Part shown: piece after piece, positions 1 to 64,000 of the stretch
Position numbering within the stretch: position 1 is the first letter of the stretch
Layout of the letters: the number at the start of each line of letters is the position of its first letter
Assembly: GCF_009828115.1 (NCBI RefSeq)
Contig: NZ_WTYL01000001.1
Span: forward strand, 1,054,001-1,118,000
Length of the DNA: 64,000 nucleotides
From: Allopontixanthobacter sediminis
GTDB taxonomy: Bacteria > Pseudomonadota > Alphaproteobacteria > Sphingomonadales > Sphingomonadaceae
Reading direction: 5' to 3'
Translations under genes and position numbers: made by a program
The notes under the pieces: model-generated
What the model was told of the DNA's origin: nothing
Database searches by the model: none
Seen by the model: only the letters and a program-made list of their open reading frames with translations

Positions 1-327
1 CTTGCGACGGGCAAAATCCTGCCGGTCGGGCTCAACCCGCCTCCCACCGCTTGCGACGCCTTGCAAACGCCGGTGACGGCGCCGGTCAACTTCGCAGTTC
101 TTAATGGCCGTGCGGAGGCTGGCCTCGCCGTGTCGGAATTCGAAGTCCGGCGGGCCCAGCGCTTCGCCTTCGCCCGTTTGAAACTGGTACTAGAACCGGG
201 CGGTGCCGCGGCGCTGGCGGCGGGCCTCGCCGGGAAGGTCGCGCTCGATGCCAACAGCGTGATCATGCTGACGGGCGGAAATGTCGATCCGGCGGCTTTC
301 GCAATGGTGCTGACCAGCGGAAATTAG
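1..327 (+). CDS. PLP-dependent threonine/serine dehydratase, C-terminal fragment (5' end outside window)
   Basis: The frame is open from the first base and ends at TAG 325-327, so only the last 108 codons are present. The fragment carries the glycine-rich segment LEPGGAAALAAGLAGK and then a TGGNVD segment. These are characteristic of the C-terminal part of the catalytic domain of fold-type II PLP enzymes (threonine dehydratase, serine dehydratase, threo-3-hydroxyaspartate ammonia-lyase). Such enzymes deaminate threonine or serine to a 2-keto acid in the cytoplasm. There is no room for a C-terminal ACT domain, which favours the short catabolic or serine-racemase-like type over biosynthetic IlvA. 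An internal TTG at 61 is not a credible start because the homology runs upstream of it. Exact substrate cannot be told. Confidence 0.75.
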   Translation, partial: LATGKILPVGLNPPPTACDALQTPVTAPVNFAVLNGRAEAGLAVSEFEVRRAQRFAFARLKLVLEPGGAAALAAGLAGKVALDANSVIMLTGGNVDPAAFAMVLTSGN

Positions 328-389
328 GTTGCAATTGACAATTGACTGGCGCCGCGCCAGTTTCCTGGAAAATATGGAGGGGATTTTCA

Positions 390-839
390 ATGCAGGCTCA
401 AATGCTCGCGCCGGCAGCCGTACTCGTACTTTGGTCGCTGGTCATGCTTTACTGGATGGCCGCTACGCGCGGACCGGCGATGAAGAAGATGGAAGGCGGG
501 CTTGGCGCGGCGAAACCTGGCGGACGGGGCCAGGATCTTGAGGGCCGCATTCCCGACAGGGTCAACTGGATAGCCCATAATTACACCCACCTGATGGAAC
601 AGCCGACGATCTTCTATCCGGCGGTGATCATCCTCGCGCTGGTCGGAAGCACAGGCCTCGATATCCTGCTCGCATGGATTTATGTCGGGATGCGGATCAT
701 TCATTCGATCTGGCAGGCGACGGTGAACAAGGTTCCGGTCCGTTTCCTGATGTTCCTGGTGTCGACCATCGCGCTGACAATCCTCGCCATTCGTGCAGTT
801 ATGGCTACCCTGTTCGCCAATCCGGCAGCCCTGTCATGA
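390..839 (+). CDS. MAPEG family membrane protein (first of a tandem pair)
   Basis: A 149-residue integral membrane protein with about four hydrophobic helices and the loop pattern of the MAPEG superfamily (membrane-associated eicosanoid/glutathione metabolism proteins), including a central N-Y-x-H-L-x-E-Q-P-T segment and a C-terminal H-S-I-W-Q-A segment. Bacterial members are small inner-membrane proteins, some with glutathione transferase activity; the function of this subgroup is unknown. The start is ATG 390, seven bases after GGAGGGG at 376-382; a longer frame from 342 lacks such a site. The stop overlaps the start of the next gene (ATGA), so the two are translationally coupled. The neighbour is a diverged paralogue. 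Confidence 0.8.
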   Translation: MQAQMLAPAAVLVLWSLVMLYWMAATRGPAMKKMEGGLGAAKPGGRGQDLEGRIPDRVNWIAHNYTHLMEQPTIFYPAVIILALVGSTGLDILLAWIYVGMRIIHSIWQATVNKVPVRFLMFLVSTIALTILAIRAVMATLFANPAALS

Positions 840-1270
840 TCGGCGCGGCGATCCTCCAGCCGGTCGTCGCCCTGATGATCTGGACCATGGTGATGTGGGT
901 GTGGATGTACGCCACCCGCATTCCGGCCATGTCCCGGGCGCCGGATATCGAAGCGCCGGGCAAGCTGGTGGGTAGCACCGGGGCTGACCTCCGCGCCAAA
1001 TTGCCGAGTAGTGTGAGTTGGAAGGCCGACAATTACAATCACTTGCACGAAGCGCCGACCGTGTTCTACGCGGTCGCCATCGTGCTGGCGGTGATCGGCC
1101 AGGGTGACGGGATGAACGCGTTGCTCGGGTGGATCTACACGGGCCTGCGGGTTACCCATTCACTGGTACAAGCGACGGCAAATCGCGTCCTGGTGCGCTT
1201 TGTCCTGTTCGCCCTGTCGAGCCTGGTGCTGATGGCGCTGATCCTGCACGCAGCGCTGTCGGTGTTCTAG
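836..1270 (+). CDS. MAPEG family membrane protein (second of a tandem pair)
   Basis: A 144-residue membrane protein closely resembling its upstream neighbour: both have the N-Y-N/T-H-L segment followed by E-x-P-T-x-F-Y, and both end with a hydrophobic helix after an H-S-x-x-Q-A-T motif. ATG 836 overlaps the upstream TGA by the ATGA arrangement, so the pair probably arose by tandem duplication and may form a hetero-oligomer; MAPEG proteins are typically trimers. Reading the frame further upstream to 674 would only add an out-of-family tail that lies within the first gene. The biochemical role is not known from sequence. Confidence 0.8.
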   Translation: MIGAAILQPVVALMIWTMVMWVWMYATRIPAMSRAPDIEAPGKLVGSTGADLRAKLPSSVSWKADNYNHLHEAPTVFYAVAIVLAVIGQGDGMNALLGWIYTGLRVTHSLVQATANRVLVRFVLFALSSLVLMALILHAALSVF

Positions 1271-1288
1271 CGCCGCTGGGTGGCCGGA

Positions 1289-2266
1289 CTACTCGGCCGC
1301 TTCGCGCGCTTCTTTCTTCGCGAATTCCATTGTCGCGAGGAATTTCTCCGCATCGAGCGCGGCCATGCATCCTGTGCCCGCGGCAGTAACCGCCTGCCGA
1401 TAGGTATGGTCCATCACGTCACCGCAAGCGAACACTCCGGGCAGGATTGTCTTCGGGGTGCCCGGTTCGACAACCAGATAACCGCTTTCATCCATCGGCA
1501 ACTTGCCCTTGAACAGCTCGGTTGCCGGGGCGTGGCCGATCGCCACGAAGGCCCCGTCGACCTCAAGCTGGCTGATTTCGCCGGTTACGGTGTCCTGCAA
1601 CTCGAGCGCTTTCAGCCCGCCGGCCAGCGGATCGCCAAGGAAGCGGGTGACCGCCTTGTTCCACATCGGGGTGATCTTCTCATTTCCGAACAACCGGTCC
1701 TGCAGGATCTTCTCCGAGCGGAGCGTATCGCGTCGGTGGATCAGGGTCACATCGTCGGAATGGTTGGTGAGATACAGCGCCTCTTCGACCGCAGTGTTGC
1801 CGCCGCCGATCACCGCGACTTTCTTGCCGCGATAGAAAAATCCGTCACACGTCGCGCAGGCCGAGACGCCCTTGCCGCCCAGTTCCTGTTCGCCCGGTAC
1901 GCCTAGCCACTTGGCCTGCGCCCCGGTCGAGATGACCAGCGTATCGCCGATATAGATATCGCCGCTGTCACCGATCGCCCTGTAGGGCGGACCGTTCGCG
2001 AGATCGACTTCGACTATCGTGTCCCACATCATGCGCGTGCCGACATGTTCGGCCTGCGCCTGCATTTCCTGCATCAGCCATGGCCCCTGGACCACATCCC
2101 GAAATCCGGGATAATTCTCGACATCGGTGGTGATCGTCAGTTGCCCGCCCGGCTGCAATCCCTGCACGACAATCGGCTCGAGCGCCGCGCGGGCACCGTA
2201 AATGGCCGCCGAAAGCCCGGCGGGGCCGGAGCCGATGATCAGCATGCGGGTGTGATGGGTCGCCAT
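1289..2266 (-). CDS. trxB: Thioredoxin-disulfide reductase
   Basis: A cytoplasmic flavoenzyme of 325 residues, the normal length for low-molecular-weight thioredoxin reductases, which passes electrons from NADPH through FAD and a redox disulfide to thioredoxin. Seen in order: the FAD dinucleotide fold IIGSGPAGL near residues 10-18, the PGGQL segment at about 40, the redox pair CATC at residues 137-140, the NADPH fold VIGGGNTAVEEA at about 152-163, and a C-terminal ACGD segment that contacts FAD. Starts at ATG 2266; no strong Shine-Dalgarno sequence is visible. It lies downstream of the phosphatase gene with a 43-base gap, and faces the MAPEG pair tail to tail. Confidence 0.96.
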   Translation of the reverse strand: MATHHTRMLIIGSGPAGLSAAIYGARAALEPIVVQGLQPGGQLTITTDVENYPGFRDVVQGPWLMQEMQAQAEHVGTRMMWDTIVEVDLANGPPYRAIGDSGDIYIGDTLVISTGAQAKWLGVPGEQELGGKGVSACATCDGFFYRGKKVAVIGGGNTAVEEALYLTNHSDDVTLIHRRDTLRSEKILQDRLFGNEKITPMWNKAVTRFLGDPLAGGLKALELQDTVTGEISQLEVDGAFVAIGHAPATELFKGKLPMDESGYLVVEPGTPKTILPGVFACGDVMDHTYRQAVTAAGTGCMAALDAEKFLATMEFAKKEAREAAE

Positions 2267-2309
2267 GGTGTGCTTTATTTCCGTGTTGTGTTCCGAGAGC
2301 GGAATCTGG

Positions 2310-3104
2310 TTACGCTTCGATCAGATGCAAGCGCAAGGCGTCGCGCCGCGCGCCGTCAACCTCCAGCACATCCGCGAGGAACGCGTCGAGAGAGCCGTGC
2401 TCCCTCTCCACAGATTTGCGCATCGCCGACAGGTAGCGTGCGTCGACCCCCATGAGGATGCGGATGGTAGAATCCGCGATAGGTCCCCATTTTGCGCGAA
2501 TAGTCTCCGCCCCGGCGGCCACGCGAGCATCGAGGTCGCCCGCGGTGTTGGTGAGAAGGAAATCCTCCATCGCGTCGTCGGGATGAACGTCCAGTGCGTG
2601 ATGCAGCAGTGCAACCGCCATGCCGGTCCGGTCCTTGCCCGCCAGGCAGTGGACCAGGCTTGGCCCCTCACCAGTCGCCAAGGCCTCGAAATACCGTTTC
2701 AGGATTACAATGAGCGGCGCCCGGAACGGGAGGTTGGCGTAAAGCGCTTCCATCTTGGCATGTGCTGCAGTCTCGTCCAGCGCATCGCGCGCGGCTTCGA
2801 CATGAGGCGCCAAGGCCGCCGTCTCTCCGTCGTAAAACACGACCTCGCCGCCAAATTCAGGATGCCGGCGGCAGGGATACGACTGCCGCTCGCCGTTGCC
2901 GCGCATATCGATGATGTAACGGAGGTCGAGCGCGGCAATAGCCTCCAGATCGGCGTCGCTCGCGCCGGAATGCTGGCCGGAGCGGAACAGCATTCCGCGT
3001 TTTACGGCACCGCCGCCTATAACTGCATATCCCCCGTAGTCGCGGAAATTATGCACGCCCGACAAGTTCAGGACACGTGACGGGTCTTCGGCGCTTTTGT
3101 TCAT
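2310..3104 (-). CDS. Tyrosine/serine protein phosphatase family protein
   Basis: A 264-residue protein of the bacterial tyrosine-phosphatase family typified by Y_phosphatase3. The N-terminal block GVHNFRDYGGY (residues 16-26) and the P-loop H-C-L-A-G-K-D-R-T-G (residues 152-161, nucleophile C153, phosphate-binding R159) are clear. It should hydrolyse phosphotyrosine or other phosphoesters in the cytoplasm; no signal peptide is seen. I chose ATG 3104 because the family pattern begins about ten residues after it; an upstream in-frame TTG at 3164 would add a tail without family character. It follows otsA by 79 bases and may be co-transcribed, but a link to trehalose is not evident. Confidence 0.85.
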   Translation of the reverse strand: MNKSAEDPSRVLNLSGVHNFRDYGGYAVIGGGAVKRGMLFRSGQHSGASDADLEAIAALDLRYIIDMRGNGERQSYPCRRHPEFGGEVVFYDGETAALAPHVEAARDALDETAAHAKMEALYANLPFRAPLIVILKRYFEALATGEGPSLVHCLAGKDRTGMAVALLHHALDVHPDDAMEDFLLTNTAGDLDARVAAGAETIRAKWGPIADSTIRILMGVDARYLSAMRKSVEREHGSLDAFLADVLEVDGARRDALRLHLIEA

Positions 3105-3183
3105 GGTCAGCCGCTTGCCAGCCGTCGTTGCAGGGGACAACCCCCGCCAAGGCGCGACGAACAAAAATCACGAGGTTCGCGGG

Positions 3184-4590
3184 TCAGCCATCCGAGTTTT
3201 GCTGCGAGATCGGCAGCGAGGCCAGATCGCCGGTGAAATTTTCCGTCCACCGCTGGATATTGTCATCGCGTACGGTCTTGATCAGCGCGTCCCACCGCTC
3301 CTTGCGCTCTTCCCGCGGCATGTCGAGCGCCTGCTTTATCGCATGGCTGAGCTCGTCGGGACTATGCGGATTGACCAGTACCGCCTCGGGCATTTGCAAC
3401 GCGGCCCCGGCAAAGCGCGAGAGGATCAGGACGCCGGGATCTTCCGGGTCCTGCGCCGCGATATACTCCTTCGCCACCAGGTTCATCCCGTCCCTCAGCG
3501 GGGTGACCAGTGCAATCTTGGCCGCACGGTAGAAACCGCACAATTCGGCCAACGAATGTCCCTTGTTGACGTAGCGGATGGGGACCAGGTCGACCTCCGA
3601 CCGCGCGCCGTTGATCTGCCCGGTCTTCTGTTCCAGCTGGGTGCGGATTTTCTGGTAGGATTCGACATCCTCCCGGCTCGGCGGCGCGATCTGGATGTAG
3701 ACCAAATCACGGACATGCTGGGGATGTTGGTCGAAAAACCGCGAGATGCCGTCGATCCGCTCGGGCAGGCCCTTGGAATAATCCAGCCGGTCGACACCCA
3801 GCATCGCGGTCCGGTGGCGGGTGCTCGCAAGCAGCCGCTGCGCCGCTTGCCGCGCATCGCCAGTACCCGCCTGGTCCATCACATGGTCGTAATCGATCCC
3901 GATGGGATAGGCCCGGGCGTGGACCGTGCGGCCCCCGAGTGTAATGCGGCCAGTGTCTTCGTCGACATCCGCGCCCAATTCTTTCTGGCAGTAATGCAGG
4001 AAACTTTCGAGCCATTCGCGGGTCTGGAAACCGATCAAATCGTATTCCAGCATCGTGCGTACCAACCGGTCATGGTAAGGTAGCGAGACGAACAGCCGGG
4101 TGGGCGGCCACGGAATGTGGAGGAAGAACCCGATCCGGTTCTTCACCCCGCGCGAGCGCAGCCGTTCACCCAATGGCAGCAAATGATAATCGTGCACCCA
4201 GACAAGGTCGTCGGGTTCGATCAATGGTCTCACACTTTCTGCGAAATGCTCGTTAACCCGTTCATATCCCCTGCCAAACTCGCGCTCATACTCGGTCAGG
4301 TCAATTCGATAATGGAACAGCGGCCACAGGGTCGAATTTGCGTACCCATTGTAATATTCCTCGACGTCCTGCGCGGCGAGATCGATGGTGGCGGTGGTGA
4401 CGCCTTCCGCCCGCTGGATCGAGATTTCTCCGGTGAATTCCGCCACTTCGTCGCCGGACCACCCAAACCAGATGCCGCCGTTCCGCTTCAAGGCCGAGTT
4501 CAACGCTCCGGCGAGGCCTCCTTGCGCTCCCGCTACGCCGCGAGCCTTGGGCACCGCAACGCGGTTGGAGATCACAACAAGGCGGCTCAT
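3184..4590 (-). CDS. otsA: Trehalose-6-phosphate synthase (UDP/ADP-glucose dependent)
   Basis: A GT20 retaining glycosyltransferase of 468 residues that joins nucleotide-activated glucose to glucose-6-phosphate in the cytoplasm. Visible family marks: N-terminal VVISNRVAVP, the glycine-rich QGGLAGAL loop (residues 23-30), WVHDYHLLPL (131-140), a DRLDYSKGLPERI segment and C-terminal RDGMNLVAKEYIA with the nucleotide-sugar ligands. ATG 4590 is chosen because GGAG lies nine bases upstream; an in-frame ATG at 4605 sits on that ribosome site. The start overlaps the stop of the GH15 gene by four bases, so translation of the two is coupled. The product would be dephosphorylated by OtsB from the head of the same operon. 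Confidence 0.95.
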   Translation of the reverse strand: MSRLVVISNRVAVPKARGVAGAQGGLAGALNSALKRNGGIWFGWSGDEVAEFTGEISIQRAEGVTTATIDLAAQDVEEYYNGYANSTLWPLFHYRIDLTEYEREFGRGYERVNEHFAESVRPLIEPDDLVWVHDYHLLPLGERLRSRGVKNRIGFFLHIPWPPTRLFVSLPYHDRLVRTMLEYDLIGFQTREWLESFLHYCQKELGADVDEDTGRITLGGRTVHARAYPIGIDYDHVMDQAGTGDARQAAQRLLASTRHRTAMLGVDRLDYSKGLPERIDGISRFFDQHPQHVRDLVYIQIAPPSREDVESYQKIRTQLEQKTGQINGARSEVDLVPIRYVNKGHSLAELCGFYRAAKIALVTPLRDGMNLVAKEYIAAQDPEDPGVLILSRFAGAALQMPEAVLVNPHSPDELSHAIKQALDMPREERKERWDALIKTVRDDNIQRWTENFTGDLASLPISQQNSDG

Positions 4591-6428
4591 CTGACTGTAC
4601 TCCATGGTTTCGACAGCAGGCCAGCGCAGTTGATCACGCCCACGAGGGAATAGGTCTGTGGGAAATTACCCCACAACTCCCCGCTGTCGTAGTCGAGGTC
4701 TTCGGACAGCAGGCCCGACTTCGTTCGATGGCTGAGCATCGCGCCGAACAGGACACGGGCTTCGTCATCGCGGCCAACCAGGTGCAGCGCCTCGATCAGC
4801 CAGAAGGTGCAGACGTTGAACGCGGTTTCCGGCGCTCCGAAATCGTCTTCTGCCGCGTATCGTAGCATATGTTCGCCCCGCCGCAGAGTCTTCTCGATCG
4901 CGGCGAAGGTTGACTGGAACCGGGGATTGTCCGGTGCAAGGAACCGCAGTTCCACCATCTGCAGCAAACTGGCGTCGAGATAATCGCTCTGGAACGACGC
5001 CCCGTAGTGGCCGCCATCTTCGCCGTTTTCGACCCAAGCTTCCTCCTCGATCTTCGCCCGGATGACTTCGGCGCGCTCGGTCCAGAACTGCTTCCGGTCA
5101 GGCTTGCCGATTGCGCCCGCGACATTGGCGAGCCGGTCGCAGGCCGCCCAGCACATGACGGCTGAATAGGTGTGCACTTCCTTGCGGGTGCGAAATTCCC
5201 ACAGCCCCGCGTCGGGCTGGTCGTGCATGGCCCAGGCGCTGTCGCCGACCTCTTCCAGCGCGGCAAAATCGTGGTCGTCGGCCATTCTTAGCAGCCGCCG
5301 GTCGAAGAAGGCCTGCGCCGTAGGCAGCACGATCTGGCCGTAGCAGTCATACTGGACCTGCTTGTAGGCCGCATTGCCCCGGCGGACCGGCCCCATCCCG
5401 CGGTATCCGGCGAGGTGCGCGGCGGTTGTCTCGTCCAATTCCCCCTCGCCCATCACGGAATACAGGGGCTGGATCTGCCCGCCCCTCGCTCCATCGACGA
5501 TATTTCGCAGGTAGCCGAGATACTTTTCCAGCACGTCCAGCGCACCGAGGCGGTTGAGCGCCTGCACGGTATAATAGGAATCGCGGATCCAGCAGTATCG
5601 GTAGTCCCAGTTACGCTCGCTGTTCGCGGCTTCGGGGATGGACGTGGTGAGCGCTGCCACGATAGCGCCGGTTTCTTCGTGCTGACATAGCTTCAACGCG
5701 ATGGCGCAGCGAATGACCTCCTCCTGCCATTCTAGTGGGATATGCAAACCGCGCACCCACAGTTTCCAGTATTTTGTAGTCAGCTGGTCCATCCGCCGCA
5801 GTTCGGACCGGAGATTGCCGAAAAACGGCTCATCGGGGCCGAGGAAGAAATGGTGGTCGGTTTCTAGCCGGAAAAAGCGCGCCTCATGGATATAGCCGAT
5901 GGGAGCGTCGGTGCTGAGCCGCATCGCCTGCGTCCCGATCAGGTAGCGGATGTGATTGGTCCCGCTCGTCGTTTCGGCGATCTTGACACCGTAATCGGTC
6001 ATCGGGCGCAGGACCACGCGTATGCGCGGCGTTCCGGCCACCGGACGGACGATGCGCGCAAAAGCGACAGGGCGGTACATCCTGCCGGACAGTTCGAAAC
6101 GCGGGCAGAAGTCCCGGATTTCCGCTGCGGAACCGTCAGCCGCCTCAAGCCGCGTGACCAAGGTTGCGGTGTTACGCTCGTATGCCTGGCTTTCGGAAAC
6201 CTGCCCTTCCAGTTCAAACCGCCAGACACCTGCTTCTCGGCTGTCACCGTTTAGCAACGCGCAGAACACCGGGTCACCGTCAACGCGCGGCACGCAACCC
6301 CAGACCAGCGCGCCGTACCGGTCGATGAGGCCGCTGACCTGGCAATTGCCAATTGGCCAGAGCTCCAGGTTCGACGCATGCAGGGCATCCTTCTGGTTCA
6401 TTTCGGCAGCGCTCAAGGCTTCAGCCAT
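4587..6428 (-). CDS. Glycoside hydrolase family 15 protein (trehalase/glucoamylase-like)
   Basis: A 613-residue cytoplasmic (no signal peptide) GH15 enzyme. It begins with the L-E-L-W-P-I-G-N-C-Q-V-S-x-L-I-D pattern of the bacterial GH15 group often found next to otsAB, and carries YRYCWIRDS with the following tyrosines of the (alpha/alpha)6 barrel. Members hydrolyse alpha-1,4 glucans or alpha,alpha-trehalose; several actinobacterial relatives are trehalases. ATG 6428 has AAGGA nine bases upstream and overlaps the otsB stop by 16 bases; the 3' end overlaps otsA. An enzyme that may split trehalose placed between the two synthetic genes suggests turnover control, but the substrate is inferred from context only. 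Confidence 0.88.
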   Translation of the reverse strand: MAEALSAAEMNQKDALHASNLELWPIGNCQVSGLIDRYGALVWGCVPRVDGDPVFCALLNGDSREAGVWRFELEGQVSESQAYERNTATLVTRLEAADGSAAEIRDFCPRFELSGRMYRPVAFARIVRPVAGTPRIRVVLRPMTDYGVKIAETTSGTNHIRYLIGTQAMRLSTDAPIGYIHEARFFRLETDHHFFLGPDEPFFGNLRSELRRMDQLTTKYWKLWVRGLHIPLEWQEEVIRCAIALKLCQHEETGAIVAALTTSIPEAANSERNWDYRYCWIRDSYYTVQALNRLGALDVLEKYLGYLRNIVDGARGGQIQPLYSVMGEGELDETTAAHLAGYRGMGPVRRGNAAYKQVQYDCYGQIVLPTAQAFFDRRLLRMADDHDFAALEEVGDSAWAMHDQPDAGLWEFRTRKEVHTYSAVMCWAACDRLANVAGAIGKPDRKQFWTERAEVIRAKIEEEAWVENGEDGGHYGASFQSDYLDASLLQMVELRFLAPDNPRFQSTFAAIEKTLRRGEHMLRYAAEDDFGAPETAFNVCTFWLIEALHLVGRDDEARVLFGAMLSHRTKSGLLSEDLDYDSGELWGNFPQTYSLVGVINCAGLLSKPWSTVR

Positions 6429-7156
6429 TCATATACATCCTTCACATTTTCAAGGCAGTATTTTGCATTACTAGATTCTCTCTCACCTACACCAATGCCA
6501 AAGCCGCCAAAGTCCGTCGCCGCGATGAAGCCGTCCTCGTCTGTCACGTCATCCCCGATGAAGACCGGCATTGCTCCAGCAAACACCGGTTCGGCCATGA
6601 AAACCCTGACCGCACCATCCTTACCGACACCGGCCCGCACAAGTTCCACAACCGCCTTGCCTTTCTTCACCTGAAGGCCGTGCCTTTTCGCCTGGTCCCG
6701 GGCAAATGCGTGCGTGCGGGCGGCAAGTTCGGGCCGCGAGCGGAAATGCAGCGCAGCGCCGTGCGTCTTGGGTTCGAAAGCGAGGCTTTCGGCGGCGGCG
6801 AACTCCTCCAGCGCCGTCATCGCGGCGGGTGGAATCGCTTCTGGAGGCTCGCCGATCGATGAACCTTCCGGATCGCAGCGCGCGCCACCGTGAGATCCGG
6901 CACGGAAGATCGGCGGATTTCCGAGGTACTGCGCGAGGTCTTCGAGCGAGCGCCCGCTGATCAGGGCTAGTCTACCCGCAAGGCGCTCGGACAAGGCCGC
7001 CAGCGTGTCGGGCAGATCCGGCGGAACCACGATGGTATCGGGCCCGCTGGCGATCGGAATCAGGGTCCCGTCGAAATCGAGAAACAGGGCGACAGGGCGC
7101 GCGGCCGTGAGTTCGGCCAGTGAAGGCGGCGGGAGGAGATGCGAAGTATAGCCCAT
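6413..7156 (-). CDS. otsB: Trehalose-6-phosphate phosphatase
   Basis: A HAD-superfamily phosphatase of 247 residues that removes phosphate from trehalose-6-phosphate. The nucleophile motif L-F-L-D-F-D-G-T-L (residues 24-32, catalytic D27 and D29) is followed by a second motif around LISGRSLEDL, and the C-terminal G-D-D-V-T-D-E-D motif supplies the magnesium ligands. ATG 7156 places the HAD motif at the normal distance from the N-terminus; the longer frame starts at GTG 7216 and adds unrelated residues. It is the first gene of the minus-strand operon otsB, GH15, otsA. The divergent gene on its other side is the DUF11 cluster, with about 180 bases between them. Confidence 0.93.
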   Translation of the reverse strand: MGYTSHLLPPPSLAELTAARPVALFLDFDGTLIPIASGPDTIVVPPDLPDTLAALSERLAGRLALISGRSLEDLAQYLGNPPIFRAGSHGGARCDPEGSSIGEPPEAIPPAAMTALEEFAAAESLAFEPKTHGAALHFRSRPELAARTHAFARDQAKRHGLQVKKGKAVVELVRAGVGKDGAVRVFMAEPVFAGAMPVFIGDDVTDEDGFIAATDFGGFGIGVGERESSNAKYCLENVKDVYEWLKP

Positions 7157-7334
7157 GTCCGGCAATCTTACGGACAACAGGCCACCAATCAAACAGGAAT
7201 ACGAATTTCCATGCACTGGCGCATTTCGTTAACCCTGATGATCGGCGGGCAATGGCCATTGCATGGTTCTCTCGCACCGACCTCTATGCATCTCTACTTA
7301 CGGACCGTTAACCATTTCGGCGTAAGCGGCGGGA

Positions 7335-8309
7335 ATGACCTATGTAAAAGCCCTTAGCGCCGGCGTTATCGCCCTATCCGCCCCTGTCCTGTTTTCGTCC
7401 CCGGCGGCCGCCGGCGGCATTGCCGCTGGCACACTGATCGAAAACACGGCGTCCGCCACTTACCGCGTCGGCGCGCAGAATTTAGGCGCCGATTCCAACA
7501 CCGTTGTGCTGCGGGTTGATGAATTGCTGGACGTCACGGTGGCATCGCAAGACAGCGGACCGGTGCCGGCTACCGGCCCGACTGCCGTGCTCACTTTTTC
7601 CATCACCAACACGGGTAACGGTCCCGAAGCGTTCAACCTCACGGTAAACCCCGATACCCCCGGCAACGATTTCACTCCGGTGGTCGACGGGATCGCCGTC
7701 GATACCAATGGCAACGGGGTCTACGATCCCGGCGTTGACCAGATCCTGGGAGCATCGGCTCCGACCGGCCTGCTCGATCCGGACGTATCGCTGATAGTGT
7801 TTGTGCTGGTAACCGTTCCCGGCACCGCCGCCGATACCGACACCGCCGTCGTGAACCTGCTGGCCGAGGCGGTGACCGGCACCGGTGCACCGGGGACAGT
7901 CTTCGCGGGCCAAGGCGAAGGCGGCGGTGACGCCGTAGCCGGCGCTACCGGTGCCGATGACGATGACGATGCGACGGTAGTGGTCCGCGCCATTGCGGTC
8001 GCCATCTCCAAGTCGGCAACGGTTGTCGATCCGTTCGGCGGTTCGCAGCCTGTTCCCGGCGCGATCATAACCTACACCCTGCTGACAACCGTTTCGGGAA
8101 CCGGAACCATCGAAGTGCTCGATGTCACCGACGCGATCCCGGCCGGCACGTCTTACCGAAGCGACAGCCTCGCGCTCGACGCCGCACCGCTCACCGATGC
8201 GGTGGACGGCGACATCGGCAGCGCTTCCGCCGCGGGTATCGATGTCGCCATTGGCGACGCTTCGGCCGGCGACAGCTTCAACATCACGTTCGATGTGATC
8301 ATCGATTGA
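7335..8309 (+). CDS. Secreted DUF11/conserved-repeat-domain protein
   Basis: A 324-residue exported protein. The N-terminus is a typical Sec signal (hydrophobic run then S-P-A-A-A-G-G). The mature part begins with a motif I-A-A-G-T-L-I-E-N-T-A-S-A-T-Y-R-V-G that recurs in two more proteins of this cluster, then a beta-rich region with F-S-I-T-N-T-G-N-G typical of DUF11 (isopeptide or immunoglobulin-like) domains. There is an Asp-rich stretch (residues about 214-219) and a second DUF11-like unit near the C-terminus with T-Y-T-L-L and D-A-I-P-A-G-T-S-Y. The role is probably structural at the cell surface. It is the first gene of a four-gene run; the next gene starts 10 bases after its stop. Confidence 0.75.
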   Translation: MTYVKALSAGVIALSAPVLFSSPAAAGGIAAGTLIENTASATYRVGAQNLGADSNTVVLRVDELLDVTVASQDSGPVPATGPTAVLTFSITNTGNGPEAFNLTVNPDTPGNDFTPVVDGIAVDTNGNGVYDPGVDQILGASAPTGLLDPDVSLIVFVLVTVPGTAADTDTAVVNLLAEAVTGTGAPGTVFAGQGEGGGDAVAGATGADDDDDATVVVRAIAVAISKSATVVDPFGGSQPVPGAIITYTLLTTVSGTGTIEVLDVTDAIPAGTSYRSDSLALDAAPLTDAVDGDIGSASAAGIDVAIGDASAGDSFNITFDVIID

Positions 8310-8319
8310 GGGATTTGCG

Positions 8320-8805
8320 ATGAAACAGAATTTCCTGCTCAAGATACTCGCTGCCGCATCGATCGGTCTCGGCGCTGCATGCCTCGCACCAGTCGCCGCG
8401 GCGCAAGAAGCCCTGTCCTTTGAAGGAACAGCGTTTGTCGAAAAGACGGTCATCGAGGATGGCGCTGAAAAAACTGTCCAGTTGCCGACCGACACTGTCG
8501 TGCCGGGGGACCTCATCGTCTTCAACACGGCTTACCGCAACAGCGGCGCCGAGCCGGTCGAGGATTTCGTGGTGACCAACCCGATCCCCGCGGCCGTCGC
8601 GCTGTCCGATGCATCCGCGGCGGTTCTCAACGTCTCGGTCGATGGCGGCAAGACGTTCGGGACGCTTTCCTCGCTCAAGGTGGCGGTGGAACCGGAGGGT
8701 GACCGCCCGGCAGTCGCCGCAGACGTGACCCATATCTGCTGGACGCTCGACGTGGTCGCGCCCGGCGATAGCGGAACACTGACTTACAAGGCTTTTGTGC
8801 GCTGA
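8320..8805 (+). CDS. Exported small protein with a DUF11-like unit
   Basis: A 161-residue protein with a clear Sec signal (positively charged start, hydrophobic core, A-A-A-Q near residue 27). The remainder resembles a single DUF11-like beta-sandwich: V-P-G-D-L-I-V-F-N-T-A-Y-R-N, then T-N-P-I-P, and a final G-T-L-T-Y-K-A-F-V. The stop-to-start gap from the previous gene is 10 bases, with GAGGGA six bases before ATG, so it is co-translated with it. I recognise no catalytic residues. It may be an accessory or subunit for the large surface proteins around it; that is inference from position. Confidence 0.68.
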   Translation: MKQNFLLKILAAASIGLGAACLAPVAAAQEALSFEGTAFVEKTVIEDGAEKTVQLPTDTVVPGDLIVFNTAYRNSGAEPVEDFVVTNPIPAAVALSDASAAVLNVSVDGGKTFGTLSSLKVAVEPEGDRPAVAADVTHICWTLDVVAPGDSGTLTYKAFVR

Positions 8806-8881
8806 CCCCAGGAAGGGGAAAGGGCCAAAATGATTAACAACCACAAGAAGTTACGAAGATCAAGTTGAAGGGACCAATTCC

Positions 8882-9994
8882 ATGACACGTACCAGAAAGA
8901 TAATGGGGGCAGTAAGCGCGACCGCGCTGATTGCCATGAGTTCTACCCAGGCCCAGGCTGCCGGCGTAACCGCCGGTGCTTCGATTCAGAACACCGTAAC
9001 CGTCGATTACCGGGTTGGCGCCGCGCAGCAGACCGCTGTGCAGGCGTCTGACACCTTCGTAGTCGATCGCAAGGTCAACGTGACGATTTCAGAAGTCGGC
9101 AACACCACCACTTCGGTGTCGCCCGGCCAGATCGAGGCCGTAACTACCTTCGATGTTACCAACCTGTCGAACGCGACCATCGATTTCGCACTGTCGGTGG
9201 CGCAGCAAACCGGCGGTGCCGGCGCGCATTCCAACACCGACACGTTCGACGTCACCAACGTCAGAATCTACCTCGACGATGGCGGCACTCCGAGCGTTTA
9301 TGACGGCACGAACACCGAGGTAACCTATCTCGACGAAGTGGCTGCAGACGCGACCGTTCGCGTGCTGGTGGTCGCCACCGTTCCGTTGACGACCGGTTCG
9401 CCGGTCCGTAATGTCACAACCGACGATGTTGCGGCTGTCACCCTGACGGCAAACGCTCACGAATCGGGCGCTTCCGGTTCGCTCGGCGCTGAACTGGTAT
9501 CCTCGGCCGGTGCCAACACCACCAGCGTGGAAACGGTTCTGGCAGACGCCGCCGGTGCTACGGATGCCCAGTATGACGGCGCATTCTCGGCCAAGGACGA
9601 CTATACGGTACTGGCTGCGGCGCTCTCGGTTGTGAAAATCAGCTCGGTGATCAGCGATCCGGTCAACGGCGCCACCAATCCGAAGCTGATCCCCGGCGCG
9701 GTAGTCGAATACTGCATCGCCGTGAGCAACAGCGCGGGGGCCACTGCCGAAGATATCACAATCACCGACGTCCTGCCGGTCGAAGTTGAATATCTCGCGG
9801 CTTTCGGCGTGCTGATCAACGGAACTTATGACAACAACGGCACGGCGGGCGACACGACCGACGATACCTGCACCGCTGGTGCCGGTGCCGGCGCATACGA
9901 TGGTCCGGGGCGCGAAGTGTCGGGTACCTTGAATGATCTCGACGCTGGTGACGCGCTGACGCTCGTTTTCCGCGCCACCATCGACGCGAGCTGA
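8882..9994 (+). CDS. Secreted DUF11-domain protein
   Basis: A 370-residue exported protein with a Sec signal ending about T-Q-A-Q-A-A. Its mature N-terminus V-T-A-G-A-S-I-Q-N-T-V-T-V-D-Y-R-V-G repeats the motif seen in the gene at 7335. Two beta-rich units follow, the second with P-G-A-V-V-E-Y-C-I-A-V-S-N and I-T-D-V-L-P, the usual signature of DUF11. GAAGGGA lies eight bases before ATG 8882. A strong hairpin lies just after the stop (10005-10030). The protein is probably a surface structural component; whether it is anchored or released is unknown. Confidence 0.75.
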   Translation: MTRTRKIMGAVSATALIAMSSTQAQAAGVTAGASIQNTVTVDYRVGAAQQTAVQASDTFVVDRKVNVTISEVGNTTTSVSPGQIEAVTTFDVTNLSNATIDFALSVAQQTGGAGAHSNTDTFDVTNVRIYLDDGGTPSVYDGTNTEVTYLDEVAADATVRVLVVATVPLTTGSPVRNVTTDDVAAVTLTANAHESGASGSLGAELVSSAGANTTSVETVLADAAGATDAQYDGAFSAKDDYTVLAAALSVVKISSVISDPVNGATNPKLIPGAVVEYCIAVSNSAGATAEDITITDVLPVEVEYLAAFGVLINGTYDNNGTAGDTTDDTCTAGAGAGAYDGPGREVSGTLNDLDAGDALTLVFRATIDAS

Positions 9995-10004
9995 ACCTTG
10001 GGTT

Positions 10005-10030
10005 CGGGGCGGCACTCAATAGCCGCCCCG
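10005..10030 (+). terminator. Strong hairpin between two DUF11-cluster genes
   Basis: A perfect nine-base-pair stem, CGGGGCGGC, then eight bases, then GCCGCCCCG. It begins 11 bases after the stop of the gene at 8882-9994 and ends 22 bases before ATG 10053. No T-run follows, so it may be an attenuator or an mRNA processing or stability element between the short secreted proteins and the giant one rather than a full terminator. Confidence 0.55.
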
Positions 10031-10052
10031 TACTCGCTGTAGACCGTTCGTG

Positions 10053-13000
10053 ATGTGCTTGCCCTCCTTTAGGCTTGCCCTGGCTTCGCTGCTCACCGCG
10101 GTGGCAATGATGCTGGGCGGAAGCCTGCAGGCGCAGACCATCACCAACATCGCTGAAGCTCGCTGGAATTCTGGCGGGCAGGACTTCTCGATCCGGTCAA
10201 ACGAGGTCAGCTTCGATATTGCCCCGAATGCGGCGATTATCGAAACATTCCGGCTCGCCCCGGGCGGGCCGACTACAGTCAATTTCACTCCTTCGCTGTG
10301 CGGCAACCCGCGAGCGCCGCTGGCCATCGGCGGCACCGGTAACGCGCCGATCACCGTCAACACCAGCCGCGATTTTTCCACCGGCGATATGTTGGTGTTC
10401 GAGATCATCGCGGCGGCCGCCAACCTTGATCCAAACGCCGTCGACCGGCTCGAAGCGGTGCTCACCAACACCTCTGGCGACCGGGAAACCCTCGAGATTT
10501 TCGAAACCGGGGCGAATACCGGGTCGTTTGTCGGTGCGATCCGGATCGTCACCATTCCCCCGGCCCCGGTTGCCGGCGACTGCCGACTCAGCTCCGGCCA
10601 AGGCGATGTTGTAACGATCGAGGGCCGGCGTGTAGGCCTCGCCGCAGTGATTGCGGCGACGACCGTCAACATACTGGCAGACCCATACGGGCTCGTGTTC
10701 GATAGCGAGGACGGAACCCCGGTTTCGGGCGCGACCGTAACGCTGATCGATGTTGCAACAGGTCTTCCCGCGGTAGTCTTTGCCGATGACGGGATCACCA
10801 GCTGGCCTCCGACCGTTATTTCCGGCCAGTCGGTTACCGATAGCGGCGGGACTGTCTACCCCATGCGGCCCGGAGAATACCGCTTCCCGCTGACGTCGCT
10901 GGGCCAGTACCGGCTCGAAATCACGCCGCCCTCCCCCTACAGCGCGCCATCGGTGGTTGCCGCAGCCCAACTGGCCAACCTGACACGGCCCGACGGCGGG
11001 GCGTTCACGATCGGTAGTGGTTCGTACGGCCAGAGCTTCGACCTTGTCTCAATCGTGCCGGTACGGATCGATATACCCCTCGACCGGCCAAGTGTTGCGG
11101 TTGGCCTGACCAAGACAGCCTCACGAGCGTCTGCGGTTCCGGGCGACGTCGTGTTCTATACCGTAACGGTCACGAACCCCGACAACGCCCGTGGCAAATC
11201 CGGCGTGGTGGCGACCGATACCCCGTCCACGTGGCTGCGCTTGCGGCAGGATTCCGTGCGGATCGACGGTGCCGAGGCAGCAGGAGCGCTTAGCGTAAGC
11301 CCGGATGGACGCAAATTCGCGGTCCGTCTTGGCGATATTGCCCCCGCCGCCCGCCATACCATAACCTACGCCATGACTGTTCGCGCCGACGCACCTCCGG
11401 GTGACGCGGTCAACCTGGCAGAGAGCGTCGATTCGCGCGGAAATATCGCCAAGGCTAGCGCCGTCCTTAAAATCGAGCGCGATATCCTGTCGAACCGCAT
11501 GACCATCATCGGCCGGATTACCGCAGGCGAATGCCTGCTGGACGGACCACGCCTCGGCGTACCGGGCGTGCGGGTCATGCTCGAAGACGGCAGCTTTGCG
11601 ATTACCGACAGCGAAGGTCGCTACCATTTCGAGGGGATCGTCCCCGGCACCCATGTGGTGCAAGCCGCGGGGCAGACCCTTCCAGAGGGATCACGCTTCA
11701 TCGATTGCAGCAATTCCACCCGAAATGCCGGCAGCTTAAATTCGCGGTTCGTGATTGGTCAGGGCGGCAGCCTCGTCGTCGCGGACTTTGCCGCGACGCT
11801 GCCGGAAGGCTGGCTGAAGGCGGAAACCCTGCCGGAACCGGAAGAAACCTATCGCGATGCCGCCGGTGCCGAGACCGATTGGCTGACCTTGGGCGATGGA
11901 CCTGACGATTTCCTGTTTCCCGCGATCGACCATAATCCGCGCGCCCCTGCCATCCGGGCGGTAATCCGCCACCGCGCCGGCAGCACTGTGGAACTCTCTG
12001 CCGAGGGCAAGCGGGTCGATCCGCTGACTTTCGAAGGCACCCGCACCGATGCCAACGGCAAATACGCGGTCAGCATCTGGCGCGGCGTACCGCTGAAGAC
12101 CGAAACCACCCGTCTGAGCGCACGTATCCTCGATGCTAAGGGCGGTGAAACCGCGGTGCTCACGCGTCCGGTGTTCTTCACCTCCGTGCCGGCCCGCGCC
12201 GAATTGATCGCCGCATCTTCGAAACTTGTCGCGGACGGCGAAACCCGCCCGGTTGTTGCGGTGCGGATGACCGATCGGCATGGACGCCCTTTGCGCGACG
12301 GCATCTCCGGCCAGGTTGCCATCAAGGCCCCTTACGAAAGCGCGCAGGCCCTCGACACGATGCAGCTTCGCCAATTGTCAAACTCTGGCGGAACGGCCCC
12401 AACCTGGACCGTCACGGGCGATAACGGCATTGCCCTGATCGAACTCGCTCCGACGATGGTCAGCGGGCCGCTGCATCTCGATTTCAACTTCGTGGAAGAC
12501 CAGATCACCCGCCAGCAGACCCTCGAAACATGGATTGTTCCCGGCGACATGAAGTGGACGCTGGTCGGCCTCGCCGAAGGTGCAGTTGGCAGCCGCGAGA
12601 TCGCGGACAATATGGAACGCGCCGGCAATTTCGACAGCGATCTTGGCAACAACGCCCGCGTCGCTTTCTACGCCAAGGGCCGCATCCTGGGGCAGTACCT
12701 CCTCACCGCCGCCTATGACAGCGCCAAGCAGCGCGCGGACCAGCCGCTGTTCGGCGCGATCGATCCCAACGCCTATTACACCATCTTCGCCGATGGTTCC
12801 GATCGCCGGTTCGACGCGGCATCGCGGGAAAAACTCTATGTGCGGATCGAAAGCGCGCGCTTCTACGCGCTGTATGGCGATTTCGAAACCGGCTTCGACC
12901 AGACCGACCTCGCGCGTTATGTCCGCTCGGCCACCGGCGTCAAAGCCGAGGGCGATTTCGGTGCGGTCCAGGTACAGGGCTTCGCCGCCGAGATCGCTAC

Positions 13001-15077
13001 CCGTTACCGACGCGACGAAATCCAGGGCAACGGCCTTACCGGACCCTACAGCCTGTCGAGCCGCGCAATCATCGCTAACAGCGAACGCGTGGTCCTGCAG
13101 ATCCGCGACCGGTTCCGTTCGGAGCTGATCGTCAGCGAACGGCAGCTAACCCGCTTTGTCGATTACGACATAGACCTGCTGTCCGGCACGATCACATTCG
13201 CCCAGCCGGTGCTAAGTCGTGACTTCAACTTCAATCCACAATTCATTGTAATTGATTATGAAGTTGATCTACTGTCTTCAGGCGGCGAATGGAATGCAGG
13301 ACTGCGGGCCAACATCACCAACGCCAGCGAAACCGTGCGGGTCGGCGTTACCCTAGTCACCGACAAGGGCGATGCGGCGCGCACCAATCTGGCGGCGCTC
13401 GACGTCCTCGCCCGCCTTGGCGAGACAACCGAATTGCGCGCCGAACTCGGGGCCAGCCGCGCGGTTGGTCTGACGGACATGGCGTGGCAGGTCGAAGCCG
13501 AACACCACACGGGCGACCTGGACATTCTCGCGTATGCACGCTCGATCGACAGCGACTACGGCACCGGCCAGCAAAACTCCGGCGAACGCGGACGGCGCAA
13601 GGTCGGTCTCGATGGTCGCTACGCCGTCACCGAACAGCTGACCGTGACCGGCAGCATCTGGAACGATGACAGCCTGACCGACACAACCAGCCGCCGCGCA
13701 GTCCAGCTGCTATCGACCTACACTTCGGGCGATACCGACCTGCGCCTCGGCGTCTCGCATTTCTCGGACCGGCTCGGGACCGGCGAACGCGCCAATTCGA
13801 CCGTGCTGGAAGCGGGTGCTACCCAGCGCCTGCTCGATAACCAGCTTGAACTTAGCGCCAACAGCAGCATCGCGCTCGGCACGGCGGAAGCGATCGACCT
13901 GCCCTCCAGCTACGTGTTCGGCGCCCGATACGCCCTGACCAGCAACGTCCGCTTGATCGGGGCTTACGAAATCGCCGAGGGTGAGCGTTTGAAAGCGCGG
14001 ACCGTGCGCGGCGGGATCGAAGTGACCCCGTGGACCGGCGGGAGGGTCGTCTCGTCCCTCGGGCAGCAGGATATCTCGGAATTCGGCAAACGCAGCTTCG
14101 CCGCCTTCGGGCTGGCGCAGTCGTTCCAGGTCTCATCCGAACTGGCGCTCGACGCCACGCTGGACGGCAACCGCACGCTGAGCGGCGGAGATGCATCGAA
14201 GCTGGTCAATCCTGCGCAGCCCGCGGCCAGCGGCGGACAGATTTCCGGTTCCGGCAATCTGTTCGAGGATTTCACTGCCGTCACGCTTGGAACTGCATGG
14301 CGCAAGGGCCCATGGGCGGCGACGGCACGGGCCGAACTCCGCGATGGCGAACTGGCCGACCGCACCGGGTTCACCTTTGGCGCCATCCGCCAGCTGGGTG
14401 AAGGCAGTGTCGTCGGCTCGGGCTTTGCCTGGACCCGCGCGGAAAGCGATACCGGCCAGAGCACCGAAATCTTTGATGGGGCGATCTCCGCTGCCCATCG
14501 TCCGGAGGAAGGCGAGTTCGCCTTCCTCACCAAGCTGGAGTACCGAAGCGACCGGGCTGTAAACGCGGTTGCAGGCGAAACCGACGCATCCGGCCGCACC
14601 GCGTTGACCGTCACCGGAGACGCCCAGTCGCGCCGCCTGATCGGCAGCCTTTCAACCAATTGGCACCCCATCGCCAAGCGCAACGAGGACACCCGCAGCG
14701 GATACACCCGGGAAGCCGCTGAAATCGGAGTTTTCGTGGGTGCCCGTTACAATTTCGACAGCTACGAAGGGTTCGACCTTGCCGGCTGGAGCGTATTGGG
14801 CGGACTCGAGGCGCGCGTGGCGGTGGGCGAGCGTTTCGAAGTAGGCGGCACAGCAACCGTTCGAAGCAACATCAGCGACGGGACGACAAGCTTCGCGATC
14901 GGCCCGCAAATCGGATTCACTCCGGCGGACAACATGCTGCTCACGGTCGGATACAATGTTTCCGGCTTCCGCGACGATGACTTCTCCGCCGCGCGCAACA
15001 CCGACAAGGGCGTGTTCGCAGCCTTGCGCGTCAAGTTCGACGGCGACGCGTTCGGATTCCTCGGCCTGCGCCGTTAA
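10053..15077 (+). CDS. Giant DUF11/SdrD_B-like predicted outer-membrane protein
   Basis: A 1674-residue exported protein and last gene of the DUF11 cluster. Seen in order: signal peptide (residues 1-28), an N-terminal T-I-T-N-I-A-E-A-R-W segment related to the motif of the other two proteins, beta-rich units, a DUF11 unit (about 345-475) with P-G-D-V-V-F-Y-T-V-T-V-T-N, an SdrD_B/carboxypeptidase-regulatory-like unit (about 485-545) with D-S-E-G-R-Y-H-F-E-G-I-V-P-G, an invasin-like immunoglobulin region (about 710-825), then about 840 residues of alternating strands that look like an outer-membrane beta-barrel, ending L-G-L-R-R. ATG 10053 is preferred to GTG 10050. It overlaps the convergent TspO-like gene by four bases. 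Its role (surface display or export of the smaller proteins) is inference. Confidence 0.72.
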   Translation: MCLPSFRLALASLLTAVAMMLGGSLQAQTITNIAEARWNSGGQDFSIRSNEVSFDIAPNAAIIETFRLAPGGPTTVNFTPSLCGNPRAPLAIGGTGNAPITVNTSRDFSTGDMLVFEIIAAAANLDPNAVDRLEAVLTNTSGDRETLEIFETGANTGSFVGAIRIVTIPPAPVAGDCRLSSGQGDVVTIEGRRVGLAAVIAATTVNILADPYGLVFDSEDGTPVSGATVTLIDVATGLPAVVFADDGITSWPPTVISGQSVTDSGGTVYPMRPGEYRFPLTSLGQYRLEITPPSPYSAPSVVAAAQLANLTRPDGGAFTIGSGSYGQSFDLVSIVPVRIDIPLDRPSVAVGLTKTASRASAVPGDVVFYTVTVTNPDNARGKSGVVATDTPSTWLRLRQDSVRIDGAEAAGALSVSPDGRKFAVRLGDIAPAARHTITYAMTVRADAPPGDAVNLAESVDSRGNIAKASAVLKIERDILSNRMTIIGRITAGECLLDGPRLGVPGVRVMLEDGSFAITDSEGRYHFEGIVPGTHVVQAAGQTLPEGSRFIDCSNSTRNAGSLNSRFVIGQGGSLVVADFAATLPEGWLKAETLPEPEETYRDAAGAETDWLTLGDGPDDFLFPAIDHNPRAPAIRAVIRHRAGSTVELSAEGKRVDPLTFEGTRTDANGKYAVSIWRGVPLKTETTRLSARILDAKGGETAVLTRPVFFTSVPARAELIAASSKLVADGETRPVVAVRMTDRHGRPLRDGISGQVAIKAPYESAQALDTMQLRQLSNSGGTAPTWTVTGDNGIALIELAPTMVSGPLHLDFNFVEDQITRQQTLETWIVPGDMKWTLVGLAEGAVGSREIADNMERAGNFDSDLGNNARVAFYAKGRILGQYLLTAAYDSAKQRADQPLFGAIDPNAYYTIFADGSDRRFDAASREKLYVRIESARFYALYGDFETGFDQTDLARYVRSATGVKAEGDFGAVQVQGFAAEIATRYRRDEIQGNGLTGPYSLSSRAIIANSERVVLQIRDRFRSELIVSERQLTRFVDYDIDLLSGTITFAQPVLSRDFNFNPQFIVIDYEVDLLSSGGEWNAGLRANITNASETVRVGVTLVTDKGDAARTNLAALDVLARLGETTELRAELGASRAVGLTDMAWQVEAEHHTGDLDILAYARSIDSDYGTGQQNSGERGRRKVGLDGRYAVTEQLTVTGSIWNDDSLTDTTSRRAVQLLSTYTSGDTDLRLGVSHFSDRLGTGERANSTVLEAGATQRLLDNQLELSANSSIALGTAEAIDLPSSYVFGARYALTSNVRLIGAYEIAEGERLKARTVRGGIEVTPWTGGRVVSSLGQQDISEFGKRSFAAFGLAQSFQVSSELALDATLDGNRTLSGGDASKLVNPAQPAASGGQISGSGNLFEDFTAVTLGTAWRKGPWAATARAELRDGELADRTGFTFGAIRQLGEGSVVGSGFAWTRAESDTGQSTEIFDGAISAAHRPEEGEFAFLTKLEYRSDRAVNAVAGETDASGRTALTVTGDAQSRRLIGSLSTNWHPIAKRNEDTRSGYTREAAEIGVFVGARYNFDSYEGFDLAGWSVLGGLEARVAVGERFEVGGTATVRSNISDGTTSFAIGPQIGFTPADNMLLTVGYNVSGFRDDDFSAARNTDKGVFAALRVKFDGDAFGFLGLRR

Positions 15078-15577
15078 GTCCCGGCTTCCCGTTCATCTGC
15101 ATGAGGCGTGCCGAACGGACGGTTCAGCGTAACGATCTTTGCATTGAGAGCCGACGCAAAGGTCACCCAGAGAAAATAGGGCGCAATGAGCCACGCGGCG
15201 AAAGATGACCATTGTGCCAGTCCGATAATTAGCGCGAGCACGGACGCCCACAGAAAGGGCACTTCCACAAGTGCCCAGTCAGGGCGCCTGGCCTTGAAAA
15301 ACAGCGGCGACCAGAGGAAGTGGAACACGAAATTGACCGCGTAGAGCGTGATGAGGATCCCGTGATCACCGGCGTCGTCAGTGCTGCGCCACGCGATTAC
15401 GAAGGCCCATGCCGCCAGTCCCAGGATGATCGTCCACGCTGGCCCGAACAGCCAGTTAGGCGGCTGCCAAGACGGCTTCTTCAGGTTGTAATACCATTCG
15501 TCGATTTTCGTCAGAGCGCCGCCTCCGGCTGCCAGGATCGTGGCCCAGGCGATGGCGAAGATGACTTCGAAGCTCAT
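15074..15577 (-). CDS. TspO/MBR family tryptophan-rich membrane protein
   Basis: A 167-residue protein with five hydrophobic helices and the tryptophan-rich pattern of TspO/peripheral benzodiazepine receptor proteins: W-Y-Y-N-L-K-K-P-S-W-Q-P-P near residues 28-40, then F-G-P-A-W-T-I, then N-F-V-F-H-F-L-W-S-P-L-F-F. Family members bind porphyrins and sterols and act as stress or light/oxygen-responsive regulators in alphaproteobacteria. The cellular role of this copy is unknown. It is convergent with the giant DUF11 gene with a four-base overlap. Confidence 0.9.
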   Translation of the reverse strand: MSFEVIFAIAWATILAAGGGALTKIDEWYYNLKKPSWQPPNWLFGPAWTIILGLAAWAFVIAWRSTDDAGDHGILITLYAVNFVFHFLWSPLFFKARRPDWALVEVPFLWASVLALIIGLAQWSSFAAWLIAPYFLWVTFASALNAKIVTLNRPFGTPHADEREAGT

Positions 15578-15619
15578 TGACCGAGAGTAGGTACCCGGAG
15601 CCGGATAAGCAAGGAGCCG

Positions 15620-16210
15620 CTACCCGCCATCACGCTCCGCGAATTGCGCGAAGATTGCCGGCATACCGGGAACATCGCTCTCTGCCCTGAGCGAGATAAG
15701 CGCACTGGCGATATCGATGTCGAATTCGGCGACCTCGCGGCTCTGTTCGGTCCGCTTACCACCAAGCGAACGGGTCAGGGCGATCGCGGGCCGGTTTTCC
15801 GGGAGAATGTCGACGGTAAATCGCTCGATCCCTTCCCGCTGGCAATCGAGCAGCAGCACCGCTGTCAGCAAACGAGCGAGACCGAGGCCGTGGTATTCGT
15901 CGGTCACAGCAACCGAGAACTGGGCTGTCCGGGGATCGTCTCCTTCACGAAAAGCATGGACCACGCCGATTGCCGGTTGCTCCTCAATATCCGTCCGGAT
16001 CGCACCCCACGCGATGTGATCATGTCCATCCACGTCGAGCAAGTCGTCGATCACCCGTTGTGGCGGCTCGGTAAGCCCGGAAAAGAACCGGAGATAGCGC
16101 GACTCTGGGGACAGCCGGGCAATCCCGTCGCGAAGTCGCTGCTCGTCATCCTGCCTAACGCCGCGGATGCAGACGGGTGTGCCATCAATCAGAAATGTGT
16201 CGAAGATCAT
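15620..16210 (-). CDS. GNAT family N-acetyltransferase
   Basis: A 196-residue cytoplasmic protein with the Gcn5-related acetyltransferase fold. Central strand A-Q-F-S-V-A-V-T-D-E-Y-H-G-L-G-L-A-R-L-L gives motif A, where the G-L-G-L-A-R loop binds the pyrophosphate of acetyl-CoA; P-E-N-R-P-A-I-A-L is the motif B helix. The substrate cannot be told; stand-alone relatives acetylate small molecules or protein lysines. The gene stands apart, 42 bases before the TspO-like gene in reading direction. Confidence 0.85.
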   Translation of the reverse strand: MIFDTFLIDGTPVCIRGVRQDDEQRLRDGIARLSPESRYLRFFSGLTEPPQRVIDDLLDVDGHDHIAWGAIRTDIEEQPAIGVVHAFREGDDPRTAQFSVAVTDEYHGLGLARLLTAVLLLDCQREGIERFTVDILPENRPAIALTRSLGGKRTEQSREVAEFDIDIASALISLRAESDVPGMPAIFAQFAERDGG

Positions 16211-16301
16211 GTTTCAATGGCCCGACCGGGCTGCCTGCGCCCGAGAACCGCAGCTTGCGACGGATCGCGGATTGAATCAACGCCCAGCGCGGCAGACTGC
16301 G

Positions 16302-17462
16302 TCAGTAACTGCGCGGCAGTCCCAGAACGTGTTCCGCCAGATAGGACAGGATCAAATTCGTGCTGATCGGCGCAACCGTATACAGCCGCGCCTCGCGGAA
16401 CTTGCGCTCCACATCGTATTCTTCCGCGAAACCGAAACCGCCGAAGGTCTGTACGCACATATCGGCCGCGGCCCAGCTGGCTTCCGATGCGAGAAGCTTG
16501 GCCATGTTGGCTTCCTCGCCCGCGTTGCCGCCCTGGTCGTATGCGGCGGCTGCGTGATGGACCATCAACTCCGCCGCGCGCATCTGCGCATAGCAGCGGG
16601 CGATCGGGAACTGCACGCCCTGGTTCTGGCCGATCGGCCGCGCAAAGACGGTGCGATCCTTCGCATAGGCCGCCGCTTTCTCGATGAACCATTTGGCATC
16701 GCCGACACATTCGGCAGCGATCAGGATGCGTTCCGCGTTCATGCCGGACAGGATGTAGCGGAAGCCCTTGCCCTCTTCCCCGATCAGGCTGGAGGCGGGG
16801 ATGCGCATGGCGTCGAAGAACACTTCCGTGGTCGAATGGTTCATCATCGTACGGATCGGTTTGATCGACATGCCGCCGGCGTCGCGGGCCTCCCGCATGT
16901 CGACGAGGAAGATCGATAGCCCTTCGGTCTTGCTCGCCGCTTCTTCGGGCGGGGTAGTCCGGGCGAGCAGCAACATCAGGTCCGAATGTTCTGCGCGGCT
17001 GGTCCATATTTTCTGGCCGTTCACGATATAATCGTCGCCGTCCCTGACCGCGACAGTGCGCAGCGACAACGTGTCCGTTCCGCTCGCCGGTTCGGATACC
17101 CCGAAGGCCTGAAGTCTCAGTTCGCCGCTCGCGATGCGGGGCAGATATTCGGCCTTCTGCGCATCGCTGCCATACCTCAGCAGCGTGTTCATGATGTACA
17201 TCTGGGCATGGGCCGCGCCGCCATTGCAGCCGGACGCCTGGATTTCCTCCATGATGACCGCCGCCGCGTCCAGTTTGAGCCCGCTGCCGCCGAATTCTTC
17301 AGGGATCAGTGCGGCAAGGAAACCTGCTTTGGTCAGCGCATCGACGAACTCGGCGGGATAATCCCGAGCCCGGTCCTTCGCCCGCCAGTATTCGCCGGGG
17401 AATTCCTCACACAGCGCCCGGACCGCGCGGCGGATTTCAGTAACATCCTCGTTCTCGGTCAC
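16302..17462 (-). CDS. Acyl-CoA dehydrogenase
   Basis: A 386-residue flavoenzyme, standard length for the family, that introduces an alpha,beta double bond in an acyl-CoA. Visible: N-terminal E-E-F-G-G segment, the FAD-binding F-G-V-S-E-P-A-S-G-T-D-T block, the I-W-T-S-R-A-E-H-S-D stretch, and a C-terminal Q-T-F-G-G-F-G-F-A-E-E-Y segment. GTG 17462 is chosen: it lies four bases after the stop of the upstream thiolase gene, and the longer frame from 17543 runs through that gene. It is the last gene of a four-gene operon. The substrate is unknown; the neighbours suggest a branched or methylated dicarboxylic acyl-CoA. Confidence 0.9.
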   Translation of the reverse strand: MTENEDVTEIRRAVRALCEEFPGEYWRAKDRARDYPAEFVDALTKAGFLAALIPEEFGGSGLKLDAAAVIMEEIQASGCNGGAAHAQMYIMNTLLRYGSDAQKAEYLPRIASGELRLQAFGVSEPASGTDTLSLRTVAVRDGDDYIVNGQKIWTSRAEHSDLMLLLARTTPPEEAASKTEGLSIFLVDMREARDAGGMSIKPIRTMMNHSTTEVFFDAMRIPASSLIGEEGKGFRYILSGMNAERILIAAECVGDAKWFIEKAAAYAKDRTVFARPIGQNQGVQFPIARCYAQMRAAELMVHHAAAAYDQGGNAGEEANMAKLLASEASWAAADMCVQTFGGFGFAEEYDVERKFREARLYTVAPISTNLILSYLAEHVLGLPRSY

Positions 17463-17466
17463 CGTA

Positions 17467-18681
17467 TCAATCCGCCCGCTCGAACACCGCGGCGATCCCC
17501 TGACCGCCGCCGATACACATGGTTTCAAGACCGTATTTTGCATCGCGACGCTGCATCTCGCGAGTTAGATTGGCGAGGATCCTGCCGCCAGTGGCGCCGA
17601 TAGGATGGCCCAGCGAAATGCCGGAGCCGTTGACGTTCAGGATATTGTGACGGCTGTCATCGTCCGCCCAGCCCCACCCCTTGAGGCATGCGAGCACCTG
17701 CGGCGCGAAGGCTTCATTCAGTTCGATCAAGCCGATGTCGTCCCATGACAGGCCATTGCGTGCGAACAATCGCTCCGTCGCCGGGACAGGGCCAAAGCCC
17801 ATCCGCGCCGGATCGCAACCTGCTGCCGCCCACGAATGGAAGAAGGCAATTGGCTCGAGCCCAAGTTCTTCAAGCTTGTCTTCCGCCACCACCAGGCAGG
17901 CCGCGGCGGCGTCGTTCTGCTGGCTGGCGTTGCCCGCCGTGACGACGCCGCCTTCCAGCGGCCGCAATTTGCCGAGTGTCTCCATAGAGGCGTCGGCACG
18001 GAAGCCTTCGTCCCTGGCAAATACGACCGGATCAGCCTTCCTCTGAGGTACCTCGACCGGCACGATTTCGTCATCGAACAGGCCCTTGTCCCATGCCGCC
18101 GCTGCACGCGAATGGCTGCGGACAGCATAGGCATCGCAGGCTTCGCGGCTGATGTCCCAGTCGCTGGCGAGGTTTTCCGCCGTCTCGATCATGCCCGAGA
18201 TCACGCCGTAGCGTTCTACCGGTTGGCTCATAACCCGCCCGCGGGTCAGGCGGTCATGGAGCGTCAGGTTGCCCGCACGCACGCCGCCGCGAACATCTGT
18301 GGTGTAATGTTCGACATTCGACATGGATTCGCAGCCACCCGCGACGACTACGTCGGACACCCCGGTCTGGACCATCATCGCCGCGTTTACGGCCGACTGC
18401 AGGCCCGAACCGCAGCGCCGGTCGAGCTGGTAGCCGGGCACTTCCTCCGGCAACCCGGCGAGCAGCCAGGACCAATGCGCGATGCAGGGCGCTTCGCCGC
18501 TGCCGTAACCCTGTGCGAAAATCACCTCGTCGACCCGCGACGGATCGAGTTTTGTCCGCTCCATCAGCGCCTTCAGGACAACCGCGCCGAGTTGCCCGGC
18601 GGTCAGCGGTGCAAGGCTACCGCCGAACCGGCCGACGGCGGTGCGGATCGGGGAAACTATGGCGGCGCGGCGTAGGGTCAT
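17467..18681 (-). CDS. Acetyl-CoA C-acyltransferase (thiolase)
   Basis: A 404-residue thiolase, third gene of the minus-strand operon. The acyl-accepting cysteine lies in L-D-R-R-C-G-S-G (C90), the C-terminal G-H-P-I-G-A-T-G-G block supplies the catalytic histidine, and M-C-I-G-G-G-Q-G the second cysteine. It cleaves 3-ketoacyl-CoA or condenses acetyl-CoA. ATG 18681 has CAGGA eight bases upstream, whereas the in-frame ATG at 18687 would be only two bases away from it. The start overlaps the stop of the CoA-transferase by four bases. It is clearly different in sequence from the other thiolase of the operon. Confidence 0.92.
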   Translation of the reverse strand: MTLRRAAIVSPIRTAVGRFGGSLAPLTAGQLGAVVLKALMERTKLDPSRVDEVIFAQGYGSGEAPCIAHWSWLLAGLPEEVPGYQLDRRCGSGLQSAVNAAMMVQTGVSDVVVAGGCESMSNVEHYTTDVRGGVRAGNLTLHDRLTRGRVMSQPVERYGVISGMIETAENLASDWDISREACDAYAVRSHSRAAAAWDKGLFDDEIVPVEVPQRKADPVVFARDEGFRADASMETLGKLRPLEGGVVTAGNASQQNDAAAACLVVAEDKLEELGLEPIAFFHSWAAAGCDPARMGFGPVPATERLFARNGLSWDDIGLIELNEAFAPQVLACLKGWGWADDDSRHNILNVNGSGISLGHPIGATGGRILANLTREMQRRDAKYGLETMCIGGGQGIAAVFERAD

Positions 18682-19880
18682 GAACATATTCCTGCAATTC
18701 CGGTATCGACAAGACGGGCGATATCGCCCGAAGACAAGTTGAGATGGCGGGTAAGGACCTCCTCGGTATGCTCGCCATTGCGCGGGGCCGCCAGCGGCCC
18801 ACCGCGTTCCATTTGCGGGACCGTGCCGAACGCACCGGCGGCAGGATAGGTGAAACCGCTGGGATTGTCTGCGGATTGGCTGAACATCGGGTTCTCGGTC
18901 ACCATGGCCGGATCCTGCGCCGCGTCGAGCATCGTGCGATAGGTACTGTGGACGATCCCCGCAGCGTCCAGCGTTGCGGCCAACTCGGCATGGCGGCGGC
19001 GCGCGAATTCGGCTTCGAACAGCGGATAGAGTGCGTCGCGGTGGCTAAAGCGCAGACCGTCGTCCGCCGCAAAGGACACACCGCGTTCGGCCTCGAGCGC
19101 GGCAACGTTATCTTCGAGACTTAACGCTGCGAGCAGTTTTGCCCATTGCCGGTGGGTAACCACCACGACCATAACGCGGTGGCCGTCAGCGGTGAAGAAA
19201 TCGCGCCCGAACAGGCCGTAAACCGCATTGCCCAAGCGTGGACGGTTCTCGCCCGAATACAGCACCTCGGCAATTCCGCCGAGGTTTGCGGCGGTGCCAA
19301 TTGCAACATCCGACAGCGGAACGCGCACTTCACTGCCCTCCCCCGTCGCGCTGCGCCGCTGGATTGCGGCGAGCAGCGCGAAGGCGGCATAGGCGCCGGT
19401 GAGCAAATCCCAGGCCGGAAGCACATGATTGACCGGTTCCGGCCCCGCTCCAGTCAGCATTGGAAATCCGACGGCGTTGTTGACGGTATAGTCCAGCGCC
19501 GGCGAACCATCGGGCCAGCCCATCACCCGCACCGTCACCAGATCCGGACGCATCTTCGCCAGGACCGCGTGGGAGAGAAACCCTTCTGCCGGAAAATTGG
19601 TGATGAACTGCCCGGTTGCAGCCACCAGTTCCTGCAGCAACTCACGCCCCTCTGGCCGGGACAGATCGAGCGCGACAGACTTCTTGGCGCGGTTAAGGTT
19701 TTCCCAATACAGCGACGAATTGTCAGCAGTCACCGGCCAGCGATGGTAGTCCGGTCCGCCGCCAATCTGGTCAACGCGGATCACTTCGGCCCCGAACTGC
19801 GCGCAATACAGCCCCGCCGTAGGCGATGCCACGAAGGACGACGCTTCGATGACAGTCAGGCCGCCGAGCATGTCATACAT
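18678..19880 (-). CDS. Type III CoA-transferase (CaiB/BaiF), mesaconyl-CoA isomerase-like
   Basis: A 400-residue family III CoA-transferase, which moves CoA between carboxylic acids in the cytoplasm. The N-terminal E-A-S-S-F-V-A-S-P-T-A-G-L-Y-C-A-Q-F-G-A-E-V-I-R-V-D and D-Y-H-R-W-P-V-T segments, and later P-V-N-H-V-L-P-A-W-D, resemble from memory the mesaconyl-CoA C1-C4 CoA-transferase (2-methylfumaryl-CoA isomerase) group more than CaiB. The aspartate of A-W-D is a candidate for the catalytic aspartate. It is the second gene of the operon between two thiolases. The assignment to the mesaconyl group is tentative; a generic acyl-CoA transferase is the alternative. Confidence 0.82.
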   Translation of the reverse strand: MYDMLGGLTVIEASSFVASPTAGLYCAQFGAEVIRVDQIGGGPDYHRWPVTADNSSLYWENLNRAKKSVALDLSRPEGRELLQELVAATGQFITNFPAEGFLSHAVLAKMRPDLVTVRVMGWPDGSPALDYTVNNAVGFPMLTGAGPEPVNHVLPAWDLLTGAYAAFALLAAIQRRSATGEGSEVRVPLSDVAIGTAANLGGIAEVLYSGENRPRLGNAVYGLFGRDFFTADGHRVMVVVVTHRQWAKLLAALSLEDNVAALEAERGVSFAADDGLRFSHRDALYPLFEAEFARRRHAELAATLDAAGIVHSTYRTMLDAAQDPAMVTENPMFSQSADNPSGFTYPAAGAFGTVPQMERGGPLAAPRNGEHTEEVLTRHLNLSSGDIARLVDTGIAGICS

Positions 19881-19923
19881 TGGGGTTTTCGACCCGTAAA
19901 ATTGCCGCCGCCGGGCCCAAGGT

Positions 19924-21174
19924 TCAGAGCCGCTCGATGATGATCGCCGGGGCCATTCCGCCCGCGGCGCACATGGTGACCAGTCCGTAACGCCCGCCGG
20001 TCCGCTCCAACTCGTCGAGCGCGGTTCCGATCAGGATCGAGCCGGTCGCGCCGATCGGATGTCCAAGCGCAATCGCCCCGCCGTTGACGTTGACCTTCTC
20101 GCGGTCGAGATCGAGATCGCGAATGAACTTCTCGGCAACGACCGCGAAGGCCTCGTTGATTTCCCACACGTCGATGTCGTCCTTGGAAAGGCCGGCCTTC
20201 GCGAGCACCTTCTCAGCCGCCGGCACTGGGGCATTCAGCATCAGTGTCGGATCGTCGCCCTGGTTGGCATAGGCTACAATGCGGGCGCGTGGTCTGAGGC
20301 CGTGTCGGTCCGCATAATCCTTGCTGGTGACCAGGATCGCGGCTGCCCCGTCGACCACGCCGGATGAATTGCCCGCATGATGCACGCCCCTCCATTCGAG
20401 GTCGGGATAACGCCGGGTTATCTGCTTGCGGAACGTAATCCCGCCGCCGAGATCGAAATCCGCCATTCCGTCGAAACTGGCCCGAAGTGCGGTCAGCCCT
20501 TCCATCGTGGTTTCGGGGCGAGGAAATTCTTCGTGATCCAGCGCGACCGAACCGTCGGGGTTGAGGACCGGGATTAGCGATCCCTTGAAGCGGTCTTCAC
20601 GGATCGCACGATCAGCGCGCTGCTGGCTGATCAGCGCCAGCGCATCGAGTGCCTCGCGGTCAATGTTCTCGCTGGCAGCAATCGCATCGCCGCAAACCCC
20701 CTGGTGGCTTTGCGGGTGGAGTTCATCAAGATCGCGGTTGCCTGATCCCATGCCCATCGGCTGCATTCCGGCATTCGCCTCTTCAGCGCCCAATTGCGCG
20801 GTGTAACTCATCATTTCAGTGCCGCCCGCAATAACGCAGTCTTCCATACCCGACATCACCGACGCCGCGGCGAGGTTGACCGAGGTAATTCCGCCGCCGC
20901 AGAACCGGTCGAGCGTAGTACCGGATGCTGCGGTATCGTAACCTGCCGCCAGCGCAGCCATGCGGCCGAGATCACCGCCCTGCTTGCCTTTCTGGGTTGA
21001 GGTCGACCAGACGATATCATCGACCGTCGCGGTATCGAGATCGTTGCGGTCCTTGATCGCGGCCAGCACCGTGGCCGCCAGATGCTGCGGATGCAGATGG
21101 GACAGAGCGCCTTTGCCGGGTTTGCCAATCCCGCGAGGCGTTCGGACGGCGTCGATGATATAGGCGTCGGGCAT
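19924..21174 (-). CDS. Acetyl-CoA acetyltransferase (thiolase)
   Basis: A 416-residue thiolase and first gene of the acyl-CoA operon. It shows the N-terminal A-V-R-T-P-R-G segment, the active cysteine in L-D-R-F-C-G-G-G (C92), N-V-N-G-G-A-I-A-L-G-H-P-I-G-A-T-G for the histidine, and M-C-A-A-G-G-M for the second cysteine. ATG 21174 is well supported by GGGAGGA nine bases upstream; the longer frame starts at a TTG. It stands head to head with the Gfo/Idh gene across a 180-base region carrying a LacI-type operator, but that operator lies close to the other gene. Confidence 0.92.
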   Translation of the reverse strand: MPDAYIIDAVRTPRGIGKPGKGALSHLHPQHLAATVLAAIKDRNDLDTATVDDIVWSTSTQKGKQGGDLGRMAALAAGYDTAASGTTLDRFCGGGITSVNLAAASVMSGMEDCVIAGGTEMMSYTAQLGAEEANAGMQPMGMGSGNRDLDELHPQSHQGVCGDAIAASENIDREALDALALISQQRADRAIREDRFKGSLIPVLNPDGSVALDHEEFPRPETTMEGLTALRASFDGMADFDLGGGITFRKQITRRYPDLEWRGVHHAGNSSGVVDGAAAILVTSKDYADRHGLRPRARIVAYANQGDDPTLMLNAPVPAAEKVLAKAGLSKDDIDVWEINEAFAVVAEKFIRDLDLDREKVNVNGGAIALGHPIGATGSILIGTALDELERTGGRYGLVTMCAAGGMAPAIIIERL

Positions 21175-21328
21175 GTCGGCAATTCCTCCCAAGTCCGTTC
21201 GGACAGGTTCTGTTATGATTTTGCGGTCTCCGTATCCCTGAATATCCCAGAGATTGCCAGCATCATCCCGCGTTCAAATAATCGGCCTTTTGCGCGCTTC
21301 CGTTTTGGTTCGAGGCGGACTATCCCTG

Positions 21329-21342
21329 TGGTATCGCTACCA
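21329..21342. promoter_or_regulatory. Predicted LacI/XylR-type operator, site 1 (TGGTATCGCTACCA)
   Basis: A 14-bp near-palindrome matching the set consensus TGNTAGCGCTACCA with one mismatch in the core. It sits two bases before the ribosome site GGAG of the Gfo/Idh gene and 12 bases before its ATG, so it lies in or at the start of the transcript leader. It is the leftmost copy and marks the left edge of the hemicellulose locus. Confidence 0.7.
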
Positions 21343-21354
21343 TTGGAGAGCAGC

Positions 21355-22548
21355 ATGGCCGGATTCGACCCTCAGGATAAACCCACTCGCCGCCAGGTCC
21401 TGACGTATGGAGCCGCGGCGGCCGCACTCGCCGCCACTTCCGGCAAGGCGGCGGCACAGCGCGCCGAAGGGCAACCCCTGATCGGCAATCCGCAACTGCC
21501 AGACGTTCCAGGCGAGCGGATGCGCTGGGCGATAGTCGGGCTGGGCTCCTTCGCAGTTGGACAAGTCATCCCCGGCTTCGCCGACGCCCGCCATTCGCGA
21601 ATGACTGCGTTCGTATCCGGCAACGCCGCGAAGGCCCGTGATCTCGGCGCGCGCTACGAAGTGGACCGGTTCTACGGCTACGACAATTTCGACCGGATCG
21701 CCGATGATGACCAGATCGACTGTGTCTACATTGTGCTGCCGGTCGGCCTCCACGCCGAATACACAATCCGCGCGCTCAAAGCCGGGAAGCACGTGCTGTG
21801 CGAAAAGCCGATGGCATCGAGCGCGGCGGAAGCGCAGGCGATGGTCGATGCTGCCCGCGCCGCGAACCGCCAGCTTGGCGCGGCCTACCGGGTGCATTTC
21901 GAACCCAACAATGTCCACGCTTTGGAGCGGATCACCAACGGTGACCTAGGTGTAATGCGTTATATCTCGGCCGATCATGGTTTCTCCGCGAACCCCGACT
22001 ATCCGCCGCACAAATGGCGGCTGGAGAAGGAACTGGGCGGCGGCGGATCCATGTGGGATATCGGGGTTTACGGGGTCAACACCTCGCTGATGATGCTGCC
22101 GGGTGACCGCGTGGTTTCGGTGTCCGCTGCTTACGCCACACCGGCCGGTGATCCGCGCTTTACCGAAGTCGAAGGCGCGATCGACTACCGTTTTCGCATG
22201 GCGAGCGGGATCAACGTGCAGGGCTCATCCTCTTATTGCTGGAACCCCTACGTTTCGCGCCAGCGCTATTTCGGCAGCAAGGCCAGCATCGAGATGCAGC
22301 CGGCGACCACCTACGGCGATAACCAGATCATGATCGAAGGCGGCGAACATCCCCCGCGCACCTACCGTGCGGGCGATCCGATGCAGCAATTTGCCGCCCA
22401 AGTGGACGGTTTCTCGCTCGCTGCGCGGGCCAACACCCCGCACCGGACCCCCGGCGAAATGGGCCTTCGCGACCTCAAGCTGATGGAGGCCTGCTATGCC
22501 AGCGCCGATGCCGATGGCGCAGTAGTAAAGGTCGATATCGCGGTCTAG
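21355..22548 (+). CDS. Exported Gfo/Idh/MocA family oxidoreductase (glucose-fructose oxidoreductase-like)
   Basis: A 397-residue NAD(P)-dependent oxidoreductase with a twin-arginine signal T-R-R-Q-V-L-T-Y-G-A followed by an alanine-rich run, so it is probably periplasmic and exported folded with its cofactor. Rossmann motif I-V-G-L-G-S-F-A-V-G-Q-V follows, then C-E-K-P-M-A, the family lysine-containing motif. It resembles Zymomonas glucose-fructose oxidoreductase in layout, including the exported state; substrates may be aldoses such as xylose or glucose. ATG 21355 has GGAG six bases upstream; a longer frame from 21082 overlaps the divergent thiolase. A LacI-type operator precedes it. It is convergent with the MFS gene, one base between stops. 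Confidence 0.88.
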   Translation: MAGFDPQDKPTRRQVLTYGAAAAALAATSGKAAAQRAEGQPLIGNPQLPDVPGERMRWAIVGLGSFAVGQVIPGFADARHSRMTAFVSGNAAKARDLGARYEVDRFYGYDNFDRIADDDQIDCVYIVLPVGLHAEYTIRALKAGKHVLCEKPMASSAAEAQAMVDAARAANRQLGAAYRVHFEPNNVHALERITNGDLGVMRYISADHGFSANPDYPPHKWRLEKELGGGGSMWDIGVYGVNTSLMMLPGDRVVSVSAAYATPAGDPRFTEVEGAIDYRFRMASGINVQGSSSYCWNPYVSRQRYFGSKASIEMQPATTYGDNQIMIEGGEHPPRTYRAGDPMQQFAAQVDGFSLAARANTPHRTPGEMGLRDLKLMEACYASADADGAVVKVDIAV

Positions 22549-22549
22549 G

Positions 22550-23911
22550 TCAGGCCGCCGCTGTCTCCGGTCCGGCAACGGGATCCAGTTGCATGGTCGC
22601 GGGCGTCATGCGCGGCACCAGCATCTGGATGACGGCGAACGCGATCAGATAGCCCAGGCCGGCATAGATCACGATCGGGACATAGGAACCGGTCAGTTCC
22701 AGGGTCCAGCCGGTTGCCTGCGCGATCAAGATGCCGCCAATGGCTCCCGCCGCTCCGCCCATCCCGGCGATCGTCGCGACCGCGCGGCGCGGGTACATGT
22801 CGGCGATCATGGTGAAGATATTCGAGCTGAACGCCTGGTGCGCGGCCGTCCCCAGCCCGATCAGCAGCACCGCCATCCACGGCTCCGGCACGCTCGCTAC
22901 GGTGACCAGCGGCAAGGCGAACAGGGCCGCAACGAACAGCGTGGTCTTGCGGGCGCGGTTGACCGACCAGCCGCGATTGACGAGGTGCGAAGACAACCAG
23001 CCGCCAGCGATGGAACCGATATCGGCGAGCAGATAGACCACGATCAGAGCCGGGCCGATCGTGGCCAAAATGCCGCTGTCGCCCTTGGGAAACAGCTCCA
23101 TTCCCTGCGTCTTGGCGAGAAAATCGGGCAGCCAGAACAGAAACAGGTACCACACCGGATCGGTGAAGAATTTGCCGCAGATGAAGAACCACGCCTGCCG
23201 CTGGCGGATGGCGTCCTTCCAGCCGAGCGGCGGCCCGGCAGCGTCTTCGCCGTCCTGCCCGATCCACGCGCGCTCCTCGTCGGTGACCTCGACATGATCG
23301 ACGGGTTGGCGGAAGAACCGGAGCCAGCCCCACAAGACCACGAACCCGAGCAGGCCAGTGACAAGGAACGCGGCGCGCCAGCCATACGCTCCGGCAATTC
23401 CGATGGCGATGATCGGCGTCAGCAGCACCCCGACATTGGCCCCGGCGTTGAGGATGCCCACCCCCAACGCACGTTCCCGCTTGGGAAACCATTCAGCGAC
23501 CGACTTTACTGCCCCGGGATAAGCTGCACTTTCGGCCAGACCCAGCGCTATCCGCGCCAACACGAAGCCCAGGATTCCCTTGGCAAACGCATGGCTGGCG
23601 GCGGCGAGACTCCACAGGAAAATGGCGATCGCCATGCCTTTGCGGGTGCCGACAAGGTCGAGCCAGCGCCCCACTACCAGCAGGCCGATTCCGTAACTCG
23701 CCTGAAACGCGGTAACGATGTTGCCGTAGTCGACTTCGCTCCAGCCCATCTCGACTTCGATGACCGGCTTGAGCACGCCGATGATCTGGCGGTCGATGTA
23801 GTTAATCGTGATGACGAAAAAGAGCAGCGCGCAGATGCCCCAGCGGTAACGTCCCAAGGGCTTGATGAAACCGGAAACCGATTTCGCCTCGTTCGACACG
23901 GGCGCGTTCAA
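22550..23911 (-). CDS. MFS transporter, hexuronate/ACS (ExuT-like) group
   Basis: A 453-residue inner-membrane protein with about twelve helices. The N-terminal N-Y-I-D-R-Q-I-I-G-V-L and R-K-G-M-A-I segments, and later A-W-F/A-E-W-F-P-K-R-E-R-A-L, are typical of the anion:cation symporter group that includes hexuronate (ExuT) and glucarate transporters. That would suit uptake of glucuronate or aldouronic acids released by the GH67 enzyme. No ATG lies upstream in frame before a stop at about 23936; the likely start is TTG 23911, with a GTG at 23899 as alternative. An operator copy lies 55 bases upstream (23966). No cytoplasmic glucuronate pathway gene is present in the window. Confidence 0.85.
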   Translation of the reverse strand: MNAPVSNEAKSVSGFIKPLGRYRWGICALLFFVITINYIDRQIIGVLKPVIEVEMGWSEVDYGNIVTAFQASYGIGLLVVGRWLDLVGTRKGMAIAIFLWSLAAASHAFAKGILGFVLARIALGLAESAAYPGAVKSVAEWFPKRERALGVGILNAGANVGVLLTPIIAIGIAGAYGWRAAFLVTGLLGFVVLWGWLRFFRQPVDHVEVTDEERAWIGQDGEDAAGPPLGWKDAIRQRQAWFFICGKFFTDPVWYLFLFWLPDFLAKTQGMELFPKGDSGILATIGPALIVVYLLADIGSIAGGWLSSHLVNRGWSVNRARKTTLFVAALFALPLVTVASVPEPWMAVLLIGLGTAAHQAFSSNIFTMIADMYPRRAVATIAGMGGAAGAIGGILIAQATGWTLELTGSYVPIVIYAGLGYLIAFAVIQMLVPRMTPATMQLDPVAGPETAAA

Positions 23912-23965
23912 GCGCGCTCTCGCCGGGCAGCGGTTCTATTCCCCAACATCACGGTTCCTCTCCCT

Positions 23966-23979
23966 TGATAGCGCTACCA
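23966..23979. promoter_or_regulatory. Predicted LacI/XylR-type operator, site 2 (TGATAGCGCTACCA)
   Basis: A 14-bp palindrome with one mismatch to its own mirror, TGATAGCGCTACCA, in the 110-base gap between the GH5 stop (24022) and the MFS start (23911). It lies 55 bases upstream of the transporter start, a normal promoter distance, so it should control the transporter separately from the GH3-GH31-GH5 operon upstream. Confidence 0.78.
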
Positions 23980-24021
23980 TACGCTCGCTGAGTAATTGCG
24001 GCAAGCATCACGGGCAGCCTG

Positions 24022-25047
24022 TTACCGGGCGTCTGCCGCAGCGGCCGAACGGAGGCGACCGCGGAGCAGTTTTCCGCTTTCGGTCAGATCGTCTTCCGTC
24101 CAGCCTGAAGGCCCAGCGCCCGGCTTCAGCGCTGCGCTGCTTTCGTCCTTGTCCGTGATCGACCAATTGAACCACGACACGTGGTTTTCCTCCGCCCAGT
24201 CCCACCAGGCGTTGGATGAAGCGAGATCGATCGCGCCGTCCCCCGTCGCCTCGACCAGTCCGAACTCCGTGACCATAAGCGCCAGTCCCGCGCGCCGCGC
24301 TGCGTCCGCCTTAGCGCGCAGACCTTCCTTGTGGGTGGCAGCGTAATAATGAAGCGTATAGCCGATGTTGGTGCCGGCAACCGGATCGCGTGCCGCGATG
24401 TCGACATCCTGGCTCCAGCTGGGCGATCCGAGAATGATGAGGTTGTCGGGATCGACCGCCCGGATCGCTGCCACGATCCGTTCGTGATAGGGCTTGATGT
24501 CGCGCGACCAGTCGACTCCTTCACGCAAGGGTTCGTTAAACGGTTCGTAGATCAGGTTGGGCAGATGGCCATAGCGGCGCGCGATTGCCGTGAGGAATCG
24601 CTCGGCCTCTTCGGGATGTGCGGTGTGCGCATGCCAATCGACGATCACGTAGATGCCGTTCGCCCGTGCCGCTTCGATCACGGTTGAAGCCTTCTCAAGT
24701 TCGCGGTCGAAATGGGTGATCGCGCTGTTTTCGCCGCGCGCCGCGATGGCCGCCCGCACGCCGCTGACTTTCCAGTCCTGCGCCAGCCAAGTGACGGTCT
24801 CGGCGGAGTAGTATTGCGGTGCCCATTGGGACCAGAACAAGCTCATGCCCCGCAGCGTGACCGGCTTGCCGTCTTCGCCCACGATCTTGCCGCCGACGAT
24901 AGCCAAGGCGCCATGCCGCGCAACCGGACTGCCGGTGGGGGCGGCCAGCGGCCCAGACTGAGACCGTTCTGTTTGCAGCGGATCGATAGTAGCGCAACTT
25001 GGCAGCGCCAGGATCGCAGCGGCAAGCAAGCTGGTAAATCGCATCAT
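24022..25047 (-). CDS. GH5 endo-beta-glucanase (GH5_2-like), lipoprotein
   Basis: A 341-residue exported enzyme with a short signal and a lipobox-like L-P-S-C (C18), so probably membrane-anchored. Catalytic acid lies in Y-E-P-F-N-E-P (E172) and nucleophile in M-V-T-E-F-G (E261). The C-terminal W-F-N-W-S-I-T-D-K-D-E-S-S-A-A-L-K-P-G-A resembles the end of GH5 subfamily 2 cellulases. It cleaves beta-1,4-glucan or xyloglucan backbones. GGGAGAGGA stands just before the two adjacent ATGs at 25047 and 25044; either can be the start. The upstream frame to 25356 runs into the GH31 gene. It is the third gene of the operon GH3, GH31, GH5. Confidence 0.88.
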   Translation of the reverse strand: MMRFTSLLAAAILALPSCATIDPLQTERSQSGPLAAPTGSPVARHGALAIVGGKIVGEDGKPVTLRGMSLFWSQWAPQYYSAETVTWLAQDWKVSGVRAAIAARGENSAITHFDRELEKASTVIEAARANGIYVIVDWHAHTAHPEEAERFLTAIARRYGHLPNLIYEPFNEPLREGVDWSRDIKPYHERIVAAIRAVDPDNLIILGSPSWSQDVDIAARDPVAGTNIGYTLHYYAATHKEGLRAKADAARRAGLALMVTEFGLVEATGDGAIDLASSNAWWDWAEENHVSWFNWSITDKDESSAALKPGAGPSGWTEDDLTESGKLLRGRLRSAAAADAR

Positions 25048-25099
25048 GACTTCCTCTCCCTTGTATTCTTGTCCCCGCCAAAGACGGGGGAACCGAGCC

Positions 25100-27910
25100 T
25101 CAGAACGTCGCCGTGACCGCATTCCCGTCGTAATCCAGCACCTGTCCATCGGTGCGATCGAATATTTCGCCACGTTGCGCGCCGTCATGGAGGATGATCG
25201 TAATCCGGCGCTGGTCGGCCATGCCGGGGAAGCACCCTTCCCGCGCGCCGACTGTAAGCTGGCGCTTGGCATCGTCCCACCGCATCGGAAGGCGGGCGAA
25301 TTCTCCGCGCGTGTAACCCATGTCAGTGCCTTCATCCTCGTACAGCGTGAAGGCACCGTCTGCCCCCGCGAAGACGTGCACCGTCAGCGGTCCTTGCGGA
25401 TTTTCGCCGGTCCACTGGACGTCCGGCCCCGTAGGAATGATCGCGCCCGAGCGGACGAACAGCGGCATGGATTCGCGCGGTGCAGCACTGACCACGCGCT
25501 GCCCGCCGGTCAGTTTTTCGCCGCTGCGGGTATCGTACCAGTCGGACCCGGACGGCAAGTAGACCTCGCGGCTGCGGGCTCCGAACTCGCTGACCGGAGC
25601 GACCAGAAGCGCGGGGCCGAAGATGTATTGATCGTCAATTTCCCAGGTCCGCCGGTCGCCTTCGAAATCCATCACCAGCGGCCGCATCATGGTGCCATCA
25701 TGAAAATGGGTGCTGGCTGCGACTGAGTAGATATACGGCATCAGGCGGTATCGCAGCCGGTGATAGTCCATCAGCCCTTCCCGCATCGCTGGATCGCCCT
25801 CGCTAATCAGATAGGTTTCGCGCCGCGGGAATTCGCCATGGCTGCGGAACAGCGGACTGAACGCTCCGAACTGGAACCACCGCAGATACAATTCCCGCCA
25901 TTCGGCAACATGCGCGGGGTCTTCGCGGCTGTAGCGATCTTCCAGCGCGAACCCGCCGATGTCGTGGGTCCAGTTGGGAACTCCGGCGACGCTCAGGTTC
26001 AGCCCGGCGCTGATCTGATCACGGAGATCGTCCCAGCGCGCGGCGACATCGCCGGACCACAGCGCAGAGGATGTCCGCTGTACACCGCCGAAACCGCTGC
26101 GAGTAAGGATGAAAGGCCGCGTATCGGGCTGTGCGGCGCGAAGCCCGTCGAACACGCCCTCCGCATGGACCAGCGGGTAGGAATTGAAGATCGCTGCGCC
26201 GGGTTCTCCGGTGGCTGGTGAGGTCATCTGGAACTTGCGCTGCTCGGCTGAAAGGTTGGAATGCCAGTCGGGCTCGGTCGCATCCATCCACCACGCATCG
26301 AAGCCAAGCGGCAACAGCGCGTCCTGCATTTGCCGCCAATAGATATCGCGCGCTTCCTTCGCGTAGGGATCGTAGAACGTGTTGGCATAACCCGGTCCGA
26401 CCCAATCACGCTGCTGCGCCGCCAGCGGCCGTTCGTATAGATACCCTTTTTCCCGCAGCTCCTGCCCGTTGTCGGTGCCGGGATAGAATTTTGGCCAGAC
26501 CGAAATCATGATCCGCCCGTTCAGCGCGTGAACCTGTTCCACCATCGCCTTGGGATCGGGGAAACGTGCTGGATCGAAACAGTGGCAGCCCCAGCTGTCT
26601 TCCGGCCAATAGAACCAGTCCTGCACCACGGCGTCGATCGGTATTTCCTGGTCGCGGTAGGTCTGCATCACTTCGACCAACTGCGCCTGTGTTTCATAGC
26701 GCTGGCGCGATTGCCAGAACCCATAGGCCCAGCGCGGCATCATCGGGGCCTCGCCGGTCAAACGGCGGTATCCGGCGATTGCCTCGTCCATGGTCGGAGC
26801 GGGGACGATATAATAATCGATCGCCTTTCCCGCCTCGCTTGCGAAACTGACCGAATGACGGTCCAGCGGAGGCAGCGGATCGGCATGTTCAAGCGCGATG
26901 TAACCCTGGTTTGGCTGCCACTCGATGCGCAGTTCGACCGCCTTCCCCGCTTTCGCCTCCAGTTCGAAATTGTGATACCACGGGTTCCAGTTCTGCCGCC
27001 AGCGTTCGAGCACCGGCTTCCCATCGGCAAAGACCGAGACGTAGCTGGAGGAATACAGACGGAACTTGTGCATCCCGTCCGCGTCCGGCGTGAATTTTCC
27101 TGTCCACACCACCCGCTGCGTCTGGACCGCGTTGCCCTGTGTATTCTGTCCGGTCGTCGCCGCCTCGACCGCGGCCTTCGCTTCTTCGGGCCAGCGCGCC
27201 TGGTCCTCGAGATACTGGTAATCGATGACCTGCTCGGTGCGGGTCAGGACCAGTCGATCACCGAGAAAATACTTCGCCTGCCAATCGAGGCTGAGCTTTT
27301 CATACGGGTCCGGATTACCGACGCGGGTGATCGACGCATTGTCCCACAGCAGGCCGTACCCGCGCGTCGACACCAGATAGGGCAGCGCGATCGCCATGTT
27401 ATGCTGCGCGAGTTCGACATCCTCTCCGTTGTAATTCATCTGCCGGTTCTGGTGCTGGCCCAGCCCGTACAGCCCTTCATCAGTGCCACGGTTGAACTGG
27501 ATACGGGTCGCAAACCACGGCTGCCCCTCGATTTCCACCGGTGTAATCCGCCGCGCCGGAGCATGTTCGTCGAGCAACACTGCGCCTTCTGCATCACGAA
27601 AGGTCAACTGCCCGTTGCCGAGCGCAATCGACGCAGAACCCTGTGGAGTCTTCAGAATTGCCCGGTCGCCCTCCAACGACACCAGCGGCAGGCCGTCCGG
27701 CTCCTTGTCGACCATCGCCGTGGAGGGCGCTTCCGGAAGCGCATCGGCGCCGTTGGTGATCCGCAACGTGCCATCGGCGAAGGCGAGCACGCGGACCTGT
27801 TCCCCGCTGTCGGTGGTAACCACCATGCCGTGCGGGACCTGCCGCATCTCCCCTGCCAGCGCTGGGGACGTCACAAAGATCAGGACAGCTAGCGCGGCGG
27901 AAAATTTCAT
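25100..27910 (-). CDS. GH31 alpha-xylosidase-like enzyme with PA14 insertion
   Basis: A 936-residue exported enzyme (Sec signal to about residue 19). The GH31 catalytic nucleophile lies in W-W-M-D-A-T-E-P-D (D543) and the acid in L-W-S-G-D-V-A-A-R-W-D (D621). A PA14-like beta domain is inserted between about residues 225 and 345, seen in G-K-F-T-P-D-A-D-G-M-H-K-F-R-L-Y. This arrangement is known from alpha-xylosidases acting on xyloglucan oligosaccharides, such as Cellvibrio Xyl31A. GAGGA lies six bases before ATG. It begins 10 bases after the stop of the GH3 gene and is followed by GH5. An alpha-glucosidase role is the alternative, but PA14 and the neighbours favour xylose removal. Confidence 0.9.
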   Translation of the reverse strand: MKFSAALAVLIFVTSPALAGEMRQVPHGMVVTTDSGEQVRVLAFADGTLRITNGADALPEAPSTAMVDKEPDGLPLVSLEGDRAILKTPQGSASIALGNGQLTFRDAEGAVLLDEHAPARRITPVEIEGQPWFATRIQFNRGTDEGLYGLGQHQNRQMNYNGEDVELAQHNMAIALPYLVSTRGYGLLWDNASITRVGNPDPYEKLSLDWQAKYFLGDRLVLTRTEQVIDYQYLEDQARWPEEAKAAVEAATTGQNTQGNAVQTQRVVWTGKFTPDADGMHKFRLYSSSYVSVFADGKPVLERWRQNWNPWYHNFELEAKAGKAVELRIEWQPNQGYIALEHADPLPPLDRHSVSFASEAGKAIDYYIVPAPTMDEAIAGYRRLTGEAPMMPRWAYGFWQSRQRYETQAQLVEVMQTYRDQEIPIDAVVQDWFYWPEDSWGCHCFDPARFPDPKAMVEQVHALNGRIMISVWPKFYPGTDNGQELREKGYLYERPLAAQQRDWVGPGYANTFYDPYAKEARDIYWRQMQDALLPLGFDAWWMDATEPDWHSNLSAEQRKFQMTSPATGEPGAAIFNSYPLVHAEGVFDGLRAAQPDTRPFILTRSGFGGVQRTSSALWSGDVAARWDDLRDQISAGLNLSVAGVPNWTHDIGGFALEDRYSREDPAHVAEWRELYLRWFQFGAFSPLFRSHGEFPRRETYLISEGDPAMREGLMDYHRLRYRLMPYIYSVAASTHFHDGTMMRPLVMDFEGDRRTWEIDDQYIFGPALLVAPVSEFGARSREVYLPSGSDWYDTRSGEKLTGGQRVVSAAPRESMPLFVRSGAIIPTGPDVQWTGENPQGPLTVHVFAGADGAFTLYEDEGTDMGYTRGEFARLPMRWDDAKRQLTVGAREGCFPGMADQRRITIILHDGAQRGEIFDRTDGQVLDYDGNAVTATF

Positions 27911-27919
27911 GGCTAATCC

Positions 27920-30271
27920 TCAGCGAACGGCGACTACCGTGGGGATGGCAGCGGGCGCGATCGTGCCGGGCGCGGAGCCGGTTATGGTGACCGTGGTGCG
28001 CGCGCGAATGTCGTTCGACGCGCTCCCGACCATCAGCTCGATTTCGCCTGGCTCGACTTGCCATTCGCCCGCCGCGCTCCACAGGGCGAACTGGGCCGCC
28101 GTCAGGGTGAAGCTGACAGACCTGCTCTCACCCGGCTCAAGCCGGATGCGGGCAAAGCCGCGCAATTGCTGGACGGGGCGGGAGACGCTCGCCACCGGAT
28201 CGCGCATGTAGAGCTGGACGACCTCGTCGCCCGCAAGGATCCCGGTGTTGGTCACCGGCACCGTCACGGTGACCGTGCCGCCCGCGGCAGCGATCGATTT
28301 GCCCGACAATGCGATCGGCCCGTAACCCGCGGTGGTATAGCTCAGTCCGTGCCCGAAAGCGTACAGCGGAGTGATCGGTTGATCCATATACCGCGCGGTG
28401 TCTTTGGCGATGTCGGGGTCTGCCGGGCGCCCGCTAGGAAGGTGATCGTAATTGGCGGGCACTTGCCCGACCGAGCGGGGGAAACTCGCTGTCAGCCGGC
28501 CGCCGGGATTGTTGTCGCCGAACAGGGTGTTGACGATTGCGGGCCCAGCCTCGACACCCAGTAGCCACGTGGCGAGCACGGCATCGGCCTGCGCATCGAC
28601 TTCGGGGATGGCGAGTGGACGGCCGCCCATCAGCACAACCACCAAAGGCTTTCCGGTCGCCGCCAGCGCCGCGAGCAATTCGCGCTGTCGGCCCGGCAGA
28701 TCGAGCGACGAGCGGCTGCGCGCTTCGCCGGACCAGTCGAAATCTTCCCCCAGCGCCGCAACGATAATGTCCGACTGCCGGGCGGCGGCAACCGCTGCGG
28801 CAATGCCTGACGGATCGTCCGACCGGCTGTCGGCCCCGGGAACATAGCGCACATCGGGATGCGCGGCTTCCAGCGCGGCGCGCAGGGTCACCACGTCTTC
28901 CGCCTGCCCGCGCGCACGCCATGATCCAAGCTGCGACAAGGCGTCGTCTGCCAGCGCCCCGATCAGCGCAATCCGTCCTGCGTCACGCGCCAGCGGAAGC
29001 ACGTTGCCCTCGTTTTTCAGCAGCACGATCGACCGCTCGGCGCTGGCCCGCGCCGCAGCGCGGTGATCGGCGGACAGCATCACCGCCGCCTCCCGCTGTG
29101 TGTCGTGATATTTGTAAGGGTCGTCGAACAGTCCGAGATCGCGCTTCACCGTCAGGATACGCCGGACCGCCTGATCGAGCATCGGCAAGAGCGCCGGATC
29201 CGTAGCAATAGCTGCGGCGAGGTCGGCAGCATAAACATCGGCGACCATATCCATGTCGACACTCGCGCGCAGGGCCAGTCCGGCGGCATCGGAACGGGTG
29301 CCCGCCACCCCGTGCGCCAGCAGTTCCTCGACCGCACGCCAATCCGACAGCAACAACCCTTCCCAGCCCCACTGGTCCCGCAACATGGTGCGCAGCAGCG
29401 CTTCGTTACCGGTGGTCGGAACGCCGTCGAGCGCGTTGAAGGCGGTCATGTAGCTTGCGGTGCCCGCTTCGGCGGCGGCGCGGAAGGGCGCGAGATAGAC
29501 TTCCTGCATGGTGCGCATGCCGACTTCGGCACCGGCATAATCCCGCCCACCCTCGGCAGCGCCGTAGGCCCCGAAATGCTTGGTTCCGGCCATGATCGTG
29601 TCCGCCGCGCCAAGATCGCTGCCCTGGAACCCGCGAACTTGCGCCTCCGCCATCCGGCTGCCGAGATACGCGTCCTCGCCCGCGCCTTCCACGATACGGC
29701 CCCACCGAGGATCGCGCGCGACATCGACCATCGGCGCGAAAGTCCAATGGAGTCCGGCAGCGGCGGATTCGCGCGCCGCGATCCGTGCATGGTCTTCCAT
29801 GACTTGCGGATCCCAGCTTGCCGACATGGCCAGCGGAACCGGGAAGATCGTGCGGTAGCCATGCACGACGTCCATCGCGAACAGCAACGGGATGCCGAGG
29901 CGGCTTTCCTCGACAGCCACCCGCTGCAGCTCGCGCAGCGGCGCAGCACCGGCAACGTGGAGGTAAGAGCCAACTTCGCCGCGTCGGACTTTCTCGAGTT
30001 CGTCGGGACCAAGTCTGGAATTGAGCGCCTTGGAACGCCCCCCCATGCGCTGAACCAACTGGCCGATCTTTTCCGCCAGCGTCATCCTTTCGATCAGCGA
30101 ATCGATATCCAACCGGATGGGCGATGGATCAGGCGAAGCGACCTCTGGAGAGGGCCGGTCGATGACTTGCGGAACTGTTTCACCAAACGCCATGACCTCT
30201 CCCCGCACCCCGGTGGGAAACGCGGCGACGGTGAATAATGATATCGCTACCAAAGAAGCCGATGCCCGCAT
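27920..30271 (-). CDS. GH3 beta-glucosidase, periplasmic (BglX-like)
   Basis: A 783-residue exported GH3 enzyme and first gene of the minus-strand operon. Signal peptide M-R-A-S-A-S-L-V-A-I then a hydrophobic run. K-H-F-G-A-Y-G-A-A-E-G-G-R-D-Y binds the sugar in subsite -1, and the nucleophile is in L-L-L-S-D-W (D310). A second alpha/beta domain and a C-terminal fibronectin-III-like domain (G-D-E-V-V-Q-L-Y-M-R-D) follow, as in BglX. It releases terminal beta-linked glucose or xylose from oligosaccharides. Start 30271 is supported by GGGAGGGG eight bases upstream and by the signal peptide; the 30-residue extension to 30361 does not fit. One operator copy lies inside the signal-peptide codons. 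Confidence 0.92.
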   Translation of the reverse strand: MRASASLVAISLFTVAAFPTGVRGEVMAFGETVPQVIDRPSPEVASPDPSPIRLDIDSLIERMTLAEKIGQLVQRMGGRSKALNSRLGPDELEKVRRGEVGSYLHVAGAAPLRELQRVAVEESRLGIPLLFAMDVVHGYRTIFPVPLAMSASWDPQVMEDHARIAARESAAAGLHWTFAPMVDVARDPRWGRIVEGAGEDAYLGSRMAEAQVRGFQGSDLGAADTIMAGTKHFGAYGAAEGGRDYAGAEVGMRTMQEVYLAPFRAAAEAGTASYMTAFNALDGVPTTGNEALLRTMLRDQWGWEGLLLSDWRAVEELLAHGVAGTRSDAAGLALRASVDMDMVADVYAADLAAAIATDPALLPMLDQAVRRILTVKRDLGLFDDPYKYHDTQREAAVMLSADHRAAARASAERSIVLLKNEGNVLPLARDAGRIALIGALADDALSQLGSWRARGQAEDVVTLRAALEAAHPDVRYVPGADSRSDDPSGIAAAVAAARQSDIIVAALGEDFDWSGEARSRSSLDLPGRQRELLAALAATGKPLVVVLMGGRPLAIPEVDAQADAVLATWLLGVEAGPAIVNTLFGDNNPGGRLTASFPRSVGQVPANYDHLPSGRPADPDIAKDTARYMDQPITPLYAFGHGLSYTTAGYGPIALSGKSIAAAGGTVTVTVPVTNTGILAGDEVVQLYMRDPVASVSRPVQQLRGFARIRLEPGESRSVSFTLTAAQFALWSAAGEWQVEPGEIELMVGSASNDIRARTTVTITGSAPGTIAPAAIPTVVAVR
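30239..30252. promoter_or_regulatory. Possible LacI/XylR-type operator, site 3 (TGATATCGCTACCA), inside coding sequence
   Basis: A copy of the 14-bp motif with one core mismatch, located about 20-33 bases downstream of the GH3 start at 30271, within codons for the signal peptide. Site 4 lies 133 bases further upstream, so the two could act as a pair through looping. It could also be a chance match; the conserved Leu-Val-Ala-Ile codons partly constrain the sequence. Confidence 0.5.
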
Positions 30272-30385
30272 TCCGATGTCCCCTCCCGCGCTCTTTTCAT
30301 GCGCTTGTCCGCACACGCTACGGTCACAATCGCCAGAAGGCAAGGCTGCCGCGATTGACATGCGTCACCGCATTTCATAGCAGGA

Positions 30386-30399
30386 TGATAGCGCTCCCA
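30386..30399. promoter_or_regulatory. Predicted LacI/XylR-type operator, site 4 (TGATAGCGCTCCCA)
   Basis: A 14-bp copy with one departure from the consensus in the right half, placed between divergent GH3 genes: 115 bases upstream of the minus-strand start and 60 bases upstream of the plus-strand start. It can therefore serve both directions. Confidence 0.68.
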
Positions 30400-30458
30400 A
30401 TTGGGAAAGCGCGTGGGACAGCGACCGAACGACGGTTGCGTGAGAGAGGATTGGGATC

Positions 30459-32981
30459 ATGGTCGCGTTCGGCAGGACATTCGCCTTATTGGCAGGAACC
30501 GCGCTCGCTGCGTGCACGACAACCGGGGCCAATACTGTCCCCACCGCACAAGCTGGTGGAACCGAAGCCTCGGTCGCCGCTGCGGGTATCGCCAATCCCG
30601 AAATCTGGCCTGCCTACAACTATCCCGTCCCGCTGCAGGCAGACGATGAAGCGCGCATTACCCGCCTGCTCGCCGCTATGACCTTGGAAGAAAAGGTCGG
30701 CCAGCTGGTCCAGGCGGATCTTTGCTGCGTTACTCCGGAAGATGTGAAGACCTACAATCTCGGCTCGATCCTGGTGGGCGGTAACAGTGGCCCGAACGGA
30801 AACGATCTTTCGCCCGCGCCAGACTGGCTCAAGGCCGCCGACGATTTCTACCTCGCGTCGGTCGACGATTCCGACGGCGGGGTAAGCATTCCTGTTGTCT
30901 GGGGTACCGACGCAGTTCACGGGCATGCGAACATTATCGGTGCAACCGTGTTTCCACACAACATCGGCCTCGGCGCAATGCGCGATCCGGAACTGATCGA
31001 ACGTATTGGGCACGTCACGGCGAAGGAAATCCGCGTCACCGGGCAGGAGTGGACCTTTGCGCCGACCGTTGCGGTGCCGCAGGACTTCCGCTGGGGCCGC
31101 GCCTACGAAGGCTATTCCTCGGACCCGGACCTTGTCGCTTCCTATGTCGGCGCGATGGTTCGCGGCCTGCAGGGCCCGCCCACCAATGATAATCTCCTTG
31201 CCGGGCCCTACGTGATCGCATCGACCAAGCACTTCCTTGCCGATGGCGGTACCGACAAGGGTGTCGACCAAGGTGACAGCTCGATCACGGAGGAAGCACT
31301 CCGCGACATTCACGGCACGCCTTACGGCCCCGCGATTGCCGAGGGTGTATCGACGGTCATGGTCAGTTTCTCGAGCTGGCAGGGCGTCAAGATGACCGGC
31401 AACAAGTCGCTCATTACCGGGGTCCTGAAAGACCGGATGGATTTCGGCGGCTTCGTCGTGTCCGACTGGAATGCCCACGGCCAGGTCGAAGGCTGCACCA
31501 ACGACAGCTGCCCGCAGGCACTGGCAGCCGGGCTAGACATGTACATGGCCCCGGACACCTGGAAACCGATCTACGAAGACACGCTGGCCCGCGCCAAGGC
31601 CGGCACGATCCCGATGGACCGGATCGACGATGCCGTTACGCGAATCTTGCGGGTCAAGGGCCGGCTGGGGCTGTTCGAAGCGGGCAAGCCTTCCGATCGG
31701 CCGTATTCGGGCCAGTATGAATTGCTCGGCGCGCCGGAACACCGTGAAGTCGCGCGCGAAGCGGTGCGAAAGTCGCTTGTACTGCTGAAGAACCAGGGTG
31801 TGCTGCCGATCGCTCCGGGCGGGCGGCTGCTGGTCGCTGGAGAAGGAGTTGACGACATTGCTCGGCAGTCCGGGGGCTGGACATTATCCTGGCAGGGCAC
31901 CGGGGTCGACAACAGCCATTTTCCCGGAGCTACGTCGATCTGGAGCGGTTTGAAACAAGCCGTGGAAGCGGGCGGAGGAAGCGCGGAACTTGCGCCTGAT
32001 GGCCAGTTCTCCCAGCGCCCGGATGCTGCGGTCGTGGTCTTCGGCGAAACGCCGTATGCCGAATTTCAGGGTGACCGCGCAGTGCTTGCGCTCGATCCGG
32101 AACTTACCGCTCCCTACGAAACTATGCGCCGCTTGAAGGCGCAGGGAATTCCGGTTGTCGCGTTGATGATCACCGGGCGGCCGCTGTACGTAAACCCGGC
32201 TCTCAATTCCGCCGACGCCTTCGTGGTCGCTTGGCTTCCCGGCACCGAGGGCGGCGGGATCGCCGACGTGCTGGTTGGCAGCGCAGAAGGCAGCCCGCGC
32301 CATGATTTCGTGGGCAAGCTGCCCACCGCGTGGCCGCGCACCGTCGACATGGCGGATGGCGCATTGTTCAAATTCGGTGACGGGCTGACGTACCGCAGCC
32401 CGCGCTCCGCGTGGACACCCTTGGCCGAACTGGACGCCAGCGCAATGGCGGGTGACAGCCGGCTATGGTTCAGCGCCGGTTCGCCAGCCGCGCGCTGGTC
32501 TCTGCTAGTGAACGGCGAGACCACCGGTGACCAGACCCGCGTCACCACCGTCCCCGCCGAGGCGCTCGGCGGACGAGTGCGCATCGCAGCGGAAAACTTC
32601 GTGGTCCAGGAAGGCGCACGGCGCTTCACGATCGACAGCGGCACCGCCAATGTCGCGCTCCGTAACTTCGAAGCGGTCAATGTGGACAAGGAAACCAACG
32701 CGGACATCCTGCTGCTGGCGACCATCAAGGTGTGGGACGCGCCCGACAGCGCAAGGATCGGCGCGATCGGCCCCAACGCCCGCGGATTTGCTAACTTCGC
32801 GATGCCTGCCAGCGGAGAATGGGTACGCTACGGCATTCCGCTCAAGTGCTTGCGCCAGAAAGGGGCAGAGGTCACCAATCTGACCGAGCCGTTCGTGCTG
32901 AACACCGTGGGCCAAGCGGATTACGCAATCGGAGAAGTACGGCTGGGCACAGACGCACAAGTGGTCCTGCCCTGTTCCTGA
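30459..32981 (+). CDS. GH3 exo-beta-glucosidase, lipoprotein, with C-terminal beta domain
   Basis: An 840-residue GH3 enzyme of the CelD/ExoP type. Signal peptide with lipobox L-A-A-C (C19). K-H-F-L-A-D-G-G-T and the nucleophile in V-V-S-D-W-N-A-H-G (D336) are clear; the second domain carries the loop F-G-E-T-P-Y-A-E that holds the acid candidate. A C-terminal beta region of about 170 residues (from about 670) resembles the ExoP-type galactose-binding-like domain. It would remove glucose from beta-1,3 or beta-1,4 glucan or xyloglucan ends. GAGAGGA stands nine bases before ATG. It is divergent from the other GH3 operon and followed by a cupin-like gene 30 bases on. Confidence 0.92.
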   Translation: MVAFGRTFALLAGTALAACTTTGANTVPTAQAGGTEASVAAAGIANPEIWPAYNYPVPLQADDEARITRLLAAMTLEEKVGQLVQADLCCVTPEDVKTYNLGSILVGGNSGPNGNDLSPAPDWLKAADDFYLASVDDSDGGVSIPVVWGTDAVHGHANIIGATVFPHNIGLGAMRDPELIERIGHVTAKEIRVTGQEWTFAPTVAVPQDFRWGRAYEGYSSDPDLVASYVGAMVRGLQGPPTNDNLLAGPYVIASTKHFLADGGTDKGVDQGDSSITEEALRDIHGTPYGPAIAEGVSTVMVSFSSWQGVKMTGNKSLITGVLKDRMDFGGFVVSDWNAHGQVEGCTNDSCPQALAAGLDMYMAPDTWKPIYEDTLARAKAGTIPMDRIDDAVTRILRVKGRLGLFEAGKPSDRPYSGQYELLGAPEHREVAREAVRKSLVLLKNQGVLPIAPGGRLLVAGEGVDDIARQSGGWTLSWQGTGVDNSHFPGATSIWSGLKQAVEAGGGSAELAPDGQFSQRPDAAVVVFGETPYAEFQGDRAVLALDPELTAPYETMRRLKAQGIPVVALMITGRPLYVNPALNSADAFVVAWLPGTEGGGIADVLVGSAEGSPRHDFVGKLPTAWPRTVDMADGALFKFGDGLTYRSPRSAWTPLAELDASAMAGDSRLWFSAGSPAARWSLLVNGETTGDQTRVTTVPAEALGGRVRIAAENFVVQEGARRFTIDSGTANVALRNFEAVNVDKETNADILLLATIKVWDAPDSARIGAIGPNARGFANFAMPASGEWVRYGIPLKCLRQKGAEVTNLTEPFVLNTVGQADYAIGEVRLGTDAQVVLPCS

Positions 32982-33011
32982 ACCCGCTCCTGATGTGCTA
33001 GGACCTGGGCG

Positions 33012-34019
33012 ATGAGCCCCGTCGAAGAAATCGCCGCACCCGATCGTACCACGTTCGAGCGCGACATTCGCCCGCTGTATCGCCCGGTGGTGATACGCGG
33101 CGCGGCGCGTGACTGGCCGGTTGTCGCGGCGGGCAATCGCTCTGCTGACGAGGCTCTCGGTTATCTCGAAGGTCTCGACAGCGGCGCGCCGACGATGCTG
33201 ATGATCGCCCCGCCGGACCAAAAGGGCCGTTTCTTCTACAGTCCGGATATGCGGGCCTTCAATTTCCGGCGCGAACAGGCGACCATCTCGCAGCTGGCCG
33301 ACCATTTGCGCCAGATTGCGGAACAGGCGGAACCGATCGGAATTTACGCCGGAGCGACCTCTGCCGCGTCGCATTTGCCAGGTTTCGAGGCGGACAATCC
33401 CTTCGCATTAGCCGGGCCGGAAACTGGCGCGACCACGCGGGTATGGCTCGGCAATGCGACCCAGGTGGCGACCCATTTCGACCTGTCGGACAATTTCGCG
33501 GTCGTGGCCTTGGGCCGGCGGCGCTTCACGCTGTTCCCGCCCGAGGCCACCGCCGATCTGTATGTCGGACCGTTCGACGTCACTCTCGCCGGACAACCGG
33601 TCAGCATGGTCGATCCGCTTGCCCCCGATCATGAGCGCTACCCGCGCTTCGCCGACGCTCTGGCCAAGGCCCAGTTTGCCGAACTCGAACCGGGTGATGC
33701 AATCTACATTCCGACCCTGTGGTGGCACCATGTTCAGGCCACGGCACCGATCAATATCCTGGTGAATTACTGGCACAACGACGCTCCCCATGGGGGCGGT
33801 TTTCTCGCCCTGATCCACGCGATCCTGGCGATCCGGGACCAGCCCGATGGTCAGCGCGACGCGTGGCGCGAATGGTTCGACCATTTCGTGTTTGGACCGG
33901 ATGCGAAGGAAGCAGCGGACCACCTTCCGCCGCACGCCCGAACAGTCACGGGGCCGCCCTCGCCCCAGCGTGACGAGATGATCCGCCGTTTCCTGGCGCA
34001 GATACTTAACGTCCGCTGA
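33012..34019 (+). CDS. Cupin-like (JmjC-related, cupin_8) protein
   Basis: A 335-residue cytoplasmic protein with the cupin_8/jumonji-like fold of Fe(II)/2-oxoglutarate oxygenases. The probable iron ligands are the H-x-D of T-H-F-D (H155, D157) and a distal His in W-W-H-H (H239). The block R-R-R-F-T-L-F-P-P and P-G-D-A-I-Y-I-P are also typical. AGGA lies eight bases before ATG. It is co-oriented with the GH3 gene 30 bases upstream. A paralogue with the same spacing of the metal ligands is at 62999. Members of this group are common beside TonB receptors and tryptophan-halogenase-like genes in sphingomonads, Caulobacter and xanthomonads; their substrate is unknown. Confidence 0.82.
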   Translation: MSPVEEIAAPDRTTFERDIRPLYRPVVIRGAARDWPVVAAGNRSADEALGYLEGLDSGAPTMLMIAPPDQKGRFFYSPDMRAFNFRREQATISQLADHLRQIAEQAEPIGIYAGATSAASHLPGFEADNPFALAGPETGATTRVWLGNATQVATHFDLSDNFAVVALGRRRFTLFPPEATADLYVGPFDVTLAGQPVSMVDPLAPDHERYPRFADALAKAQFAELEPGDAIYIPTLWWHHVQATAPINILVNYWHNDAPHGGGFLALIHAILAIRDQPDGQRDAWREWFDHFVFGPDAKEAADHLPPHARTVTGPPSPQRDEMIRRFLAQILNVR

Positions 34020-34061
34020 CGGACCAGTTTAGATCGGTACTTTACCGTCACCTCCTCTTCA

Positions 34062-34075
34062 TGTTAGCGCTAACG
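34062..34075. promoter_or_regulatory. Predicted LacI/XylR-type operator, site 5 (TGTTAGCGCTAACG)
   Basis: A palindromic copy (TTAGCGCTAA core perfect) in the 98-base gap between the cupin-like gene and the GH5 gene, 42 bases upstream of the GH5 start. It implies that the GH5 gene and the next gene have their own promoter. The right edge departs from the consensus. Confidence 0.7.
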
Positions 34076-34117
34076 CGAACTAGCCGGTCGTCCAGAATCG
34101 GCAGAGGGAGATGCCTG

Positions 34118-35143
34118 ATGATCCGCTCACTTACCGTGGGACTGTCTGTACTGTCCTTGGCCGCAAGCGGCGTCATGGCCCAGTCGCCCGCCGCCCCTCA
34201 AATCACCCCGGCCTTGCCGGTCGGAACCTGCATCAATCTCGGCAACACGCTCGAGCCCGAACAGGAAGGTAGCTGGGGCGGTGCGCCCGTGGCTGCGGAG
34301 GATTTCGCCAGGATCAAGGCGGCCGGGTTCGAGACGGTACGAATTCCCGTTCGGTGGCACAACAAGACCACCAATAAGGCGCCGTGGCCAGTGGACAAAG
34401 CGTGGATGGACCGCGTCCAGACAGTCGTCGACCAAGCCCTGGCTGCCGATCTCAATGTCATACTCAACAGTCACCACTTCGACCCGATCCATGACCAGCC
34501 GCTCGCCGTTGCGGAATGGCACGGTGCTGTGTGGAAACAGATCGCGGAACGGTTCAGAGGTTATCCTGAGAAAACCTTGTGGTTCGAACTCGAAAACGAA
34601 CCGCACAAGAATTTCAACCATACGAACTTGCTCGAAACGCTGACCCCGGCACTGGAAGCGGTCAGGGCGACGCACCCGACCCGCGCGGTCATCATCGGGG
34701 GCGAGAACTGGAGCGGCATCGATTCGCTTGCCACGTTGCCGCTGCCCGATGATGCGAACATCCACCCGACGTTCCACTATTACGACCCGTTCCTCTACAC
34801 CCATCAGGGGGCCAGCTGGACCGCGCCGGACGTGCCGCCGGTCGGACGGAAATTTCCGACGGAGGAAGACCGGGAAAAGCTGAAGCAGGACGTCGCCAAA
34901 ATCCAGGCCTACATCGCTCGAACCGGCAAGACGCCGTTCATGGGTGAAGTCGGCGCTTACGACAAACATATCCCAACCGCGGACCGCGCAACGTACCACC
35001 GGATGCTGCGCGAAGCCTTCGCGCCGACCGGCATTGGTATGTGCAACTGGGCCTATGCAAATACGTTCCCGTTCTGGGACCGCGAAGCCGGGCGCTGGCT
35101 GCCGGGCATGCTGGCCGCCGTCGGATTGCCGGAACAGGATTGA
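34118..35143 (+). CDS. GH5 endo-beta-1,4-glucanase/xyloglucanase-like
   Basis: A 341-residue exported enzyme. Signal peptide ends near V-M-A-Q (residue 21). C-I-N-L-G-N-T-L-E is the usual first strand of GH5 subfamily 4-type endoglucanases. Acid/base is in F-E-L-E-N-E-P (E161), nucleophile in F-M-G-E-V-G-A-Y (E277), and H-H-F/I-I-G-G-E-N-W complete the barrel residues. It should cut beta-1,4-glucan backbones, and GH5_4-like enzymes often act on xyloglucan. ATG 34118 has GGGAG seven bases upstream; the ORF extends to 34061, but that part lies across the operator. The next gene starts 18 bases after its stop. Confidence 0.88.
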   Translation: MIRSLTVGLSVLSLAASGVMAQSPAAPQITPALPVGTCINLGNTLEPEQEGSWGGAPVAAEDFARIKAAGFETVRIPVRWHNKTTNKAPWPVDKAWMDRVQTVVDQALAADLNVILNSHHFDPIHDQPLAVAEWHGAVWKQIAERFRGYPEKTLWFELENEPHKNFNHTNLLETLTPALEAVRATHPTRAVIIGGENWSGIDSLATLPLPDDANIHPTFHYYDPFLYTHQGASWTAPDVPPVGRKFPTEEDREKLKQDVAKIQAYIARTGKTPFMGEVGAYDKHIPTADRATYHRMLREAFAPTGIGMCNWAYANTFPFWDREAGRWLPGMLAAVGLPEQD

Positions 35144-35161
35144 CCACGGAAGGATAGCACC

Positions 35162-36313
35162 ATGCATCGCCGCTTACTCACCGCATTCCTCGCCGGAACC
35201 GTCCTGGCCTGGCCCGTCAATGTCGCGATCGGGCAGGAACTTTCCCCCGAACTACAGGCTTTCGACGCGCAAGTGCCCGGTAGCCTCATCAATGACCCGA
35301 CCGATCTGGTGTGGCTGACACAGGGCACGGGGCTCGAAGCCGAGGGTGTTCAGGATGCGAGCATCCCCGGCGGGGGTGCCGCGCGGCGATACTCGGTTGC
35401 TGCCAAGGGTGCCGATGTCTGGGAAGCGCAGACGCTGATCCCGCTGCTCGCAGAAATCAAACGCGGGGAGGTGGTTACCGTCGGTTTCTACGCGCGCACC
35501 GTCGCCTCCGGCGCGGCGGACGGTCAGGGCACGATCGGGGTCCGGGTGCAGGAAAATGCTGCGCCATATTCCGGATTTGCCGACCAGGTCGTTTCGGTCG
35601 GCTCCGAGTGGAAATGGTACGAAGTCAGTGGTACCGCCGCCAGCCCGATCAAACGCGCGAATGCGACGGTCGCCCTCCAACTCGCCGGCGCCAAGCAGGT
35701 TATCGAAATCGGCCAAGCCATCGTGGTCAAGGGTGCGGCGTCGATCATCTCCGCGCCCCCTGCGCCTAAGGCTGCAGCGCCCGTTGCAACCGTAACTGCC
35801 GCCGTTGTGCCTGACGCCGCTTCTATCGAGATGCCTGATCCGCTGCGCAGCGCAGGCCGCCTGATCAACAACCCGGCTGCGCGTCCGTGGGGCCACTCGG
35901 GCGCCGGAGGCCGCTGGGAAGAACTGGACGAGCCCGCCATCTGGCTAGGCAAGGCAACGCGCTTCACAACCACCTCGGTCGGGGCAAACCCGTGGGACCT
36001 CGGGACCAATATACCTATCGCTACCGCCATTGCCGAAGGGGACCGGCTGGTCATTGCCGTCGTGGCACGCACGCAGTCGGCCGAAACCACCAACGGCAAG
36101 GGCCTCGTCGCGGTCCGCCTGCAAGGCACCGCCCCGCCCTATGACGGCTTCGGCGACAAGGCCTTCACGGTCGGCGACCGCTGGCAGATGGTCCGCATTC
36201 CGGTCACTGCGACGCGCAGCTTCGGCCCGGGTGAAGCGGCGGTCGCACTGCATTTCGCGACCGCCGTTCAAAGTGTGGATATCGGCCCGGTTTATGTATT
36301 CAAGGCAGAATGA
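35162..36313 (+). CDS. Secreted protein with two tandem jelly-roll-like modules
   Basis: A 383-residue exported protein that I cannot place in a named family. After a signal peptide (ends about I-G-Q-E, residue 25) there are two related modules of about 150 residues, one at about 38-195 and one at about 230-383, joined by an Ala/Pro/Val-rich linker. Both begin with L-I-N-D/N-P, both carry a V-x-V-R-V/L-Q-x-x-A-x-P-Y-x-G-F segment followed by D-x-x-F/V-T/S-V-G, and both end with I-G-x-x-x-V-x-K. No catalytic signature is present. The pattern and the place behind a GH5 gene suggest a carbohydrate-binding role. AAGGA lies seven bases before ATG. It is convergent with GH43. Confidence 0.72.
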   Translation: MHRRLLTAFLAGTVLAWPVNVAIGQELSPELQAFDAQVPGSLINDPTDLVWLTQGTGLEAEGVQDASIPGGGAARRYSVAAKGADVWEAQTLIPLLAEIKRGEVVTVGFYARTVASGAADGQGTIGVRVQENAAPYSGFADQVVSVGSEWKWYEVSGTAASPIKRANATVALQLAGAKQVIEIGQAIVVKGAASIISAPPAPKAAAPVATVTAAVVPDAASIEMPDPLRSAGRLINNPAARPWGHSGAGGRWEELDEPAIWLGKATRFTTTSVGANPWDLGTNIPIATAIAEGDRLVIAVVARTQSAETTNGKGLVAVRLQGTAPPYDGFGDKAFTVGDRWQMVRIPVTATRSFGPGEAAVALHFATAVQSVDIGPVYVFKAE

Positions 36314-36316
36314 AAC

Positions 36317-37969
36317 CTATCGCGGCGCGTAGGCGTAAGGTCCTACGACAAGCCCGGTGAACAGACCGGCATGAACCGAAGCCAGCGGTTCGACATTTAT
36401 CGGAGCGCCTAGATCTTGCCACGCGCCGCCCGCCCGCTCGCGCCATGACACTGTGGCCGATCCTCCACGCAGACTCAGCCGCAGTTCGACCGGACCGTTT
36501 GCCGATATTGCTTGCTCGGCGACGACTTCGCCGAACTCCGGCTGGGCGGGATCGGTCCGCAATCGTGCCACCAGCCGGCCTTGTTCGATCCCGAACGCCA
36601 GGAAATGGCTCTCGTCCATGATGGCGAGCAATCCGCCAAAGTCGCCCGGCTGGTCAGGGTCGAACTGCAGGCGGGTCGTGAAGTCCGCATCATGATGACG
36701 CAGACGCCGTCCCACAAATGCGGGATTGCCGAGACTTCCCGCCGCGTCGGGCCCCGCAATCACCTGCAGCCGCCCGGTATCCGGGTCGACCATGCGCGAC
36801 TGCACCGGTCCGGGTGTGCGGAGGCTGATCCATTCTCCCGAAAGGCCTTCATCGAAGTCTTCCCGCCAACTGCGCAGGTCGAAATCGGCGGCCGGTGGAA
36901 GATTGGGCCGCGCCGGTTCCATCGGCACGGCTTCACCCTGATCCAGGAAACGCGGCCAGCCGTCGATCCACCGGACCGGCAAAAGGAACGTCTCCCGCCC
37001 CATCAGCGTCGATTGCCCTGCGAATGGCCGGGTGGCGAGAAAAACGCCCCACCAGGTCCCATCGTCCAGTTGCACGATATCCGCGTGGCCGGTCGCTTCC
37101 ACCCGATCCGGCCGATCGGCGGGCAAGTCACGCTGGGTAAGGATCGGATTGAAAGGTCCGGGCGCATAAGGGCCCTGCAATTCTCGCGACCGGTAGATCG
37201 TCTGCGAATGCTGGTCCGCCGTCCCGCCTTCGGCCGTCAGGAGGTAATACCAGTCTTCGATCTTGTAGATGTGCGGACCTTCGGCCCAAATCGGATTCTT
37301 CGAAGGATCGACCCCGCCATCGACCAACAGGGTCCGGGTTGGCAGCATCTTCATTGCCACCGGATCGAATTGCTGCAGCCATAACGCGCGGTGCCCTTCG
37401 TATCGCGGCTCGCCCGGCGGCGCATCGTTGTAGACGATCCATGCCGTGCCATCCTCCGCGAAGAACAGCGACGGATCGATCCCGCCGAAATCAAGCCAAG
37501 CGGGATCGGACCACGGCCCCGCCGGGTCGTCCGCGGTAATCACGAAGTTGCCCTTGCAATCAATGCAGGTGTTGACGATCCAGAACTTGCCACCCTGATG
37601 CGTGATCGCGGGCGCAAACAGGCCGCGGTTGGTGCCGAGGCCGGAGAAGTCCACCTGTTCCGGACGGTCGATAGCGTTGCCGACGAATCGCCAGTTTACG
37701 AGGTCGGTACTTTGAAAGATCGGTAAGCCGGGAAACCAGCTGAAGGTCGAGGTTACCGCATAGAAGTCGTCACCGACCCGCACGATCGAGGGATCAGGAT
37801 GAAATCCGGGCAGAACGGGATTCCGGAAGGTTTCCGGAGCGACCGGACCAGTATCTCCAGTTGCCCGATATTCCAGATAGTCGAACGTGGCTGTTGGCGC
37901 TGCAATCGCCGCCGGATGGTACGCAGCAAACGCGCAGGCACCAGCCATCAGTGCCGAAAAATATTTCAT
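36317..37969 (-). CDS. GH43 beta-xylosidase/alpha-L-arabinofuranosidase
   Basis: A 550-residue exported enzyme (Sec signal to about residue 23). The five-bladed propeller carries the general base in P-G-F-H-P-D-P-S (D59), the pKa-tuning aspartate in G-I-D-P-S (D165) and the acid in W-A-E-G-P-H-I-Y-K (E230). A C-terminal beta-sandwich (from about residue 350) with A-F-V-G-R-R-L-R-H-H is the type found in GH43 subfamily 12-like enzymes, which remove arabinose from doubly substituted arabinoxylan, or in beta-xylosidases. Activity cannot be settled from sequence. It shares the divergent control region with the xylX operon, with an operator 57 bases upstream of its ATG. Confidence 0.9.
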   Translation of the reverse strand: MKYFSALMAGACAFAAYHPAAIAAPTATFDYLEYRATGDTGPVAPETFRNPVLPGFHPDPSIVRVGDDFYAVTSTFSWFPGLPIFQSTDLVNWRFVGNAIDRPEQVDFSGLGTNRGLFAPAITHQGGKFWIVNTCIDCKGNFVITADDPAGPWSDPAWLDFGGIDPSLFFAEDGTAWIVYNDAPPGEPRYEGHRALWLQQFDPVAMKMLPTRTLLVDGGVDPSKNPIWAEGPHIYKIEDWYYLLTAEGGTADQHSQTIYRSRELQGPYAPGPFNPILTQRDLPADRPDRVEATGHADIVQLDDGTWWGVFLATRPFAGQSTLMGRETFLLPVRWIDGWPRFLDQGEAVPMEPARPNLPPAADFDLRSWREDFDEGLSGEWISLRTPGPVQSRMVDPDTGRLQVIAGPDAAGSLGNPAFVGRRLRHHDADFTTRLQFDPDQPGDFGGLLAIMDESHFLAFGIEQGRLVARLRTDPAQPEFGEVVAEQAISANGPVELRLSLRGGSATVSWRERAGGAWQDLGAPINVEPLASVHAGLFTGLVVGPYAYAPR

Positions 37970-38025
37970 ATCACTCTCCCGATCTAGCGACGCTTAGGGC
38001 TTGTCCGCCAGTTAATGCATGTCTA

Positions 38026-38039
38026 TGGTAGCGCTATCA
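38026..38039. promoter_or_regulatory. Predicted LacI/XylR-type operator, site 6 (TGGTAGCGCTATCA)
   Basis: A near-perfect palindrome in the 92-base gap between the divergent GH43 gene and the xylX-like gene. It lies 57 bases from the GH43 start and 23 bases before ATG 38062 of xylX, overlapping the region just upstream of GGAGGG (38044-38049). A single site could repress both transcripts. Confidence 0.82.
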
Positions 38040-38061
38040 GTTGGGAGGGCAAGAGCCAGTA

Positions 38062-39186
38062 ATGGCCAAAACAATTCTGGATATTCTGCCGGCGGACTAC
38101 GCCTCGGGCAAATTCGTCGGCCGCGCGCAGTCGCCTGCCGGTCCCTGTGTGATTTCTATCGAACGCGGTGAGATTTTCGATCTTACCGGCGTAGTCGCGA
38201 CTGTGTCAGGGGCCATTGCCCGACGGACCTTTGCTGGCGGCGAAAAGATTGGCCCGGTGGAAGATGGCCTGCCCGAAGGGTGGACACTCCTGTCGCCGAT
38301 CGACCTGCAATGTATCAAGGCTAGCGGGGTCACCTTTGCACTTTCGGCGATCGAACGGGTGATCGAGGAGCGCGCCCGGGGCGATGCGAGCGTCGCGGCG
38401 AAGATTCGCGAACAGCTGGAAGACAAGATCGGATCGGGCATTCGCTCGGTCGTGCCGGGCAGCGAAGAAGCGGCTCAGCTCAAGGCCCTCCTCATCGAAG
38501 AAAGCATGTGGTCGCAATATCTCGAGGTCGCGATCGGTCCGGATGCGGAGATATTCTCCAAGTCGCCGGTACTGTCGTCGGTCGGATCCGGCGCTCAGAT
38601 CGGGGTGCGTTCCGATTCGAGCTGGAACAATCCCGAACCCGAAATCGTGCTCGTCTGCGATGCTCATGGCGAAATCGTCGGTGCGGCGCTGGGCAATGAC
38701 GTCAATCTGCGTGATTTCGAAGGTCGCTCTGCGCTGCTGCTGTCAAAAGCGAAGGACAACACGGCCAGCTGTTCGATCGGTCCATTCATCCGCCTCATCG
38801 ACGACAGTTTCACCCTTGGCGATATCCGCAATGCGGACGTGGAACTAATTATCGAAGGCCCCGACGGCTACCGCCTCGAAGGGCGCAACGTGATGGCGCA
38901 GATCAGCCGCGATCCGACGGACCTGGTGGCGCAATGCCTGTCCGAACATCACTATCCTGACGGTTTCGTGCTGTTCTGCGGCACGATGTTCGCGCCGACG
39001 CAGGACCGGGACGTGGCCGGTGCCGGTTTCACGCACAAGGTCGGCGACAGCGTGACAATACGATCACAGAAGATCGGCACACTTACGAACAGCGTGACGA
39101 CTTCTCGCGATGCGCCAGCCTGGACCATGGGCATCGGCGCTTTCGTAAGCAATCTGGCCAGCCGAGGGTTGGTCGACAAAATTTGA
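38062..39186 (+). CDS. xylX: 2-keto-3-deoxy-D-xylonate dehydratase-like (fumarylacetoacetate hydrolase family)
   Basis: A 374-residue cytoplasmic protein of the fumarylacetoacetate-hydrolase-fold group to which Caulobacter XylX belongs. Family features seen are the S-V-G-S-G-A-Q-I-G-V, N-N-P-E-P-E-I-V, A-L-G-N-D-V-N-L-R-D and the F-C-G-T-M-F-A-P segments, with the acidic residues that bind the metal. It would dehydrate 2-keto-3-deoxy-xylonate to 2-ketoglutarate semialdehyde, the third step after dehydrogenase, lactonase and xylonate dehydratase in the oxidative xylose pathway. ATG 38062 has GGAGGG about 12 bases before it. It is the first of six genes read in one direction: xylX, xylB, xylC, esterase, GH5, epimerase. 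Confidence 0.83.
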   Translation: MAKTILDILPADYASGKFVGRAQSPAGPCVISIERGEIFDLTGVVATVSGAIARRTFAGGEKIGPVEDGLPEGWTLLSPIDLQCIKASGVTFALSAIERVIEERARGDASVAAKIREQLEDKIGSGIRSVVPGSEEAAQLKALLIEESMWSQYLEVAIGPDAEIFSKSPVLSSVGSGAQIGVRSDSSWNNPEPEIVLVCDAHGEIVGAALGNDVNLRDFEGRSALLLSKAKDNTASCSIGPFIRLIDDSFTLGDIRNADVELIIEGPDGYRLEGRNVMAQISRDPTDLVAQCLSEHHYPDGFVLFCGTMFAPTQDRDVAGAGFTHKVGDSVTIRSQKIGTLTNSVTTSRDAPAWTMGIGAFVSNLASRGLVDKI

Positions 39187-39244
39187 CGCATGACGCCGCT
39201 TGTGCATCAAGTCGGCGCGGCAACGGAGTGGGGATATAATTATA

Positions 39245-40027
39245 ATGTCGCAATCGAACGGTCCGGCTGAAAACTCAGCGACCTATCCCAGCCTAAAAGG
39301 CCGAAAAATTATCGTCAGCGGTGGCGGATCGGGCATCGGCGAAGGCATCGTCGAAGCGTTCGCCCGGCAAGGCGCCGCCGTGGCGTTTGTCGATCTTCAA
39401 CAGGAATCGAGCGAAGACCTGATCGCCCGCCTGGCGGACGCTGAAATCGCGCCGCAATTCGTGCATTGCGATGTAACCGATTCCACGGATTACGGCGAAA
39501 AGATCAGCAAGATTATCGGCCGTCTCGGCGGCTGCGACGTGCTGATCAACAACGCGGCCAATGACGACCGCCACAAGATCGAAGACGTTACCCCCGAATA
39601 TTGGGACCAGCGCATGTCGGTCAATCTCAAGCACCAGTTCTTTGCCGCCAAAGCAGTCATTCCCGCGATGCGGCAGGCAGGCGGAGGATCGATCATCAAT
39701 CTCGGTTCGATCAGCTGGCACCTCGGGCTGGAAGATCTCGCCATCTATCAGACGGCCAAGGCCGCGATCGAAGGGCTGACGCGCAGCCTTGCGCGCGAAC
39801 TTGGTGGCGCAAATATCCGCGTGAACACGATCATTCCCGGCAATGTGCAGACGCCGCGCCAGATGAAATGGTATACTCCCGAGGGAGAGGCCGAGATTGT
39901 CGCCGCGCAATGTCTGGATGGGCGTATCCAGCCGGTCGATATTGCTGCGATGGCCCTGTTCCTCGCTTCGGATGACGCGCGGTATTGCACCGCGCACAAT
40001 TACTGGGTGGATGCCGGATGGAGATAG
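39245..40027 (+). CDS. xylB: D-xylose 1-dehydrogenase-like SDR oxidoreductase
   Basis: A 260-residue classical short-chain dehydrogenase. Cofactor loop G-G-G-S-G-I-G (residues 26-32), N-N-A-A at 102-105, catalytic serine region L-G-S-I-S and Y-Q-T-A-K (Y168, K172). It is placed between xylX-like and xylC-like genes, like the Caulobacter xylose 1-dehydrogenase that forms D-xylono-lactone with NAD+. The sequence alone fits other sugar SDRs too. ATG 39245 is the best start from homology, but only a weak G-rich site lies upstream. Its 3' end overlaps the next start by ten bases. Confidence 0.82.
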   Translation: MSQSNGPAENSATYPSLKGRKIIVSGGGSGIGEGIVEAFARQGAAVAFVDLQQESSEDLIARLADAEIAPQFVHCDVTDSTDYGEKISKIIGRLGGCDVLINNAANDDRHKIEDVTPEYWDQRMSVNLKHQFFAAKAVIPAMRQAGGGSIINLGSISWHLGLEDLAIYQTAKAAIEGLTRSLARELGGANIRVNTIIPGNVQTPRQMKWYTPEGEAEIVAAQCLDGRIQPVDIAAMALFLASDDARYCTAHNYWVDAGWR

Positions 40028-40902
40028 AACTGAACGTGCGCCAATTGCTGCCATCTGACAGCAAACTCGGTGAAGGCGTGTTGTGGGACGCCCAGCGCGA
40101 GGTTGTCTGGTTCGTCGATATCAAGCGCCATTTCCTGTGGCATTACGACCCGGAAACCGGCAGCAACGCGCATGCCGAGGCGCCCGGGCAGATCGGCTGG
40201 GCCATTCCTGCAGACGGCGATCTGCTGCTGTGCGGGCTGAAGGACGGCCTGTACACTTTCGACCCGGAAACCGAGCATTTCGAAAAGCTGATGGCCGTTC
40301 CGGGCGAACCGGCGGGCAACCGGCTCAACGACGCGTGCACCGATCCCTGGGGCCGGGTCTGGTTCGGATCGATGGACGACAGCGAGGGCTCTGCATCGGG
40401 CAGGTTCTATGTTTTCGACCGCGGCGAAATCCGCGCCGCAGGCCCTAGCGGAATCGCCATAACCAATGGCCCCGCCGTGAATGCGCAAGGCGACCGTATC
40501 TATTTCACCGACACCACCGCACAGAAGATCATGGTCGCGGATCTCTCGCCGGCAGGGGTCGGCGAAGCGCGGCCTTTTGCCGACACTGGCGCGCTGTTTT
40601 CCGATGCCTATCCCGATGGCCCTGTCGTCGATGCCGAGGATCATGTCTGGACCGGCCTGTATCTGGGCGGCCGCGTTGCGCGATTTACCCCGGATGGCGA
40701 ACTCGCCGCCACGATCGCGATCCCCGCACGGGACATCACCAAGATGGCGTTCGGCGGCAAGGACCTGCGCACCGGCTTCGTCACCAGCGCCACCAAGGAT
40801 ATGAAACCCGCCGACATGGAAAGTTATCCGCAAGCGGGAAGCCTGTTCGGTTTCGCAGCACCCGTTGCGGGCTTTGCCCAGACGCGGGCGAAGCTCGGGT
40901 GA
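40018..40902 (+). CDS. xylC: Xylono-lactonase-like SMP-30/gluconolactonase family protein
   Basis: A 294-residue six-bladed propeller hydrolase of the SMP-30/gluconolactonase/LRE group. The metal-binding glutamate is in K-L-G-E-G-V-L-W (residue about 18), N-R-L-N-D-A and G-S-M-D-D give further ligands, and D-G-P-V-V-D-A-E-D another. In this order (xylB then xylC) it should open the xylonolactone ring. ATG 40018 overlaps the end of the SDR gene. The stop TGA overlaps the GTG start of the esterase gene. Lactonases of this family are broad, so arabinono- or gluconolactone cannot be excluded. Confidence 0.83.
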   Translation: MEIELNVRQLLPSDSKLGEGVLWDAQREVVWFVDIKRHFLWHYDPETGSNAHAEAPGQIGWAIPADGDLLLCGLKDGLYTFDPETEHFEKLMAVPGEPAGNRLNDACTDPWGRVWFGSMDDSEGSASGRFYVFDRGEIRAAGPSGIAITNGPAVNAQGDRIYFTDTTAQKIMVADLSPAGVGEARPFADTGALFSDAYPDGPVVDAEDHVWTGLYLGGRVARFTPDGELAATIAIPARDITKMAFGGKDLRTGFVTSATKDMKPADMESYPQAGSLFGFAAPVAGFAQTRAKLG

Positions 40903-42803
40903 TCCGCGCAGCGGGAACCGTATTCATCCTGCTGGCCCCGGCCATGGCCGCCGCGGCGCCTACACTTGGGCCGGCCTACGGTGATGACATGGTGCTCCAG
41001 CGCGGGCAGCCGGTCGTGCTCCAAGGTCAGACATCGCCAGGGATTGCTGTCTCGGCCGAACTCGGCGACGACACCGCACGCGCGCGCGCCGACGACAAGG
41101 GCCGTTTTACGATTACTCTGCCCGCGCGGCCCGCATCCGGATCACCCCAATCGCTGACAATTGCCGACGCGTCGGGGTCTACCACCTACGACAATCTGCT
41201 GGTGGGAGACGTGTTCCTTTGTTCGGGCCAGTCGAACATGGAGCTTCCGGTAACCCGCGCCCTCGACACGTCGAACCAGTTGCGGGTTGCGGCGGACGAC
41301 GGGATCCGGTTGCTGAAAATCGCGAAAACGACAGCGCCGGTGCCGGAATCCGATTTCGCGGATCGGCCGGAATGGCAGGCCGCGACCGGCGACACGGTGG
41401 CCGAGTTTTCCGCAGCCTGTTTCTACATGGCGAAAGAACTCCGTCGGCGCGACAAGAGCGTGCCGATCGGCCTTATCCACTCCAATTGGGGCGGCAGCGC
41501 TGCGCGTGCATGGCTAACCCCTGCGGGGGTGCGCTCACTTTACGGCGAAGAAGCACTCGCCCTGCTGCAGACTTATTCGCGCGATCCGTTCGCAGCCACC
41601 CAGGAATTCGTCCCGCAGTGGTTCGATTGGTGGCGCAAGGAAGACGGCGGTCGGGAGCCCTGGAAGAATCCGGACACGCTGGATTGGCAACCGATCCCGA
41701 AGTTTTCTTTCTGGAACGAATGGACCGGCACTGGGCTGGACAAGGAACCACGCGCAAATGTGTGGCTGCGCCAATCGTTCACGCTGACTGCCGACCAGGC
41801 CACGCAGGCCGGATCGCTGTCAGTCGGCGCGATCGACGATATGGACCTGACGTTCGTTAACGGAAATCCGGTCGGCTACACGTTTGGCTGGGGCGTTGAG
41901 CGTACATACCGGATCCCGGCCGAATTCCTGCGCGCGGGCGAGAACGAAATCCTGATCGCTGCCAACAACATGTGGGACACCGGCGGCTTTTTTGGCGGGC
42001 CCGACCGGTTGTTCTTCACGCCCGGGAGCAGCGGCGACGCGATTCCGCTAGGGGCGGATTGGGAATATTCGAAATCCGCGGTCACCAGTGTGCCGCCGCG
42101 CGCACCGTGGGATGCCAACGCCGGAATCGGCGTGATGCACAACGCGATGGTAGCCCCCATCGGCCCGATGCGGCTCGCGGGGGTCGCGTGGTACCAGGGC
42201 GAGTCCGATGTCGGTCAACCGGATTACGACAACAAGCTGCGCGAATTGTTCTCCGGATGGCGCGCACAATTCGGCAGCGATGCAAAGATGATGGTGGTCC
42301 AGCTTGCCGATTACGGCACGCGGACCAGCGAACCCGCTGCTTCGGGATGGGCGCAACTGCGGCAGGAACAAATCGATGCGGTTGAGGCCGATGCGAACGC
42401 GGCCCTGGTCACAGCAATCGACATTGGCGAACCGAGCGACATCCATCCCGCCAACAAGAACGATTTGGGCAAGCGGCTTGCCCGCGCCTTTTCCGGAGAG
42501 CCCTTGCCGATGCCGGACAGCGCCTCGTTAGCTGGAGGTAGTGTAACCGTGACCTTTACTGGCATCGAAGGCGGCCTCGTGGCACTTGGCGGCGCGACTG
42601 CGCTTGGCGTCGAGCTGTGCGGCGAAACACAGGACAGCTGCCGTTTCGTTACCCCCCAGCTGACCGGCAGTTCGATGGTTATCCCCGCAGACGGCAAGCC
42701 GGCCACGCGCGTCCGTCATGCGTGGGCCGATGCTCCGATCGTGAACCTTTACGACGGGCGCGGCATGCCGATCCCGGGCTTCGAACTCGAGATTGCGCAG
42801 TGA
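40899..42803 (+). CDS. Sialate O-acetylesterase family protein (acetylxylan esterase-like)
   Basis: A 634-residue exported SGNH-type esterase. Signal peptide (ends A-A-A-A near residue 20), catalytic serine in C-S-G-Q-S-N-M-E (S112), and the Asp/His pair in S-D-I-H-P-A-N-K (D514, H516). The N-terminal beta region and the inserted beta domain (about 300-370) are normal for this family. Enzymes in this family remove O-acetyl groups from sialic acids or xylo-oligosaccharides; in this locus acetylated xylan is the likely target. It starts at GTG 40899 by overlap with the upstream TGA (GTGA), as does the next gene, so translation is coupled. Confidence 0.88.
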   Translation: MIRAAGTVFILLAPAMAAAAPTLGPAYGDDMVLQRGQPVVLQGQTSPGIAVSAELGDDTARARADDKGRFTITLPARPASGSPQSLTIADASGSTTYDNLLVGDVFLCSGQSNMELPVTRALDTSNQLRVAADDGIRLLKIAKTTAPVPESDFADRPEWQAATGDTVAEFSAACFYMAKELRRRDKSVPIGLIHSNWGGSAARAWLTPAGVRSLYGEEALALLQTYSRDPFAATQEFVPQWFDWWRKEDGGREPWKNPDTLDWQPIPKFSFWNEWTGTGLDKEPRANVWLRQSFTLTADQATQAGSLSVGAIDDMDLTFVNGNPVGYTFGWGVERTYRIPAEFLRAGENEILIAANNMWDTGGFFGGPDRLFFTPGSSGDAIPLGADWEYSKSAVTSVPPRAPWDANAGIGVMHNAMVAPIGPMRLAGVAWYQGESDVGQPDYDNKLRELFSGWRAQFGSDAKMMVVQLADYGTRTSEPAASGWAQLRQEQIDAVEADANAALVTAIDIGEPSDIHPANKNDLGKRLARAFSGEPLPMPDSASLAGGSVTVTFTGIEGGLVALGGATALGVELCGETQDSCRFVTPQLTGSSMVIPADGKPATRVRHAWADAPIVNLYDGRGMPIPGFELEIAQ

Positions 42804-44131
42804 AACTACGCCGGCGAACCTTGCTCGCCGGTGCTGCCGCCACTGCCGGTTTCGCCGCTTTGCCGGGGTGCGCTTCCATTCCACGCGGGCGCAAGTCCGG
42901 TTTCGTTACCCGCCAAGGCACCCGCCTGCTGCGCGGCGGCGAGCCGTACCGAATTGTCGGCGCAAACATGTGGTACGCGGCATGGCTGGGCGCAGACACT
43001 GACTATGGCGACCGCGGGCGCCTTGTCCGCGAACTCGACCGGCTGCAGGCGCTCGGCCTGAACAACCTCCGGATCATGGCCGCGGCTGAGGAAGGCCCGC
43101 TAAAAAATTCGATCAAGCCCGGCTTCACCCGCACCGACGGCAGCGACAACGCTGCGCTGTTCGAAGGGCTAGATTTCGCCATGGCCGAAATTGCCCGGCG
43201 CGGCATGACCGCGGTGCTGGTCCTGTCGAATTTCTGGGAATGGTCGGGCGGGCTCCAGACCCTGCTGTTTCGCAATACGAGTGAATACATCGACATGGGC
43301 GACCCCGCCCATCCCTGGCCCGCCTTTGCCGATGCCACCGCCAAATTCTATCAGAACACCGGCGCGCTCGAATCGTATCGCGCGCACCTGCGCAACATCG
43401 TCGGCAGAACCAACACCGTCACCGGAATACTCTACGCCCAGGATCCGGCAGTAATGAGCTGGCAGCTTGCCAACGAACCGCGGCCCGGCGGCAGCGAGGC
43501 CGCGATCGCGCGGAACCGCGAGGCGTATCTCGGGTGGATCGCGTCGACCGCTGAATTGCTCCGTACGCTTGCACCGAACCACCTCGTCTCGCTGGGACAG
43601 GAGGGTACGCAGGCGACCAACGGTAGCGAAGAATTGGTCAAGGCTGCGCACGAGCAGGTCGATTATCTCACGGCGCATATCTGGCCGCTCAACTGGAGCT
43701 GGGTCGATGGCGAGGACTTGGCCGGAACCTGGCCGGAAGGCCGCAAGAAAGTCGCCGAATATCTGGCGTCGCACACCAGCATGGCGCGCGATCTCGACAA
43801 GCCGCTGCTGATCGAAGAATTTGGCTTTCCCCGCGACGGCGAAACATACGCGCCCGGGACTACCACCCGCTTCCGCGAACAATTCTATCGCATGATCTAT
43901 GACGCCGTCGAATCAAGCTGGCGCGAAGGTGGGCCATTGCAGGGAAGCAATTTCTGGGCGTGGAATGGCGAAGCGCGCGCGCAGCATGACGATTTCCGGT
44001 TCGTGGACGGGGACCGAACCTATATGGGCGACCCTCCGCACGAGCCGCAGGGGTGGTACGGTAATTTCGACACCGACCGCGCGATGCTGGCGCTCGTCTC
44101 TGGCCATGCAGCCGGCATTTCCGCAAGTTGA
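42800..44131 (+). CDS. GH5 beta-mannanase-like enzyme, exported lipoprotein
   Basis: A 443-residue enzyme of the GH5_7-like group (endo-1,4-beta-mannanase). The start is GTG 42800, overlapping the upstream TGA. Twin-arginine-like K-L-R-R-R-T-L-L and a lipobox L-P-G-C (C24) suggest export and lipidation. V-G-A-N-M-W-Y-A-A-W, acid in W-Q-L-A-N-E-P-R (E226), nucleophile in L-I-E-E-F-G-F (E340), and the W-A-W-N-G-E-A end match the mannanase group. Mannan or glucomannan is therefore one of the targets; a xylan function is possible. It ends seven bases before the epimerase gene. The ORF extends upstream to 42617 within the esterase gene, which is not coding in this frame. Confidence 0.85.
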   Translation: MKLRRRTLLAGAAATAGFAALPGCASIPRGRKSGFVTRQGTRLLRGGEPYRIVGANMWYAAWLGADTDYGDRGRLVRELDRLQALGLNNLRIMAAAEEGPLKNSIKPGFTRTDGSDNAALFEGLDFAMAEIARRGMTAVLVLSNFWEWSGGLQTLLFRNTSEYIDMGDPAHPWPAFADATAKFYQNTGALESYRAHLRNIVGRTNTVTGILYAQDPAVMSWQLANEPRPGGSEAAIARNREAYLGWIASTAELLRTLAPNHLVSLGQEGTQATNGSEELVKAAHEQVDYLTAHIWPLNWSWVDGEDLAGTWPEGRKKVAEYLASHTSMARDLDKPLLIEEFGFPRDGETYAPGTTTRFREQFYRMIYDAVESSWREGGPLQGSNFWAWNGEARAQHDDFRFVDGDRTYMGDPPHEPQGWYGNFDTDRAMLALVSGHAAGISAS

Positions 44132-44138
44132 TGTGTTG

Positions 44139-45017
44139 ATGGCCGAGGTAAACCTGTACGGCGGGGGCTGGCGCGCAACACTCCGCCCGGCAGAAGGCGG
44201 CATCATGGCATCGCTTGCTTCTGGCGGAACAGAGGTGTTGCGGACGATGTCTGCGGGAGCAAGAAGTCCGCTGGACAGCGCCGGATTTCCGCTCGTTCCC
44301 TATGCCAACCGGGTTCGCGGAGGCAGGTTTGCTTGGCATGGATCAGACGTGAAGCTGCCGCATAATTTTCCGCCGGAAACCTCGTCCATCCACGGCATGG
44401 GCTGGCAAAGCGCTTGGCGGATTGCCGAACAACGCGAAGATTTCTGCACCCTTGTGCACGATCACTCGTGCCTCGGTCCGCTGCCGCTCCGAACCCCCAT
44501 CCGCCAATGGCCCTGGGCCTACCGCGCAACGCAGACTGTGCATCTCGAACCTGGCGGCGCAGCAATCACTCTCGAAGTCACGAATGCTTCTGACACGCCG
44601 ATGCCCGCAGGGCTGGGTCTGCATCCCTATTTTCGACGCCGGCCGGAAACCCGGATAACGTTCCATTCCAATACGATAGTCCTGGTGGGTGAAGACCAGA
44701 TACCGACAGGCGAGACAGCGGAGGCTGCACTGTTTGGCGATTTTTCGGCCGGAGCGGAGCTGCCGGACCAGCTGATCGATCATAGCTTTGCCGGATGGGA
44801 TGGTCACGCCCGCATCGAGGATGATCTGGGATCGATCGAACTGCACACTTCGGGCGCAAAGTGCCTGCATGTCTACGCGCCCCCGCGAGCGGATTTTCTA
44901 TGCCTGGAACCGGTGACCCACTTACCCGACGCGCTGAATCAGCGCCCGGACGACATGATTACTTTGGCTCCCGGACAATCAGCCGGTCTCACGCTGCGCA
45001 TAACCGCAGGTACCTAG
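44139..45017 (+). CDS. Aldose 1-epimerase (mutarotase-like)
   Basis: A 292-residue cytoplasmic galactose mutarotase-like protein. The P-Y-A-N-R-V-R-G-G-R-F segment, the catalytic histidine in L-G-L-H-P-Y-F and the glutamate in F-L-C-L-E-P-V-T-H mark the family. It interconverts the anomers of xylose or other aldoses and so feeds the dehydrogenase. It is the last gene of the xylX operon and converges with xylD, leaving nine bases between the stops. ATG 44139 is chosen; GTG 44133 and ATG 44106 in the same frame are alternatives, the latter inside the GH5 gene. Confidence 0.85.
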   Translation: MAEVNLYGGGWRATLRPAEGGIMASLASGGTEVLRTMSAGARSPLDSAGFPLVPYANRVRGGRFAWHGSDVKLPHNFPPETSSIHGMGWQSAWRIAEQREDFCTLVHDHSCLGPLPLRTPIRQWPWAYRATQTVHLEPGGAAITLEVTNASDTPMPAGLGLHPYFRRRPETRITFHSNTIVLVGEDQIPTGETAEAALFGDFSAGAELPDQLIDHSFAGWDGHARIEDDLGSIELHTSGAKCLHVYAPPRADFLCLEPVTHLPDALNQRPDDMITLAPGQSAGLTLRITAGT

Positions 45018-45026
45018 CGCCCTCAT

Positions 45027-46811
45027 CTAGTGGTTATGGCGCGGTAGCTTGCGGGCGGTCCCCCGGTATTTGAGCGAGAATTCCATTACCCCGCCCTCGC
45101 CCAGCTGGCCGGTCTTTTCGCGGAACAGCTCTTCCCAAGGCGTGTTGCTCGGCGGGATCGGCGGCGGGGGTTCGTCCGCCAGTCGGCGCGCAATTTCCGC
45201 ATTGTCGACGAGAGCGTTGCAGGTACGATGGTTCAGGTCGACCTGGATCCGGTCACCGGTTCGCAGCCACGCCAATCCACCGCCCGCCGCGCTCTCGGGC
45301 GAAACGTTGAGGATCGAGGGGCTGTCGCTGGTACCGGACTGACGTCCGTCGCCCAGCGTCGGCAGCCATTGCTTGCCTTGCTGGATCATGGCGTCGGGCG
45401 GCTGCATGTTGACGACCTCGGCACTGCCGGGCCAGCCGATTACGCCGGAACCACGGATGACTAGAATGCAGTCTTCGTCGATTTGGAGGGCCGGGTCGTT
45501 GATCCGGTGATGGTAATCGTCCGACCCATCGAACACGATCGCGCGGGCTTCGAACACATTTTCCGCGCCGGGGTGCGAGAGATACTGTGCCCGAAAATCA
45601 TCGCTGATGACCGAGGTCTTGAGAATGGCAAAGTCGAACAGATTGCCCGACAGCACCAGGAATCCGGCGTTATCCATCAGCGGATCGGCGAACGGCCGGA
45701 TCATCTCCCGGTCACCGCTCTCCCGGCCGCCGAGATTGTCCGCGATGGTCTTGCCGGTGCAGGTCGGGCAGTCTCCGTACAGGCGCCCCGCCTGAAGCAA
45801 TTCCCACATGATCGCCGGCACGCCGCCCGCGCGGTGGAACCGCTCGCCGAGATATTTGCCCGCCGGCTGCATGTTCAGCAGCAGCGGCAGTTCGTAGCCA
45901 TGATCCTGCCACGCCGAGAGCGGCAGTTCGACCCCGGCATGGGCCGCCATTGCCTGGATATGCGGCTGCGCATTGGATGATCCGCCGCAAGCGCTGACGA
46001 CCGCAATCGCGTTCAAAAAGGCCTCACGCGTCAGGATATCGGACGGCTTGAGATCTGCGTGGACCATTTCGACGATCCGCTGCCCGGTGCGGTAAGCCAT
46101 CTGGCCGCGCTCACGGTAGGGCGCCGGGATCGCCGCGCAGCCGGTTAGCGACAGGCCGAGCGCTTCGGCCACCGCGTTCATGGTGCTGGCCGTCCCCATA
46201 GAATTGCAATGTCCGGCGCTCGGCGCACTGTCGGTGGCACGGGCGAGGAATTCCTCTTCATCGATCTCGCCCGCCGCCAGCTTGCGGCGGCTGCGCCAGA
46301 TTACCGTACCGGAACCGACGAGCTCGCCTTCGTGCCAGCCGTCCAGCATCGGGCCGCCGCTGAGCACGATTGCAGGAATATCGACGGTGCTTGCCGCCAT
46401 GATCTGGCTGGGCGTGGTCTTGTCGCAGCCGGTGGTGAGGACCACCCCGTCGAGCGGATAGCCGTTGAGCAGTTCGACGAGGCCGAGATACAGCAAATTG
46501 CGATCGAGCGCGGCGGTGGGTCTGCGGCAGTTCTCGAAAATCGGATGGACCGGAAATTCGATCGGGATGCCGCCTGCGTCGCGAATGCCGTCGCGTGTCC
46601 GCTTGGCCAGTTCGATATGGATCCGGTTGCACGGCGAGAGGTCGCTCCCGCTTTGCGCGATGCCGATGATTGGCTTGCCGCTGCGCAGTTCTTCAGGCGT
46701 GATGCCGTAGTTCATGAACCGCTCGAGATAGAGCGCGGTCATGTCCATGCGGTCGGGATTGTCGAACCAGTCGCGCGAACGCAGCCGGCGACCGCCGGAA
46801 TCTGAGGTCAT
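45027..46811 (-). CDS. xylD: D-xylonate dehydratase (IlvD/Edd family)
   Basis: A 594-residue iron-sulfur dehydratase of the IlvD/Edd superfamily. The cluster-ligand cysteines are in L-S-P-C-N-R (C61), T-T-G-C-D-K-T-T-P (C129) and the S-A-G-H-C-N-S-M-G region; metal ligands lie in the D-x-x-x-x-C-P-T-C-T-G block. Length and the F-M-N-Y-G-I-T-x-E-E-L-R-S-G-K-P-I-I-G opening match the sugar-acid dehydratase branch (XylD, AraC-type) rather than IlvD. It converts D-xylonate to 2-keto-3-deoxy-xylonate. ATG 46811 overlaps the regulator gene stop by four bases, so both belong to one operon. L-arabinonate would be the alternative substrate. Confidence 0.92.
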   Translation of the reverse strand: MTSDSGGRRLRSRDWFDNPDRMDMTALYLERFMNYGITPEELRSGKPIIGIAQSGSDLSPCNRIHIELAKRTRDGIRDAGGIPIEFPVHPIFENCRRPTAALDRNLLYLGLVELLNGYPLDGVVLTTGCDKTTPSQIMAASTVDIPAIVLSGGPMLDGWHEGELVGSGTVIWRSRRKLAAGEIDEEEFLARATDSAPSAGHCNSMGTASTMNAVAEALGLSLTGCAAIPAPYRERGQMAYRTGQRIVEMVHADLKPSDILTREAFLNAIAVVSACGGSSNAQPHIQAMAAHAGVELPLSAWQDHGYELPLLLNMQPAGKYLGERFHRAGGVPAIMWELLQAGRLYGDCPTCTGKTIADNLGGRESGDREMIRPFADPLMDNAGFLVLSGNLFDFAILKTSVISDDFRAQYLSHPGAENVFEARAIVFDGSDDYHHRINDPALQIDEDCILVIRGSGVIGWPGSAEVVNMQPPDAMIQQGKQWLPTLGDGRQSGTSDSPSILNVSPESAAGGGLAWLRTGDRIQVDLNHRTCNALVDNAEIARRLADEPPPPIPPSNTPWEELFREKTGQLGEGGVMEFSLKYRGTARKLPRHNH

Positions 46812-47932
46812 TTTTTATCCGTATGATGCATTAGTGAAGGAGCGAGACTGGGCCCCGCGTCGGAATTGCGCCGCACCAGCTTGTAGGCCAGCGTGACCTG
46901 TTCGCACTTGGCCCTCGATGCGGGTGTCTTCTGTTTGTAGACCTTGGCAATCATCGCCACGGCCTGCGCCGTCATTTCCCGGATTGGCTGGCGAATGGTC
47001 GTAAGTTCGGGCCAGATCGAACTGGCAAGCTCGGTGTCATCGAAGCCGCATACGGTAATGTCGTTGGGGACATCGAGATGCCTGCGATGGGCCATAGCTA
47101 CGGTTGCGGCGGCCATGTCATCGTTCGAGGCGAAAATGGCAGTTGGCGGTCGGTCGACCGATAGCAGGCGCTCGGCTGCGGTCATGCCTGAGCGATAGGT
47201 GAACTGACCCTGGGCGATCAGGCTGTCACTGATTTCGAGACCGGCTTCGTTCATCGCGGCGCGGTAACCTTCGAGCCGCTGGCCGCTCGCCATCTGTTCC
47301 GGGTTGCCGATGATGAACCCGATCCGCTTATGGCCCAACCCGATGATGTGGCGGGTCATGTCGAAGGCCGCCTGGAATTCGTCGATCAGCACGGCACCAT
47401 GCGATCCGGTTGCGCGGCCGGGTCCGACGGCAACTGCAATTCCGCCAGAATCGCGGATCTGGTCGAGCACGCTTTGATCGTCGCACAGCGGCGGCGGCAG
47501 GATGAAACCGACAATCCCGCCATCGACCAGCTTGCTGATCAGCGTCTTGCTTTCCGGTACAGTCTCACAGCTCTGCACAACCAGGTGGATGTCGCGCTTG
47601 CTCGCTTCTTCGAGCGCACCCATCAGGAACTCGCTGAGATAGGATGCCGAGGGGTTATCGAACAGCAGGGCGATCCTGAGCTGCGCTCCGCCCGCCAACG
47701 AGCGCGCCGCGCGGTTGGGCACATAGTTGAGCTTATCAATGGCGGCCAGAACCTGCTCACGCGTGCCGGCCCGGACGTTTTCTTCACCGTTGATTACCCG
47801 GCTAACCGTCATCGGTGAGCATTCGGCTTCACGCGCGACGTCTGCGATCGTGGGAGCCGCGTTGCTGCGGCGAGAATTGCGTTTCCGGATTAATGGCCGG
47901 ATATCTTCCTTGGTGTCCATCTTCATCGCCAT
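46808..47932 (-). CDS. xylR: LacI-family repressor, candidate regulator of the locus
   Basis: A 374-residue LacI/PurR-type regulator. The helix-turn-helix P-T-I-A-D-V-A-R-E-A-E-C-S-P-M-T-V-S-R-V-I-N (residues 27-48) is followed by the hinge helix and a periplasmic-binding-protein-like effector domain with D-D-M-A-A-A-T. It probably binds the 14-bp palindromes seen throughout this locus and releases them on a xylose-related inducer. It lies in the operon GH67, regulator, xylD, so its own synthesis should be controlled by operator site 7. Three in-frame ATGs (47932, 47926, 47920) are possible starts, none with a clear ribosome site. The symbol is by analogy to Caulobacter XylR. Confidence 0.85.
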   Translation of the reverse strand: MAMKMDTKEDIRPLIRKRNSRRSNAAPTIADVAREAECSPMTVSRVINGEENVRAGTREQVLAAIDKLNYVPNRAARSLAGGAQLRIALLFDNPSASYLSEFLMGALEEASKRDIHLVVQSCETVPESKTLISKLVDGGIVGFILPPPLCDDQSVLDQIRDSGGIAVAVGPGRATGSHGAVLIDEFQAAFDMTRHIIGLGHKRIGFIIGNPEQMASGQRLEGYRAAMNEAGLEISDSLIAQGQFTYRSGMTAAERLLSVDRPPTAIFASNDDMAAATVAMAHRRHLDVPNDITVCGFDDTELASSIWPELTTIRQPIREMTAQAVAMIAKVYKQKTPASRAKCEQVTLAYKLVRRNSDAGPSLAPSLMHHTDKK

Positions 47933-47963
47933 AGAACCATGGCCGAAGGTCCAGCAAGTACGT

Positions 47964-50075
47964 TCATTGGCCGGGTGCCTCCGGAAATTCGAGCTTACGG
48001 TAATATTCGACGGAAAAGGGCGGCTTTGCCGTGCCTTCCGGCAGGGGCAGGCCGTTGACCGATTGCCAATAGGCTATGGAGGCGTCGCGCCACCAGCGGG
48101 CTTCGGTTTGCTGGATGGCGAGGCGTTCGGAAATTGCGCGAAACCTTTCCGGATCGATCTCGGATTCCAGGGCAGACCAGGTAGCTGCGAACCCGTCCAC
48201 CTTTGCCACGCCGCGGTCGTATTCCGCGACCAGCTCGTGCCACAGGGTCCGTCCGCTCGCCATTCGGTGATCCCAATCGACGCGGTGAAACCACAGGAGC
48301 AACTTCGGGTCGATAGCAGCGGGATCGCTCCACTGTGCGGCGATGGCGGGATCGTATTGGCTAATCGCGTTCGATCCACTGGGCGTCCGGTCGAACCCGA
48401 TGCCATCCCGGTCCGCCCGGTGATAATAGCACGGGTTCCATTCGGGCCGCGCCAAGTCACATACCCACGGCGCTGGTCCGTAGTGATGGCCGGTACCCAT
48501 CAGGTGCGCGAGGCCCAGAGGCGTCATGTACTGCACCACCGCTTCGCGGCTTTCCAGCATCATGCGCACGATGGGTTCAAGCGCCGCCGGCTTGCGGGTG
48601 AAGGTTTGCGCCGTCCATTCGCGCGCGATTGCATCGCTGGACATTGAAGGATTCCATGCCAGCCGGCCAAACGCGTACCAGTTTGCCTGGTCGAACACCG
48701 AACCACTCCAGTTCCGGTCCGATCCGGTGTTGGCGACACCCGCCATACCGACAGGCACGATAACATCGGCAACCGACTTTTCGCCGCCGGTGTCGGCGGT
48801 GAGCACTTCCTCCCACATCGGACCGAGGAAAGCGAGATGGCTGGCAAAACCGAGATATTCCTTGGTAATTTGCAATTCGAGCATCAGCCGGGTCTTCGGC
48901 ATCGCCCCGAACATCGGGTGGAACGGTTCGCGCGGCTGGAAATCGATAGGGCCGTTCTTGACCTGGACGATTACATTGTCCGCGAATTGTCCATCGAGCG
49001 GCTTGAATTCGTCATACGCCTGTTTGGCGCGATCGGTGTCGTCCTCTGCCGAGTAAACGAACGCGCGCCAGATCACCGTCCCGCGATCCCCCACGGCCTC
49101 CGCCATCATGTTCGCCCCGTCCGCATGGCTGCGGCCATAGTCCTGCGGGCCCGGCTGTCCTTCGCTGTTGGCCTTGACCAGGAAGCCGCCGAAGTCGGGA
49201 ATGGAAGCGTAGATCTCGTCGGTCTTGGCTTGCCACCACTGGCGAACCGCCGGGTCGAGCGGGTCGGCGGTGTCGAGCCCGCCGATGTCGCGCGGAGCAC
49301 TGAAACGGGCGGATACGTAAATTCTGATGCCATACGGCCGCCACGCATCGGCCAGCCGCTTGAGCTTGGCGATATAGCGCGGCTCCAGCATGAACGCGCG
49401 GGCGTTGACATTGTTGACCACGGCGCCGTTGATACCGATCGACGCATTCGCCCGAGCGTAGTCAATCATGCGTTGATCCAGCCGTCCAGGCAGGTTCCAC
49501 CAATCGAAGATCGAGCGTCCGGCATAGCCGCGCTCGACATGCCCATCGGGATTGTCCCAATGGTTGAGCAGCCGCAGCGGCATGGCTGGTGCGTCGATGA
49601 GACTTATTTCGCCCAGACCGCGACCCGCAGCCAGTTCGCGCAGGAGGGCATAGCTGCCGTAAAGGCAACCGATATGGTCCTGCGCAGCGATTCGGAATGT
49701 CGGGCGCTCCGCCTCAAGTTGCGGTGTCAGGCTGAACCCGGACTGGCCGGTGCCGGGCTCGGTGCCGCAATCGAGGATGATCTGGACCGGGTTCTGTGCC
49801 GGCGGGGGATCGCCCTCCCCCCGCAAACTGGTCAGCCCGCGCTCCAACTCTTCCACCGCCACGTCCAAGGTGGAGCTACGATCGCCCTCCGAAATGGGTG
49901 CGACGACCGGCGTCTGGCTCTTCAACTTAGCGGCAGCAACTCCGTCCAGCGGGGCGAACCGCAACCACAGATCGTACCCGTCTTCTGCGTAGGATGGCGT
50001 TGCCGAAAGGGCAATTACGACCAATACGGTGAATCGTGCGGCAAGCCGGTTGACAAGTTTGGTCCCTCTCATCAT
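47964..50075 (-). CDS. GH67 alpha-glucuronidase
   Basis: A 703-residue exported GH67 enzyme (Sec signal to about residue 30) that removes 4-O-methyl-glucuronic acid from the ends of xylo-oligosaccharides. Acid E305 lies in V-K-A-N-S-E-G-Q-P-G-P, and the paired carboxylates are D378 in N-G-P-I-D-F-Q and E406 in I-T-K-E-Y-L-G. Their spacing equals that recalled for Cellvibrio GlcA67A (E292, D365, E393), offset by 13. The start codon abuts the operator at 50075-50088 and no ribosome site precedes ATG 50075 or 50072. The next genes, regulator and xylD, follow with a 31-base gap. Confidence 0.95.
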   Translation of the reverse strand: MMRGTKLVNRLAARFTVLVVIALSATPSYAEDGYDLWLRFAPLDGVAAAKLKSQTPVVAPISEGDRSSTLDVAVEELERGLTSLRGEGDPPPAQNPVQIILDCGTEPGTGQSGFSLTPQLEAERPTFRIAAQDHIGCLYGSYALLRELAAGRGLGEISLIDAPAMPLRLLNHWDNPDGHVERGYAGRSIFDWWNLPGRLDQRMIDYARANASIGINGAVVNNVNARAFMLEPRYIAKLKRLADAWRPYGIRIYVSARFSAPRDIGGLDTADPLDPAVRQWWQAKTDEIYASIPDFGGFLVKANSEGQPGPQDYGRSHADGANMMAEAVGDRGTVIWRAFVYSAEDDTDRAKQAYDEFKPLDGQFADNVIVQVKNGPIDFQPREPFHPMFGAMPKTRLMLELQITKEYLGFASHLAFLGPMWEEVLTADTGGEKSVADVIVPVGMAGVANTGSDRNWSGSVFDQANWYAFGRLAWNPSMSSDAIAREWTAQTFTRKPAALEPIVRMMLESREAVVQYMTPLGLAHLMGTGHHYGPAPWVCDLARPEWNPCYYHRADRDGIGFDRTPSGSNAISQYDPAIAAQWSDPAAIDPKLLLWFHRVDWDHRMASGRTLWHELVAEYDRGVAKVDGFAATWSALESEIDPERFRAISERLAIQQTEARWWRDASIAYWQSVNGLPLPEGTAKPPFSVEYYRKLEFPEAPGQ

Positions 50076-50088
50076 GGTAGCGCTACCA
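50075..50088. promoter_or_regulatory. Predicted LacI/XylR-type operator, site 7, perfect palindrome
   Basis: TGGTAGCGCTACCA, a perfect 14-bp palindrome, between divergent GH67 and GH3 genes. One edge coincides with the first base of the GH67 ATG and the other is 46 bases before the GH3 start. It is the best copy of the set and is placed to repress both the GH67-regulator-xylD operon and the GH3-GH3-GH10 operon. Confidence 0.88.
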
Positions 50089-50134
50089 CAGAAGGCGCGC
50101 TAGTCAAGCCGCGCTCAGGGAGAGAGACATTTTT

Positions 50135-52540
50135 ATGCGACGTATGAAGCGGAACGCGCTGGCTATCGGTGTTTGCCTGGCAGCGCTGCAATTGGCTCCC
50201 ATCGCCCCACTCGCAGCGCAGCAGGTCGCGGTCGAACGGGCAATGCCCGATGCGCCTTACTGGAATGCCAACCTCCCGGTCGAACAACGGGTGGAAGACC
50301 TGCTCTCGCGCATGACGCTGGAAGAAAAGGTCGCGCAGATCATCACGGTGTGGGACGGTAAAGGCGCAATCCAGGGCGATGGAGATGATTTCGATCCTGC
50401 CAAGGCTTCGACCCGCTATCCCGATGGGATTGGCCAGGTCGCTCGCCCTTCCGACCGTGCCGGCCCCTCCAGCCCCCGTGTCGTCCCGCGCCGCAATATC
50501 GAAGACAGTGTCCGCTATGTCGTGGACGCGCAGAAATGGGCGATGGAGAACACCCGTCTCGGCATTCCCGTCCTGTTTCACGAGGAATCACTGCACGGCT
50601 TCGCGGCCAAGGACGCAACGTCCTTTCCGCAATCGATCGGCCTCGCCAGCACCTGGGATCCTGATCTCGTCCGCGAGATCAACGACCTGATTGCCGGTGA
50701 GGTCCGCGCGCGCGGCGTCCACCAGGTTCTCTCCCCCGTGGTGGATGTCGCGCGCGATCCGCGCTGGGGCCGGATCGAGGAGACCTTTGGCGAAGACCCG
50801 TTTCTCGTCGGTGAAATGGGCGTTGCGTCGGTCGAAGGTCTGACCGGCGTCGGTACCGACCGCACGCTGCAGCCGGGCCAGGTCCTGGCTACGCTCAAGC
50901 ATATGACCGGCCACGGTCAGCCCGAAAGCGGCACCAATGTCGGCCCTGCCCAAATCAGCGAGCGCACACTGCGCGAAATGTTCTTCCCGCCGTTCGAACA
51001 GGTAGTCAAACGGACCGCCATCGACGCGGTAATGGCGAGCTACAACGAGATCGATGGCATCCCGTCGCACTCCAACAGCTGGCTGCTCAACGACGTGCTG
51101 CGCGGCGAATGGGGTTTCCGCGGTGCCGTGGTGTCGGACTATTACGCGATCGAGGACCTTGCACGGCTTCACAAGATTGTCCCCGATTACAAGGCCGCGG
51201 GCGCGCTGGCGTTGATGTCCGGGGTCGATGTCGACCTGCCGCAAGGCGCCGGGTTCGAAACCTTGGTTGCTAGCGTAAAGGACGGCACCGTACCCGTCGC
51301 CGCCGTCGACCAGGCAGCCCGCCGTTTCCTGACTTCGAAATTTCATGCCGGCCTGTTCGATAATCCCTGGCCGGATCTGCAGACGGCGATGACCTCCAAC
51401 GGTCCAGAAGGCGTGGCGCTCGCGCTCAAGGCTGCGGAAAAATCGCTCGTCCTCCTCAAGAACGACGGGGTCCTGCCGCTCGAACTGCCGCGCGCAGGCG
51501 CAAAGAAGCCGGTGATTGCGGTCATCGGTCCCAACGCCGACGTGGCCAGGCTAGGCGGCTATTACGGAGAACCGCGCGCCAGCGTGACACCGCTGCAGGG
51601 TATCCGGCAATTGGTCGGTGACCGGGCTACGATTGTGTCGTCGATGGGCGTCGAAATCGTCAAGGGCGACAGCGACTGGTGGGATGACGAAGTTATCCTC
51701 GGCGATCCGGCCGAAAACCGGCGGCGCATCGCCGAAGCGGTCGAAGTGGCCAAGGACGCCGACACCATCCTGCTGTTTATCGGCGACACCGAGAAGACCA
51801 GCCGCGAAGGTTGGGCCGATGCCCACTTGGGCGACCGCACCAGCCTCGACCTGGTCGGCGAACAGAATGAATTGTTCCTCGCGCTAAAGGCGCTCGGCAA
51901 GCCGGTGGTGGCGGTGCTGGTCAATGGCCGGCCGCCCAGTTACCCGGTCGTCGCCGAGCAGGCCGACGCCATCCTCGAAACCTGGTACGCCGGGGAACAG
52001 CAGGGGAATGCCATCGCCAAGGCCTTGTTCGGCCAGGTCAATCCGGGCGGCAAGATGCCCGTCAGCACCGCGCGCAATGTGGGCCAGGTCCCGAACTTCT
52101 ACAATTACAAGCCCAGTGCGCGGCGCGGCTATCTGTTCGACGAGGTGACGCCGCTGTTCCCCTTCGGGCACGGCCTGTCCTACACCACCTTCAGCTTGAG
52201 CGCGCCGACCTTGTCCTCCGCCACAATCAAACCGGGCGACGGCGTGACCGTGAGGGTTTCGGTCAGGAATACGGGCAAGATGGCGGGCGACGAAGTGGTG
52301 CAGGTCTATCTGCGTGACGACATCAGCTCCGTCACCCGGCCGGTGAAGGAACTGGTTGGATTTGAGCGGGTGACGCTGGCACCGGGCGAAACTCGGCAGG
52401 TTGATATACCGATCCGGCCCGATGCTTTCATGCTGTGGAACCGCGACATGGAACGCGTGGTCGAACCGGGCGAATTCACGATCATGGTCGGCCCCAACTC
52501 GCAGGACCTGACCGAAACCAAGCTGACAGTCGCGCCATGA
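50135..52540 (+). CDS. GH3 beta-glucosidase/beta-xylosidase (first of tandem pair)
   Basis: An 801-residue exported GH3 enzyme with a Sec signal ending L-A-A-Q-Q. K-H-M-T-G-H-G-Q-P-E-S-G-T-N supplies the substrate-binding pair, and the nucleophile is in V-V-S-D-Y-Y-A-I-E (D335). The second alpha/beta domain carries I-G-D-T-E-K-T-S-R-E, and a fibronectin-III-like end follows (G-D-E-V-V-Q-V-Y-L-R-D). The K-H-M-T-G-H-G-Q-P pattern is shared with beta-xylosidase-type GH3 enzymes. It starts the operon GH3, GH3, GH10 and overlaps the next gene by ATGA. A GGGAGAGAG ribosome site lies just upstream of ATG 50135. The exact glycone (Xyl or Glc) is not fixed. Confidence 0.9.
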   Translation: MRRMKRNALAIGVCLAALQLAPIAPLAAQQVAVERAMPDAPYWNANLPVEQRVEDLLSRMTLEEKVAQIITVWDGKGAIQGDGDDFDPAKASTRYPDGIGQVARPSDRAGPSSPRVVPRRNIEDSVRYVVDAQKWAMENTRLGIPVLFHEESLHGFAAKDATSFPQSIGLASTWDPDLVREINDLIAGEVRARGVHQVLSPVVDVARDPRWGRIEETFGEDPFLVGEMGVASVEGLTGVGTDRTLQPGQVLATLKHMTGHGQPESGTNVGPAQISERTLREMFFPPFEQVVKRTAIDAVMASYNEIDGIPSHSNSWLLNDVLRGEWGFRGAVVSDYYAIEDLARLHKIVPDYKAAGALALMSGVDVDLPQGAGFETLVASVKDGTVPVAAVDQAARRFLTSKFHAGLFDNPWPDLQTAMTSNGPEGVALALKAAEKSLVLLKNDGVLPLELPRAGAKKPVIAVIGPNADVARLGGYYGEPRASVTPLQGIRQLVGDRATIVSSMGVEIVKGDSDWWDDEVILGDPAENRRRIAEAVEVAKDADTILLFIGDTEKTSREGWADAHLGDRTSLDLVGEQNELFLALKALGKPVVAVLVNGRPPSYPVVAEQADAILETWYAGEQQGNAIAKALFGQVNPGGKMPVSTARNVGQVPNFYNYKPSARRGYLFDEVTPLFPFGHGLSYTTFSLSAPTLSSATIKPGDGVTVRVSVRNTGKMAGDEVVQVYLRDDISSVTRPVKELVGFERVTLAPGETRQVDIPIRPDAFMLWNRDMERVVEPGEFTIMVGPNSQDLTETKLTVAP

Positions 52541-54921
52541 AGCGGCGCGAGGCACTCCGCCTGATGGCCAGCGGCAGCTTGTCGGCGCTCGCGCTGGCGC
52601 AGTCACCTCTCGCCTTCGCTCAGGCGGGTGCCGCGCGCTACAAGGACGCGTCGGCGCCGCTGGCCGCGCGCGTGGCCGACCTGATGGCGCGGATGACGCT
52701 GGAAGAAAAGGTCGAGCAACTGCGCACGGCGTGGGCAGCCAAGGGTGACATGATTGACGGCCTCGCCTTCGATCCCACCAAGGCCAGCGCGGCGTTCCCC
52801 GACGGCATCGGCCACGTCACCCGCCCCAGTGACAAGCGCGGCGTTCCGGGCATCAGCGGCGCTGCAGGCGGCACCGCGGCGCGCTGGCGCACCCCGAAGG
52901 AAACGGTCGAATTCATCAACGCCCTGCAGCGATGGGCGACCAAGGATACCACGCTCGGCATTCCGGTGCTGGTCCACGAAGAATCCCTCCACGGATACAT
53001 GGCCACCGAGGCGACCATGTTCCCGCAGGCAATCGCCCTCGCCGGGAGCTTCGACAGCGACCTTATGCGGCGGGTCCAGTCGGTCATCGCGCGCGAAGTG
53101 CGGGCCCGCGGTGTCTCGTTCGTCCTCAGCCCGGTGGTCGATATCGTCCGCGACCCACGCTGGGGCCGGATCGAGGAAACCTGGGGTGAGGATCCCTACC
53201 TCGTCGGCGAAATGGGCGTCGCCGCGGTCGAGGGTCTGCAAGGTCCCGGCAAGTTCGAGAAACTGCCGGAAGGCAAGGTCTTCGCCACGCTGAAGCACAT
53301 GACCGGTCACGGCCAGCCCGAAGCCGGCAACAATATTTCCCCTGCCCAATTGTCCGAACGCGAATTGCGGGAGAATTTCTTCCCCCCGTTCCGCGAAATC
53401 GTCGCGCGGACCTCGGTAGGCGGGGTAATGCCCAGCTATAACGAGATCGACGGGATGCCGAGCCACGCCAGCACGTGGTTGCTGGGGAGTGTCCTGCGCG
53501 GCGAGTGGGGCTTCGACGGGATCATCGCCAGCGATTACGGCGGCGTCCACGAACTCGCGACACTGCACAAGGTCGCTACCGATCTTGAAGATGCCGCACG
53601 GCAAGCGCTCGAGGCCGGCGTCGATAGTGAACTGCCCGAGGGGATGGCATTCGCGACCCTTACGGATGCGGTTCGCGCAGGGCGGATTCCGCAGTCGCTG
53701 ATCGACACTGCCTGCGCACGGATGCTGACGCTCAAGTTCCGGGCCGGATTGTTCGAGAACCCGTACGGCGACTGGGACCTGACCCGCCGGATTACCGGCA
53801 ATGCTGAAGCCCGCGCCTTGGCGCTTGAGGCCGCTCGCAAGGGGCTGTGCCTGCTGACCAACCGCAACGATACACTGCCGCTGGACCGCAAAGCGGTCGG
53901 CCGGGTGGCAGTAATCGGTCCTAACCATGCCATCGCGCGGTTGGGCGGATATTCGAGCATTCCCAAGCAAACCGTAAGCCTGATCGAGGGTCTGCGCCAG
54001 ATCGCTCCCGGGGTCGATTTCGTCACCGCGCAGGGCGTGTTCATTACCACCAGCGAAGACCGTTCGCAGGACATCATCACGCTTGCCGACCGGGAAGAGA
54101 ACCTGCGGCTGATAGCCGAAGCGGTCGAAGTCGCGCGCGCCGCTGACACGATCATCGTTGCCATCGGCGATACAGAACAGACCAGCCGCGAAGGTTTTGC
54201 TGCCAACCATCTGGGCGACCGCACCGACATCGATATCGTCGGAGAACAGAACGCGTTGGTCGATGCACTGGCCGAACTTGGCAAACCGCTGATCGTGGCA
54301 GCCTACAATGGCCGCCCGCCAAGCTGGCCCAATGTGGTCGAGAAGGCCGATGCCGTTCTCGAATGCTGGTACCCCGGCCAGGAAGGTGGCACCGCCGTGG
54401 CGGAAGCTTTGTTTGGAATCGTAAATCCCGGTGCCAAAATGCCGGTTACCGTGGTTCGCAACGAAGGCCAGATCCCCTATTTCTACAACCATAAGCCGAG
54501 CGCCCGGCGCGGCTACCTATTCGACGACAAGGGACCGATGTTCGCCTTCGGCCACGGCCTGTCCTACACCAGCTTTGCTATTTCCGAGCCGCGCCCGGCG
54601 AAACGGTCGTTCCGGCGAGACGAGCCTATCGAGGTCTCGGCCACGGTGCGCAATACGGGCTCCCGCGAGGGCGACGAAGTGGTCCAATTGTATATCACGC
54701 GGACCGATGTTTCGGTCACCCGGCCCGTCCTCGAACTAAAGGGGTTCGAACGCGTCACGCTTGCCCCCAACGAGGAGCGCAGAGTCCGGTTCTTGATCGA
54801 ACCGCGGCACCTTGCCATCTGGAACCGCGACATGGCGGAAGTCAACGAACCGGGTCCGGTCAAGCTATCGGTTGGCAGCAGCAGCGCCAGCCTCAAATCC
54901 GTCGACGTGGAGATCGCATGA
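52537..54921 (+). CDS. GH3 beta-glucosidase/beta-xylosidase (second of tandem pair)
   Basis: A 794-residue GH3 enzyme, clearly a paralogue of the preceding gene: the same blocks K-H-M-T-G-H-G-Q-P-E-A-G-N-N, nucleophile in I-I-A-S-D-Y-G-G-V-H (D333) and I-G-D-T-E-Q-T-S-R-E recur in register. The signal differs: K-R-R-E-A-L-R-L-M-A-S-G is of Tat type, so it may be exported folded. ATG 52537 overlaps the upstream stop (ATGA); the longer frame to 52435 lies in the upstream gene. The stop at 54919-54921 is followed after one base by the GH10 start. The two paralogues may act on different linkages or chain lengths. Confidence 0.9.
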   Translation: MKRREALRLMASGSLSALALAQSPLAFAQAGAARYKDASAPLAARVADLMARMTLEEKVEQLRTAWAAKGDMIDGLAFDPTKASAAFPDGIGHVTRPSDKRGVPGISGAAGGTAARWRTPKETVEFINALQRWATKDTTLGIPVLVHEESLHGYMATEATMFPQAIALAGSFDSDLMRRVQSVIAREVRARGVSFVLSPVVDIVRDPRWGRIEETWGEDPYLVGEMGVAAVEGLQGPGKFEKLPEGKVFATLKHMTGHGQPEAGNNISPAQLSERELRENFFPPFREIVARTSVGGVMPSYNEIDGMPSHASTWLLGSVLRGEWGFDGIIASDYGGVHELATLHKVATDLEDAARQALEAGVDSELPEGMAFATLTDAVRAGRIPQSLIDTACARMLTLKFRAGLFENPYGDWDLTRRITGNAEARALALEAARKGLCLLTNRNDTLPLDRKAVGRVAVIGPNHAIARLGGYSSIPKQTVSLIEGLRQIAPGVDFVTAQGVFITTSEDRSQDIITLADREENLRLIAEAVEVARAADTIIVAIGDTEQTSREGFAANHLGDRTDIDIVGEQNALVDALAELGKPLIVAAYNGRPPSWPNVVEKADAVLECWYPGQEGGTAVAEALFGIVNPGAKMPVTVVRNEGQIPYFYNHKPSARRGYLFDDKGPMFAFGHGLSYTSFAISEPRPAKRSFRRDEPIEVSATVRNTGSREGDEVVQLYITRTDVSVTRPVLELKGFERVTLAPNEERRVRFLIEPRHLAIWNRDMAEVNEPGPVKLSVGSSSASLKSVDVEIA

Positions 54922-54922
54922 C

Positions 54923-56131
54923 ATGACCAAGGGTTTCGAAATTGATCGCAGGGGCACGCTTGCGGGGCTCGCCGCGATGTCTCTGGCTGCGTGCGGCGGC
55001 GGCGGTCAAAGCGGACCGGGTGCCTCGCCCCCGGTTTCCGCCCCTCCCCCTCCGCCAGGTCCGGTCGGTTTGCCGCAGCCCGGTTTGAACACGCTCGCCG
55101 TCCCCGGCAGCCGCAAGTTCGGCACCGCGATTGCCTCGGCCCCGGGCCGGAGCGAAGCCGCTTCAGTTCAGAATTCCCGCTATACCGACATCGTCAAAAG
55201 CGAATGCGGCATCGTGGTGCCCGAAAACGAAATGAAGTGGCAGGCCGTGCGGCCAAGCGCCGACGCCTATGATTTCAGACGAATGGACGAAATAGTGGCG
55301 TGGGCGCAGGCGAACAGCGTTGCAGTTCGCGGGCATACCCTGCTGTGGCACCGGCCGCAGTGGTTCCCCGCTTGGCTCAACACCTATGATTTTGGCGCCA
55401 ATCCGGTTGCGGAAGCCGAACGGATCCTGACCGAGCATATCCGTACCGTAACGCGCCGTTACCGCGGCGTGATCTCGAGTTACGACGTCGTCAACGAAGC
55501 GATCGACCATGATCGCAACGCTACCATCGAAACCAGCCTCAGCCGTGCGATGGGCAGCCCCGAGGCGGTGCTCGATCTCGCGTTTCGCACCGCCCGCGAG
55601 GAATTGCCGGACGGCCAGCTGGTTTATAACGACTACATGAGCTGGGAACCGGCGCACCGTGCTCATTGTGACGACGTGCTGCGGCTGCTCGAAGGGTTCC
55701 GCAAGCGCGGCACTCCGGTCGATGCGCTCGGTATCCAATCGCATATCGAGATGTTCTCGATCGATCCCGCAACCGGCGTCGGCCCCTATGCCGAGCGCGA
55801 ATGGCGGCAATTCCTCGATGAAGTTACCGGCATGGGATACCGTTTGCTGATCACCGAATTCGACGTCAAGGACAAGGCGCTCCCGGCTGACATCGCAATA
55901 CGCGACCAGAAAGTCGCCGAATTCACCCGGCGCTATTTCGACTTGATGCTGGAGCATGGCGATCATCTCGATGACATCCTCGCCTGGGGGATGGTCGACA
56001 AGTTCAACTGGTTGCAGGGTTTCGACCCCGCCAAACGGCCCGACGGCCTGGAAGTCCGCGGGACACCGTATGATTCCGATTATCGTCCCAAGCCGATGCG
56101 CGATGCGATCGCGGCGTCCCTGACCGCCTGA
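54923..56131 (+). CDS. GH10 endo-1,4-beta-xylanase, lipoprotein
   Basis: A 402-residue GH10 xylanase. Signal with lipobox L-A-A-C (C24), then a Gly/Ser/Pro linker to about residue 52 that would hold the catalytic barrel away from the membrane. Barrel motifs: E-N-E-M-K-W, G-H-T-L-L-W-H, acid/base in Y-D-V-V-N-E-A (E192), nucleophile in L-I-T-E-F-D-V (E312) and W-G-M-V-D-K-F-N-W. It cuts the xylan backbone and should act at the cell surface, giving oligosaccharides for the receptor and for GH67 and GH3. ATG 54923 starts one base after the upstream stop, with GGAG ten bases ahead. A hairpin terminator follows. Confidence 0.96.
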   Translation: MTKGFEIDRRGTLAGLAAMSLAACGGGGQSGPGASPPVSAPPPPPGPVGLPQPGLNTLAVPGSRKFGTAIASAPGRSEAASVQNSRYTDIVKSECGIVVPENEMKWQAVRPSADAYDFRRMDEIVAWAQANSVAVRGHTLLWHRPQWFPAWLNTYDFGANPVAEAERILTEHIRTVTRRYRGVISSYDVVNEAIDHDRNATIETSLSRAMGSPEAVLDLAFRTAREELPDGQLVYNDYMSWEPAHRAHCDDVLRLLEGFRKRGTPVDALGIQSHIEMFSIDPATGVGPYAEREWRQFLDEVTGMGYRLLITEFDVKDKALPADIAIRDQKVAEFTRRYFDLMLEHGDHLDDILAWGMVDKFNWLQGFDPAKRPDGLEVRGTPYDSDYRPKPMRDAIAASLTA

Positions 56132-56157
56132 CCGGATTTCAATTACCGGAAGCCCTT

Positions 56158-56183
56158 GCAGCCCCGCTGGAAAGCGGGGCTGC
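56158..56183 (+). terminator. Intrinsic terminator-like hairpin after GH10
   Basis: An 11-bp perfect stem, GCAGCCCCGCT, GGAA loop, AGCGGGGCTGC, located 26 bases after the GH10 stop. Only a short T-rich stretch follows. It probably ends the GH3-GH3-GH10 transcript and could also act against read-through from the opposing receptor gene. Confidence 0.72.
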
Positions 56184-56260
56184 ACTGCGTTTGGGACGAT
56201 GCCTAGCCCCGCGCCTGCAAACCTGCGCGTTTTTCGACGTGCCCTAGATGCAAATGCAGA

Positions 56261-56292
56261 CGGGCCGCTCCCCCTTTCGGTGGAACGGCCCG
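56261..56292 (-). terminator. Terminator-like hairpin after the TonB-dependent receptor
   Basis: A GC-rich inverted repeat with outer arms CGGGCCG and CGGCCCG, one mismatch, then TCC/GGA, about 26 bases after the receptor stop when read on the minus strand. No clear T-run follows, so its strength is uncertain. Together with the hairpin at 56158 it separates the two convergent transcription units. Confidence 0.6.
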
Positions 56293-56317
56293 CAGCCCCT
56301 GTCTTGAACCAGAGAAG

Positions 56318-59300
56318 TTAGAAGTTCGCACGCACGATGAGCGAGAAACGACGGTCGTTCATGAAGTACGAACGAGGCACCAGTTGGTCGGGATCGCCGC
56401 TGTAGGCCTGGGTCGTCTTGGTGACTTCGTTGAGCAGGTTCACACCCTGCGCACCAACACGGATATTTTCCGTGAGGTTGAAGAACACCGAGGCGTCCAA
56501 CTGTCCGGTCGGCTCGTTGAAGATCGAGTAGTACGGGAAGATCACGTCCGATGCGGTGAGCAGGAAGCGTGACCGCCAGTTATACGCGGCCCGCAGTGAA
56601 ATCGGACCCTTTTCATAGAACGCGCTGACGTTGAAGTTGTGCTTCGACAATTGCTCCAGTGGCAAGTTGCCGGGAGGAACCGTAGAGTCATTGGGCACCG
56701 CCCCGCCGTTCAGGAACGTGTTCGGGAGACCCGAACTGTCGATATAGGTGTAGTTCGCCGAACCACCGAGGCCGTTGAGCAAGCCCGGCAGGAAGTCGAA
56801 CGTTTGCTGGTAGGCAACTTCAAAGCCCTTGACCTTGCCGGTACCGTCGAAGTTGGCCGGACCGCGCACCGTGACATCGCGGGTTTCGCCGCTGCCGTTG
56901 GTGATTTGTTCCGTCCGCACCGACTGGAAGAAGAAGTTATCGATGCTCTTGTAGAAGGCGTTGAACGTGAGCGAGCCGACCGGCGCAAAGTACCATTCGA
57001 GGCTGGCGTCGAACTGCCAGGCTGTCGCCGGATCAAGCGTAGGATCGCCCGCCGTACCGGTGAAGTTGCCCGACGTATCGATGCTGGATGTGAAGTAGTT
57101 CCGGATGTAGCCATTGTCTGGCCGTGTCAGCACCTTCGATACGGCGAAGCGCAGGATGAGCTCGTCGCTAAGGCCGAACTTCACGTTCAGGCTTGGCAGC
57201 AGATAATCATAGCTGTGCTTGACGTTGGTCTGTTCAAGACTGCCATCGACGAAATTCTGCAGCGAGACATAAGCCGCCTCGCCGATGTTGCAGATGCCGC
57301 CCGGTACTGCGGTGCCGCCGCCAGCCGCTGGCGGCCGGTTACGGGGCGCGCAGCGTACGGAGAACGGATCAGCGATGTTCAGACCGCCTACTGTGCCCGG
57401 CGAACGAACGCCTTGCGAGCGAACGTCGGTCTTGACCCAGCGAACTCCGATATTGCCGGTCAGGCGGACATCACCGAACAAGTCGTCGCTGCCGAAGTTG
57501 AGCATCGCGTAGGCAGCAGAATCGTACTGCTTCACCGTCTGGATGTCGGTTGGCAGGTAGGGCGAACCGTCAACCGTACCACCACGCGCGGCAAGCGGGT
57601 TCCAGCTTGGTGAGGCACCCAGTGCCCGCGCACGGTCCTGGACCGATTGGAAATAATCCACCGAACCTTCGTAATCACCGATCAGGTCACCGGCGTAATA
57701 GAATGCCCCCGGAGGTCCGGGAACCTGATTGCGGAAGAAGTCCGGGAACTCGTAGCGCTCTTGCTGTCCATCAGCTTCGGTATCGCCAAAATTGACCGGA
57801 CGGCTGCCCGACCACACTTCACTGAGCATACCCCAGTTGTACGTGGTGTAGCGGACTTCCTGCTCGCGGCCTTGGTAGCGCGCGCCGAACTTGGCACGGC
57901 GGATGAAGGAATCTTCGTCGAATTCATAATCGAGGTCAGCCCGGAACGCGAACTGATCGCCCTTGCTGTCTTCGGCGTGATCCATCGCCGCGCGCCAGAA
58001 TTGGAACCGCGGATCGGTGAAGTATTCCGCATCCGTTGCTCCTGCCAGTGCAGCACCCGGTGTCGACCAGTCGTATCCCAGGAACTGCGGCTTGTGCGGG
58101 ATCACGATGGGCAGATCGCCCGAGATATCCAGTTCGGAATCGGCAAAACTCGAACCGAAAACACTGAAATCGAGATTTTCCTTGCGCGAGTTTGCATACT
58201 GGCCGTCGAGCGTGATTTTCGCCCGATCCGTCAACTGGTGCTCCAACCGGAGGCTGTAATCGGTGTTGGTGGTTTCATCCAGCACCTGACGGCGAGCCAG
58301 CGAGTATTGCGAACCGCCGATGGGAACGAATGGTGACGCCGCCGGATCGCCGCGCCAGCCATTGCTGGCGTCAACGATATAGCCGGACTGGAAGACGTTG
58401 TTCTCGTCATAGACGAAATCGGTGAAACCACCGACCGGGCACTGCGCGCGCGGCGGAGTTTCGTCGTTGGGATCGATTACGCCGCCGCTGTCGACCACGT
58501 TCGGGCCGTTGGCGTTCTGCTGGCAGCCGATCGGATAAGTCGAATATTCGGTAAGGTCCGGCGCGGCTTCATAGGTATATTCGCCCCACGCGTTGGTGGT
58601 GTGCGAGCGGATGAATTCCGCCGTGACCATGGTGCGCTCGTCGAGACTTTCCCACTGCGCCGAGACGGCGATACCGTCACGCTTGCGGTTGAATTCCTGC
58701 GTACGGAACTGGCCGCCCACAGGAGCGACGCGGAAGTCGGCATAATCGGCAAAACCGTCTGCGCCGGCAGCGCCGAAATTACCGCAGGCCGCATTTGGCG
58801 GCGGCAGGGTCGTGGTGTCGGAACCCGATGGCAAGGGATTGCGGCAAATGAAACGGTCGCCGGTGTTGGCCGCCCGCACGGACTGTCCGTCACGAATCTG
58901 GTAGTTCGCGATCTGTAAACCGTCGGCGCGGCTCTTGATCTGTGAATAGGCGCCGCTGACCAGCAGGCCGATCCGGCCAATTCCGGTGTCCCACTGGTTG
59001 CTGATCAGGCCCGAAATGGTCGGAGTCCATTCCTTGGCCATATCACCGTAGTTGGCTTCCGCGCTGAGCGCGATCTTGAAGCCCTTGTTGTCGAATGGCT
59101 TGCGGGTGTTGAGATTGACCGTCCCGGCGAGCCCGCCTTCGATCATGTCGGCGGTCGAGTTCTTCGAGATCACCACCGAGCCGAGCAGTTCGGAGGGAAC
59201 ATCGGCAAAGTTCAGCGCTTGCCCGCCGACACCAGCGGCGAAGGCCGTACGGCCGTTGAATTCCGAGCGAACGAAGTTGAGGCCGCGAACGACAACACCG

Positions 59301-59698
59301 GAACCTTCGACAGAGAAGTGGTCCGGATCGTTCGAACCAGCGAAGCGGTTGATCGCGATCCCGGGAACGCGCTGCAGCGCCTCGGTCACCGAACGGTCAG
59401 GAAGTGCGCCGATGTCTTCGGCAGTGATAGCATCGACGACGGTGTCGGCATCACGCTTGATATCCTGGGCCTTCGCAAGCGATTGGCGGATGCCGCTGAC
59501 GACAATGACGTTACCGAGATCGTCCGAAGCCGGCTCGGCTTCTTCGGTACCGGCCGGCTGCGCATCCTGCGCATGGGCTGTCTGCCCAGCCATGAACCCG
59601 GTGACCACGATGGCCGACACACTGGTCCGCAACAACGTTTTCAGCAGGTGGTCACACCCCCCGCCAGTCCCCGAACGATTAAACGCTGATTTGATCAT
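56318..59698 (-). CDS. TonB-dependent outer-membrane receptor for oligosaccharides
   Basis: A 1126-residue receptor with a long signal (to about residue 44, A-H-A-Q), a TonB-box-like stretch near N-V-I-V-V-S-G-I-R, and a plug with T-E-A-L-Q-R-V-P-G-I-A-I-N-R-F and G-S-G-V-V-V-R-G-L. The barrel fills the rest and ends in F, as outer-membrane proteins do (R-F-S-L-I-V-R-A-N-F). Sphingomonad receptors of this size in loci of this kind import plant-polysaccharide oligosaccharides with energy from TonB. ATG 59698 has GGGAGGGG seven bases upstream. Operator site 8 begins 17 bases before the start. It is divergent from the halogenase operon. The substrate, probably xylo- or xyloglucan-oligosaccharides, is inferred. 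Confidence 0.93.
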   Translation of the reverse strand: MIKSAFNRSGTGGGCDHLLKTLLRTSVSAIVVTGFMAGQTAHAQDAQPAGTEEAEPASDDLGNVIVVSGIRQSLAKAQDIKRDADTVVDAITAEDIGALPDRSVTEALQRVPGIAINRFAGSNDPDHFSVEGSGVVVRGLNFVRSEFNGRTAFAAGVGGQALNFADVPSELLGSVVISKNSTADMIEGGLAGTVNLNTRKPFDNKGFKIALSAEANYGDMAKEWTPTISGLISNQWDTGIGRIGLLVSGAYSQIKSRADGLQIANYQIRDGQSVRAANTGDRFICRNPLPSGSDTTTLPPPNAACGNFGAAGADGFADYADFRVAPVGGQFRTQEFNRKRDGIAVSAQWESLDERTMVTAEFIRSHTTNAWGEYTYEAAPDLTEYSTYPIGCQQNANGPNVVDSGGVIDPNDETPPRAQCPVGGFTDFVYDENNVFQSGYIVDASNGWRGDPAASPFVPIGGSQYSLARRQVLDETTNTDYSLRLEHQLTDRAKITLDGQYANSRKENLDFSVFGSSFADSELDISGDLPIVIPHKPQFLGYDWSTPGAALAGATDAEYFTDPRFQFWRAAMDHAEDSKGDQFAFRADLDYEFDEDSFIRRAKFGARYQGREQEVRYTTYNWGMLSEVWSGSRPVNFGDTEADGQQERYEFPDFFRNQVPGPPGAFYYAGDLIGDYEGSVDYFQSVQDRARALGASPSWNPLAARGGTVDGSPYLPTDIQTVKQYDSAAYAMLNFGSDDLFGDVRLTGNIGVRWVKTDVRSQGVRSPGTVGGLNIADPFSVRCAPRNRPPAAGGGTAVPGGICNIGEAAYVSLQNFVDGSLEQTNVKHSYDYLLPSLNVKFGLSDELILRFAVSKVLTRPDNGYIRNYFTSSIDTSGNFTGTAGDPTLDPATAWQFDASLEWYFAPVGSLTFNAFYKSIDNFFFQSVRTEQITNGSGETRDVTVRGPANFDGTGKVKGFEVAYQQTFDFLPGLLNGLGGSANYTYIDSSGLPNTFLNGGAVPNDSTVPPGNLPLEQLSKHNFNVSAFYEKGPISLRAAYNWRSRFLLTASDVIFPYYSIFNEPTGQLDASVFFNLTENIRVGAQGVNLLNEVTKTTQAYSGDPDQLVPRSYFMNDRRFSLIVRANF

Positions 59699-59714
59699 AA
59701 GATCACCCCTCCCA

Positions 59715-59728
59715 TGTTAGCGCTACCA
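59715..59728. promoter_or_regulatory. Predicted LacI/XylR-type operator, site 8 (TGTTAGCGCTACCA)
   Basis: A 14-bp copy with a TTAGCGCTAC core, directly upstream of the receptor ribosome site (59706-59713) and 17 bases before ATG 59698. It places receptor synthesis under the same control as the enzymes. It is 141 bases from the halogenase start, so an effect on that operon is possible. Confidence 0.8.
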
Positions 59729-59812
59729 CATTTAGGCGGGTAGCTTGTCTTTGCTTTGAAACAAGGCATATCGGCACGTAGTTTCCTTGGCAAGAGGAAC
59801 TTCCGGGTTTAG

Positions 59813-59839
59813 CTGTGGGCTGTGACAAATTGCCCACAG
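59813..59839. promoter_or_regulatory. Inverted repeat upstream of the halogenase operon
   Basis: A perfect eight-base inverted repeat, CTGTGGGC and GCCCACAG, separated by 11 bases. It differs from the LacI-type operators. It overlaps a possible promoter (GTGACA at 59822-59827, 16-base spacer, TATATG at 59844-59849) and may be a binding site for another regulator, or an RNA hairpin if transcription starts further upstream. Evidence is pattern only. Confidence 0.45.
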
Positions 59840-59868
59840 AACATATATGGGGTAGTCGGGGGAGCGAG

Positions 59869-61470
59869 ATGGCAGGGATAAATGGTATCGGTACCGCGAA
59901 ACGCATTTCGCGCGTCGTCATTGTCGGTGGCGGTACCGCGGGTTGGATGGCCGCGGCTGCCATGTCCCGTTTCTTCAACGATGGCCAGCGAACGATAACG
60001 CTGATCGAATCGGACGCGATCGGGATCGTCGGCGTCGGCGAAGCGACCATTCCGCCCATTCGCAGTTTCAACGCGATGCTCGATATTCCCGAGAACGAAT
60101 TTCTCCGCGCCACCAAGGGCACTTATAAACTGGGCATCGAGTTCGTGAATTGGGGCCGACAAGGTGACCGTTACTTCCATCCATTCGGCGGTTATGGTCA
60201 AGATCTGCACGGTATCCAGTTCCACCACCTGTTCCTGAGGGAAGCGGCAAGAGCGGCAGGGACGAACGGCATCAGCCCTGATATCGGGCATTTCTCAATG
60301 TGCACCATGGCGGCGCACGCAGGCCGGTTTGCCCGTCCTTCGGCGGGCGCGCAGTCGCTGGTTTCGCAGATCGCCTACGCCTATCATTTCGACGCAAGCC
60401 TCTATGCGGCCCACTTGCGCCAACTGGCCGAGCGTCAGGGAACCGTGCGTCTCGAGGGGCGGATCGTGAAAGTCCACCGCGACGGCGAAAGCGGCGACGT
60501 CACTTCCGTCCAGCTGGAAGACGGTAGGCTTGTCGAAGGCGAATTGTTCGTCGACTGCTCCGGCTTTCGCGGCTTGCTGATCGAGGAAGCGCTCGAAACG
60601 GGGTATGACGACTGGAGTCACTGGTTGCCCATGGACCGGGCCATTGCGGTGCCGACTGCGAACATTGGCTCCCCCGATCCCTTCACCCGCTCCACCGGGC
60701 ATGCCGCGGGCTGGCAGTGGCGCATTCCACTGCAACACCGGACCGGAAACGGCCACGTCTTCTCCAGCGGGTTCATGGACGAAGACACAGCCCGCGATGT
60801 TCTCCTGGCCAATCTTGAAGGCGAACCGCTGCAGGAACCGCGCACACTTCGCTTCCTTACTGGCATGCGGCGCAAGGCATGGAACCACAACGTGATTTCC
60901 CTCGGGCTTTCATCGGGCTTTATCGAGCCGCTGGAATCGACCAGTATCCACCTGATCCAGAACGGCATTGCGCGGCTGTTCGCGCTTTTCCCCGATAATC
61001 CGATCAGTCCGATAGAACGCGACGAATACAATCGCGGGATGAAGGAACTCTACGAGGATGTACGGGACTTCATCATCCTCCATTACAAGGCTACGCAGCG
61101 AGACGACACCGCGTTCTGGCGCTATGTCCGGGACATGGAAGTACCCGCGTCTCTTGCCCGCAAGATCGAGTTGTGGCGGCTGCACGGGCGGATATTTCGC
61201 GAGAATGCCGAATTGTTCGTCGCCCCCAGCTGGATCGCCGTGATGCTAGGACAGAACATCTGGCCGCAAGCGTACGATCCGATCGCCGACACCCTCGACG
61301 AACAGAAGGTGGCGGCTGCGATGGAACAGATGCGGGACGCCTACCGGGATATCGCGGCCAAGCTGCCGACCCACGAAGAATTCATCCGCCAATCAGGCGG
61401 GTGGCACGACGCACCGACAGCCCAGCCCCCTTCCCCCGGACCATTCGCCGCCCAGGCTGCGGCGCGATGA
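59869..61470 (+). CDS. Flavin-dependent tryptophan halogenase-like protein (first of pair)
   Basis: A 533-residue flavoprotein of the tryptophan-halogenase family. FAD loop G-G-G-T-A-G-W (residues 20-26), the G-V-G-E-A-T-I-P block, the candidate catalytic lysine in T-Y-K-L-G-I-E-F (K87), the W-x-W-x-I-P motif in W-Q-W-R-I-P-L (W282, W284) and the E-S pair in L-E-S-T-S-I-H-L (E356, S357) are all kept, so it is probably active or binds FAD normally. Substrate is unknown; the locus contains no indole or secondary-metabolite genes. GGGGGAG lies just before ATG 59869; upstream frame to 59815 is disfavoured. The last bases overlap the second halogenase gene. No signal peptide, so cytoplasmic. Confidence 0.9.
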   Translation: MAGINGIGTAKRISRVVIVGGGTAGWMAAAAMSRFFNDGQRTITLIESDAIGIVGVGEATIPPIRSFNAMLDIPENEFLRATKGTYKLGIEFVNWGRQGDRYFHPFGGYGQDLHGIQFHHLFLREAARAAGTNGISPDIGHFSMCTMAAHAGRFARPSAGAQSLVSQIAYAYHFDASLYAAHLRQLAERQGTVRLEGRIVKVHRDGESGDVTSVQLEDGRLVEGELFVDCSGFRGLLIEEALETGYDDWSHWLPMDRAIAVPTANIGSPDPFTRSTGHAAGWQWRIPLQHRTGNGHVFSSGFMDEDTARDVLLANLEGEPLQEPRTLRFLTGMRRKAWNHNVISLGLSSGFIEPLESTSIHLIQNGIARLFALFPDNPISPIERDEYNRGMKELYEDVRDFIILHYKATQRDDTAFWRYVRDMEVPASLARKIELWRLHGRIFRENAELFVAPSWIAVMLGQNIWPQAYDPIADTLDEQKVAAAMEQMRDAYRDIAAKLPTHEEFIRQSGGWHDAPTAQPPSPGPFAAQAAAR

Positions 61471-63002
61471 AAAATTCGCCAATCCGCAAGGTCGTGATCG
61501 TGGGCGGCGGCACCGCGGGCTGGATGGCGGCGGCGGGACTGTCGCGGGTCCTCGGCGCGCTTCCGGGGCTGAGTATTACCCTGATCGAAAGCGAAGCGAT
61601 CGGCACAGTCGGAGTCGGCGAAGCCACCATTCCGCAAATTACCGCGTTCAACCGCCTGATCGGTCTCGACGAGATGGCGTTCATGCGCGAAACCCGGGCA
61701 ACTTACAAACTGGGCATCGAATTCGTCGACTGGCTACGGCCGGGCCATTCCTACGTCCATCCCTTTGGTTCGTTCGGTCTGGATATGCTGGGGATCGAAT
61801 TCCAGCATTTTTGGCTGCGCGGACGGGAACTGGGCGATACCGCGGCAATCGACAGTTACTCGATCGCTGCGGTCGCCGGGAAGTCCGGTAAATTCACGTG
61901 GCCGCAGCCCGACAACCGCAAATCGCCGCTTTCAAAGCTGTCCTACGCCTTCCAGTTCGATGCCGGACGTTACGCGAAGTTTTTGCGTGGTCTGTCCGAA
62001 CAGGCCGGTGTTCGCCGGGTCGAAGGGCGCGTGGTGGAGGTTCTTCAGCATCCCGAAAGCGGCTTTGTCACTGGATTGAAGCTGGATGACCAAACGGAAG
62101 TAGAAGGTGAATTGTTCATCGACTGCTCCGGCTTCCGTTCGCTGCTCCTGGGCCAGACACTGGGCGTCCCGTTCAATGATTGGTCACGCTGGTTGCCGTG
62201 CGACAGCGCGGTCGCGATCCCGTGCGAACTTGGCGGGGCGAACGAACCGCTGACTCGTTCCACCGCGCGCTCGGCGGGCTGGCAGTGGCGCATTCCGCTG
62301 CAACATCGCATCGGCAACGGGCATGTGTTTTCCTCGGCGCATATGGACGGCGAAGCGGCGACCGACATGTTGCTTGCCAACCTTGACGGCAAGCCGCTGG
62401 CGGAACCGAACCGTCTCAGTTTCACTGCGGGCCACCGGGCTCGGGCATGGGAAAAAAACGTAGTAGCGCTGGGGCTTGCCGGCGGCTTCCTGGAACCGCT
62501 CGAATCGACTTCGATACATCTCGTCCAATCCGGCATCGCCCGCTTGTTATCCTTGTTTCCCGACAGCGGTTTCAGCGAGGTTGAAATCGGGCGTTACAAC
62601 GACGAGACCGAGCGGGAATATGTCGACATCCGCGACTTCCTGTTGCTTCACTACTCGGCGACCGAGCGCGACGATTCCGAATTCTGGCGCTATTGCCGTA
62701 ACCTCGAACCGACCGACGGACTGGCCGAAAAGATCGAAATGTTTCGGAGTTCCGGGCGGATATTCCGGGAACATAACGAGCTTTTCACGGAGGCCAGCTG
62801 GCTTTCGGTAATGCTCAGTCAGGGGATCAGCCCGCAGCGGTATCATCCTGCGGCCAGATTGCTCGACGACGCGGAGACGCTCGCCCGCCTCGGCAATATT
62901 CGCGGGGCAATTCGCAACACTGCCGACCAGCTGCCTTCCCAGTCCGACTTCCTGAGCGAGCGCGGCGGAACGATTGCCGCCAGCGAACGGCTGACCGCGT
63001 GA
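61467..63002 (+). CDS. Flavin-dependent tryptophan halogenase-like protein (second of pair)
   Basis: A 511-residue paralogue of the preceding protein, with the same motifs in order: G-G-G-T-A-G-W, G-V-G-E-A-T-I-P, the lysine in T-Y-K-L-G-I-E-F (K81), W-Q-W-R-I-P-L (W272, W274) and L-E-S-T-S-I-H-L (E346, S347). The proteins have drifted over most of their length, so duplication was not recent. ATG 61467 overlaps the upstream TGA; the same GTGA/ATGA style of overlap links it to the cupin-like gene after it, which starts at GTG 62999. The three gene products are probably made in fixed ratio. A separate flavin reductase would be needed and is not in the window. Confidence 0.9.
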   Translation: MKNSPIRKVVIVGGGTAGWMAAAGLSRVLGALPGLSITLIESEAIGTVGVGEATIPQITAFNRLIGLDEMAFMRETRATYKLGIEFVDWLRPGHSYVHPFGSFGLDMLGIEFQHFWLRGRELGDTAAIDSYSIAAVAGKSGKFTWPQPDNRKSPLSKLSYAFQFDAGRYAKFLRGLSEQAGVRRVEGRVVEVLQHPESGFVTGLKLDDQTEVEGELFIDCSGFRSLLLGQTLGVPFNDWSRWLPCDSAVAIPCELGGANEPLTRSTARSAGWQWRIPLQHRIGNGHVFSSAHMDGEAATDMLLANLDGKPLAEPNRLSFTAGHRARAWEKNVVALGLAGGFLEPLESTSIHLVQSGIARLLSLFPDSGFSEVEIGRYNDETEREYVDIRDFLLLHYSATERDDSEFWRYCRNLEPTDGLAEKIEMFRSSGRIFREHNELFTEASWLSVMLSQGISPQRYHPAARLLDDAETLARLGNIRGAIRNTADQLPSQSDFLSERGGTIAASERLTA

Positions 63003-64000
63003 CTGACCGAGCCGCGCCCAACACAATTCCCGATGCCGATGCCGCGATTGATGCCGCGAGCTTTGCAGAGATCCGGCGAAACGTCCGCCCGGTAATAATG
63101 CGGCAGTTGGTCGGTGACTGGCCGGCCGTGGAAGCGGGGCGGCAGGGTGATGCGTCGATCGTGCGCTACCTCGGCGAGATCGGTAGCGCGCGGCCGGTAT
63201 CCGCGATTGCAGCATCGCCCGGTGAAGGCGGACGTTTCTTCTACACGCCCGACCTTACCGGCCTCAATTTTGTCAGCGGACAGGGCCGGCTGGAAATGTT
63301 TCTCGAAGATTTGCTGCGCGCCGCCGAAGTATCGGACCCACCGGCCATGGCGGTGCAATCCGAAGACATCGCCAGTCTGCTGCCACGGTTCGCCGACGAA
63401 AACCGGCTCGCGATCCTGCCGCAAGTCGCACCAAAGATCTGGATCGGTAACCGCATTCGCGTCGCCCCGCATTACGACGGGAAGGAGAACGTCGCCTGCT
63501 GCGTGGCGGGGCGGCGCCGCTTCACGCTATTTCCGCCCGATCAGATCGGGAATCTCTACCCCGGACCGTTTGAACTGACCCCGGCGGGCACTCCGGTGAG
63601 CATGGTCGACTTAGCCGAACCTGACGAGGAAGCGCACCCGCGATTTGCCGAGGCCTGGCGTCATGCGGCACAGGCCACGCTGGATCCGGGCGATGCAATT
63701 TATATCCCCTATGGTTGGTGGCACGGCGTCGAATCGCTTGAACCGGTCAGCATCCTGGTCAATTACTGGTGGACGCAGGACGTACCTGATGGCCTGACCA
63801 GCCCCTATGTCGGTCTGCTTCACGCATTGCTCACGTTCAAGCACCTCCCGCCGGAACAGCGCGACGTGTGGCGCGAGATGGTGAATTACTACGTGTTCGA
63901 ACAGCAGGGCGATCCCGCTGCGCATCTCCCCGATCATGCCAAGGGGGTCCTCGGTCCGCCTTCTCCGGCGCTGTTCGCACAAATGCACGAGATGATCCGT
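62999..64000 (+). CDS. Cupin-like (JmjC-related, cupin_8) protein, 3' end outside window
   Basis: Open from GTG 62999 to the window end, 334 codons, without a stop. The sequence is related to the gene at 33012: R-R-N-V-R-P-V-I-M-R, G-R-F-F-Y-T-P-D, the iron ligands H158 and D160 in A-P-H-Y-D-G-K-E-N, R-R-R-F-T-L-F-P-P, P-G-D-A-I-Y-I-P and a distal His (H242) in G-W-W-H-G. Ligand spacing from first to last histidine is 84 residues in both. The GTG overlaps the stop of the second halogenase gene. A paralogue next to halogenases and one in the enzyme region suggest a shared, unknown oxygenase-type role. Only a few residues can be missing. Confidence 0.82.
   Translation, partial: MTDRAAPNTIPDADAAIDAASFAEIRRNVRPVIMRQLVGDWPAVEAGRQGDASIVRYLGEIGSARPVSAIAASPGEGGRFFYTPDLTGLNFVSGQGRLEMFLEDLLRAAEVSDPPAMAVQSEDIASLLPRFADENRLAILPQVAPKIWIGNRIRVAPHYDGKENVACCVAGRRRFTLFPPDQIGNLYPGPFELTPAGTPVSMVDLAEPDEEAHPRFAEAWRHAAQATLDPGDAIYIPYGWWHGVESLEPVSILVNYWWTQDVPDGLTSPYVGLLHALLTFKHLPPEQRDVWREMVNYYVFEQQGDPAAHLPDHAKGVLGPPSPALFAQMHEMIR

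Follow-up and report, generated by a model that had tools for sequence, protein, structure and literature searches.

Predicted Flavin-Dependent Halogenases and a JmjC-like Protein as Partners of a TonB Receptor in a Xylan Locus of Allopontixanthobacter sediminis

The 64,000-nucleotide stretch of Allopontixanthobacter sediminis DNA analyzed here (the window) ends in two halogenase genes and a cupin-like gene that lie divergent to the gene of a TonB-dependent receptor. Halogenases of this family are partners of the receptors that they adjoin, and the partnership includes a long-term genetic linkage of the two lineages. Because it recurs regularly across bacteria, the enzymes probably serve their partner receptor. 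Our preferred reading, to which we give a probability of roughly 40%, is that the genes form a receptor-partner cassette of a xylan locus, in which the halogenases and the cupin would modify the receptor precursor, tuning a glycan-binding loop.

Layout of the Locus

The receptor gene (56318..59698, minus strand) encodes a protein of 1126 aa that scores 659 bits with the TIGR01782 (TonB-Xanth-Caul) model, whose cut-off is 310. Divergent to it are three plus-strand genes, Hal1 (59869..61470), Hal2 (61467..63002), and a Cupin_8 gene (62999..64000, on to ∼64015; 213 bits), joined by 4-bp overlaps (ATGA at 61467, where the Hal2 start overlaps the Hal1 stop, and GTGA at 62999). A first-pass annotation of the window had described this arrangement, stop/start overlaps included, and every gene lies where it was placed (PF04820, Cupin_8, and TIGR01782 matches). 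As a correction, the cupin gene ends past the window, and two further PF04820 genes, convergent to it, lie just beyond: Hal4 (∼64000–65469) and Hal3 (∼65466–67082). A ninth PF04820 match in the genome is weak (19 bits over 58 positions) and was left uncounted.

The receptor also neighbors a GH10 endo-xylanase gene (54812..56131, plus strand). The glycosidase families of the locus are GH10, GH67, GH43, GH3, and GH5, and we call it a glucuronoxylan locus because a GH67 alpha-glucuronidase is present (47964..50075, minus strand). A TonB receptor, glycoside hydrolases, and a sugar regulator, the combination that defines CUT loci (carbohydrate utilization with a TonB receptor), are all found here. 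A second Cupin_8 gene (33012..34019, plus strand), located between GH3 and GH5 genes of the same locus, is a candidate member of the system. The LacI-family regulator (46808..47932, minus strand) may bind the palindrome TGTTAGCGCTACCA, a XylR-type operator candidate that occupies 59715..59728 (no strand assigned), between the receptor and Hal1. The palindrome occurs 8 times in the window versus 0.31 expected; genome-wide there are 10 sites versus 8 for a reversed control, and only the clustering in the window stands out. The copy between the receptor and Hal1 is a putative operator of the xylose type.

The Halogenases and the Cupin_8 Partner

Hal1 and Hal2 match PF04820 over its full length (634 and 620 bits, respectively). 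Both keep the GxGxxG FAD motif, and the lysine, glutamate–serine pair, and W-x-W-x-I-P motif previously ascribed to them are indeed intact (catalytic lysine in YKLGI, E-S pair in EPLESTS, and WQWRIP). Hal4 is degenerate: its lysine, E-S pair, and WxWxIP motif are all gone. In our halogenase tree, 132 of 150 rows retain the full set of four checked features. In the PDB, Hal1 and Hal2 match best to BrvH (6frl) and Xcc4156 (6y1w), as well as 9luq, at ∼490–520 bits, versus at most 293 bits for the next Trp halogenases; by sequence comparison, the closest relatives are BrvH and Xcc4156 and not RebH, PrnA, or PyrH. The canonical Fx.Px.Sx.G glycine at the halide-site position is absent from Hal1 and Hal2, which have a serine there (EPLESTS), and serine occupies this position in 129 of the 150 tree rows. 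We assign Hal1 and Hal2 as predicted BrvH-type flavin-dependent halogenases with intact catalytic residues.

The structure model of the cupin (pLDDT 82) adopts a JmjC double-stranded beta-helix fold, and its nearest folds are JMJD5 (Z 26.2, rmsd 2.1 Å over 224 residues), TYW5, FIH (Z up to 23.7), and JMJD7. Residues H158, D160, and H242, which form the HxD...H iron triad, and R173 are invariant in 14 of 14 aligned sequences; the residue that we take to correspond to K214 of FIH (FIH numbering) is replaced by R. On the basis of the model, the protein is a predicted Fe(II)/2-oxoglutarate (2OG) oxygenase of the JmjC/FIH fold with an intact iron site. The fold is no proof of a protein substrate because TYW5, an RNA hydroxylase, is about equally near.

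Other 2OG oxygenases are found at some halogenase loci, namely, PF13759 and DUF6445, the latter taken as 2OG-like from an HxD...H pattern read by eye and without a match in a PDB search. One of the three 2OG-type genes lies within 4 kb at a minority of halogenase loci (2/4, 9/21, 20/79, and 4/20). In the fetched loci, these three families, the TonB receptor, and SapC were detected mostly with home-made profiles, each based on between 2 and 150 sequences, and with Pfam for some loci. SapC travels in some halogenase cassettes; a paper on GlcNAc utilization in Xanthomonas may reportedly name SapC and Pass1 genes along with halogenase genes.

Linkage of Halogenase and Receptor

In 25 Sphingomonadales genomes, our own included, a TIGR01782 receptor lies within 3 kb of 23 of the 26 halogenase clusters, where 0.54 would be expected. 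Recurrence beside TonB receptors, which the first-pass annotation had described for sphingomonads and others, is stronger than claimed, and the neighborhood check that it proposed finds a link beyond chance rather than the refuting outcome that it named. Among 118 Sphingomonadales genomes, a halogenase is within 1 kb of at least 43 of 49 window-type receptors, as counted after split receptor matches were merged by eye, and the halogenase family is present in all 38 genomes with a window-type receptor versus 38 of the 80 others. A receptor is present at 71 of 79 halogenase loci from named genomes (80 such loci, less L181, whose halogenase row was lost to overlap removal).

The two lineages are linked on both trees. 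On the receptor tree (108 rows), halogenase association takes 4 changes, versus 25 when shuffled; the tree comprises receptors of at least 800 aa and 400 bits, omits non-partnered receptors located at the edge of a locus, except those fetched as controls, and includes four added control receptors (∼1.5 kb flank) from two genomes without a PF04820 match at 1e-20. For the 101 named-genome rows counted on the halogenase tree, receptor type takes 6 changes versus 17 for taxonomic class, a count that leaves aside five degenerate or truncated rows and loci not from named genomes and whose class labels include two rows of a probably mislabeled "Arthrobacter" record. This tree is limited to ORFs of at least 440 aa that do not overlap a better match by >100 bases and to loci whose receptor belongs to one of five assigned types; Hal2 of the window was dropped by these rules. 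Halogenase lineages, then, follow receptor type better than taxonomic class.

Related halogenases are placed likewise next to the receptors of a starch locus (GH13, GH97) and of a locus with GH3 and LacI genes, and they also adjoin another receptor family that comes with GH42 or GH32 genes. What stays constant among these loci is the receptor, since the genes around the partner receptors serve different glycans. We dropped the label of sucrose-type for the third receptor group, the loci of which hold GH32, GH42, or neither.

Receptor Tryptophans

The window receptor has W622 and W629 in a loop of ∼100 residues (618–718). A general point against reading such residues as modification sites is that aromatic loop residues commonly bind sugars. 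In every one of the four partnered receptor groups tested, a Trp is invariant, and in most cases a G follows it. No invariant Trp was found in four divergent non-partnered sets tested, and three small non-partnered sets do have invariant Trp (4, 1, and 2). The motif [NDG]W[GSN] is present in 78 of 80 partnered versus 9 of 28 non-partnered rows, a count uncorrected for phylogeny; the phylogeny-controlled comparison comprises only 4 independent pairs, too few to reach significance. Receptor L250_8887 keeps the motif (WNWGVISDDW) with no adjacent halogenase, the family being present elsewhere in its genome, and the partnered receptors of L253 and L259 contain no W[GSN] at all. The number of Trp per receptor is 8.3 with no halogenase, 12.1 with one, and 16.1 with several. 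We rejected this overall enrichment as proof because partnered receptors are also richer in H, M, and C and receptor clades confound the comparison. We also rejected the idea that the number of halogenases sets the number of conserved Trp, for which there is no trend: the clade C single-halogenase sets have 8 and 7 invariant Trp, and ten xylan-type multi-halogenase rows have 5.

Proposed Function and Alternatives

A protein of the uptake machinery, one of the targets suggested in the first-pass annotation, fits the data best, and we infer that this protein is the receptor. The enzymes would modify the receptor precursor while it is still in the cytoplasm, prior to export. Using FADH2, O2, and halide, the halogenases would halogenate an exposed peptide-bound indole, most likely that of a conserved loop Trp followed by G (here W622/W629), whereas another residue would be hydroxylated by the cupin. 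Such modification would tune the extracellular glycan-binding loop of the partner receptor. A broader proposal, which we regard as somewhat unlikely in its entirety, is a widespread proteobacterial receptor-maturation system in which many lineages of glycan TonB receptor have their own flavin-dependent halogenase(s), joined at some loci by a JmjC-like or other 2OG oxygenase, and in which receptor residues, notably the W-G loop Trp, are halogenated and hydroxylated.

If true, receptor halogenation would add to nutrient uptake a protein modification of a new type, one of receptor maturation, and would be, to our knowledge, the first case of a membrane transporter with a dedicated halogenation. 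It would give the orphan BrvH and Xcc halogenases a native substrate and would provide a natural protein halogenase for biocatalysis. The receptor-lineage linkage makes the native-substrate question of these orphan enzymes directly addressable on a named receptor. Even with another target, many "tryptophan halogenase" genes in these bacteria would belong to glycan uptake and not to natural products.

We consider it unlikely that the product is instead a small halogenated molecule, such as a haloindole or a modified peptide, that serves as a signal or weapon and is co-expressed with polysaccharide feeding. Free indole and derivatives of indole are indeed substrates of BrvH and Xcc4156 (PMC5945002, PMC7336383), but indole is doubted as the native substrate by the BrvH authors because the activity on it is low (PMC5945002), and the tracking of receptor type by halogenase lineage is left unexplained. 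In a sample of 104 neighbors (of 344 candidate ORFs), the 25 most frequent Pfam families include no biosynthetic one, none of them occurs in more than 8 of the 104, and no natural-product cluster was seen among the neighbors scanned. Modification of another protein of the uptake path, whether a TonB/ExbB partner or a periplasmic or surface glycan-binding protein, strikes us as clearly unlikely. The genetic evidence cannot separate the receptor from its cargo or partner, and SapC travels in some cassettes, but the commonest neighbor families, each in at most 8 of the sampled neighbors, compare poorly with a receptor at 71 of 79 loci.

It is decidedly improbable, in our view, that the flavoenzymes hydroxylate protein-bound Trp rather than halogenate it, as QhpG does in dihydroxylating a peptidyl Trp (PMC7876137). 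Hal1, Hal2, and Hal3 do weakly match the QhpG family, and other enzymes beside some of these halogenases are oxygenase-like; however, the match scores (19–26 bits) are far under the curated cut-off of 240. Both window enzymes also retain the K/E pair and WxWxIP, a motif that has been suggested to keep such enzymes from acting as monooxygenases (PMC5945002), and most tree rows retain the four checked features. In addition, BrvH, a homologue, brominates indole, an activity absent from its K83A mutant (PMC5945002).

Halogenation or oxidation of an aromatic part of lignin-linked xylan imported by the receptor, the other target previously suggested, is highly improbable because the loci of the partner receptors are devoted to a range of glycans (xylan, starch with GH13 and GH97, and those with GH3 and LacI or GH42/GH32 genes). 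The glucuronoxylan locus itself speaks for it, and an FAA-hydrolase gene (38041), which we assign to xylonate breakdown, and thiolase/CoA-transferase genes (17–21 kb) leave it some room, but the halogenase N-termini show no export signal by eye and no clear aromatic-ring gene was seen among the flanking window proteins scanned, which are part of the window ORFs.

Comparison with Known Systems

Returning to the receptor-partner reading, the cupin resembles FIH, JMJD5, JMJD7, and TYW5 in fold and in HxD...H; unlike them, it is bacterial and adjoins a receptor. QhpG is similar to the window enzymes as a halogenase-like flavoprotein that acts on a Trp inside a protein substrate, but it is described as a monooxygenase nearest CmlS in structure (PMC7876137) and scores only 19–21 bits with Hal1 and Hal2. 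The CUT loci of Xanthomonas and Caulobacter (PMC1790865) likewise combine a receptor, degradative enzymes, and a regulator, and a palindrome lies upstream of their xylose-regulon and receptor genes, with conservation between Xcc and Caulobacter; the main text of that paper uses the words "halogenase", "SapC", "Pass1", and "cupin" 0 times.

The enzymes themselves are known orphan halogenases, and the idea of a peptide substrate is already in print. BrvH and Xcc4156 have been expressed and crystallized (PMC7336383, PMC5945002), have an open active site, and act on indole and not on free Trp (PMC7336383). The same paper states that the native substrates of the BrvH and Xcc halogenases "remain unknown" and credits the peptide proposal to Neubauer et al. 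2018. Hal1 and Hal2 share with both enzymes the K, E-S, and WxWxIP features and with BrvH the serine, in place of glycine, after EPLEST (PMC7336383). The first-pass annotation's view of a candidate undescribed system is only partly right, since the enzymes are known; the receptor link may be new, as no literature tying these halogenases to TonB receptors was found among the matches listed in a search that most subscription journals lie outside, and "TonB" has 0 occurrences in the main texts of PMC7336383 and PMC5945002. The available text of these two accounts mentions no link to receptor lineage, no palindrome in a shared intergenic region, and no JmjC-like partner.

Organization of the Gene Group

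Within the window's final 8 kb, a TonB-dependent receptor gene lies on the minus strand (56318-59698; TIGR01782 at 659 bits, cut-off 310). Divergent from it are the PF04820 halogenase genes Hal1 (59869-61470) and Hal2 (61467-63002), together with a Cupin_8 gene that runs from 62999 to about 64015, its end past the window. The Hal1/Hal2 and Hal2/Cupin_8 junctions are the overlaps ATGA and GTGA, respectively, and GxGxxG, the catalytic lysine, the E-S pair and WxWxIP are all retained in Hal1 and Hal2, in agreement with the three-gene stop/start overlap and the intact halogenase motifs described in the first-pass annotation. Immediately beyond the window, and convergent to the cupin, are two more family members: Hal3, with intact motifs, and Hal4 (10001-11470 of L009, the window end plus flank; equivalent to window 64000-65469), which is without the lysine, E-S pair and WxWxIP and is possibly a non-catalytic partner. 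Degenerate halogenases like Hal4 are also present at loci L101, L105 and L139; the last, a sphingomonad-like receptor-halogenase locus, stands in a record named 'Arthrobacter sp. TPD3018', a genome that is probably mislabelled as Arthrobacter.

The window is a glucuronoxylan locus, encoding GH10, GH67, GH43, GH31, two GH5 and four GH3 enzymes, a LacI regulator, an IlvD/EDD-type dehydratase and an aldose epimerase. A second Cupin_8 gene (33012-34019) sits between GH3 and GH5 genes of this locus, not beside a receptor. Adjoining the xylan locus, 16302-21192 encodes two thiolases, a CoA-transferase and an acyl-CoA dehydrogenase.

Linkage of Halogenases and Receptors

The suggestion that such halogenases recur beside TonB receptors is borne out beyond chance: across 25 Sphingomonadales genomes, a TIGR01782 receptor lies within 3 kb of 23/26 halogenase clusters, against 0.54 expected. 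The genome itself has nine TIGR01782 receptors over the cut-off, and each of its eight full-length PF04820 genes, in four loci, is within 8 kb of one. With other receptor families added by home-made profiles, a receptor is found within 4 kb at 4/4 own loci, 20/21 order-sample loci, 16/20 phylum-set loci (one of the 20, L271, being from an order genome) and 71/79 loci among the top 80 relatives from named genomes; these 80 rank highest among at least 579 relatives and hence are close to the window's own proteins. The loci without a receptor are L114, L260, L269, L270, L271 and eight from named genomes (L137, L145, L167, L168, L177, L188, L189 and L196); these eight span just 4.7 to 16.9 kb, the contig ending there, and L168 carries a receptor fragment at its edge.

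Window-type receptors (TIGR01782 receptors like that of the window) occur in 38 of 118 Sphingomonadales genomes; the receptor and halogenase searches had identical settings and each drew an equal number of genomes. The halogenase family is present in 38/38 of these, compared with 38/80 genomes without such a receptor (Fisher 8.6e-10). For at least 43 of the 49 window-type receptors the nearest halogenase is no more than 1 kb away, divergent in 36 of the 43; four more have one within 3.5 kb, and two are undecided among the matches listed. Counted by eye in 150 phylum genomes, the family is present in 8/8 genomes with the receptor versus 7/142 without, and 3/13 window-type receptors (two in genome G054, one in G146) have no nearby halogenase.

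On a FastTree phylogeny of 108 receptors, the halogenase-association label takes 4 changes versus 25 when shuffled, a count that is supportive and not unbiased, the sample having been drawn partly via halogenases. The halogenase tree comprises 148 genes and two references; mapped onto it, five receptor types take 9 changes versus 54.6 shuffled. For the 101 named-genome halogenases, receptor type takes 6 changes (36 shuffled) and taxonomic class 17 (29 shuffled); the halogenases therefore follow receptor type, which they track across alpha-, beta- and gammaproteobacteria. That they are receptor partners is well supported.

The sugar genes differ by partner locus: GH10/GH67 xylan genes in the window, GH3 and LacI at L010, two GH13 and a GH97 at L012. 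Elsewhere the neighbors include amylases, MFS, LacI, glucokinase and various GHs, each in at most 8 of the 104 proteins scanned out of 344 candidates. A Cupin_8, PF13759 or DUF6445 gene within 4 kb of the halogenase is recurrent, not general (2/4 own, 9/21 order-sample, 20/79 named-genome and 4/20 phylum-set loci). SapC-Cupin_8-Hal operons stand behind other receptors at L011, L258 and L266-L268. In a third, non-TIGR01782 receptor group, TPR-2OG-FeII_Oxy_5 proteins adjoin the halogenase, by Pfam at L186:11498-12856 (GH42 nearby), L195:8484-9980 (LacI nearby) and L206:8543-9973 (GH32 nearby), and by a home-made model at further loci. DUF6445 genes beside SapC/halogenase genes (L260:11101-11805, Pfam; L258:12021-12734, home-made profile) encode proteins with an HxD...H pattern by eye, and DUF6445 looks like a 2OG oxygenase. 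At L103 (G016:C50) and L171, a distinct TonB receptor family is found amid three to four halogenase genes. The genome's second SapC gene (L272, G000:C1:513378) lies near an FAD-linked oxidase and an N-formylglutamate amidohydrolase, with no TIGR01782 match within 45 kb.

An Intergenic Palindrome

The palindrome TGKTAGCGCTAMCA has 8 window copies at up to 2 mismatches versus 0.31 expected in shuffles, with an exact copy (59715-59728) in the receptor-Hal1 interval. Similar palindromes occupy this interval at several, not all, of the related loci listed (e.g., L098, L101, L149 and L166). Because the whole genome has 10 sites at up to 1 mismatch versus 8 for the reversed-pattern control, the total is unremarkable; the distribution of the sites is what stands out. 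Six of the 10 are in the window and one is just past it, and another (C2:146139) immediately precedes the receptor gene in a TBDT-SapC-Cupin_8-Hal operon. In Caulobacter and Xanthomonas, genes of the xylose regulon and receptor genes are reported to have a 20-bp palindrome upstream (PMC1790865), of which we infer that the window palindrome may be the counterpart.

The Cupin and a Candidate Tryptophan Site

In the Cupin_8 protein, H158, D160, H242 and R173 are invariant (14/14 aligned). The nearest folds to its model (pLDDT 82) are JMJD5 (Z 26.2) and TYW5 (25.6), followed by FIH (Z to 23.7) and JMJD7 (Z to 22.7); Foldseek ranks FIH top. This group includes several protein hydroxylases and, in TYW5, an RNA hydroxylase, so that a protein substrate is plausible.

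The W629 column of the receptor alignment holds Trp in 44/44 window-clade and 5/5 SapC-clade rows, versus a fraction of 0.04 in non-partnered receptors, those lacking an adjacent halogenase; for W622 the fraction in the window's clade is 0.95. Starch-clade receptors share a separate invariant Trp (30/30 rows; 0.25 in non-partnered rows). As to context, the window's clade mostly shows NWG...W, 4/5 SapC-clade rows show G[DN]WG, most rows of the starch clade have GW and then G, S or N, and the third group has W-G in 7/7 rows, five of them GYNN.WG. No Trp column is conserved in four divergent non-partnered sets (5-8 rows each), and three small non-partnered sets hold 4, 1 and 2 invariant Trp. One non-partnered receptor carries the motif, and two partnered receptors do not. 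In the AlphaFold2 model (pLDDT 78.7), W622 and W629 fall within a loop of 100 residues that connects strands 599-617 and 719-737 and should be extracellular given its length. Sugar binding is an ordinary alternative reason for a conserved loop Trp.

Proposed Function and Comparison with Known Systems

Our main reading, held at somewhat under even odds, is that the receptor is a substrate of these enzymes, the chemistry left open. In its fullest and most novel form this would be a receptor-maturation system, in which the partner halogenase and 2OG oxygenase would halogenate and hydroxylate the receptor, notably at the loop W-G Trp; we put the probability of this fuller form at a little over one in four, and W622/W629 as the modification site is a guess. 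Since no export signal was seen by eye at the halogenase N-termini, we propose that the unfolded receptor precursor would be modified in the cytoplasm, ahead of Sec export.

The halogenase family, CUT loci (carbohydrate utilization loci with a TonB receptor) and the peptide-substrate idea are already in print. In the literature searched, with most subscription papers outside its scope, we found no mention of the receptor-lineage partnership, the intergenic palindrome or the 2OG oxygenase partners. Hal1 and Hal2 resemble the indole halogenases BrvH and Xcc4156 in belonging to the same halogenase group. These enzymes are active on indole and its derivatives, not on free Trp; their loops are short and their active site is open, and a peptide substrate was proposed for them (PMC7336383; PMC5945002). 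A precedent for a halogenase-like flavoprotein that acts on protein-internal Trp is the monooxygenase QhpG (PMC7876137).
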